From the NCBI GenBank assembly GCA_028704415.1, contig JAQWFM010000021.1, positions 1 to 35,345 on the forward strand: a stretch of 35,345 bases of DNA. Reading direction: 5' to 3'. Made by a program: the position numbers and the translations under genes. The DNA comes from Oscillospiraceae bacterium. GTDB lineage: Bacteria; Bacillota; Clostridia; Saccharofermentanales; Fastidiosipilaceae. This document shows, in pieces, positions 1 through 35,345 of the stretch; the stretch's first letter is position 1, and each line of letters starts with the position of its first letter. The notes beneath the pieces were generated by a model. The model was given only the letters and a program-made list of their open reading frames with translations, was not told the origin of the DNA and did not search any database.

Positions 1-1509
1 TATCAGGCCTCCTCGATGAAGCAGACCATTGCCGGCTACCAGACCAGCGCTGGTAAACGGATTGAGATCGCTGAACATCTGCGTTACCTGCCCATGGGTT
101 ATTTTAACCGTAAAACCCTGGGGGACATCACCTCAGTTACGACCAATACCATGGAACAATTGGGCGATGTGTCCACCCGGGTTATTATGATGACCACCCA
201 GGGGATTCTGGAAGCCGCTTTGATAGCGGGGTTTTTACTCATTTTTGATTGGCGTATCGGGCTGCTGGCCGCAGGCGGCATCCTGTTGTTTTTGTTGATT
301 AACGGTCAGCTGCGCCGGGCCAATCAGGCGGTGTCAGGGCGGAAGCTGCAAGCAGATACCAGGCTGGTAGAACATATTTTATCCTACATTCAGGGCATTG
401 CCGAAGTCAAAGCTTACAACCTCAGCGGCAAGGTGCGTCAGCAACTGGATCAGGCGATTGATGCTAACTGCCAGGTAAACACAGAGCTGGAAATCCTGAC
501 CAATCGCTATATTCCGCTGCAAAATATCGCCATTAAGTTAGTCTCAGTAGGCATGAGTTTAGCCTCAATCGGACTTTACCTGAACAATCAGATGCAACTG
601 GCAGTCTGTTTAGTTATGATGATTGCCTCCTTTATGTTGTTTGCCTCCCTAGAACAGGCTGGCGCTTACGCGTCCCTTTTGCGGGTGGTTGATTTATCCG
701 TGGATCGGGCCAATGAGATCCTGCGCCTGGAGCCCATGGATATTCATGGCGCGGCGCGCCAGACCCACACGGAAAACCTGGCTGCGCAAGACATCTGCTT
801 TGCCTATGACCAAAAAGCAATTATTCGGGGGCTGTCGCTGCAGATTCCGCAGCACACCACGGCGGCTTTTGTCGGTCCCTCCGGCGGCGGAAAAACCACC
901 CTCTGCCATCTGTTGGCCCGTTTTTGGGATGTCAGCCAGGGTGAAGTACAACTGGATCAGGTCAATGTGCGTGACTATAGCATGGACAGCCTGATGGATC
1001 ATTTTAGCTTTGTCTTTCAAACCGTTTATTTATTTCATGATACCATTGCCAATAATATCCGCTTTGGTAAGCCGGATGCTTCGTTAGCTGAGGTCCGGGC
1101 GGCGGCGCGGCAGGCTTGCTGTGATGACTTTATCACTGCCTTGCCAGAGGGTTATGACACCGTGATTGGCGAAGGCGGCGCCAGCCTGTCCGGCGGGGAA
1201 AAACAGCGAGTATCAATTGCCCGGGCTATCCTCAAGGACGCGCCCATCATCATTTTGGATGAAGCCACCGCCAATGTGGATCCGGAAAATGAAGCGCAGT
1301 TACTGCGCGCCATCACGGCACTGACGCGGGATAAAACCATACTGATGATTGCTCACCGGCTCAAAACGGTGGAACAGGCAGATCAGATCTTTGTCATTGA
1401 TCAGGGTCAAATTGTACAGCAGGGGACTCACGCTGAGCTGTTAGCGCAAGCTGGCCTTTACCGGCAGTTCATTGCCGCCAGGCGGCAGGCTGTGAGCTGG
1501 AAATTGTAA
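1..1509 (+). CDS. ABC exporter, fused permease/ATPase (5' end cut by window edge)
   Basis: The frame is open from the first base, so the true start and first transmembrane segments lie upstream. The visible part (about 502 residues) is a type IV ABC exporter half: transmembrane helices over roughly the first 230 residues, then a nucleotide-binding domain. Counted from base 1, Walker A is GPSGGGKT near residues 292-299, the signature LSGGE near 396-400, Walker B ILDEA with the catalytic Glu at about 421, and the switch His in IAHRL at about 452. All catalytic motifs are canonical. The overall look resembles siderophore/yersiniabactin-type or multidrug exporter halves that usually work with a partner encoded next door, here presumably upstream. 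The substrate cannot be told from sequence. It is followed by a hairpin and a separate MarR promoter, so it is probably a different transcription unit from the next genes. Confidence 0.9.
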   Translation, partial: YQASSMKQTIAGYQTSAGKRIEIAEHLRYLPMGYFNRKTLGDITSVTTNTMEQLGDVSTRVIMMTTQGILEAALIAGFLLIFDWRIGLLAAGGILLFLLINGQLRRANQAVSGRKLQADTRLVEHILSYIQGIAEVKAYNLSGKVRQQLDQAIDANCQVNTELEILTNRYIPLQNIAIKLVSVGMSLASIGLYLNNQMQLAVCLVMMIASFMLFASLEQAGAYASLLRVVDLSVDRANEILRLEPMDIHGAARQTHTENLAAQDICFAYDQKAIIRGLSLQIPQHTTAAFVGPSGGGKTTLCHLLARFWDVSQGEVQLDQVNVRDYSMDSLMDHFSFVFQTVYLFHDTIANNIRFGKPDASLAEVRAAARQACCDDFITALPEGYDTVIGEGGASLSGGEKQRVSIARAILKDAPIIILDEATANVDPENEAQLLRAITALTRDKTILMIAHRLKTVEQADQIFVIDQGQIVQQGTHAELLAQAGLYRQFIAARRQAVSWKL

Positions 1510-1541
1510 CCCTGAGTTTCTCTCTTGCTGTTTGATAAGTT

Positions 1542-1588
1542 GACGGCGGTCAGGTATGGCGCTTAACGCGATCTGCCAGGCCGCCGTC
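1542..1588 (+). terminator. Possible terminator hairpin after the first ABC gene
   Basis: GACGGCGG (1542-1549) pairs perfectly with CCGCCGTC (1581-1588), with a second short stem TGGC/GCCA possible inside the loop. It lies 33 bases after the stop codon. The T tract that follows is short (TTTGG), so this is a weak intrinsic terminator or simply a stabilising 3' hairpin. Confidence 0.4.
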
Positions 1589-1612
1589 TTTGGCTTGACG
1601 GCTTATACTGGC

Positions 1613-1658
1613 TTGACAGTGGTTGAAAGCATGCTAAACTGTTCCATGCCTAACAGTT
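1613..1658 (+). promoter_or_regulatory. Promoter with overlapping inverted repeat (likely MarR operator)
   Basis: A perfect -35 TTGACA (1613-1618) is followed, after 16 bases, by a -10-like TAAACT (1635-1640). A perfect 7-base inverted repeat, AACTGTT (1637-1643) and AACAGTT (1652-1658) with an 8-base spacer, covers the -10 and the likely start site. This position and symmetry are what an autoregulating MarR dimer would need. The link to the MarR gene that follows is inference. Confidence 0.6.
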
Positions 1659-1736
1659 CTATATAAAACAAAATGCGGATGACCAAGTGAGCATTAGTTG
1701 AGGGAACTGTCAGAGTGAAGGATTGAGGAGCGTAGT

Positions 1737-2192
1737 ATGTCCCAGCACCGCATCGGCTTTGCGTTCAGAGCCGTCAACAATCTGATTCGCCGCTATTTTG
1801 AATTTGCCTCCAATAAACGGACGGTGGACCAGGCTACCGGCAATAACGGCTGGATTATCGGCTACCTGGCGGATAACCTTGACCGGGATATTTATCAAAA
1901 AGATATTGAAAAACACTTTACCATTGCGCGGTCTACCGCCTCAAAAGTCTTGTCGCTGATGGCGCAGAAGGGCCTGATCCAGCGCCTTCCGGTGGCGGCG
2001 GATGCCCGGCTGAAAAAAATTATCCTGACTGACAAGGCGCTGCAGATCCGGGACATCATGGCTCAGGATGAGACCAACATGGAGGAAATTATGCTGCAGG
2101 GCTTTTCTGCGGCTGAGGTTGAGCAGTTGCTTGATTATCTCAGCCGGATGAAAGACAATCTCTCTTCTGCTCTGGAAACTAAAAGTCAATGA
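1737..2192 (+). CDS. MarR-family transcriptional regulator
   Basis: This 151-residue protein has the size and layout of a MarR dimer: an N-terminal dimerisation helix, a winged helix-turn-helix around residues 55-100 (DIEKHFTIARSTASKVLSLM, then a wing containing RLPVAADARLKKIILT), and a C-terminal helix. MarR proteins usually repress neighbouring transport genes until a ligand releases them from DNA. The gene lies 18 bases upstream of a heterodimeric ABC exporter pair and almost certainly shares its transcript. The ATG at 1737 follows a GGAG-type ribosome site (TTGAGGAGCG). The inverted repeat over the upstream promoter is the likely operator. Ligand unknown. Confidence 0.93.
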   Translation: MSQHRIGFAFRAVNNLIRRYFEFASNKRTVDQATGNNGWIIGYLADNLDRDIYQKDIEKHFTIARSTASKVLSLMAQKGLIQRLPVAADARLKKIILTDKALQIRDIMAQDETNMEEIMLQGFSAAEVEQLLDYLSRMKDNLSSALETKSQ

Positions 2193-2210
2193 AATCAGGA
2201 GTAGCCTTTT

Positions 2211-3965
2211 ATGCTAAAAACATTATTGCCCAGCGTACGTGAGTTTAAAAAAGACACCCTGCTCACGCCGTTATTTGTCTCTTGCGAATCTATACTGGAA
2301 ATCGTCATCCCCACCTTAATGGCTTATATGATTGATAATGGTATCAGCCAGCAAAACATGGCCTATGTGTGGCGGATGGGCCTGGCGCTGCTGCTGGCTG
2401 CGGCTCTTTCTCTCTTAACCGGCGGGCTGGCCGGACGCAGCGCTGCCATTGCCTCTTCTGGCTTTGCGCAGAATCTGCGCCATGATATGTACTACCAGGT
2501 GCAGCAGTTCTCTTTTTCCAATATTGATAAGTTTTCTACCGCCAGTATCATCACCCGCCTGACTACCGATGTGACGAATGTGCAGAATGCCTTTCAAATG
2601 GTTATCCGCCTGGCGGTCCGCGCGCCAGTGATGATTATTTTTGCTCTGATCTTTTCGTTTCGGATTGACCGGCAGCTGTCGCTGATTTTTTTGGGCGCCA
2701 TCCCGGTACTGGGCGTGGGGCTGGCCCTGATCAGTCTGCGGGTCCACCCCATTTTTGTCAGGGTTTTTAATACTTATGACCGCCTGAACCGGGTGGTACA
2801 GGAGAACCTGCGCGGCATCCGGGTGGTAAAGTCATATACGCGTGAGGGCTACGAGGAGCATAAGTTTAACGCTATTTCGGAATCCATTTTCAAAGACTTC
2901 AGTAAAGCGGAAAAGCGGCTGGCCTTTAACATGCCCCTGATGCAGTTTTGTCTCTATGGCTCTATGCTGCTGCTGTCCTGGTTTGGCGCCCAGGCCATAG
3001 TGGCCGGCGGCAATAATGCCGCAACCGGTCTGTCAACAGGGGAACTGACTGGTTTAATTACCTATGCGATGCAGATCCTGATGAGCCTGATGATGGTTTC
3101 CATGATTTTAGTGATGATTATTATCTCCCGGGCATCCAGTGAACGCATTGCGGAGCTCCTGAATGAAAAAAGCGATCTGCATAATCCCGCACAGCCGCTG
3201 GAGGTCGTAAAGGACGGGTCGGTCAGCTTTGAAAATGTGTCGTTTTCCTATGCCCGCCAGAGCGATAAACCGGTTCTGGATCAGATCAATCTCAGCATAA
3301 AATCAGGGGAGACGGTGGGGATATTGGGGGCTACCGGTGCTGCCAAATCCAGCCTGGTGCAGCTTATTCCCAGACTTTACGATGTCTCAGCCGGCCGGGT
3401 TGTGGTTGGCGGCGCGGATGTGCGGGATTATGATCTGGCGGCATTGCGCAATCAGGTGGCTATGGTGTTGCAAAAAAACGTGCTGTTTTCCGGTTCAATC
3501 AAGCAGAACCTGCGCTGGGGTAACGCTGACGCCACGGATGAAGAGCTGGTTCGGGCGTGTCAGATAGCACAGGCTGACGGCTTTATCCGCAGCTTTCCAG
3601 CCGGCTATGATACATATATTGAACAGGGCGGCAGCAATGTATCCGGCGGCCAGCGGCAGCGGCTTTGCATTGCAAGGGCTCTCCTGAAAAAACCGTTGAT
3701 TCTGATTCTGGATGATTCCACCAGCGCGGTGGATACCAAAACTGACCGCCTGATCCGGCAGGCCTTAAAAGAAGATATTCCTGCTACCACCAAAATTATT
3801 ATTGCCCAGCGAGTGGCCTCAGTTCAGGATGCCGACAAAATTGTCGTCATGGATGACGGCCGGATTGCGGCTGTCGGCAACCACGCCAGGCTCCTGGCCA
3901 GCTGTGACATCTACCGGGAAGTATACGAATCTCAAACCAGAGGAGGCGTCATTCATGAAAACTGA
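2211..3965 (+). CDS. Heterodimeric ABC exporter, degenerate-site subunit
   Basis: This 584-residue exporter half has six transmembrane helices over about residues 15-310 and an ATPase domain after about 330. The ATPase motifs are non-canonical. Walker A is GATGAAKS (373-380) with Ala where the last Gly is expected. Walker B ends Asp501-Asp502 instead of Asp-Glu. The switch-loop His is Gln533 (IAQRV). The signature VSGGQ (477-481) is normal. This is the pattern known from TM287/TM288- and BmrC/D-type heterodimers, where one of the two ATP sites hydrolyses poorly. Its partner is the next gene, whose start overlaps this stop by 11 bases. Probable role is export of drugs or lipophilic compounds, under control of the MarR gene 18 bases upstream. 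Substrate unknown. Confidence 0.92.
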   Translation: MLKTLLPSVREFKKDTLLTPLFVSCESILEIVIPTLMAYMIDNGISQQNMAYVWRMGLALLLAAALSLLTGGLAGRSAAIASSGFAQNLRHDMYYQVQQFSFSNIDKFSTASIITRLTTDVTNVQNAFQMVIRLAVRAPVMIIFALIFSFRIDRQLSLIFLGAIPVLGVGLALISLRVHPIFVRVFNTYDRLNRVVQENLRGIRVVKSYTREGYEEHKFNAISESIFKDFSKAEKRLAFNMPLMQFCLYGSMLLLSWFGAQAIVAGGNNAATGLSTGELTGLITYAMQILMSLMMVSMILVMIIISRASSERIAELLNEKSDLHNPAQPLEVVKDGSVSFENVSFSYARQSDKPVLDQINLSIKSGETVGILGATGAAKSSLVQLIPRLYDVSAGRVVVGGADVRDYDLAALRNQVAMVLQKNVLFSGSIKQNLRWGNADATDEELVRACQIAQADGFIRSFPAGYDTYIEQGGSNVSGGQRQRLCIARALLKKPLILILDDSTSAVDTKTDRLIRQALKEDIPATTKIIIAQRVASVQDADKIVVMDDGRIAAVGNHARLLASCDIYREVYESQTRGGVIHEN

Positions 3966-5880
3966 AAAAGTACGGCCGGCAGCCGGCGGCCTGACCGCCA
4001 CGCACCGGTTTAAGCCGGGAACCATCAAACGCCTGTTAAGCTATATGTCGGCATACCGGCTGCAGTTGCTGGGGGTGGCAGTCTGTATTCTGCTCAGTGC
4101 CGGCGCCAGCGCTGCTTCGTCTTTATTTTTAAAAGCCCTGATTGATCAGTATATTGTCCCGCTGCTGGGGGACAGCCAGCCGGTCTATACCCAGCTGTTT
4201 CAGGCCATTATGCAGATGGGATTGATTTATCTGATTGGTATTCTGGCCACCTTGCTTTATAACCGGATGATGGTAACCATTGCGCAGGGGACCCTGAAGC
4301 GGGTGCGCGATGAGATGTTCAGTCATTTGCAGACGCTGCCCATCCGCTATTTTGACCGTCATACGCACGGTGATCTGATGAGCCACTTTACCAATGACAC
4401 GGATACCTTGCGTCAGGCTATCTCTCAAAGCCTGCCGCAGATGTTTTCTTCCCTGGTTACTGTAGCCGCGACGTTTGTTGCCATGATCTACTTAAGTGTG
4501 GGCCTGACGGTATTGGTCCTGGCCTTTGCGTTCATTTTACTGCGGGTCATCCGGCTTTTAGTCGGCCGCAGCGGCAAGTTTTTTGTTCAGCAGCAGGAAG
4601 ATCTGGGCAATGTAAATGGCTATATTGAGGAGATGATTAACGGCCCAAAAGTGGTCAAGGTTTTTTGTCATGAGCAGCAGGCCGCCCTGGAGTTTGACCA
4701 GAAAAACGCCGCGCTTTGTTATAGCGCGACTGAAGCTAATAAATATGGCAATATTACCATGCCCGTGGTTGGAAACATGGGCTATCTGCTCTATGTGGTT
4801 TTAGCTGTCCTCGGCGGTTCCGCCGGGATTGCGGGTCTGCCCAACCTGAGTCTGACCGGCGTCAATCTGTTAACCATCGGCACGATTATTTCCTTTCTGA
4901 CTCTGTCCCGGGCTTTTATCAACCCGATCGGGCAGATTTCCATGCAGTTTAATATGGTCGTCATGGCCTTGGCCGGCGCTTCGCGTATCTTTGAGTTAAT
5001 GGATGAGCCTGGTGAAACTGATGCGGGCTATGTAACCCTGGTGAATGTCCGTCGGGCAGACGGTGAGCTCCAGGAATGCGCTGAACGGACCGGAGACTGG
5101 GCCTGGAAATACCCTCACCATGACGGCAGCTTAACCTATACCCCGCTGCAGGGAGATATCCGTTTTAATGATGTTGATTTTGCCTATGATTCAGATAAGC
5201 TGGTTTTGCACCACATCACGCTGTATGCCGAGCCGGGCCAGAAGGTAGCCTTTGTGGGCGCAACCGGCGCGGGCAAAACCACGATCACTAACCTGATCAA
5301 CCGCTTTTACGATTTGGCGGACGGGAAAATTCGCTATGACGGCATCAATATTAATAAAATTAAGAAAAGTGACTTGCGGCGTTCGCTGGGGGTGGTCCTG
5401 CAGGATGTGAACCTCTTTACCGGAACCGTGATGGATAATATCCGTTATGGCCGGCTGGACGCCAGCGATGAGGACTGTGTGGCGGCAGCCCGGCTGGCTA
5501 ACGCGGATGGTTTTATCCGGATGCTGCCGCAGGGTTATCAGACGGTGCTGGAGGGCGATGGCAGCGGCCTGTCTCAGGGGCAGCGCCAACTGATCTCTAT
5601 TGCCCGGGCTGCGGTAGCAGATCCGCCGGTGATGATCTTGGACGAAGCCACCTCTTCAATTGACACACGCACGGAGGCCATTGTGCAGCAAGGTATGGAT
5701 GCTTTGATGAACGGCCGGACGGTCTTTGTCATAGCTCACCGCCTTTCTACCGTGCAGAATTCAGATGTTATTATGGTGTTGGAAAATGGCTGTATCATTG
5801 AACGGGGCAGTCATGAACAGCTGATAGCCCAGCACGGAAAGTACTACCAGCTATATACCGGGGCGGTAGAGCTGGAGTAA
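3955..5880 (+). CDS. Heterodimeric ABC exporter, catalytic subunit
   Basis: This 641-residue partner of the preceding gene was started at the ATG at 3955 because it has an AGAGGAGG ribosome site just upstream. A longer in-frame reading from 3802 only overlaps the previous gene. Six transmembrane helices lie in about residues 25-340. A linker of some 60 residues before the ATPase domain carries an insertion rich in charged residues. Walker A is GATGAGKT (435-442), Walker B Asp563-Glu564, and the switch His is 595, all canonical. The signature is LSQGQ (539-543) rather than LSGGQ. This altered signature faces the degenerate Walker motifs of the other subunit, so the pair has one consensus and one degenerate ATP site, as in TM288-like proteins. 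Confidence 0.93.
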   Translation: MKTEKVRPAAGGLTATHRFKPGTIKRLLSYMSAYRLQLLGVAVCILLSAGASAASSLFLKALIDQYIVPLLGDSQPVYTQLFQAIMQMGLIYLIGILATLLYNRMMVTIAQGTLKRVRDEMFSHLQTLPIRYFDRHTHGDLMSHFTNDTDTLRQAISQSLPQMFSSLVTVAATFVAMIYLSVGLTVLVLAFAFILLRVIRLLVGRSGKFFVQQQEDLGNVNGYIEEMINGPKVVKVFCHEQQAALEFDQKNAALCYSATEANKYGNITMPVVGNMGYLLYVVLAVLGGSAGIAGLPNLSLTGVNLLTIGTIISFLTLSRAFINPIGQISMQFNMVVMALAGASRIFELMDEPGETDAGYVTLVNVRRADGELQECAERTGDWAWKYPHHDGSLTYTPLQGDIRFNDVDFAYDSDKLVLHHITLYAEPGQKVAFVGATGAGKTTITNLINRFYDLADGKIRYDGININKIKKSDLRRSLGVVLQDVNLFTGTVMDNIRYGRLDASDEDCVAAARLANADGFIRMLPQGYQTVLEGDGSGLSQGQRQLISIARAAVADPPVMILDEATSSIDTRTEAIVQQGMDALMNGRTVFVIAHRLSTVQNSDVIMVLENGCIIERGSHEQLIAQHGKYYQLYTGAVELE

Positions 5881-5887
5881 GCGATAA

Positions 5888-5923
5888 GGCTGGTGGCGCA
5901 GATTAGCTTTGAGCCACGCAGCC
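5888..5923 (+). other. 3' hairpin after the ABC pair
   Basis: GGCTG-GTGGC (5888-5897) pairs with GCCAC-G-CAGCC (5913-5923), ten pairs with one bulged base. No T tract follows, so it is not a standard intrinsic terminator. It may protect the mRNA 3' end or act with Rho. Confidence 0.35.
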
Positions 5924-5949
5924 CATCGAATAGCTGAAAAATAAAAAAT

Positions 5950-5965
5950 ATTAATAGCTATTAAT
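5950..5965. promoter_or_regulatory. Perfect 16-base palindrome upstream of hyp promoter
   Basis: ATTAATAGCTATTAAT is an exact palindrome in an AT-rich stretch whose end lies 57 bases before the hyp -35 element. It could bind a dimeric regulator or act as an upstream AT-rich element. No known consensus is recognised. Confidence 0.4.
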
Positions 5966-6008
5966 GGTAAATCAAACGTATATTGCTAAATAAATACTGA
6001 TTCCTATT

Positions 6009-6020
6009 AGAAATATTTCT
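6009..6020. promoter_or_regulatory. Perfect 12-base palindrome abutting hyp -35
   Basis: AGAAATATTTCT is an exact palindrome ending two bases before the -35 hexamer. Its centre is about 43 bases before the predicted transcript start. That is where activators that touch sigma bind, and it would suit a promoter with a poor -35. The regulator is unknown. Confidence 0.4.
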
Positions 6021-6022
6021 TG

Positions 6023-6051
6023 TTGCTCCCCCATATCGCCTGTGATAAAAT
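6023..6051 (+). promoter_or_regulatory. Predicted sigma-A promoter of the hyp-hydrogenase operon
   Basis: TTGCTC (6023-6028), a 17-base spacer and TAAAAT (6046-6051) form a good vegetative promoter with a weak -35. The transcript would begin near 6058, about 155 bases before hypA. No comparable promoter is visible between the terminator at 6131-6170 and hypA. Confidence 0.55.
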
Positions 6052-6080
6052 ATATTTGTTTGACAAGACGTGCAGGCCTC

Positions 6081-6102
6081 TCTCTCCCAGGCTTAGGAGA
6101 GA
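6081..6102 (+). other. 5' leader hairpin of the hyp transcript
   Basis: TCTCTCC (6081-6087) pairs with GGAGAGA (6096-6102) around an 8-base loop. It lies between the predicted transcript start and the leader terminator and may be part of an attenuator or ligand-binding fold. Confidence 0.4.
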
Positions 6103-6130
6103 CTCACTCGCATATATACCATAAAAAGGC

Positions 6131-6170
6131 GCTGGTACCGGCTGTTTAGCCCTGGTACCGCGGCTTTTTT
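6131..6170 (+). terminator. Strong intrinsic terminator or attenuator in the hyp leader
   Basis: GGTACC (6134-6139) followed by GGCT pairs with AGCC (6148-6151) and GGTACC (6154-6159), leaving a GTTT loop and a two-base bulge. GCGGC and six T (6165-6170) follow. Hairpin plus T tract is a textbook intrinsic terminator. It lies downstream of the only good promoter and 42 bases before hypA. It either ends the upstream ABC transcript or acts as a conditional terminator of the hyp operon. Confidence 0.7.
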
Positions 6171-6212
6171 GTTATAGCGCCAGGCCAGGGTCAACTACAG
6201 GGGGCAGTCGGA

Positions 6213-6560
6213 ATGCATGAGGCATCACTGGCCGCAAACGTGCTGAAGATTGTCAGCCGGGCGGCGGCAGGTAAGGAGAGCCGGGTACGGCAGATTACGG
6301 TTTCAGTCGGTCAACTGGCCGGCGTCATGCCGGACGCTTTGCTTTTTGCTTTTGAAGCGCTGAAAAAGCAGACCTTACTGACCTCAGCTACGCTTAAACT
6401 GGAAAAAGAGCCAGTGACTGCCTGCTGTGAGGATTGCGGTCATGAGTATCAGCCGCAGGCTTTCCCTTATACGTGTCCGATTTGTCAGAGTCATGTTTTC
6501 AGGATTACCAATGGCGAAGCCGTCACGGTAAAACGGATGGAAATTAAAAAAGGAGACTAA
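6213..6560 (+). CDS. hypA: Hydrogenase nickel-insertion protein HypA
   Basis: HypA (115 residues, normal length) carries nickel to the hydrogenase large subunit together with HypB. The N-terminal Met-His-Glu (MHEASL) is the family's nickel-binding site. A zinc site is formed by two CxxC pairs in the second half (CCEDCG and TCPICQ). The ATG at 6213 follows an AGGGGG ribosome site with eight-base spacing, and this start is required to place His at position 2. It is the first gene of a long co-directional block of maturation and hydrogenase genes. hypB begins two bases after its stop. Confidence 0.97.
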   Translation: MHEASLAANVLKIVSRAAAGKESRVRQITVSVGQLAGVMPDALLFAFEALKKQTLLTSATLKLEKEPVTACCEDCGHEYQPQAFPYTCPICQSHVFRITNGEAVTVKRMEIKKGD

Positions 6561-6562
6561 TT

Positions 6563-7249
6563 ATGTGCAAAGCTCATCACCATGTGGTGGAGGAAATTGA
6601 TCTGGATTGCGTGGTACAGGAAGAAGATATTAAACATTCGGAACAGCTCAAGGCCAGTTTTCGGGCTGCGGGGGTGCGGGCCGTGGGCTTGCTGGGCTCG
6701 CCTGGCTCAGGCAAAACCACGCTGCTGGAAACGCTGGTCCCGCGCCTCATGAAAAAGCGCCGGGTAGCTGTAATTGAAGGGGATCTGGCCACGGATAACG
6801 ATGCCCGCCGGATCCAGGCAGCCGGTGCGCCGGCGGTGGAACTTAACACCGATGGCGCCTGCCATCTGGATGCCAGTATGGTGGAAAAAGCTTTTGCACA
6901 GTTGCCGGAGCCTAAGCCGGAGTTACTGCTGATTGAAAATGTGGGTAATCTGGTTTGCCCGGTGGATTTTCCGGTGGGTGAAGAGCTGCGCCTGGCCGTC
7001 ATCAGTGCGGCCGAAGGTGAAGACAAGCCCCTCAAATACCCGGCTGCGGTTCTGCGGACGGAAGGCGTCATTATCAGCAAGACCGATCTGGCACCTTATG
7101 TGCATGTCGATCCTCACAAAATGGCCGCATATGTAAAGACCATGAATCCGCGGTCCCGCGTGTTCTTTTCTCATTTTGACGCGACCGGTCAGTTGGCGAT
7201 TGAGGCTGCCGACGGCGGCAGCAACCTGGAGGACTGGCTGATCGGATGA
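6563..7249 (+). CDS. hypB: Hydrogenase nickel-incorporation GTPase HypB
   Basis: HypB (228 residues) is a SIMIBI-class GTPase that hands nickel to HypA and the apo-hydrogenase. The P-loop GSPGSGKT is at 45-52. The switch region follows (EGDLATDNDA), then the metal-binding segment with ENVGNLVCPVDF, and the NKXD-type motif appears as SKTDL. The N-terminus is short, with only MCKAHHH as a possible metal ligand. It lacks the long His-rich tail that some species use for nickel storage. A GGAG ribosome site precedes the ATG. The stop overlaps the hypF start by four bases (ATGA), indicating translational coupling. Confidence 0.97.
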   Translation: MCKAHHHVVEEIDLDCVVQEEDIKHSEQLKASFRAAGVRAVGLLGSPGSGKTTLLETLVPRLMKKRRVAVIEGDLATDNDARRIQAAGAPAVELNTDGACHLDASMVEKAFAQLPEPKPELLLIENVGNLVCPVDFPVGEELRLAVISAAEGEDKPLKYPAAVLRTEGVIISKTDLAPYVHVDPHKMAAYVKTMNPRSRVFFSHFDATGQLAIEAADGGSNLEDWLIG

Positions 7250-9576
7250 AACGGCTGGCAGCCGACATTCAGGGCATTGTTCAGGGGGTGGGCTTCCGTC
7301 CCTTTGTAGCACGTGAGGCCGTGCAGCTGGGCCTGACCGGCTTAGTCCGTAATACGCCGTCCGGCGTTGAACTGGAGTGCGAGGGACCGGCTGCGGCCTG
7401 TTTGGCGCTGCTGCGCCAGATTAAACAAAATCCGCCTCCCGGCGCGGTGCTGTTTTCCCTGGAATACCGGGAGCTGGCGGTGCAAGGTGATCAGACTTTC
7501 CGGATCCTCAGCTCTGACCAGGGCACACCGGCCGCGGCTGTTTCGCCTGATTTAGGCATTTGCCCCGACTGTGCGCGCGAGCTATTTGACCCTGCAGATC
7601 GCCGTTACCGCTATCCTTTCATTAATTGCACGGCTTGCGGCCCCCGCTTTACCATTTTGAAACAGGTGCCTTATGACCGGGCTAACACGACTATGGCAGA
7701 TTTTATTATGTGTCCGGATTGTGCTGCTGAATATCAGGATCCGCACAGCCGGCGCTTTCATGCACAGCCTGACGCCTGTGCTGTCTGTGGTCCGGTTTTA
7801 ACGTGGCTTGAAGGTGCAGATCAAAGCCAGAACCAGGTTATAGAGCATTTTGAAGCGGCTATTCGCGCCGGCAAGATTGTTGCGGTCAAAGGTCTGGGCG
7901 GCTTTAATCTGGCTTGCGATGCTCAAAATGAATTGGCTGTACGTCAGCTGCGCCAGGTAAAACATCGTTATGCCAAACCTTTGGCGGTCATGGTGCGTGA
8001 TCTGGCTCAAGCCAGGACGATTTGTGAGCTTGACCCGGCAGAAGCGCAGGAACTGGAGAGCGCCAGGCGCCCGATTATACTGCTGAAAAAAACCAGCTTT
8101 TGCCAAGTGGCTCGCTCAGTCGCGCCGGATACTAAGCGCTTGGGGGTGATGCTGGCTTATACGCCGCTGCATTTATTACTGCTGGAGCATTTACCGCCTT
8201 TGGTGATGACCAGCGCTAACGTGTCAGACCAGCCCATGTATTACCAGGACAAAGACTTAGCAAAAGTGAGGCAGCTGTGTCAGGCGGTGGTTACGCATAA
8301 CCGGCCCATTCTGCGGCGGGTGGATGATTCAGTCTGCGTCTTTGCGGCCGGCCAGCGCCGCTTGCTGCGCCGCGCTCGCGGCTTTGCGCCGGCGCCCATA
8401 CCGGTTAAGCTGCCCCCTCAGGAAGATGCTAAAGTTAGTCAGGCTATGGACCCTCGGTCGGCTTGCGGCCTGCTGGCTCCGCAGGCAAGTCCGGAAATCC
8501 TGGCTTTGGGTGCGCAGCAAAAGAACAGCTTTTGCTTTTTGAAGCAGGGCTTGGCCTATTTGTCCGCTCATATTGGGGATTTGGAGGATGAAGCCACGCT
8601 CACCTTCTTACACCATGAGATTCCGGCTTTCCTGAACCTGTTTGGTGGTCACCCCCGGATTCTGGTCACGGATGAACACCCGGATTATGCGTCCGTGCGG
8701 CTGGGTAAGCTATATGCCCGCCAGCACCCGGAAATTCGCTTGCTGACGGTCCAGCACCATCACGCGCATTTTGCGTCGGTTCTGGCTGAGCATGGTTTGA
8801 CCCGGGCGGTAGGCCTGATTTTTGACGGTACCGGTTATGGATCCGACGGACTCATCTGGGGCGGGGAGTGTTTGGCCGGGACCGCCGCGCACAGCCGGCG
8901 ACTGGCCAGGCTGCGCCCCCTGCGCCTGCCCGGCGCGGATGCCGCGGTGCGTGAGCCCTGGCGGACGGCCATGAGTGCCGTGGCAGATGCCTGCGGGAAA
9001 CAGGAAGCGCTGGCCTTGTTTGGCCAGCATCCCGGAGCGGCTAACTTACTGGCTTTGTGCCGTCGCGGCCAGCTGGCGCCATTATCCAGTGGCATGGGCC
9101 GGCTGTTTGATGTCTTTGCGGTCCTGGCCGGTTTACCAGAGCAGGTATCCTATGAAGGCCAGGATGCGGCTTGCCTGGAACAGCTTTGTGAAGCAGATGC
9201 GGCGGGCAGTTATGAGTTTGTATGGGGACAGGGGCCGGAAGGTTTAGTTGAATTTGACTGGCGCGTCGCAGTCAGACAGGCGCTAAAGGACCGTAAACAG
9301 GGCGTGCGGCCAGGGGTGATGGCTCAGCGCTTTCACCGGGCCGTGACTCGCCTGGTTCGCGATTGTGCGCAACGGTATTCTGAATGGCCGGCGGTGGTCT
9401 TGTCTGGCGGTGTATTTCAGAATGTTCACCTGCTGGAAAGCTGTCTGGCAGGCTTGACCCAGGACGGGCGCCGGGTTTATACCAATGAACTGGTGCCGGC
9501 CAATGACGGGGGGATCAGTTATGGTCAGGCGGCCACCGCCTGGGCCAGACTGAAGGAGGAAACAGCATGTGTTTAG
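7246..9576 (+). CDS. hypF: Carbamoyltransferase HypF (cyanide ligand synthesis)
   Basis: HypF (776 residues, full length) uses carbamoyl phosphate and ATP to carbamoylate the C-terminal Cys of HypE, the first step to the cyanide ligands of the Fe site. Domains in order: acylphosphatase-like (1-90, with GIVQGVGFRPF), two zinc fingers with CxxC-X18-CxxC spacing (Cys 106/109/128/131 and 156/159/178/181), YrdC-like (about 200-390), and a Kae1-like domain with the metal-binding HHHAH at 504-508. All parts are intact. It is coupled to hypB by a four-base overlap and to hypC by a ten-base overlap. Placing hypF between hypB and hypC is a common Firmicute variation. Confidence 0.97.
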   Translation: MKRLAADIQGIVQGVGFRPFVAREAVQLGLTGLVRNTPSGVELECEGPAAACLALLRQIKQNPPPGAVLFSLEYRELAVQGDQTFRILSSDQGTPAAAVSPDLGICPDCARELFDPADRRYRYPFINCTACGPRFTILKQVPYDRANTTMADFIMCPDCAAEYQDPHSRRFHAQPDACAVCGPVLTWLEGADQSQNQVIEHFEAAIRAGKIVAVKGLGGFNLACDAQNELAVRQLRQVKHRYAKPLAVMVRDLAQARTICELDPAEAQELESARRPIILLKKTSFCQVARSVAPDTKRLGVMLAYTPLHLLLLEHLPPLVMTSANVSDQPMYYQDKDLAKVRQLCQAVVTHNRPILRRVDDSVCVFAAGQRRLLRRARGFAPAPIPVKLPPQEDAKVSQAMDPRSACGLLAPQASPEILALGAQQKNSFCFLKQGLAYLSAHIGDLEDEATLTFLHHEIPAFLNLFGGHPRILVTDEHPDYASVRLGKLYARQHPEIRLLTVQHHHAHFASVLAEHGLTRAVGLIFDGTGYGSDGLIWGGECLAGTAAHSRRLARLRPLRLPGADAAVREPWRTAMSAVADACGKQEALALFGQHPGAANLLALCRRGQLAPLSSGMGRLFDVFAVLAGLPEQVSYEGQDAACLEQLCEADAAGSYEFVWGQGPEGLVEFDWRVAVRQALKDRKQGVRPGVMAQRFHRAVTRLVRDCAQRYSEWPAVVLSGGVFQNVHLLESCLAGLTQDGRRVYTNELVPANDGGISYGQAATAWARLKEETACV

Positions 9577-9791
9577 CTATTCCAGGTAAAGTAGCAGCGA
9601 TCAATGCACAGCAGGGTACGATAGACTACGGCGGAGTCACAAGGCAGGCAGATATGACTTTACTGCCCCAAGCTCAAGTCGGTGATATGGTGATGGTTCA
9701 CGCTGGTTTTGCCATTGCGGTGATGGACCAGGCGGCCGGCGAAGAACTGATGCGACTGACAGCGGAGCTGGATTCATATGGAAAAGCGTGA
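9567..9791 (+). CDS. hypC: Hydrogenase assembly chaperone HypC
   Basis: HypC (74 residues) is the small OB-fold chaperone that works with HypD in building the Fe(CN)2CO group and then holds the large-subunit precursor. The essential N-terminal Cys is at position 2 in MCLAIPGKV, the family signature. The middle and end (VGDMVMVHAGFAIAVMD) match the usual conserved core. An AGGAGG ribosome site inside the end of hypF precedes the start. The stop overlaps hypD by 14 bases, consistent with one translationally coupled unit and with HypC-HypD complex formation. Confidence 0.97.
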   Translation: MCLAIPGKVAAINAQQGTIDYGGVTRQADMTLLPQAQVGDMVMVHAGFAIAVMDQAAGEELMRLTAELDSYGKA

Positions 9792-11007
9792 GATGGTGGC
9801 CCGGCTGGCGGATATCCTTGCAGAGACTAGCCGGGGTTTACCGGATTTTGCGGTTATGGAAGTCTGCGGCACTCATACTCACGCGATTGCGCGCTATGGT
9901 CTGAGTGCGCTGCTGCCCTCTAATATCCGCCTGGTATCCGGGCCGGGTTGCCCGGTTTGTGTCACCGCGGATGAAACCATTGCCCAGGCGCTGACGCTGG
10001 CCCGGCAGCCGGCTACCTGCGTCTGCAGTTTTGGCGATATGCTGCGTGTCCCTGTCCGGGTGCAGTATCCGGAAGGCGAGACCGGATTAGATAGCTTGTT
10101 GCGTGAGCGCGGGTTGGGCCGGGATGTGCGGCTGGTGGTTTCCCCGCTGGATGTCCTGCGTCTGGCTCAGGCAGAGCCAGACCGTCAGTTTGTCTGGTTT
10201 GCGGTGGGCTTTGAAACGACCGCGCCTGCTACAGCCGTGCTGCTGCGGCAGGCCCGTGCGGCCGGGGTGCCTAACCTCAAGGTGCTTTGTGCGCATAAAA
10301 CCATGCCGGCGGCACTGCAGGCGTTGCTGGATCCAGCAGACTCAAAGCCTGCTAAGCAGCCTATCCGGGGTTTGCTCTGCCCCGGGCATGTGGCGGCGAT
10401 TACCGGCGCAAATGCTTTTCAGTTTGTCCCCCGACAGTTGGGGCTGGCCGCGGCAATCTCAGGCTTTGAGCCGGAAGACATCCTGGCGGCGTTGGTAGAG
10501 CTGAGCCGGCAACTGCACCGTGGTCAGCCTGGCCTGCGCAATATGTATCCGGCGGTGGTACGGCCAAATGGTAACCTGGCGGCTCAGGGGTTACTTAGTC
10601 AAATATTTCAGCCCAGTACAGCCACCTGGCGCGGCCTGGGTGAGATACCTGCCAGCGGCCTGAGCCTGCGACCGGCATGGCAGGAATTTGATGCGTTAAA
10701 CGGCAGTCTCTCCCCGGATCCGGCGGCAACCGTCTGTCCTGTGGCCGAGACCAAACCAAGCGCCTGCCATTGCGGACCGGTCCTGCGCGGAGACGAAAGC
10801 CCGCTTGATTGTCCGTTATTTATGCGTGCTTGCACTGAAGCTAATCCCCGCGGCCCTTGTATGGTTTCTTCTGAAGGCGCCTGCGCGGCGGCCAGCCGTT
10901 ATGGGACCGGCGGCGCTGCCGTTCGCCTCAAGGAACACTATAGAGCTGGATCTGGCGCGGTGTCAGGTCATAATGAATTTAGGAAGGAACCGGATATATA
11001 TGGATGA
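9778..11007 (+). CDS. hypD: Fe-S protein HypD (Fe(CN)2CO assembly)
   Basis: HypD (409 residues) is the scaffold on which the Fe(CN)2CO moiety is assembled, with HypC. The essential Cys30 in CGTHTH and Cys58/Cys61 in GPGCPVC are present. The C-terminal Cys set for the [4Fe-4S] cluster is also there (CHCGPVLRG, LDCPLF, CTEANPRGPCMVSSEG). The protein is about 35-40 residues longer than usual because the frame continues after the conserved EGACAA end through the hypE ribosome site and into the first codons of hypE. This tail has no recognisable motif and may be an effect of a lost stop codon. Function should be intact. Confidence 0.96.
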   Translation: MEKREMVARLADILAETSRGLPDFAVMEVCGTHTHAIARYGLSALLPSNIRLVSGPGCPVCVTADETIAQALTLARQPATCVCSFGDMLRVPVRVQYPEGETGLDSLLRERGLGRDVRLVVSPLDVLRLAQAEPDRQFVWFAVGFETTAPATAVLLRQARAAGVPNLKVLCAHKTMPAALQALLDPADSKPAKQPIRGLLCPGHVAAITGANAFQFVPRQLGLAAAISGFEPEDILAALVELSRQLHRGQPGLRNMYPAVVRPNGNLAAQGLLSQIFQPSTATWRGLGEIPASGLSLRPAWQEFDALNGSLSPDPAATVCPVAETKPSACHCGPVLRGDESPLDCPLFMRACTEANPRGPCMVSSEGACAAASRYGTGGAAVRLKEHYRAGSGAVSGHNEFRKEPDIYG

Positions 11008-12022
11008 AGAAATCAGTCTGGCCCATGGCGCTGGAGGCGAAGCCTACCGTCAGATGGTGCAGGAGATTTTTATTCCCGGTTATGGCAGCCCTGAGCTAAG
11101 TCAGCTGGGAGACTCCGCTGTGTTGCCAGGGCCGGGCCAAAGCGGGGAACTGGCTTTTACCACCGACAGCTTTGTGGTCTGGCCTTTGTTTTTCCCCGGC
11201 GGCGATGTTGGCAGCCTGGCTGTGTCTGGTACGGTCAATGATTTGGCGGTGGCCGCCAGCGTACCGCGCTATCTCAGTGTGGCCATGATTATTGAAGCAG
11301 GATTTCCTACAAAGACCCTGCAGCGTATCGCCGCTTCAATTGCAGCCACAGCCCAAAAAGCCGGGGTGCGGGTGGTAACCGGCGACACTAAAGTGGTGGA
11401 GCACGGACGGGCCGATGGGATCTATATCACTACCTCCGGGGTGGGTACCTTTGACGGGGGCTGGCGTCGGCCTGACCAACAGGTGCGAGACGGAGACGTC
11501 TTGCTGGTTTCAGGCCCGCTGGCCAGTCACGGGGTGGCGGTTATGGCTGCCCGGGAACAGCTGGAATTTAATCCCCCCCTGCAAAGTGATGCCCGCCCGC
11601 TGGCCGGCTTGATCAGGTCCCTGTTAGCCAGCGGTTTGTCCGTACATGCCATGCGGGATCCCACCCGCGGCGGTTTAGGCGCAACCTTATGTGAATGGGC
11701 TGATAGCTCAGGGTTATGTCTGACCGTGCAAGAAGACGCGCTGCCGGTGAGGGCGGACGTCCGTGCGGCTTGCGCTTTACTGGGGCTGGATCCGCTGTTT
11801 TGCGCTAATGAAGGCGTGGTAGTATTGGCGCTGCCTGCGGCTCAGGCAGCAGCGGCGCTGGCCTGCCTGAAGGCGCATCCGGATGGCCAGGCAGCGGCGA
11901 TTGTGGGTCAGGTGACGGCGGGCCAGCCGGGCCTGCCCGGTCATGTTTCCCTGGATACCGGCTATGGAACCCTGCGCCGGGTGACGCTGCCTGCAGGAGA
12001 CATTCTTCCGCGGATTTGCTGA
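11000..12022 (+). CDS. hypE: Carbamoyl dehydratase HypE
   Basis: HypE (340 residues) dehydrates the carbamoyl group placed on its C-terminal Cys by HypF into a thiocyanate, the source of the CN ligands. The start was set at the ATG at 11000 because AGGAAGG precedes it and the protein then begins with the typical DEEISLAHGAGGEAYRQ segment. Reading further upstream only adds hypD-overlapping sequence. It belongs to the PurM/ThiL-like ATP-binding family. The glycine-rich and Asp-rich nucleotide motifs (GDSAVL, TVNDLAV, GDTKVVE) are visible. The protein ends in PRIC, keeping the essential terminal Cys340. It overlaps the hypD stop by eight bases. Confidence 0.97.
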   Translation: MDEEISLAHGAGGEAYRQMVQEIFIPGYGSPELSQLGDSAVLPGPGQSGELAFTTDSFVVWPLFFPGGDVGSLAVSGTVNDLAVAASVPRYLSVAMIIEAGFPTKTLQRIAASIAATAQKAGVRVVTGDTKVVEHGRADGIYITTSGVGTFDGGWRRPDQQVRDGDVLLVSGPLASHGVAVMAAREQLEFNPPLQSDARPLAGLIRSLLASGLSVHAMRDPTRGGLGATLCEWADSSGLCLTVQEDALPVRADVRAACALLGLDPLFCANEGVVVLALPAAQAAAALACLKAHPDGQAAAIVGQVTAGQPGLPGHVSLDTGYGTLRRVTLPAGDILPRIC

Positions 12023-12101
12023 AAACTGCAGCCGCTTGGCGCATGATGACCTGCGACAAAAAAGAACTGTCTGCATTACGGATAGAAATGAGGACAAGCA
12101 C

Positions 12102-13508
12102 ATGGTTTTGTTAATCTGTGTGGGCACGCCGCTCTTAGGCGCGTTCCTGCTCCCGGCTCTGGGGCATTGGTCGGAAAAGGCCCGCCGATGGGGCTCCCTG
12201 TTAATGGTACTCACGGCTTTAGTCTGTGCGGCTATCGCAACGGTGGATCTTTTGCACGGACAAGCGGACGCGGTCAGACTGCAGCTGCCCCTGGGTCTTT
12301 CAATGGGCCTGCGGATGGACGCCCTGGCGGCTTTTATGGCTCTGACCGCTTGTACCGTGAGCGCGGTGATTGTGGTGTATTCGTTTGGTTATATGAAGAC
12401 TTATACTCACCTGAATGAATATTATCTCATGATTACCTTTTTTATCGGCGCCATGCTGGGCCTGGTGATGTCCACCAGTTTGCTGCAAATGTATATCTTC
12501 TGGGAATTTTCTTCCTTCTGCTGCTGGCGCCTTATCGGGTTCTACCGGGATGACCTGTCCGTAAAACGGGCAGATAAAGCCTTTATGGTGACCGTCTTGG
12601 GCGCGCTGGCTATGCTGGTCGGTTTTACCGGTATCTATGGCGCCACCGGCACGTTTGATCTGGACGCGCTCCAAGGCAGTCAGATCCCGGGCTGGTCCAC
12701 AGGGCTTATCCTGGTCGGTATCCTGTCCAAATCCGCTACCTTCCCTCTGCATAACTGGCTGCCGGACGCAGGGGTTGCGCCTTCCCCGGTTACGTCCCTG
12801 CTGCACGCCGCCGTTCTGGTGAAAATCGGTGTGTTTGCTTATGCCAGGCTTTTTGTGCTGACTTTCAGCATTGATCCGGTTATTACCGTAATCGTCCCCG
12901 TTATCGCCGCGGTCTCTGCGTTGGTTTCCGCCGGTTGCGCCATGATGGCGACAGATATAAAGCGGGTGGTGGCTTATTCAACCATCAGTCAGCTGGCTTT
13001 TATTCTGCTGGGGCTCAGCAGCGGATCCCGGATTGGCTTTGCAGGCGGCTTGCTGTACATCCTGGCGCACAGCATGGCGAAAGCCGGGCTCTTCCTTTGC
13101 TGCGGTATTGTGGAACATAATCTTCATACTAAAGACATGACTAAAATGGGGGGGCTGGCCAGGACCATGCCCAAAACCGCGGTGGCGTTTGCGTTCTGTG
13201 CTTTATCCGTCATGGGGATCCCACCGTTTTCTGGTTACTTTGCCAAGTACCTGGTCATTTCCGGCGAAGTCGATGCCGGCCATCCCGTTATTGCGGCGGT
13301 GTTTATATTAGGCGCAGTGATGACGATTATGTACCTGGTCCGGCTTTTTGCCAAAGTCTTTCTGGGGCCATGCCGGAACCCGGAAAGCCGTGAGGGCAAT
13401 GGTCAGATGGTTGGCTCTGTCCTGACTCTGGCAGTGCTGTCCTTACTGCTGGGCTTGCTGATCTTCCTGCCTTCCGGGCTGATTACTCTGGCAATGGAGG
13501 CGATGTGA
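12102..13508 (+). CDS. Complex I-like hydrogenase, antiporter subunit 1 (NuoL/M, HyfB family)
   Basis: This 468-residue polytopic protein belongs to the Mrp/NuoL-M-N proton-translocating family and is about the size of MrpD or NuoN. The start at 12102 (MVLLICVG) was chosen for its GAGGA ribosome site; an in-frame ATG at 12036 has none. Key half-channel residues are visible: TM5 Glu135 (FWEFSSF), Lys in ILSKSATFPLHNWLPDA, Lys in AVLVKIG, Lys in HSMAKAG and Lys in GYFAKYL. Two adjacent Cys (140-141) follow the TM5 Glu. It lies 79 bases after hypE with no terminator between, so maturation and structural genes are probably cotranscribed. It would form the distal membrane arm. Confidence 0.93.
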   Translation: MVLLICVGTPLLGAFLLPALGHWSEKARRWGSLLMVLTALVCAAIATVDLLHGQADAVRLQLPLGLSMGLRMDALAAFMALTACTVSAVIVVYSFGYMKTYTHLNEYYLMITFFIGAMLGLVMSTSLLQMYIFWEFSSFCCWRLIGFYRDDLSVKRADKAFMVTVLGALAMLVGFTGIYGATGTFDLDALQGSQIPGWSTGLILVGILSKSATFPLHNWLPDAGVAPSPVTSLLHAAVLVKIGVFAYARLFVLTFSIDPVITVIVPVIAAVSALVSAGCAMMATDIKRVVAYSTISQLAFILLGLSSGSRIGFAGGLLYILAHSMAKAGLFLCCGIVEHNLHTKDMTKMGGLARTMPKTAVAFAFCALSVMGIPPFSGYFAKYLVISGEVDAGHPVIAAVFILGAVMTIMYLVRLFAKVFLGPCRNPESREGNGQMVGSVLTLAVLSLLLGLLIFLPSGLITLAMEAM

Positions 13509-13509
13509 G

Positions 13510-15426
13510 ATGCTGGCAATTTTGATTTTACTCCCTGTAGCGGCCGGTTGCTTTTTATGGCTGGCGCGCCGGCACTATGTGATATCACAGCTTGGCGGTC
13601 TGCTTTTTGCGCTGCTGAACCTGGCCGCGGCGCTGCGGCTTTATCAAGGGGGTCAATTTAGCGTGATCCTGCCGGTGACCGTGCCGGGCTTCAGCCTGAC
13701 GCTGCGGGCAGACCAGGTGGCGGAGCTTTTTTTGCTGTTTGCCGCGGCCATGGTGCCGTTGCTACTGATCTATAGTATTGGTTTTGTTCGGGATAAAAAA
13801 TGGGGCGGGCTGTACTTGCTTTATTTATGCTTGAGCATTGCTATGGTCAATGGCGCGCTGCTGTCAGATGATTTGGGCCTGCTGCTCTTTTTTTGGGAAG
13901 GTTTGCTAGGTACCTTGTTTGGTATGCTGTTGCTGCGCAATCGGGAAAATCCCCGCGCCGCGGTAAAAGCACTGACCGTGTCCGGCCTGGCGGATCTGAT
14001 CCTGATGCTGGGAATCGCAGCCTCCGTTTATAGTGCGCATACCACCTTGATGAGCGGGATGCAGCAACTGCCGGTAACCGGCGTCGGTGCGCTGGGCTGC
14101 GCGGCCTTATTGATGGGCGCGTTAGGCAAAGCCGGCTGTATGCCGTTTCATGCCTGGATCCCGCTGGCGGCAGAAGATGCTCCCACCCCGTTTTTGGCCG
14201 CTTTCCCCGGCTCTCTGGAAAAAATCCTGGGTATTTATTTAGCTGCGCGGGTAGTAACGGAGTTATATGCGGTAAAACCTGGTTCAGCGGTCAGTGTGAC
14301 AGTCATGATTTTTGGCGCCGCAACGATTCTGCTGGCAGGGGCTATGGCCTTGGCCCAGACAGACTTGAAACGACTGCTGGCCTATTCGGCTGTTTCCCAG
14401 GTGGGCTACATGGTATTAGGGCTGGGCTCCGGACTGGCTGTGGGGGTGGCCGGCGCGGTTTTCCATTTATTTAACCATGTGTTATATAAAACCGGCCTGT
14501 TCATGACTGCCGGTGCAGTGGAGGCCGCGGCCGGTACGACCGATCTGCGGCAACTGGGTGGCCTGCGCCATCGCTTACCCCTGACTACGGGCAGTGTGGT
14601 GATTTTTAGTCTGGCCATTACCGGTTTTCCCGGCTTAAATGGCTTCTATTCCAAGGAACTGGTTTTTGATGCCGCGCTGGAGGTAAATGTGATTTTTTAT
14701 CTGGCGGCTTTGCTGGGCGCGGTGATTACCGCCATTTATATCTTAAAAATGCTTCACAGTGTCTTTTGGGGTCAGCCGGCTGCCGCGGAAATAAATGCCG
14801 ATCAGCGGCAGGGCGCGCAAAACCAACCGGCTGCCGCTGCTGTCAATCCAGCCGCGGACCAACTGCCGACGGCCCGCCAGGCCAAGGTGACCGGCCGGCA
14901 AGGAGAAGCCTGGGCGCTGGCTATACCGCAACTGCTGCTGGCCCTGGCCTGCGTGGGCTTTGCGGTAGGAGAAAGCCCGGTGGTTGACGGCTTGATTGGC
15001 CAGGCTTTTAACCTGCAGGAACGTTTTGGTGGCTTTCCCAAGTCTGCGGCGTTAGTCATTATCTCCTGCCTGGCTTTGGCTTTGGCCGGGGCAGATCACC
15101 TGTATGGCTGGCGCCGGGAGACCGCCGCCAGTCGCGCCACGGACCATTTGACCGGGCTACCGGGTCTACGTCAGCTATACGTCGCAGCGCAAAGGGGCTG
15201 TTTTGATCTGTATGTCTGGCTGACTGCCGGAGTGCGGGCTTTTTCACGCCTTTGCCAATGGATCGAAAACGGGGTGACCTGGTTTTATGACATTGGCGTG
15301 CCCCGGACCATTATGGGAGCAGGTAATTGGTTATCCGCATTGGACAATGGCAGCCTGGCCCGTTATCTGGCTTTGGCTATTGTGGGTATGCTGGCAGTCG
15401 GCCTGATATTCATACTGATGTTGTAA
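13510..15426 (+). CDS. Complex I-like hydrogenase, antiporter subunit 2 (NuoL-like, long)
   Basis: This 638-residue protein has the length and architecture of NuoL. It starts with an antiporter core of about 14 helices containing the TM5 Glu (FFWEGLL), the Lys-bearing broken-helix segments (GALGKAGCMPFHAW, SLEKILG, HVLYKTG) and the TM12 Lys (FYSKEL). Next comes a Gln/Ala/Pro-rich linker of some 40 residues at about 420-465, more transmembrane helices, and a C-terminal stretch with an amphipathic segment and a last helix. In NuoL such a stretch forms the lateral helix HL along the arm. That correspondence is inference. The gene begins one base after the previous stop. Confidence 0.93.
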   Translation: MLAILILLPVAAGCFLWLARRHYVISQLGGLLFALLNLAAALRLYQGGQFSVILPVTVPGFSLTLRADQVAELFLLFAAAMVPLLLIYSIGFVRDKKWGGLYLLYLCLSIAMVNGALLSDDLGLLLFFWEGLLGTLFGMLLLRNRENPRAAVKALTVSGLADLILMLGIAASVYSAHTTLMSGMQQLPVTGVGALGCAALLMGALGKAGCMPFHAWIPLAAEDAPTPFLAAFPGSLEKILGIYLAARVVTELYAVKPGSAVSVTVMIFGAATILLAGAMALAQTDLKRLLAYSAVSQVGYMVLGLGSGLAVGVAGAVFHLFNHVLYKTGLFMTAGAVEAAAGTTDLRQLGGLRHRLPLTTGSVVIFSLAITGFPGLNGFYSKELVFDAALEVNVIFYLAALLGAVITAIYILKMLHSVFWGQPAAAEINADQRQGAQNQPAAAAVNPAADQLPTARQAKVTGRQGEAWALAIPQLLLALACVGFAVGESPVVDGLIGQAFNLQERFGGFPKSAALVIISCLALALAGADHLYGWRRETAASRATDHLTGLPGLRQLYVAAQRGCFDLYVWLTAGVRAFSRLCQWIENGVTWFYDIGVPRTIMGAGNWLSALDNGSLARYLALAIVGMLAVGLIFILML

Positions 15427-15441
15427 GGGGGAGGGATCATC

Positions 15442-16914
15442 ATGACAATACTTTCAATCTGCGCGCATGGTTTTATCTATGGCCCGATCCTGGTCGTACT
15501 CATCTACAACTTATTTAACCATGAGTTTGCCCGTAAACATTTTTTCTGGTTTGCCGGTACGGGGGCCGTTTGGCAAATCCTGGCCGCGATTGGGGGCTTT
15601 ACCGCCCTGAACCAAAACGGCCAGACCAGCTATGCCTTTGGCGCGTTCTGGGACATCAGGCTTGCTGGCGCCGCTTTCTTTGAACTCAATGCGACCCGCT
15701 TTCTGCTGTTACTGATTGTAGGTTTGGTGGCGCTGATTTCCGTCCTGGTGGCGCATCAGACGGTGGATTTCAACCGTTCATCCTATACGAATCTGCTGAT
15801 GATTTTAGTCCTGGGCATGAATGGCATGCTGCTGGTAACGGACCTCTTTTCGCTATATGTCTTTTTGGAGGTGACCGGATTATGCTGCTTCATCATGATT
15901 GCGATGTTTCGCTCCAGGGCTGATTTGGAAGGCTCCTTCAAATATCTGATTCTGTCTGAGCTGTCCGGTATCTTTATCCTCACTGCCATCGCCTTTTTGA
16001 TGATGAAAACCGGCTCCCTGCGTTATGCTGATCTGGCCGGTCTGGGCCAGCGGATTTCAGCCGGCAGTGGCCAGCTGGAAGATCTGCTGGTTTATGCGGC
16101 CTTGATCCTGTTGATTTCCGGCTTTGCCATTAAAACCGGCGTGGTCCCGTTTCACAGCTGGCTGCCGGATGCCTACCAGAGTGCGGATACCGCTGTTTCT
16201 ATCCTGTTGTCCGGCGCGGTCAACAAAGTGGCAGGGGTTTACGGACTTATGATAGTCATGCAGTTATTTGGTGATGTTGCGCCGGTGGGCCCGTCCTTAG
16301 CTGCGGTGGGTATTATCTCAATTATTATTGGCGCTCTGCTGGCCGTGCGCCAGCCGCAATACAAACGCGTGGTGGCGTATTCCAGTGTGTCCCAGATGGG
16401 TTATATTTTACTGGCGCTTTCTACCGGGACCACCCTGGGTTTGGTGGCGGCGCTGGCGCATATCCTTAGCCACACTGCCTTTAAATCAACGCTCTTTACC
16501 AATGCGGCGGCTTTACAGGAGCAAACCGGAACCCTGGAGCTCAAGGATTTAGGCGGCCTTGAAAATCAAATGCCGGTAACCGCCTTTACGTCCATAATTG
16601 CTTTTCTTTCCACCGCAGGCATACCCCCTACGGCAGGCTTCTGGTCCAAGATCCTGATTATCCTGGCGCTCTGGCAGGCAGGCTCGCCTGTCCTGGCAGG
16701 GGTTGCCCTGGTGGCGGGGATCCTCAGCAGCGCCTACCTGATTCGCCTGCAGCGCACGGTGTTCTTTGGCCAGACCCGCCCGGAACTGGCAAAGGTCAGG
16801 GAGGTCCGGGGCAGTGTGCTGACCGCAGAAGTCCTGCTGACGGTAATTACTCTGGGTTTGGGACTGCTGTATCCGTATATTCTGCTGCTGCTGCATGCCG
16901 GCGGCATCTTGTGA
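15442..16914 (+). CDS. Complex I-like hydrogenase, antiporter subunit 3 (NuoN/M-like)
   Basis: This is the third Mrp/NuoL-M-N family subunit, 490 residues, all membrane. Visible key residues are TM5 Glu143 (FLEVTGL), Lys in FAIKTGVVPFHSWLPDA, Lys in GAVNKVAG, Lys in TAFKSTL and Lys in GFWSKIL. Two adjacent Cys (148-149) follow the TM5 Glu at the same offset as in antiporter subunit 1. A GGGGAGGG ribosome site precedes the ATG. Three such subunits per complex match Complex I and Hyf, and exceed Ech (one) and Hyc (fewer), which implies a high proton-pumping stoichiometry. Whether it corresponds to NuoN or NuoM needs a tree. Confidence 0.92.
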   Translation: MTILSICAHGFIYGPILVVLIYNLFNHEFARKHFFWFAGTGAVWQILAAIGGFTALNQNGQTSYAFGAFWDIRLAGAAFFELNATRFLLLLIVGLVALISVLVAHQTVDFNRSSYTNLLMILVLGMNGMLLVTDLFSLYVFLEVTGLCCFIMIAMFRSRADLEGSFKYLILSELSGIFILTAIAFLMMKTGSLRYADLAGLGQRISAGSGQLEDLLVYAALILLISGFAIKTGVVPFHSWLPDAYQSADTAVSILLSGAVNKVAGVYGLMIVMQLFGDVAPVGPSLAAVGIISIIIGALLAVRQPQYKRVVAYSSVSQMGYILLALSTGTTLGLVAALAHILSHTAFKSTLFTNAAALQEQTGTLELKDLGGLENQMPVTAFTSIIAFLSTAGIPPTAGFWSKILIILALWQAGSPVLAGVALVAGILSSAYLIRLQRTVFFGQTRPELAKVREVRGSVLTAEVLLTVITLGLGLLYPYILLLLHAGGIL

Positions 16915-16927
16915 GGAGGGTTTTCAG

Positions 16928-17428
16928 GTGAATGTCATTGTTTATCTCGGTGCTGGTTTGATGTTGCTCTTTGGGGTATACGCCGTCATGGAGCACAGTA
17001 TCCTGCGCGCGGCCATTGGCCTGGCGCTTTCCAGCGCGTCGCTGTCAGTGTTGCTTTATGTATTAGGCGCGCATCTGGCGGCGCTGTTTGAATTGTCCGT
17101 TTGTTCCGGGCTGGTCACGGTGATCTTCATTGCGGGTATCAGCCTGTCGCATTCCCCCAAAATGGAGATCCAGAAAGAATACCGGGATAAAGAACGGAAT
17201 CGCCTGCTGCCCCTGGTCCTGATCGGCGTCGGCTTGCTGCTGGTGATACTGGCTCTGACCTTAAATTTACAAACCCCGGAGCTGGCTCAGCTTACGCAGG
17301 ATGACGATGTGCGCGATGTGCTGTGGGGAAACCGGCAGGCTGATATCTGGGGACAGATAGCGTTGATTTTGTGTGGCGGCGTAGCGGTGGCGGTGCTGTT
17401 TAGGGAAGAAAGGCGGGAGAAAAAGTGA
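16928..17428 (+). CDS. Complex I-like hydrogenase, NuoJ-like membrane subunit
   Basis: This 166-residue membrane protein resembles NuoJ (NADH dehydrogenase subunit 6). It has about four helices at the start (VYLGAGLMLLFGVYAV to VTVIFIAGISL), a charged loop (QKEYRDKERNRLL), one more helix, a soluble segment and a final helix. The GTG at 16928 was taken as the start because AGGAGGG lies seven bases before it. An ATG at 16895 would sit inside the preceding gene. In Complex I, NuoJ carries the pi-bulge helix linking the Q site to the pumps. It overlaps the next gene by four bases. Identification rests on topology, size and position. Confidence 0.8.
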   Translation: MNVIVYLGAGLMLLFGVYAVMEHSILRAAIGLALSSASLSVLLYVLGAHLAALFELSVCSGLVTVIFIAGISLSHSPKMEIQKEYRDKERNRLLPLVLIGVGLLLVILALTLNLQTPELAQLTQDDDVRDVLWGNRQADIWGQIALILCGGVAVAVLFREERREKK

Positions 17429-17730
17429 ACTTAGTCATAGTTTTACTGATTATTGGTTTACTCATGATTGTAGCTGGCTGCTGGTGCCTGATGCGGACAT
17501 TTCATTTGCTGAAAATGACGATCGGTATCGAAGTGGCGATGAAAGCCGTGACCCTGTTTTTAGTCTTAGCCGGCCGGATCAGCGGTAAAATAGCTTTATC
17601 GGAGACCTTTGTTATCACCGTGATGGTGGCTGAAGTCATTGTGGCGGTGGTTGGCACCGGAACGGCTGTGGGCTTGTTCCGGAAGTACGGCAGTATGGAT
17701 GTCCGTAATCTCAAGCAGCTGAAAGGGTGA
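17425..17730 (+). CDS. Complex I-like hydrogenase, NuoK-like subunit
   Basis: This 101-residue protein has three helices, the usual NuoK/MrpC/HyfE-core size. Glu36 in the second helix (TIGIEVAMK) and Glu70 in the third (VMVAEVIVAVV) correspond to the two conserved membrane Glu of NuoK (E36 and E72 in E. coli) that carry protons between the Q module and the antiporters. Their retention suggests a working coupling path. It starts in a four-base overlap with the NuoJ-like gene, the gene order seen in nuo operons. Confidence 0.88.
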   Translation: MNLVIVLLIIGLLMIVAGCWCLMRTFHLLKMTIGIEVAMKAVTLFLVLAGRISGKIALSETFVITVMVAEVIVAVVGTGTAVGLFRKYGSMDVRNLKQLKG

Positions 17731-17734
17731 TAAG

Positions 17735-18061
17735 ATGAGCGCTATACTATATTCGCCGCCCGTGGTCTTTGGCTTGTTTTTGCTGCTCTTTTTGCTGCTG
17801 CTGCGGCTGTTGGATCGTTATGCGGTGCATGGCGGCACCGGGGGAGCACATGCGCTGGATCCTTATGCCTGCGGCCAGCGGGATTTTGAAAATTATGTCA
17901 ACCCGGACTACACCCAGTTTTTCCGTTATGCTTTTGTATTTACGGTCATGCATGTGGTGGCATTAGTTATTGCTACAGCTTCGGTCTCCGGCCTGACTGT
18001 ATTGCCGCTGATTTATGTCGCTGCCAGCATCCTGTCTTTAGCGATTATTTTCCGCAAGTAG
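17735..18061 (+). CDS. Complex I-like hydrogenase, NuoA-like subunit
   Basis: This 108-residue, three-helix protein carries the NuoA pattern: helix 1, then a loop with YACG (PYECG in NuoA; the Cys lies in the switch loop near the quinone site), then FFRYAFVFTVMHVVAL as helix 2, and helix 3. By eye, the Asp and Glu of the NuoA helix-2 FDxE motif are replaced by His and Val here. NuoA is typical of true Complex I and Fpo. I know of no NuoA in the well-studied Ech, Hyc, Hyf, Mbh or Coo hydrogenases, so its presence beside a hydrogenase large subunit is notable. An 81-base gap without terminator follows. Confidence 0.85.
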   Translation: MSAILYSPPVVFGLFLLLFLLLLRLLDRYAVHGGTGGAHALDPYACGQRDFENYVNPDYTQFFRYAFVFTVMHVVALVIATASVSGLTVLPLIYVAASILSLAIIFRK

Positions 18062-18148
18062 CGCGAACCTGCGCCGGCGGACCTAAACCAGGGAAATGAC
18101 CGGCCTGCCGTTGGCGACCGGCCAGAAACAGAAAGGATTGGCTTGAGT

Positions 18149-18691
18149 ATGGACCTGATTAAAAAGGCGATTGCCTGGGGGAGCCGCAAATCCCCCTGGG
18201 TTATTCACTTTAATGCGGGAGCCTGCAATGGCTGTGATATTGAAGTGGTGGATGCCCTCACGCCACGTTTTGATTTGGAACGGGCCGGCGTGATTAAGCA
18301 GGGCAGCCCCCGGCACGCGGATGTGTTAATCGTAACCGGAGCGGTTACGCTGCAGGTGCGCGACCGCCTGGTGCAAATATATGAACAGATGCCTTCGCCC
18401 AAATTTGTGATTGCAGTCGGCGCCTGCGCCTGCAGTGGCGGCATCTTTAACGGCTGTTACTGCGTCAGCGGCGGGGTCAATACGGTCATCCCGGTGGATG
18501 CCTACGTGCCGGGTTGTGCGGTCAGGCCGGAAACCCTGATTGCCGCGGTGACAAAACTGCTGGATAAAGTGGAGGCACAGACAGCAGCCGCAGACGGCCA
18601 GTTACCGCCTGGCCCGGAGGCTGAACCGACGCCGGCGCCCGCTGCGGCGGCGATAACTGATCAAGACGGAGGTGAGCGGCATGGAAAATGA
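18149..18691 (+). CDS. Complex I-like [NiFe] hydrogenase small subunit (NuoB/HyfI-like)
   Basis: This 180-residue soluble subunit would hold the proximal [4Fe-4S] cluster. The ligands are visible: Cys26 and Cys29 in GACNGCD, a Cys in GACACSGG (93 or 95), and Cys123 in VPGCAVRPE. The CxxC spacing is hydrogenase-like, not the tandem CC of Complex I NuoB. After about residue 140 comes a Pro/Ala-rich tail of about 30 residues (PPGPEAEPTPAPAAAA) not found in ordinary NuoB. An in-frame TTG at 18143 has slightly better spacing to the AAGGA site, so the true start could be two codons earlier. The end overlaps the large-subunit gene by 11 bases. Confidence 0.93.
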   Translation: MDLIKKAIAWGSRKSPWVIHFNAGACNGCDIEVVDALTPRFDLERAGVIKQGSPRHADVLIVTGAVTLQVRDRLVQIYEQMPSPKFVIAVGACACSGGIFNGCYCVSGGVNTVIPVDAYVPGCAVRPETLIAAVTKLLDKVEAQTAAADGQLPPGPEAEPTPAPAAAAITDQDGGERHGK

Positions 18692-20561
18692 ACTGGTGTC
18701 AGCCCTGATCACGCAGTTTCCGGAACTTGAAGGCAAAGTCACGGTGAGTAAGCCGATGCGGGTTTCCGTAGACTGGCTGCCGCAGGACTTGTTCCTGAAG
18801 GTGATTTACTGGCTGCATGATGAACAGAAACTGACCAAAGGCCATAACGTTATCGGGACGGATGAGGGTGAAAATCTAGGCTTCATCTATATGATATCCG
18901 GCCCGGATCAGGTGATCGTCATTCTGCGGACGACCGCGCCAAAGTCAGATCCCCGGGTCCCCAGCCTGAGCGGACTATATAAATCTTTTGTTCTGTTTGA
19001 AAGAGAGCTCTGTGATTTATTTGGCGCGCAGGTAACCGGCCTGCCCTCCGGACCACGCTATCCGCTGCCGGACAACTGGCCTAAGGAGCAATGGCCGCTG
19101 CGCAAAGAGTGGAAACCGGAAAACTTTGACCGACAGACGATGACTTATCATGAGCCCGCCCAGCCTGCGGCGACAACTGCAGATCCGCAGCAAGCGGCAG
19201 TTGAGGCTAAAACGGAAGCGCTGCTAGAGACAGTGGAACTGGGGGAAGAAGCAAAGACGGCTACGGCATATGTCAATCAGCCGCTGCCTGATGCCGCGGC
19301 AGCAAAGCCCCCGGCGCCGGCACATCCGGAGGGGGACAATCTGATCACGGTGCCTATCGGGCCGCAGCATCCGTCGCTGGATGAACCGTCTACCTTTACG
19401 ATTACGCTGGAAGGAGAAAAGGTGGAAGGCGCGGTTATTGGTATTGGCTATAATCACCGCGGTCTGGAAAAAGCCTGCGAAAGCCGTACCTATGTCCAGG
19501 ATCTCTATATCATTGAGCGGGTGTGCGGTATTTGCTCGCATGCGCATACCACCGCCTACTGTATGTGTGTCGAACAGCTGGCGGGTGTAACCGTACCGCC
19601 GCGGGCCGAGTACATCCGTCTGATTGTAGGCGAGATGGAACGGCTGCACAGTCACTTGCTCTGGTTAGGTGTGGCAGGGCACGAAATTGGTTTTGACACG
19701 CTATTTATGATGTCCTGGCGCGACCGCGAACGTGTTTTGGATATTTTGACGGTCCTGGGCGGCAACCGGATTAATTACGGGATTAACTGCCTGGGTGGTG
19801 TGCGCCGGGATATCGACCCGGGACTGGCCCAGGATATCCTGAAGACTATGGATTTCCTGGAAACTGAAATTGAATATTATCTTAAACTGGCGGAAACGGA
19901 CAGTACGCTGGCTGCGCGGCTGGCCGGTGTGGGGGTGCTGTCAAAAGCGGACTGCCTGCTTTATGGCGCCGCCGGACCGGTAGCCCGGGCTGCCGGTATT
20001 GCGGACGATGTCCGTCAGATAGAACCCTATGGCGCTTATCGGGATATCCCGGTCCGGGTGGTTACAGATGATCATGCCGATGTCTTTGGCCGGACCCTGG
20101 TGCGTATTAAGGAAATGCTGGAATCAATCCGGCTGATCCGGGAAGCTTTGCGACTGCTGCCGGAAGGACCGCTCACCGTGCGGGTGCCGCGGAGGATCCC
20201 GGCTGGCGAGGCGATTATAAGAGTTGAAGCTCCCCGGGGAGAGGACCTGCATTATTTGCGCGCCACCGGGACTGACATGCCTGACCGGGTTAGAGTCCGC
20301 GCCCCAACGGAATGCAATTGGCACGGCATGCAGCATATGCTGGAAGGCGGCTATTTGTCGGATGTACCGATCACCATCGCCGCCATTGACCCCTGCTATT
20401 CCTGTACCGACCGGGCTATCTCACTGACCGGACACAGCAGCTTGTCCGGTGAGGTTTTGGATTGGAAACAGCTGCGTGAATACAGCCTGCAATGGTACCG
20501 GCAGCGGGGCGTTGATCCGTCCCGGATTGACGTATCTGACGCCGCTGCCAGGGCGGATTGA
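18681..20561 (+). CDS. Complex I-like [NiFe] hydrogenase large subunit, NuoC-NuoD fusion (HycE/HyfG-like)
   Basis: This 626-residue catalytic subunit would hold the Ni-Fe site. Residues 1-150 are a 30-kDa (NuoC) domain. A Pro/Ala/Glu-rich linker spans about 155-215. The 49-kDa (NuoD) domain starts near PIGPQHPSLDEPSTF. Both nickel-binding motifs are intact: Cys282-Cys285 in RVCGICSHAH and Cys572-Cys575 in DPCYSCTDR. It is therefore a true hydrogenase and not a Complex I subunit or a Cys-less Ehr relative. A 48-residue tail follows Arg578, like the HycE tail that HycI removes after nickel insertion. The ATG at 18681 has an excellent GGAGGTGA site. The fused form is typical of Hyc/Hyf. Confidence 0.96.
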   Translation: MENELVSALITQFPELEGKVTVSKPMRVSVDWLPQDLFLKVIYWLHDEQKLTKGHNVIGTDEGENLGFIYMISGPDQVIVILRTTAPKSDPRVPSLSGLYKSFVLFERELCDLFGAQVTGLPSGPRYPLPDNWPKEQWPLRKEWKPENFDRQTMTYHEPAQPAATTADPQQAAVEAKTEALLETVELGEEAKTATAYVNQPLPDAAAAKPPAPAHPEGDNLITVPIGPQHPSLDEPSTFTITLEGEKVEGAVIGIGYNHRGLEKACESRTYVQDLYIIERVCGICSHAHTTAYCMCVEQLAGVTVPPRAEYIRLIVGEMERLHSHLLWLGVAGHEIGFDTLFMMSWRDRERVLDILTVLGGNRINYGINCLGGVRRDIDPGLAQDILKTMDFLETEIEYYLKLAETDSTLAARLAGVGVLSKADCLLYGAAGPVARAAGIADDVRQIEPYGAYRDIPVRVVTDDHADVFGRTLVRIKEMLESIRLIREALRLLPEGPLTVRVPRRIPAGEAIIRVEAPRGEDLHYLRATGTDMPDRVRVRAPTECNWHGMQHMLEGGYLSDVPITIAAIDPCYSCTDRAISLTGHSSLSGEVLDWKQLREYSLQWYRQRGVDPSRIDVSDAAARAD

Positions 20562-20574
20562 AAGGACCTATGCC

Positions 20575-21519
20575 ATGAGTGTGCTAACCGCCTTGCTTAA
20601 AATACTGATCTTCCCCGGCTTCTTGTTTCTGTCAGCCTATGCGCTGGCACTGCAGTTTTTGGACCGCAAGCTTTATGCCAGGTTACAATCCCGCCAGGGC
20701 CCGCCCTGGTATCAGCCTGTCGCGGATTTCATTAAGCTGATCGGCAAGGAGACCCTGATTCCGGCTCAGGCCAATCAACTCATGTTCCGGATGCTGCCCG
20801 CCTTTTGCCTGGCCGCCATGGCGGTCGCGTTTGTGTACATCCCGGTCTGGGGGCGCGGCGCCATGTTCAGCTTTGAAGGGGATATGATAGTGGTGCTCTA
20901 TTTCCTGGCAGTCCCGCCGCTGGCTTCTTTCCTGGCCGGCTGGTATTCCCGCAGCCTTTTTGCCACCGTGGGGGCCACCCGGACCCTGACCCAGATGTTT
21001 GCATATGAAGTTCCGATGTTTCTGGCCCTGCTGGCTCCGACGCTTTTGTCCGGTTCCTGGTCTGTTTCTGGTAATATGGCGTTTTACGCCACCCACCCGC
21101 TGCTGGTATTGGTCAACTTGCCGGCATTGGTGGTGACGCTGATTGTTTCGCAGTGCAAACTGGAGCGAACCCCCTTTGACGCGCCTGAAGCGGAAACCGA
21201 AATTGTGTCTGGACCTTTAGTAGAGTATGGCGGCCGCTATCTGGCCTTCTTTACGTTTTCTAAAGACTGTGAGCTGGTTGTAGTATTGTCGCTGTTTACC
21301 GCTATGTTCCTGCCGTTTTCTACAGGCATATCCGGGGTGGATTTTTTGCTGTATCTTGTTAAAACTCTGGCGGTGATGGCGGTTTTATGCTTGCTGAGGG
21401 CTACTACGGCGCGCTTGCGCATCAATCAAATCGTGGCCTTTTGCTGGAAATATCTGGCGCCCACCGCCTTATTACAGATCATTCTAAACCTGGTCCTGCG
21501 GGAGGTGTTTTTAATATGA
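20575..21519 (+). CDS. Complex I-like hydrogenase, NuoH/HyfC-like membrane anchor
   Basis: This 314-residue membrane protein of the NuoH/EchB/HyfC family anchors the hydrophilic arm and links the active site to the pumps. About eight helices are visible. Conserved cytoplasmic loops include DRKLYARLQSRQGP-WYQPVADFIKLIGKE and LERTPFDAPEAETEIVSGPLVEYGG, the latter a family hallmark rich in acidic residues. The start at 20575 has AAAGGA upstream; an earlier in-frame ATG lies within the large-subunit gene. The stop overlaps the ferredoxin-like gene by four bases. Confidence 0.94.
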   Translation: MSVLTALLKILIFPGFLFLSAYALALQFLDRKLYARLQSRQGPPWYQPVADFIKLIGKETLIPAQANQLMFRMLPAFCLAAMAVAFVYIPVWGRGAMFSFEGDMIVVLYFLAVPPLASFLAGWYSRSLFATVGATRTLTQMFAYEVPMFLALLAPTLLSGSWSVSGNMAFYATHPLLVLVNLPALVVTLIVSQCKLERTPFDAPEAETEIVSGPLVEYGGRYLAFFTFSKDCELVVVLSLFTAMFLPFSTGISGVDFLLYLVKTLAVMAVLCLLRATTARLRINQIVAFCWKYLAPTALLQIILNLVLREVFLI

Positions 21520-21899
21520 GCATTTTTAAACCTAAGCCTGGCCGGACCCAACCTGGCCGGATTTCCGGGGCGGCAGTCCATAATCTCTTTTCTCACCCTG
21601 CTACCATCAAGTATATTGGGGGAAAATACACGCTGGACAAACGCTGCCGCGGGTTGATTAAATATGACCCGCTGCAATGCATAGGCTGCGGCTTGTGCAT
21701 GAAAGACTGCCCGACTGGCGCCATTACAATTGTGAATAAAGGTACCAAGCAGGATCGTGACATGCATGCGTATCTGGATACGGGCAAGTGTATTTTTTGC
21801 GGTCAGTGTGCGGATACCTGTCCCAAAAAGGATATTGTGGTTACCTCAGAGTCAGATTTGTCCAATTTCTCCCGCGACGGGTTAAAAATAGAATTATGA
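21516..21899 (+). CDS. Complex I-like hydrogenase, NuoI/HyfH-like 2[4Fe-4S] subunit
   Basis: This 127-residue ferredoxin-like subunit has two classic cluster motifs, CIGCGLCMKDCP and CIFCGQCADTCP, in the C-terminal two thirds. They would wire electrons between an external donor or acceptor and the small subunit. The N-terminus (about 45 residues) resembles the membrane-contacting region of NuoI/HyfH. It is the only polyferredoxin-type subunit in the cluster. There is no NuoE/F/G, HyfA or formate dehydrogenase, so soluble ferredoxin is the most likely partner (inference). ATGA overlaps join it to the genes on both sides. Confidence 0.94.
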   Translation: MSIFKPKPGRTQPGRISGAAVHNLFSHPATIKYIGGKYTLDKRCRGLIKYDPLQCIGCGLCMKDCPTGAITIVNKGTKQDRDMHAYLDTGKCIFCGQCADTCPKKDIVVTSESDLSNFSRDGLKIEL

Positions 21900-22435
21900 G
21901 TAATATAGAACTAGCAGCTAGAGCTCGCATAGTCGCAGGTACCCTGCGGCCCCTATTACCGCCACAAGCCCGCACTGTCATTCTGGGGGTTGGTTCTGAA
22001 CTGCGCCAGGATGATTACGCTGGCTCCTTTGCGGCTCGCCAGTTGACCAGGCTGCTGGCTGATCTGTCTCTGCAGCAGTCGTTTTTAGCGATAGAAGGCG
22101 GTACGGCTCCTGAAAACCTGGTCGGTGTGATTCGTTCCTTCCGCCCGGACGCCGTTATTGTACTGGATGCGGCAGGCTTAGGCCTGGCCCCGGGTAGCTG
22201 CGCTATTCTGCAGCCTGAGGACATTACCGGCGCCACTTTTTCCACCCACATGCTGCCGCTGCCCGTGACGCTCAATTATATTGAACAGACTTGTGGCTGC
22301 CAAACCGCCTATGTGGGGATTCAACCAGTATCTGTCGCGCAGGGGATCGGGATGGATCCCCAGGTGCAGACTGGTACAATATATTTGCTCCAAGAGCTGG
22401 CCGCGGTAATTCGCCGGCAGCTGGCGGTGAAATAA
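21896..22435 (+). CDS. hycI: Hydrogenase maturation endopeptidase (HycI family)
   Basis: This 179-residue protease of the HycI/HybD fold trims the C-terminal peptide of the large subunit once nickel is in place. Conserved segments are visible: ILGVGSELRQDDYAG (Asp in the nickel-sensing site), AIEGGTAPENLVG, and VIVLDAAGLG (second Asp), followed by STHMLPLPVTLNYIE with the third expected metal ligand (His). The start at 21896 overlaps the previous stop by four bases; longer readings run back through the ferredoxin gene. Its location inside the structural operon fits its substrate, which keeps a 48-residue tail. Confidence 0.93.
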   Translation: MSNIELAARARIVAGTLRPLLPPQARTVILGVGSELRQDDYAGSFAARQLTRLLADLSLQQSFLAIEGGTAPENLVGVIRSFRPDAVIVLDAAGLGLAPGSCAILQPEDITGATFSTHMLPLPVTLNYIEQTCGCQTAYVGIQPVSVAQGIGMDPQVQTGTIYLLQELAAVIRRQLAVK

Positions 22436-22453
22436 AGATAAGGAGAGCATAAT

Positions 22454-22881
22454 ATGGCTTGTTTTATTGTTCCAACGATTGAGGCGATTATCACGACGGC
22501 CGCCACCCATGCCCTGCGGCGTAAAGAAAAGCTGAAGCCCGGCTGACCCCGGAGACCAGGCCGACTCAAACAACCGGTATCCCGTTTTCCCGTAAACTGG
22601 GCTGGCTGAACAATATGCTTTGGGGCGGCAGTGCCCTGCTGGCCTTTGAGCATATCTGGCATGGCGAAGTAGTGCCCTGGTTCCCCTTCCTGACCGCTGC
22701 AACTGACCCGTCTGACCGGGCTGCCATGCTGCACGAAATGGCGACGGTGGGTGTCAGTATGGCGCTGCTGGTTACTGCAGCCTGGGGCCTGATGCTGCTG
22801 GCAGTCCACGCCCTGGAAAAGCGCGCAGCCAGATCGGCTGACCACAGCCTGGAGGCTTCTAAACAAGGAGGCGTACTATGA
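22454..22881 (+). pseudogene. Small conserved membrane protein, reading frame broken by a 1-base shift
   Basis: The ATG at 22454 has a strong AAGGAG site. It begins MACFIVPTIEAIITT but meets a stop at 22544. The -1 frame is open from 22525 to 22881 and continues with GIPFSRKLGWLNNMLWGGSALLAFEHIWHGEVVPWFPFL. An internal ATG at 22615 has no ribosome site. Adding one A to the AAAA run at 22527-22530 joins the frames into one protein of about 142 residues with two or three helices and a His-containing loop. From memory, intact relatives in anaerobic Firmicutes begin and continue this way. It may be a real mutation, a sequencing error or programmed -1 slippage. It lies 18 bases after hycI and overlaps the next gene by four bases. 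Function unknown. Confidence 0.65.
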
Positions 22882-23198
22882 CACTGCTAGTTACAGTTTT
22901 TGCGGCGGTGACCAGTACAGTTTTATGGTACCGACAGGCACCGCAGCATGACATGAAATTAGGCACCCTGAGCCTGATGTACTGGGGCGCCTCACTGATG
23001 TGGCTGGTCGACGCGATTTTTGAATTTGCGGAACTGAAGGCGGCCTACTTTACGCCGGCCCCTGCCGATATGCTGAATGATTTATTCCTGGGTCTGTCGG
23101 CCGTTGCCCTGGGTCTGGTAATCTGGCTGATCATCTTATTACTGAAGGATCCTAAAGGACTGGTATCCAGGATGTTGCTGAAGTCAGATCACCGTTGA
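22878..23198 (+). CDS. Small conserved membrane protein, last gene of hydrogenase block
   Basis: This 106-residue protein of unknown function has three predicted helices: residues 1-17, about 26-50 (TLSLMYWGASLMWLVDAIFEF), and 85-101 (LGLSAVALGLVIWLIILLL). An acidic segment with FAELKAAYFTPAPADMLND lies between the last two. It starts in a four-base overlap with the preceding small membrane protein, so the two are probably made together. I recall similar pairs in anaerobic Firmicutes but cannot name a family. Its stop lies inside the end of the opposing ABC gene (15-base convergent overlap), leaving no room for a terminator. Possible accessory subunit or assembly factor of the hydrogenase (inference). 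Confidence 0.85.
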   Translation: MTLLVTVFAAVTSTVLWYRQAPQHDMKLGTLSLMYWGASLMWLVDAIFEFAELKAAYFTPAPADMLNDLFLGLSAVALGLVIWLIILLLKDPKGLVSRMLLKSDHR

Positions 23199-24863
23199 CT
23201 GACTGCCGTCCAGACTGATCTGCCGCAGCTGCGGCAGCGCCAGGTTACGGCGGTGTGCGATAGACAACACGGTGCGCCCCTGGCTGGCGCGCATTAGGGC
23301 TTGCATCAACTGCCGTTCCGTTTCACTGTCCAGATTAGCGGCGGTTTCATCCAGCAGCAAAATGGCCGGCTCCGCTGCCACCGCGCGGGCAATGCTCAGT
23401 AATTGCAGCTGTCCCTGAGAAAAGGCCGCCTGACTGAAGGGTGTCTGATAGCCCAGGGGCAGCCTTTTTATGCTTTCGTCCAGCTCAACCAGCTGACTGG
23501 CCCGGATCAGCTGCTCCTGACTCAGCGCCGGATCAAAGAGGCTGATTTGCTCCGCGATGGTACCCGCTACCGCCTGAAAGTCCTGGGTTACGATCCCGAA
23601 CAGGCGGCGCCGCAGCTGGTCCGGCAGCTGGCAGGCGTCCTGCCCGTTGATCAGGACCTGACCCCGCTGAGGCGGGTACAGTCCCAGTATCAGCCGGAAT
23701 AACGTACTCTTGCCTGCGCCGGTCCGGCCGGTGATGGTGACGGCTTCGCCCTGATAAATGCTCAGATTAAAATCTTGCAAAACATTGCTGTGACGGTCAT
23801 AGCTGAAATACACCGCCTTAAACTGGATAACCGGTAACCGGGCCGGCACGGTGGCAAAAAGCGGGCCGGACTGCACCGGATTCATGACCGGCCTTTCTGC
23901 TTCTCCCAAAAATTCATTGATCCGTCGCACGCCCGCCACGGCGGACTGGATATTCTGAATTTCCATGCCGATACTTTCCAGCGGGCTAAAAACTTTGCTG
24001 ACATAGGCCATCACAGCTACGGCTGAACCTATGGACAGGCCGAACAGGGACTGCATCCGGCTGCCGCTGGCCGCCAGCAGCATCATGACGGCAGTGACCG
24101 CAGCGCTGGTAAAGATTACCACAGGGGAGTAGACTGAATCATAGAAATTGGAACGCTCCTGCGCATGGTAGCAGGCCTGAATATAATAATCATATTTTTG
24201 CTGCATAAACGCCTGCCGGCCCAGGGTGCGAATGGTCCGCAGATTATGCAGGGTTTCCGGGATATGCTGGCTGACCCGGCTGACAGCGATCCGGTTATCC
24301 AGCTGGGCCTGAAGCATCCGTTGCTGGAACTGACGGGTCAGGATAAACAGCGCGGGGGTAACCACCAGCATCAGCAGGCCCAGCCCCAGGCTTTTATAAA
24401 AAATCATCAGCAGGATACTCAGCACCTGTAAAGCGTCCGCGAACATACTGACAATGCCTGTGGTGAAAAGGTCATCCACCGTGTCCACATCATTGACAAA
24501 GCGCGAGGTGATTTCTGCCGGGGCGTGCCGGGTGTAATATTCAGACGCCAGGCGGCTGAGCTTGGCCCCGAGGGCGCTGCGCAGGGCATGGGTGATCTTC
24601 TGGCCCAGAATAGTGATCATGACATTCTGGCCGGCTTCCAGCAAATCCGCCAGAGCCAAAAGCGCAAAATATAGCACCGGCAGGCGCAGCGTCAGACCAT
24701 GTCCTGCAGCCAGCTGATCCACTGCCTGTTCCAGCGCCAGGGGCGGCAGCAGTGCGGTCAGCACGCTGGTCAGAATGATCAGCCCCGCTGCCCCGGTCAG
24801 AGCGCGGTGATGCGCCAGCGTGCGATAGATAAGGACGGTTAATGGCGAAACTTTTTGCTTCAT
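23184..24863 (-). CDS. ABC exporter half, catalytic partner (second heterodimer)
   Basis: This 559-residue permease-ATPase fusion has six helices in about 15-300 and an ATPase domain from 345. Walker A is GRTGAGKS (379-386), Walker B LLLDET with Asp505-Glu506, and the switch His is 537 (IAHRR), all canonical. The signature is FSQGQ (481-485), a departure from LSGGQ. It pairs with the upstream gene on this strand, whose Walker B is degenerate, so the two form a heterodimer with one good ATP site. Its ATG overlaps that gene's stop by four bases. The end runs 15 bases into the opposing small membrane gene. Substrate unknown; control by the MarR gene at the head of the cassette is likely. Confidence 0.92.
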   Translation of the reverse strand: MKQKVSPLTVLIYRTLAHHRALTGAAGLIILTSVLTALLPPLALEQAVDQLAAGHGLTLRLPVLYFALLALADLLEAGQNVMITILGQKITHALRSALGAKLSRLASEYYTRHAPAEITSRFVNDVDTVDDLFTTGIVSMFADALQVLSILLMIFYKSLGLGLLMLVVTPALFILTRQFQQRMLQAQLDNRIAVSRVSQHIPETLHNLRTIRTLGRQAFMQQKYDYYIQACYHAQERSNFYDSVYSPVVIFTSAAVTAVMMLLAASGSRMQSLFGLSIGSAVAVMAYVSKVFSPLESIGMEIQNIQSAVAGVRRINEFLGEAERPVMNPVQSGPLFATVPARLPVIQFKAVYFSYDRHSNVLQDFNLSIYQGEAVTITGRTGAGKSTLFRLILGLYPPQRGQVLINGQDACQLPDQLRRRLFGIVTQDFQAVAGTIAEQISLFDPALSQEQLIRASQLVELDESIKRLPLGYQTPFSQAAFSQGQLQLLSIARAVAAEPAILLLDETAANLDSETERQLMQALMRASQGRTVLSIAHRRNLALPQLRQISLDGSQSTVI

Positions 24864-26695
24864 TCTGCCCTCCCTTCGTCGGCTGGAGCGCCAGTTTCAG
24901 TCGGGTCGGCGGCAGCACGGACCTGTTCATGGTAGAGTCTGGCGTAGGCGGGACAGGATTGCAGCAAGGCTGCGTGACTGGCAAAGCTGGCGTGGCCCTG
25001 CTGTAAAAACAGGATGTGATCCAGCTGGGGGAAATGGCGCAGGCGGTGCGACAGCAGGATCACCAAATGACCGTTAGCGGCAAACTTGCGCAGCTGCCGG
25101 AATAGCGCCGCTTCGGTTTGGGGGTCTACTGCGGAAAAGGGGTCGTCCAGAATCAGCAGGGGCCGTGCCTGATATAAGGTGCGGGCCAGGGCCAGGCGGG
25201 CCTGCTGGCCCCCGGACAAAGTACAGCCGCCGCTACCCAGGACCGTGTCAGCCTGGCGGGCCATCCGGGACACTTCCGCATCCATTGAGACCGCCCGCAG
25301 ACAGGGGGCGATGTCCCCGGGCCTGCCCAGCCGGATGTTTTCGGCAAGGCTGGCCTGCAGCAGCTCCGGATCGTGGCCCAAATAGGAAAGCATCTGATTG
25401 CGTTTGGCCTGACTGAGCTTGCCCAGCTCCTGACCGTTCAGACAGATACTACCCTGATAAGGAATCTCACCCAGCAGCGTCAGCCCCAGCAGGGATTTAC
25501 CGCAGGCGACCGGGCCGGTAATTCCGATGATTTCACCTTGCCTGGCGGAGAAACTGAGCCCGCGCAGCAGCGGTTCCTGCCCCGGCCAGCCTGTATTCAG
25601 TTCGCGGACGGTCAGGATCAATTGACCGGTCTGCGGTTTAGTGGCTGAATCCGAGGTTAAATGGCTGACCTTCTGAGGCGGTATCCAGGGCTGCATCAGG
25701 GGTTTAATCCGGCCCCAGGATACCCGGGCCTTTTGTACCGAATTGAAGAGCTTAGCCGCACTGGAAGATTTCAGCGCCATTTTGGCAAAGGCGGCCAGAT
25801 ATGTCGTGAAGGCGGCCAGATTCCAGCTGCCCCAGCCCTGTCCGGTGACATTGCGGCTGCCCAGATAAAGGACCCAGATAACGCCGGCCATGGAAATGAT
25901 GTGATACAGCGGCTGAGGGGTGTTTTCCCAGACATTGGTCAGCCGGGCTTTTTGCTCATAATCACTGAGAAAGGTTTCATAGGCCTGATTGCGGGCAGCT
26001 TCGCAGCCGTAGACCCGGTAGGTCAGCGCGTTGCCCGTCCGATCCAGGGTGGCGCTGTTCAGCTGCCCCGCACTCTGCTTATAGGTCTGGTTAGCCCGGG
26101 TGACCTGTCGCCTGAGCCGGGCGGCTGTGACATAAGCCAGCGGGATGAAGCCTGAGGCAAGCAAGGTGAGGCGCCAATCATAGCTGAACAGCAGGGCCAG
26201 ATAGGCGATCAGCACCACCCCGGTGTCAAACAGTTCTGTGGTGAACTTACGCATACCTTCAGTGCAGACGTCTACATCCGCTACGGCTTTGGTCAGGATA
26301 TCGCCTGTGTTTTGCTTACGCGCATCCGACTGCTTCAGATTAACCAGATGGTTATACAGCATGTGGCGCATGCTGCGGCTGCTGTTATTGGCAAAACGCC
26401 GCACATAGAACCGCTTGATGCTGCGCAGCAGCTGGACTGCCAGAATCACCAGCAGATAGCTGCCGGCTAACTTCAGCATGGCCGGATAGGTCTGGCGGCC
26501 GCCCATGATGTCGTAGAGACACTGGACCAGCTGGCCCTCAAAATACGGTCCGGCTAACATTCCCACGTTATACAGCAGACCGGTCATTGTGACCACAATC
26601 AGCGAACGGTATTCCCGCCGGAAGTAGGAAGACAGGCGGTCTGGCCGGGGGACCGGCCGGATTGAGGGGTCCCTTGCGGGAGGTGTGCCTTTCAT
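24860..26695 (-). CDS. ABC exporter half, degenerate-site partner (second heterodimer)
   Basis: This 611-residue permease-ATPase fusion has helices in about 30-300 and an ATPase domain from 358. Walker A is GPVACGKS (394-401) and the signature LSGGQ (493-497). Walker B ends Asp517-Asp518 (ILDDP) where a catalytic Glu is expected; the switch His550 is kept (LSHRL). The combination of GPVACGKS and LSGGQQARLALAR resembles the first ATPase domain of ABC-C type proteins. With the next gene it would make an asymmetric exporter. It begins in a four-base overlap with the MarR gene, so the three genes form one transcript. Confidence 0.92.
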   Translation of the reverse strand: MKGTPPARDPSIRPVPRPDRLSSYFRREYRSLIVVTMTGLLYNVGMLAGPYFEGQLVQCLYDIMGGRQTYPAMLKLAGSYLLVILAVQLLRSIKRFYVRRFANNSSRSMRHMLYNHLVNLKQSDARKQNTGDILTKAVADVDVCTEGMRKFTTELFDTGVVLIAYLALLFSYDWRLTLLASGFIPLAYVTAARLRRQVTRANQTYKQSAGQLNSATLDRTGNALTYRVYGCEAARNQAYETFLSDYEQKARLTNVWENTPQPLYHIISMAGVIWVLYLGSRNVTGQGWGSWNLAAFTTYLAAFAKMALKSSSAAKLFNSVQKARVSWGRIKPLMQPWIPPQKVSHLTSDSATKPQTGQLILTVRELNTGWPGQEPLLRGLSFSARQGEIIGITGPVACGKSLLGLTLLGEIPYQGSICLNGQELGKLSQAKRNQMLSYLGHDPELLQASLAENIRLGRPGDIAPCLRAVSMDAEVSRMARQADTVLGSGGCTLSGGQQARLALARTLYQARPLLILDDPFSAVDPQTEAALFRQLRKFAANGHLVILLSHRLRHFPQLDHILFLQQGHASFASHAALLQSCPAYARLYHEQVRAAADPTETGAPADEGRAE

Positions 26696-27165
26696 GAGGA
26701 GGCCGCCCCGGCCTGAAAACGCTGCGTAAGATGAGAAAAGCCGGCTTTGCTTTCTGTCCTGGAACGCAGATAGAGCTTCTCCAGTAACTGACAGAACTGC
26801 TCCTTTTCTTCTGCGGTTAGGGCTTTCAGCAGGTACTCGTAATATAGTGCTTCTACGCTGGCTTTGGAATTTTTCAGCAGCTCCGCTTTTTCAGTGGCAA
26901 ACAGGCGCTGCCGGCGGCCGTCAGCTGCGTCTGGATCCCGGCGTAAGTAGCCTTTGCTTTCCAGACTGGCCGTGCGGCGGGCACAAGCGCCCTTGTCCAG
27001 TGTGAGGAGAGCTCGGAGCTCGGCCTGGGTTATCCCCGGATTTTTGCGGACTCCATGAATAAAATCATATTCCGCGGGACCCACGCCATCTATCCTGAGC
27101 ATACGGGTGGTGAATTTGCTCACTTCCCGGGCTATTTTAGTCATCTGCCGCCGGCTGCTATCCAT
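26692..27165 (-). CDS. MarR-family transcriptional regulator (second cassette)
   Basis: This 157-residue MarR-type winged-helix protein has a recognition region GITQAELRALLTLDKGACARRTASLESKGYL, a wing with RRDPDAADGRRQRLFAT, and flanking dimerisation helices. The ATG at 27165 was chosen because GGGAGG lies six bases upstream. A longer in-frame reading to 27234 would cover its own promoter. It heads a three-gene cassette with the two ABC halves, all coupled by ATGA overlaps, and probably represses that cassette and itself. It is not closely similar by eye to the first MarR of the window. Ligand unknown. Confidence 0.92.
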   Translation of the reverse strand: MDSSRRQMTKIAREVSKFTTRMLRIDGVGPAEYDFIHGVRKNPGITQAELRALLTLDKGACARRTASLESKGYLRRDPDAADGRRQRLFATEKAELLKNSKASVEALYYEYLLKALTAEEKEQFCQLLEKLYLRSRTESKAGFSHLTQRFQAGAASS

Positions 27166-27194
27166 CTTGAGCCTCCCTGAAAAGGATGTAATAT

Positions 27195-27234
27195 CAACTA
27201 ATTGCACATTAAAGCTTGGCTGCCAGCCTGTCAA
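27195..27234 (-). promoter_or_regulatory. Promoter and possible operator of second MarR cassette
   Basis: On the minus strand a perfect -35 TTGACA (27234-27229) is followed after 17 bases by TAATGT (27211-27206). Near the transcript start lies CAATTAGTTG (27204-27195), an imperfect palindrome containing TTAGTTG, similar to half-sites seen for some MarR repressors. The promoter is well supported; the operator is a guess. Confidence 0.6.
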
Positions 27235-27423
27235 GTGTGATTTTCCGACTGCCTTAACGGTCTGATCAGAACCTCAGCTTGCAACTGCCAGACCTGAACA
27301 TCAGGGCCGGACCCCGTGTCAGGACCGGCAGATCATGGTAAACTTTACAGCTGATATGGCTGCCGGCAGCAAGGGAACAGAAGCGGCCAGCGCTGGGCTT
27401 TGAGCAGGAAAGGGAGACGGCAC

Positions 27424-28296
27424 ATGGTTAAAAGAACACAAATCCGGCATACCCTGTTGTTGCTCCTGACGGCGCTGATCTGGGGCTGTGCCTTTGTCGC
27501 TCAACAAGTGGGGGCTGATTATGTCGGCCCGTTTACCTTCCTGGCCTTACGCAGTTACCTGGGTGCGCTGGTTTTACTGCCGGCAGTTTTATGGCACCGG
27601 CACCGTTTGTCCTGGCAGGACCTGAAAGCCGGGATTCTGCTGGGCCTGTGGCTGACCGCGGCCAGTTATTTCCAGCAAGTAGGCGTAGGTCAGACGACCG
27701 TCGCCAAAGCCGGGTTTATCACCACGCTGTATGTGATATTTGTACCTTTCCTTACCTTCCTGATTTACCATAAGCGGGTTACAGCCCGGATCTGGTTTTG
27801 TGTCGCGCTGGCTTTAGGCGGCCTATATTTGCTTTCCCATATGACCCTGGCCCTCTCTGCCGGGGATCTGATGGTGCTGCTGTGTGCCCTGTTCTTCAGC
27901 GGCCATATTCTGACGGTTGACCACTACAGCCAGAAGACTGATGGCCTCACGCTCAGCTGCATTCAGTTTCTGACCGTCGCCGTTCTTTCTACTTTGGGAA
28001 TGCTGCTGCAGGAACACGCGGACTGGTCCGCCATCCGCCAGGCCGGTCCGGCCATCCTGTATGCCGGCCTTTTATCTTCAGGGGTGGGTTATACACTGCA
28101 GATTATTGGCCAAAAGAGCGTCAGTCCTACCGTAGCGGCCCTGGCAATGTCTCTGGAATCGGCCTTTGCGGCCCTGGCGGCCTGGGTGATTTTAGGCCAG
28201 CAGCTGAGTTTTGCTGAACTGGCCGGTTGTCTGCTGATGTTTATGGCCATTGTGCTGGCTCAGTTGCCGGATAGTCGCAGCAGGCAGCCTGCCTGA
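27424..28296 (+). CDS. EamA-family (DMT superfamily) transporter
   Basis: This 290-residue, ten-helix membrane protein has the duplicated EamA fold: a first repeat of about 1-140 opening with LLLLLTALIWGCAFVAQQVG, and a second from about 148 ending with LESAFAALAAWVILGQQLSFAELAGCLLMFMAIVLAQL. The last segment is the usual EamA C-terminal signature. Such proteins export amino acids or other small metabolites; the substrate cannot be inferred. The start at 27424 has a GGGAGA site; an ATG at 27400 is in frame but lacks one. The gene is divergent from the MarR cassette (258-base gap) and convergent with the methionine operon, and seems to be a single-gene unit. Confidence 0.93.
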   Translation: MVKRTQIRHTLLLLLTALIWGCAFVAQQVGADYVGPFTFLALRSYLGALVLLPAVLWHRHRLSWQDLKAGILLGLWLTAASYFQQVGVGQTTVAKAGFITTLYVIFVPFLTFLIYHKRVTARIWFCVALALGGLYLLSHMTLALSAGDLMVLLCALFFSGHILTVDHYSQKTDGLTLSCIQFLTVAVLSTLGMLLQEHADWSAIRQAGPAILYAGLLSSGVGYTLQIIGQKSVSPTVAALAMSLESAFAALAAWVILGQQLSFAELAGCLLMFMAIVLAQLPDSRSRQPA

Positions 28297-28451
28297 GCCC
28301 CTTCCGCGCGCTTCGGCATTGTCCTGACCTGAATCGCAAATTATTAAATTATAAACAGGTACAGCCGCCTGGATAAAGCTGACAGGATCTTAACTGTCGG
28401 ATAAAACACCCGCCAGGGAAATCTGCTGCCGGAGCAGACCTGAAACCGCCT

Positions 28452-28970
28452 TCAGCCCCTGCCGGTTCGGATCAGCCGCGTTCGCAGCCGGTCCAGTGGC
28501 GGATAGAGAAAGAAAATGAGCAGGAAGTTACTGACCCCGTGCAGCAAGTCAAAAGGCAGACCGGAGATCCACCAGGCCACGGCAGTCTGCCAGCCGCCGG
28601 CTAACAGGTAGATAAAAGCGTACAGCAGCCCAAAACCAAGTCCATATAATCCTCCGGCAGCGGCCCTGGCCAGGCGGCCTGCCCGCAGCCGGTCCAGCAG
28701 CCGGCACAGCAGCCAGAGCAAAAACCAGATATAGACATAGCCCCACCACCAGAAGTAAAAGCCATAGTAGATGCCTTCCAGCAACACAAAGACGGTAATG
28801 ATCGCCAGGGCCTGGCGCTGAAACCAGTGCGTGTAGAGCATGAGCAGCAGGGTCACGATCTCAACGTTGGGTAGCGGCGCCAAAGCAACCTGGCCGCCAA
28901 ACAGCGCTGCGGTCGCCAGAGCCAGCTGAACCAGGCGCCTGACCTCAAGCTGTGGTGGTGTTGTCTTCAT
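28452..28970 (-). CDS. ECF transporter S-component-like membrane protein
   Basis: This 172-residue protein has five or six helices, the size and hydrophobic profile of ECF-type vitamin S components. It begins with a short cytoplasmic end and a helix with ATAALFGGQVALAPLPNVEIVTLLLMLYTHWF, followed by segments rich in Trp and Tyr (GFYFWWWGYVYIWFLLWLL) and AVAWWISGLPFDLLHGVSNFLL. The start at 28970 was preferred to an upstream ATG lying deep in the previous gene. It is the last gene of the metF-metH operon and overlaps the DUF4430 gene by 26 bases. Cobamide uptake is a reasonable guess from context. No EcfA/EcfT genes are nearby, so it would use a shared module. Confidence 0.72.
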   Translation of the reverse strand: MKTTPPQLEVRRLVQLALATAALFGGQVALAPLPNVEIVTLLLMLYTHWFQRQALAIITVFVLLEGIYYGFYFWWWGYVYIWFLLWLLCRLLDRLRAGRLARAAAGGLYGLGFGLLYAFIYLLAGGWQTAVAWWISGLPFDLLHGVSNFLLIFFLYPPLDRLRTRLIRTGRG

Positions 28971-29415
28971 AGCTTTCCAGAGCCAGGCGGAAATGATCCC
29001 CATCGGCCACCGGCTGCTGGTCAATGGCGTATTGGCCGTATTGGCCGTTTACATAGATAGCCCAGTACTGGCTGCCGGTGGTAAAATCTGCCTGTACCCC
29101 ATTAACGCTGTACAGGGCAAAACCATAGCTGCTGGCTTCGCCGTCTAGCTCAAGCACTGACTCGGCGGCTTCCTTCAGATAGCTGGCGTCGGTGCGAACA
29201 TTAAACTGCTCTTGCCGGCCGGAGCCGTAATCCACTTCCAGCGTGATCTGCTTACTGCCCTGGCTGGTCTGGGGGCGGTTATACTGCCAGATGGCACTGA
29301 GCAAGGCCGCAACCAGCATAAACAGCAGCAGCACCATCCAGCCGCCGCGACGCGACGGCCGTCCGGTTGCTCCGGACGTGGCCGGACCGGCCGGGTTGGG
29401 CATTTTTCCAGACAT
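28945..29415 (-). CDS. Membrane-anchored DUF4430 (transcobalamin C-terminal-like) protein
   Basis: This 156-residue protein has a positively charged N-terminus, one membrane anchor at about 26-43 (WMVLLLFMLVAALLSAIW), and an extracellular DUF4430-type domain. The domain is marked by ITLEVDYGSG, ESVLELDGEASSYGFALYSVNGV and YWAIYVNGQYGQYAIDQQPVADGDHFRLAL. The family is related to the C-terminal domain of transcobalamin/intrinsic factor, and members often sit beside ECF S components. It follows metH by 36 bases with a GGAAAGGA ribosome site and overlaps the S-component-like gene. Surface capture of a corrinoid for the cobalamin-dependent MetH is an attractive inference; binding is not shown by sequence alone. 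Confidence 0.82.
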   Translation of the reverse strand: MSGKMPNPAGPATSGATGRPSRRGGWMVLLLFMLVAALLSAIWQYNRPQTSQGSKQITLEVDYGSGRQEQFNVRTDASYLKEAAESVLELDGEASSYGFALYSVNGVQADFTTGSQYWAIYVNGQYGQYAIDQQPVADGDHFRLALESYEDNTTTA

Positions 29416-29451
29416 AGGGATCTTCCTTTCCGTTCAGCTTGGATTTTGCTG

Positions 29452-31959
29452 TTATACCGTGGGCGGGGCATCCGCCTGCGACGACTGGCCGAACACACGT
29501 TCTGCGTAGCGCACGCTTTCCATGGCGTTGCGGCCGTAAAAATCGGCCCCAATCTGATCCGCGTACGCCTGCGTCAGCACCGCGCCGCCAACCATGACTT
29601 GAATCGCGGGATCTGCGGCCTTCAACTGGCGAATGGTCTCTGCCATGGCGGGCACAGTGGTGGTCATCAGGGCGCTCAGCCCGACCAGGCGGACCTTTTC
29701 TTGCAAGGCGGTGCGGACAATTTGCCCGGGCGGAACATCTCGGCCCAGATCTAGAATCTGGAAGCCATAGTTTTCCATCACCGCTTTGACGATATTTTTT
29801 CCGATATCATGGATATCTCCCTTAACGGTTGCCAGGATGACCCGCGGACCGTTTCCCGCAGAAGGCGGGAGTACCTGCCGCAGTTCATCAAAGGCTCGCC
29901 GGGCCGCTTCGGCGCTCATCATCAGCTGCGGCAAAAAGAGGGTGTGCTGCTCAAAACCCTGCCCAACCTGATCCAGCGCCGGTATGATAACCTGTTGAAC
30001 CAACTCCAGGGGGGCGGTCCCGGCCAGAGCCTGGCGGGCGGCCTGCCCTGCATCCTGAGCCTGACCGTGAATGACGGCGGACCTGAGCCGGACCGCCGGC
30101 GCAAGGGGCTTATCGCCTGTTCCGGTGCCGGGCGGGCCTGCAGTGGGCGAAGCGCCGGCCGCGGCCGCCTGGGGAGCAGCCGGCAGGTCTGTGGCTGTTT
30201 GCGGCACTTTTCCGGCAAAACGGATGTAGCTCAGGCAGTGTTCATCCAGGCCCCTGAGCGCCAGGTAACTGTGATAGGCCTTTTGCATCTCCAGGGAGAA
30301 AGGATTCAGGATGGCGGCCTGCAGGCCGCGCCCCAGGGCCAGAGTAAAGAAGGCCGCGTTGATCAGTTCCCGGTGCGGCAGGCCAAAGGAAACATTGGAG
30401 ACGCCCAGCAGGCAGGGCAGGCCGAGTTCCTGCCGGATCAGGCTGATGCTGTCCAGGGTGACCTGCGCGGCCGCTGCGTCTGCGGAGACGGCCATGGCCA
30501 GGGGATCAAAGATCAGGTCCGCGGCGGACAGACCGGCCGCCAGCGCCTCATGCAAAATGTGACGGGCAATATCCAGCCGCCCCTGGGCCGTGGCGGGGAT
30601 TCCTCTGGCATCCAAAGTCAGGGCGACCAGCAGGCCGCCGTACTTCTTCACCAGAGGGAAGAGGGCCGCCATACTTTCAACTGTACCGTTCACGGAGTTA
30701 ATCATGGCCTTGCCGTTATAAACCCGGAGGGCGGCAGCCAGGGCCTGAGGATTTGAACTGTCCAGTTGCAGCGGCAGGTCGCAGACACTCTGCAGTTCCT
30801 GGACGCAGCGCGGCAGCAGGCTAACCTCATCGACTTCCGGCAACCCTACATTGACGTCCAGGACCTGGACTCCCTGCTCCTGTTGCCGCAGACCTTCCCG
30901 CACGATATAAGCCAGATCCTGCTGCCGCAAAGCTGCCTTAAAGCGGGGTTTGCCGGTCGGGTTGATGCGTTCGCCGATTAAAATCGGCCGCGCCCCCATT
31001 TCACAGGCTTCCTGACCGGAACTGATCACTCGCGGCCGGGTAGTGGCCGTGGGCCTGAAGGGGAGCGTTGCCTGACTGCCGGCAGTGACAGCGACCAGCT
31101 CCCGGATGTAGGCTGGCGTGGTGCCGCAGCAGCCACCGAGCACCCGGGCGCCCTGGCGGGCCATCGCCAGCATATCGCGGGCAAAAACGGGGGCGGTGAC
31201 ATCATAAACGGCCTGGCCCTCCTGGATGCGGGGCAGGCCTGCGTTGGGCTTGACCAGCAGCGGTACGGAGGCGACGCTTGCAAAACGGGGAAACAACTGT
31301 TTCATGTCCGCGGGTCCCAGGGAACAATTCATGCCCAGGACATCGGCGCCCAGGCCTTCCAGCAAAGCGACCATGGCTTCCGGCGTGCTGCCGCTCAGCA
31401 GGCGGCCCTGCCGGTCATAGACGTTACTGACCATAAGCGGGAGACTGCAGCTCTCCCGCGCGGCCAGAACAGCGGCCTTGGTCTCATAGGCATCGTTCAT
31501 GGTTTCAATCAGGACCGCCTCCGCGCCGGCCTCCGCGCCGAGGCGGACAACCTGGCTGAAAAGCCTGACGGCCTCTTCAAAACCAAGGTCGCCTGACGGG
31601 GCCAGCAAACGCCCCAGCGGACCAATATCCAGCGCGATAAAACGCCAGGGCTGCCCACCCTGAGCCTGGTCTCTCGCCTGCCGCGCGCAGGCGACCGCGG
31701 CGGTCACCACCTCCTGCAGGCTGGGCAGACCTGGCGTCTGACCGTCATATTTCAAGGCGTTGGCCCCGAAGGTATTGGTGCAGATCATGTGGCTGCCTGC
31801 TTCATAATACTGCCGGTGCAGGTCAATGATGCGATCCGGATGCCGGAGATTCCAGATTTCCGGTAGTTCTCCGGGCTGGAGTCCCTGACGCTGCAGCCAG
31901 GTTCCGGTGCCGCCGTCCAGGTAGAACAGTCCCTGGTTTATGCAGTCAAGCAGTTTCAT
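29452..31959 (-). CDS. metH: Cobalamin-dependent methionine synthase lacking the activation domain
   Basis: This 835-residue enzyme transfers a methyl group from 5-methyl-THF through methylcobalamin to homocysteine. Domains in order: homocysteine/zinc (1-295; zinc Cys212 in GMNC and Cys277-278 in GGCCG), pterin-binding (about 325-595, starting LIGERINPTG), a Pro/Ala-rich linker (about 605-635), the Cap helices, and the B12 domain with cobalt-ligand His717 in DIHDIG. Compared with E. coli MetH (about 1230 residues) the C-terminal AdoMet-binding reactivation domain is missing and is supplied by the preceding gene. The ATG at 31959 has GGAGGAG upstream; the extra N-terminal residues of a longer reading are Arg-rich, overlap the upstream gene and are not homologous. 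Confidence 0.95.
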   Translation of the reverse strand: MKLLDCINQGLFYLDGGTGTWLQRQGLQPGELPEIWNLRHPDRIIDLHRQYYEAGSHMICTNTFGANALKYDGQTPGLPSLQEVVTAAVACARQARDQAQGGQPWRFIALDIGPLGRLLAPSGDLGFEEAVRLFSQVVRLGAEAGAEAVLIETMNDAYETKAAVLAARESCSLPLMVSNVYDRQGRLLSGSTPEAMVALLEGLGADVLGMNCSLGPADMKQLFPRFASVASVPLLVKPNAGLPRIQEGQAVYDVTAPVFARDMLAMARQGARVLGGCCGTTPAYIRELVAVTAGSQATLPFRPTATTRPRVISSGQEACEMGARPILIGERINPTGKPRFKAALRQQDLAYIVREGLRQQEQGVQVLDVNVGLPEVDEVSLLPRCVQELQSVCDLPLQLDSSNPQALAAALRVYNGKAMINSVNGTVESMAALFPLVKKYGGLLVALTLDARGIPATAQGRLDIARHILHEALAAGLSAADLIFDPLAMAVSADAAAAQVTLDSISLIRQELGLPCLLGVSNVSFGLPHRELINAAFFTLALGRGLQAAILNPFSLEMQKAYHSYLALRGLDEHCLSYIRFAGKVPQTATDLPAAPQAAAAGASPTAGPPGTGTGDKPLAPAVRLRSAVIHGQAQDAGQAARQALAGTAPLELVQQVIIPALDQVGQGFEQHTLFLPQLMMSAEAARRAFDELRQVLPPSAGNGPRVILATVKGDIHDIGKNIVKAVMENYGFQILDLGRDVPPGQIVRTALQEKVRLVGLSALMTTTVPAMAETIRQLKAADPAIQVMVGGAVLTQAYADQIGADFYGRNAMESVRYAERVFGQSSQADAPPTV

Positions 31960-32689
31960 GGATTTTCTCCTCCTTCTGGCGGTACGCACAGACTGGCTGC
32001 GAACAGCTGTCAGGACAACCCTGCCCCGGCTGCCTCTCCGTTTGATCAGTCGGCCCTGCCGCTTCCGGCCGGGGCTGACGCAGTCCGATAATCGCGCTGA
32101 CACTTTTTTGCGGCAGCATCAGCAGAGACGCAGTCAGATTCAGCCCGATCAGCCGGGCGCTTTGCAACAGCTCCAGCAAAGGCGGCTGACAACTTAAGGG
32201 CAGATCGCCGTAACCTGGACTGAAGCGGGCCAGCCGCTCGCTGCCGGGATACCGCTGGGCCCATTCCTCATCCAGCGCGTCACAGAAGGCCTCGATCGCG
32301 GCCGTCGCACAGGCGTCTGTCAACAGTCCGACCGTCGGTGAAAGCAGCATGCTGCGCCGCTGCATGCGTTCTGCTGCCAGCCCGGTGGTGGCGGCCAGCA
32401 GAATAGCTTCCCGGCAGGCAGCCAGATGCCGGGCCAGGCTTTTCCCCGGCATCCACAGAGGGCCCAGCTGGCAGCCGCCAGCAGCGTGAGCGACGGGCAC
32501 AACAGTATAACAGGCTGCATAGGTCACGGCGGTGTCAAAGGAGGAGCGGATCTGCTGCAGATGTGCCTGCAGCCTTGCTTCCGGCACCTGTTTTCCCATG
32601 CCCAGATAACGCAGGATTTCCGCCTCGGGGACAGCGACCCGCCTGGCCGGCCAGCGGATGACCTGAATCTGAGGATCCGCGGCTTTCAT
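31946..32689 (-). CDS. Stand-alone MetH activation (AdoMet-binding) domain protein
   Basis: This 247-residue protein resembles the vitamin B12-dependent methionine synthase activation domain. The AdoMet-site segment RFSPGYGDLPLSCQPPLLELL is clear, followed by LTASLLMLPQKSVSAIIGL, the counterpart of the MxPxxSVSG stretch. It probably binds AdoMet and helps reductively re-methylate MetH that has drifted to cob(II)alamin. It overlaps the metH start by 14 bases, fitting a one-to-one partner. The last 30 residues hold Cys in a C-x3-C-x4-CAYR arrangement, possibly a metal or Fe-S site. Confidence 0.88.
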   Translation of the reverse strand: MKAADPQIQVIRWPARRVAVPEAEILRYLGMGKQVPEARLQAHLQQIRSSFDTAVTYAACYTVVPVAHAAGGCQLGPLWMPGKSLARHLAACREAILLAATTGLAAERMQRRSMLLSPTVGLLTDACATAAIEAFCDALDEEWAQRYPGSERLARFSPGYGDLPLSCQPPLLELLQSARLIGLNLTASLLMLPQKSVSAIIGLRQPRPEAAGPTDQTERQPGQGCPDSCSQPVCAYRQKEEKIHETA

Positions 32690-33555
32690 CCTTTCAGAAT
32701 CTCCTCCAGATTGTTGAAAATTTTAGCCGCTACCTGCGGGTGGTTCATGGAGTATACGTGCACGGCTGGCACCCCGTTAGCCAGCAGATCAATGATCTGT
32801 TCGGTTGCGTAAGCGATGCCGGCCTCCTGCATGGTGGCGGGGTTGTCTCCAAAGCGGTCCAGAATGTAGCGGAAACGCTGCGGCAGCACGGTGCCGGACA
32901 ACGCCAGGATGCGGCGGATCTGCCTGGCGTGCGTGACCGGCATGATGCCCGGGATGACCGGAATTGCGATACCGGCGTCCCGCACTTTGTACATGAAATT
33001 GTAGAAGATATTGTTATCAAAAAACATCTGCGAAGTCAGAAAATCACAGCCGGCGGCCGCCTTGTCCCGCAGGTGACGGATGTCCTCGCGCTGGCTGGGC
33101 GATTCCGGATGACCCTCAGGATAACAGGCAGCGCCGATACAAAAGCCGCCCCGCGCTTTAATGTCAGCGATCAGATCTGAAGCATGGTGGTAAACGGATG
33201 CCTGGTCAGCTGCCGCGCCTTCCGGCCGGTCACCGCGCAACGCCAGAATGTTATGAATGTGGCGCGCCTGCAGCAGATCCAACTGGTACTGGCTGTCCTG
33301 CCGGCTGGCTCCCAGGCAGCTCAGGTGGGCCAGCGCCGGCACCTGGTATTTGTCCTGGAGATCGGCGGCCAGCGCCGCAGTATAAGCCCCGGTGCCGCCG
33401 CCAGCCCCGTAAGTGACGCTGATGAAGCTGGGCTGCAAGCCGGCGATGGATTCGGCTGCCTGGCGCACCGTCGCCATGGAAGCATCATTGCGGGGCGGAA
33501 ACACCTCAAATGATAAAGAAGGCTGCGGACGGTTTAGAATATCGCGGATGAACAT
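32686..33555 (-). CDS. metF: 5,10-methylenetetrahydrofolate reductase
   Basis: MetF (289 residues, normal length) is a TIM-barrel flavoprotein that makes 5-methyl-THF for MetH. Family marks are catalytic Glu17 in FEVFPPR, SVTYGAGGG (about 47-55), NILALRGDRP (FAD/folate loop), and DFLTSQMFFDNN. The ATG at 33555 has GAGGT seven bases upstream. It is the first gene of the operon metF, activation protein, metH, DUF4430, S component, and overlaps the activation gene by four bases. No MetV-type zinc protein or RnfC-like partner is next to it, so the electron donor is open (NADH or ferredoxin-linked). Confidence 0.95.
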   Translation of the reverse strand: MFIRDILNRPQPSLSFEVFPPRNDASMATVRQAAESIAGLQPSFISVTYGAGGGTGAYTAALAADLQDKYQVPALAHLSCLGASRQDSQYQLDLLQARHIHNILALRGDRPEGAAADQASVYHHASDLIADIKARGGFCIGAACYPEGHPESPSQREDIRHLRDKAAAGCDFLTSQMFFDNNIFYNFMYKVRDAGIAIPVIPGIMPVTHARQIRRILALSGTVLPQRFRYILDRFGDNPATMQEAGIAYATEQIIDLLANGVPAVHVYSMNHPQVAAKIFNNLEEILKG

Positions 33556-33663
33556 ATGCGGACCTCATATTTCAAAGGGATGGTAAGCGTCTGGTCTGTT
33601 TTTATTAATATACCAGATTGGGCCAGGAAAGACCTATTAATCTTAGCTATGACCTATGATAAA

Positions 33664-33683
33664 GCCACCCTATTAGAGGTGGC
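33664..33683 (-). terminator. Possible terminator between aldolase gene and metF
   Basis: On the minus strand GCCACC and GGTGGC form a six-pair GC-rich stem with an eight-base loop, followed by CTTTATC. The T tract is poor. It lies 55 bases after the aldolase stop. The 182-base gap before metF must also hold the metF promoter, but no convincing hexamer pair was found, and no SAM, SAH, THF or cobalamin riboswitch core was recognised. Confidence 0.35.
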
Positions 33684-33737
33684 GTCCGTAACGAAGCTCC
33701 TGCGGGTGAGGGTGCCCCAAAGTAAAGCAACCATAAA

Positions 33738-34763
33738 TCAGAAGCGGGCCAGCAAAGTATCTATGGCTTCCGGCGGGGTGGCCCAGCTGGTGGCCAGCCG
33801 CACTATGGTGCGGGTATCGTCCAGCTTTTGCCAGTCTTCCCAGGTAACATAGGGGCTGAGCCGGTCAGCCTGCGCATTTGTCAGAATAATGAATTGCTGG
33901 TTAGTCGGGGAGGCGTAGTAAAAGGGACAGCCCCGGGCCAGCAGACCCGTCTTTAGGCGTTGGGCCTGGACAATTGCGTGCCGGGAGATCTGAAAATAAA
34001 GGTCATCGGTAAACAGGGTGTCAAATTGCAGCCCCAAAATCCGGCCTTTGGCCATTAAGGCGCCGTTTTGCTTGATAATGCTGAAGAAGCCGGGGATGAG
34101 CCGGGGCTCAGGCAGGACCACCGCTTCGCCAAAGAGCGCACCGACTTTGGTGCCGCCGATATAAAAAGCGTCGCAGCAGCGGGCCAAAAAGGGCAGGTCA
34201 ACATCATTGGTTAGCGCGGCCAGGCCGTAACCCAAACGGGCGCCGTCCAGGTACAGCGGCAGACCATAGTGATGACAGACCTCAGCCAGTGCGCTTAATT
34301 CAGCGCGGGTATATAAGCTGCCAAGTTCAGTGGGCTGAGAAATATAGACCAGGCCCGGCCGGACCAGATGCTCCCGGGCGGGTTCTGCCTGGTAGGCCTC
34401 CAGATAGCGACGGATTTGCGCCGCACTGATTTTCCCTTCCTGGCCCGGCAGGGTCAGAACCTTATGACCACCTTTTTCAATGGCGCCGGCTTCATGACCA
34501 TTGATGTGCGCGGTATCTGCGGCCAGCACGCCCTCATAACTGCGCAGCAGGGCGCCGATGACGATGGCGTTGGTCTGGGTGCCGCCGGCTAAGAACTGGA
34601 CGGCGGCATCGGGACAGTGACAAGCCGCCCGGATCTTTGCCCGGGCACTTTCACAGTAGGGGTCCAGGCCGTAACCCACGGTCTGTTCCAGATTGCTTTC
34701 TGCCAGGCGCTGCAGAATGCGGGGATGAGCGCCTTCCATATAATCAGAATTGAAATAATACAT
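33738..34763 (-). CDS. Low-specificity L-threonine aldolase family enzyme (PLP)
   Basis: This 341-residue fold-type I PLP enzyme of the threonine aldolase/beta-eliminating lyase family would cleave L-threonine or allo-threonine to glycine and acetaldehyde. Family features are MYYFNSDYMEGAHPRIL at the start, LAGGTQTN (59-66, phosphate-binding), HINGHEAGAIE (stacking His), the Asp of LDGAR at 173, and the Schiff-base Lys206 in GGTKVGAL. The start at 34763 has AAAGGA upstream; a reading from 34811 adds 16 residues with no ribosome site. It is separate from metF by 182 bases. Supplying glycine and so C1 units would suit the folate genes next door, but this is inference. Confidence 0.92.
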   Translation of the reverse strand: MYYFNSDYMEGAHPRILQRLAESNLEQTVGYGLDPYCESARAKIRAACHCPDAAVQFLAGGTQTNAIVIGALLRSYEGVLAADTAHINGHEAGAIEKGGHKVLTLPGQEGKISAAQIRRYLEAYQAEPAREHLVRPGLVYISQPTELGSLYTRAELSALAEVCHHYGLPLYLDGARLGYGLAALTNDVDLPFLARCCDAFYIGGTKVGALFGEAVVLPEPRLIPGFFSIIKQNGALMAKGRILGLQFDTLFTDDLYFQISRHAIVQAQRLKTGLLARGCPFYYASPTNQQFIILTNAQADRLSPYVTWEDWQKLDDTRTIVRLATSWATPPEAIDTLLARF

Positions 34764-35244
34764 CTTTAGTCCTTTGCTACTGCATAGTATGGCCACAAGG
34801 CTGAGAGCCATATTGTAACCTTACCGGGACCTGAAGGACAGCGCGCACGGGCTGCATTTTGCTACCAGGCTTATGGTATTGGCAGGACGCTGCTTGAGCC
34901 GCCGGAACAGGGCATATGGGATAATATAGGATCTGACACTGGCTCACTTCATGGCCAGCGGTTACGGACGCCGCGTCAGACAGGCATAGGCTTGGCTTAA
35001 ATTGCCAGGTGTTGTTCTAAAAGGCAGCTATCTTTTATTCGCTTAATGAAGGCTGGCCTGACATGACCTTAAGCTCAAGCTTATCTCAATGAAAGGATTA
35101 ATCTTTGTTTCAATCTTTTCGGATAGTCCAGAATTACGATTTTACTCAGCAATTACGCGCTTTTATTGCTTCTATTGTGCTCTTTGCTGCTCTTTGCTAA
35201 GTTGAGGCTGCAATAATAATTACGAGCTTCACTGGAGGGTAAAT
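34764..35244. other. Intergenic region, no gene seen
   Basis: About 480 bases between divergent genes. No plausible coding frame with a ribosome site was found on either strand. It contains a TPP-riboswitch-like fragment that lacks essential parts, a TAAGCT/AGCTTA inverted repeat (35070-35083), an AT-rich half (35030-35230) and a tandem 10-base repeat. A promoter for the flavoprotein gene must lie in the AT-rich half, but no hexamer pair is convincing. Confidence 0.5.
35179..35198 (+). repeat. Tandem 10-base repeat (two copies)
   Basis: GCTCTTTGCT occurs twice back to back, 46 bases before the flavoprotein start codon. It may be a binding site for a regulator or only a small slippage duplication. 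Confidence 0.6.
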
Positions 35245-35345
35245 ATGATGTCGCAAGATTACAGCAAAACAAGTTATGATGTGATCGTTATCGGTGGCGG
35301 GCCTGCGGGGTGTACGGCTGCGGCAGCGTCAGCCCGGGAAGGCGC
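35245..35345 (+). CDS. FAD-dependent oxidoreductase (3' end cut by window edge)
   Basis: Only the first 33 residues are visible. After a 12-residue lead they contain VIVIGGGPAGCTAAAASA, the GxGxxG dinucleotide-binding turn of a Rossmann FAD protein, with the usual helix of small residues after it. GGAGGG lies six bases before the ATG at 35245; a second ATG follows immediately and could be used instead. The subfamily (electron-transfer flavoprotein dehydrogenase-like, geranylgeranyl reductase-like, or FAD-dependent dehydrogenase) cannot be decided from this fragment. Confidence 0.85.
   Translation, partial: MMSQDYSKTSYDVIVIGGGPAGCTAAAASAREG

Follow-up and report, generated by a model that had tools for sequence, protein, structure and literature searches.

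A conserved leader with an intrinsic terminator before hypA: a candidate transcription attenuator of a [NiFe] hydrogenase operon in one genus of Fastidiosipilaceae

Attenuators of the general kind considered here are common. In the window, the 35,345-nucleotide stretch of DNA that was analysed (contig JAQWFM010000021.1 of an Oscillospiraceae bacterium), the sequence upstream of hypA has the layout of such an element, with a terminator in the leader between a predicted promoter and the first gene (Table 1). The putative 5′ attenuators with unidentified sensors described by Naville and Gautheret (2010, PMC2965389) likewise consist of a promoter, a structured leader and an intrinsic terminator just before the first gene. 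Their 5′ attenuator terminators averaged −16.5 kcal/mol and their 3′ terminators −20.2 kcal/mol; the terminator found here is more stable than the 5′ average, and the main text of that work gives no hydrogenase or nickel case. In our own literature search, which was not exhaustive, we came upon no account of attenuation at the RNA level for a hyp or [NiFe] hydrogenase operon.

The leader also shares the layout of transcription-terminating riboswitches, in which P1 and P2, with a conserved internal loop between them and a variable tip, precede the terminator, and here too P1 and a possible antiterminator lie on a common strand. Unlike riboswitches, the leader has no Rfam match, an antiterminator that is not above chance and a distribution restricted to one genus. 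In Rfam 15 no family reached the gathering threshold and nothing meaningful appeared up to an E-value of 10, which bears out an earlier note on this DNA in its statement that the leader matches no riboswitch class. The LoaP-controlled dfn/mln leaders (PMC12691694) resemble the present one in that a leader hairpin and then an intrinsic terminator precede a long operon. Finally, the string UGGUACCGCG in the leader resembles a T-box sequence. Unlike in T-box leaders, this string is the 3′ arm of the terminator directly before the U-tract, and with neither a Stem I nor an Rfam match a T-box was rejected.

Table 1. Features of the hypA upstream region and the operon that follows it, in window coordinates (G003, sister species)
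Feature	Position	Strand	Basis or remark
Leader promoter: TTGCTC (6023-6028), 17-base spacer, TAAAAT (6046-6051), extended −10 TG at 6043-6044	6023..6051	+	8/12 consensus; conserved in G003
Perfectly matching stretch, from the −10 region over the transcript start into the 5′ leader	6038..6087	+	50 bases identical in G003
P1 lower stem: GUGC.GG (6070-6073, 6075-6076) with CU.GCAU (6107-6108, 6110-6113)	6070..6113	+	folding; sequence identical in G003
P2 hairpin UCUCUCC/GGAGAGA, arms 6081-6087/6096-6102	6081..6102	+	folding
Intrinsic terminator, GC-rich stem ~6123-6169 and T6 (6165-6170)	6123..6170	+	folding; core conserved in G003
Terminator 5′ arm AGGCGCUGGUAC, possible antiterminator partner of 6070-6079 (GUGCAGGCCU)	6127..6138	+	inferred; not above shuffles
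Gap before hypA, with the hypA ribosome-binding site	6171..6212	+	42 bases; unconserved
hypA, first gene of the operon	6213..6560	+	Pfam HypA 4e-31
hypB, hypF, hypC, hypD, hypE, three antiporter-like subunits	within 6563..23198	+	
NuoK-like, NuoB-like, fused NuoC/D-like [NiFe] large subunit, NuoH-like, NuoI-like	within 6563..23198	+	
HycI-type protease, two small proteins	within 6563..23198	+	

The operon downstream of the leader is ~17 kb long. Its large subunit carries CGIC at residue 285 and DPCYSC around residue 575, the L1/L2 cysteines. Since both nickel-binding motifs are kept in the fused protein, and Nuo-like partners and maturation genes accompany it, the downstream genes are, judged from their sequences, a genuine [NiFe] hydrogenase operon of the group 4 type. 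One protein of 629 aa (18672-20561) combines the NuoC-like and NuoD-like parts; in the nearest relative, G191 (L167), they appear as separate matches with ~45% and 67% identity, the latter over aa 221-623. The two small proteins at the operon end (22615-22881 and 22878-23198) have no Pfam match and are 76-81% identical in the sister species, G003. A MarR-type regulator with two ABC exporter genes flanks the operon on either side, at 1737-5880 (plus strand) and 23184-27234 (minus strand), both facing inward, and a hairpin at 5888-5926, just after the upstream ABC genes, is absent from G003. Farther away on the minus strand (29452-33555), there is a row made up of a methionine synthase-like gene with methyltransferase, pterin and B12 domains, a weak hit for the B12 methionine synthase activation domain, and MTHFR.

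Folding confirmed the leader hairpin that the earlier note had read at 6081-6102, and the promoter that it had placed at 6023-6051 also stood; this is the top match within 5990-6060, and a simple promoter scanner with a cut-off of 9/12 does not list it. The strong hairpin and T6 that the same note placed at 6131-6170 are both present, but the stem is longer than it had given. The U-tract follows directly on a stable GC-rich hairpin of −23.2 kcal/mol (z = −3.5; equalled by none of 200 shuffles), which exceeds in stability the hairpins at all other T-runs of the window (104 in total, both strands included). A stock terminator scan missed it, probably because the stem is interrupted. The same segment is terminator-like on the minus strand also (−20.3 kcal/mol with a T-run). 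Within the leader, P1 encloses P2 and a conserved internal loop (CCUC/CUCA). The fold of the leader alone is unremarkable (z = −1.0), and leader and terminator folded together reach z = −2.8. Between the terminator and hypA we found no convincing promoter: the best promoter-like matches in 6130-6212 are 7/12, the best in G003 are 6/12, and their positions are unrelated, so that none is common to both species, in agreement with the 42 promoterless bases of the earlier note. With no later promoter visible in either species, any hyp transcript that begins at the leader promoter or arrives from the ABC genes has to run on through the terminator; the claim that a promoter-driven hyp transcript has to pass it is upheld.

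Comparison with G003 adds to this. Among 12 family genomes examined, only G003 has this hypA besides the source genome, and it is the only other member of the genus among them. Gene order is the same in both, with two ABC genes, the leader, and hypA onward. Most of the compared proteins have 72-95% identity, and identity at third codon positions is ~50%, which indicates that neutral sites are near saturation. Identity is nevertheless 83-97% by segment across promoter, leader and terminator (97% for 6058-6088, 86% for the promoter, 85% for the terminator), as compared with 40% in the gap after the terminator and 8% between the ABC genes and the promoter. The uninterrupted identity at 6038-6087 is the longest run in the ~1.6 kb compared, coding DNA included. 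Differences fall mainly in loops and linkers, at 5 of 64 paired and 17 of 52 unpaired columns (Fisher P = 0.0008, for two sequences and with the paired set taken from the window's own fold). Conservation of promoter, leader and terminator at near-saturated neutral divergence is strong evidence of selection on them, and by this comparison the leader is a selected, structured RNA.

Differences in length between the two species bear on its nature. The P2 loop, variable in sequence and length, has 8 bases in the window and 7 in G003, where the linker before the terminator is 3 bases shorter and the terminator loop 3 bases longer. Such changes suit RNA better than a DNA operator, and the altered spacing of the P2 arms argues against an operator in particular, so the P2 inverted repeat was judged less likely to be one. 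No compensatory change or covarying pair was found in P1, P2 or the terminator between these two sequences; for P1 this is because its sequence is identical in G003, and in P2 one pair is lost there (U-A to U-U). A leader-peptide attenuator was rejected, as the short frames differ between the species and have no AG-rich site before them.

Searches farther afield returned the genus pair only. A pattern search over the order (188 genomes) gave these two and a chance match inside a coding frame of G035; RNA covariance models over 391 genomes of the class, over the family, over the order and over 398 genomes of the phylum gave nothing but the pair, in samples that overlap and with strict filters in the larger searches. 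The weaker matches to the RNA models that were examined were set aside as chance: they cover just the terminator, fall on a terminator downstream of ftsZ, or lie within coding sequence. A pattern scan of viral contigs yielded an uninformative list of 14-base matches, and a HypA search of genome contigs found distant homologs only. The earlier note had proposed a covariance search of homologous leaders; the comparisons made here gave a near-identical leader in G003, but neither covariation nor a relative outside the genus. In G191 the hyp-hydrogenase operon is fully syntenic, and no leader of this kind precedes hypA; a likely promoter (TTGACA at 3159) directly adjoins the gene. Thus the leader is a genus-level addition and does not belong to the operon as a fixed part.

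The best single explanation, in which our confidence slightly exceeds our doubt, is that the hyp-hydrogenase operon is transcribed with 6052-6170 as its leader, which acts as a genus-restricted transcription attenuator. According to this model, RNA polymerase would start near 6058, a position predicted from the promoter, make the P1/P2 element with its conserved internal loop, and then meet the strong intrinsic terminator, 43 bases ahead of hypA. Under one condition P1 would form and leave the terminator free, and transcription would stop with a short RNA of ~113 nt. Under another, the terminator 5′ arm (6127-6138) would be blocked, whether by the P1 5′ strand (6070-6079) or by a protein that binds, and the operon would be read. 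What the sequences show is the elements themselves, their conservation and the lack of any other visible hyp promoter; regulated termination and the exchange between P1 and antiterminator are what we infer.

Predicted folds leave a P1/antiterminator switch possible. P1 (6070-6076/6107-6113) and the candidate antiterminator (6070-6079/6127-6138) share one strand. Before the terminator 3′ arm is made, the antiterminator state is ~2 kcal/mol better than P1 alone in both species, and folding of the full-length transcript favours P1, P2 and terminator together. When prefixes of the transcript were folded, the antiterminator came out best at several lengths for G003, but not for the window. However, the complementarity between leader and terminator arm is equalled by 43% and 29% of dinucleotide-shuffled leaders, and because it is no better than shuffles we dropped the antiterminator as proof of switching. 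In addition, at −23 kcal/mol the terminator is nearer to the 3′ than to the 5′ type, which weakens the attenuator reading somewhat. The proposal of attenuation in the earlier note is partly supported: it gains from the strong conservation of promoter, leader and terminator and from the lack of a later hyp promoter, and loses from chance-level antiterminator complementarity and a terminator as stable as an ordinary 3′ terminator. In all, we counted for attenuation the conservation, the loop-biased differences, the strongest terminator of the window, the lack of a shared later promoter, the common gene order and the fold energies; against it we counted the complementarity, the lack of compensatory changes, the 3′-like terminator strength, the lack of a separate terminator for the ABC genes, the leaderless G191 and the lack of relatives outside the genus.

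The main rivals to the attenuator are an independent small RNA and a 3′ terminator of the ABC genes. In the former, 6058-6170 would encode a small RNA, complete with promoter and terminator, that lies ahead of hypA by chance, and hyp would be expressed by fixed low readthrough. Such a complete transcription unit of ~113 nt, conserved from the −10 to the terminator, would end in a terminator of just the strength found, that of an ordinary 3′ terminator; its CU-rich stretch might pair with ribosome-binding sites, and the syntenic operon of G191 works without a leader. On the other hand, that stretch is held inside P2, the expression of hyp would rest on leaky passage of the window's strongest terminator, and each of the two genomes known to have the element carries a single copy, located at hypA. 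We regard a small RNA as possible but rather unlikely. The terminator may also serve the ABC genes, as no separate terminator is seen after them and ahead of the leader promoter: G003 has ~78 bases from the ABC stop codon to the start of the leader transcript and no stable hairpin within them, and in the window the intervening hairpin has no T-run. If it mainly ended the MarR-ABC-ABC transcript, hyp would come from unregulated leakage or from a promoter that went unrecognised within the terminator or the gap. But a terminator that simply served the ABC genes would have no use for the conserved promoter and P1/P2, which persist next to the unconserved ABC-promoter stretch (8% identity), and the gap contains no conserved promoter. 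We regard such a role, as the main one, as quite unlikely.

Protein-dependent antitermination of the LoaP, BglG/CAT or ANTAR type acting on P2 is the least probable, and we give it very little credence. It is recommended by the LoaP systems mentioned above, with their pairing of leader hairpin and intrinsic terminator before long operons. Unlike LoaP leaders, P2 has no UNCG loop, and the window's genome encodes a single NusG-type protein, a second (L175, G003:C16:16617-16883) being found in G003 alone; LoaP was rejected on these grounds. BglG/CAT antitermination was rejected likewise, as no CAT_RBD protein was found in either genome with positive controls. The ANTAR search gave no match, but its controls were also silent, so it says little.

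Returning to the attenuator, the near-identity of the leader in the sister species suggests that it is probably a real on/off control. A further reading, unlikely in our estimate, is that the leader represents a novel class of riboswitch or a novel small protein-sensed attenuator, through which nickel, a cofactor intermediate or a redox signal would govern production of the whole [NiFe] hydrogenase and its maturation proteins. At present the leader is a good, well-conserved candidate for an attenuator of known kind, and on the data so far it is confined to a single genus. Should the attenuator model hold, the making of a 17-kb operon that is costly in nickel would hinge on a single small RNA element, whose ligand could be sought directly.
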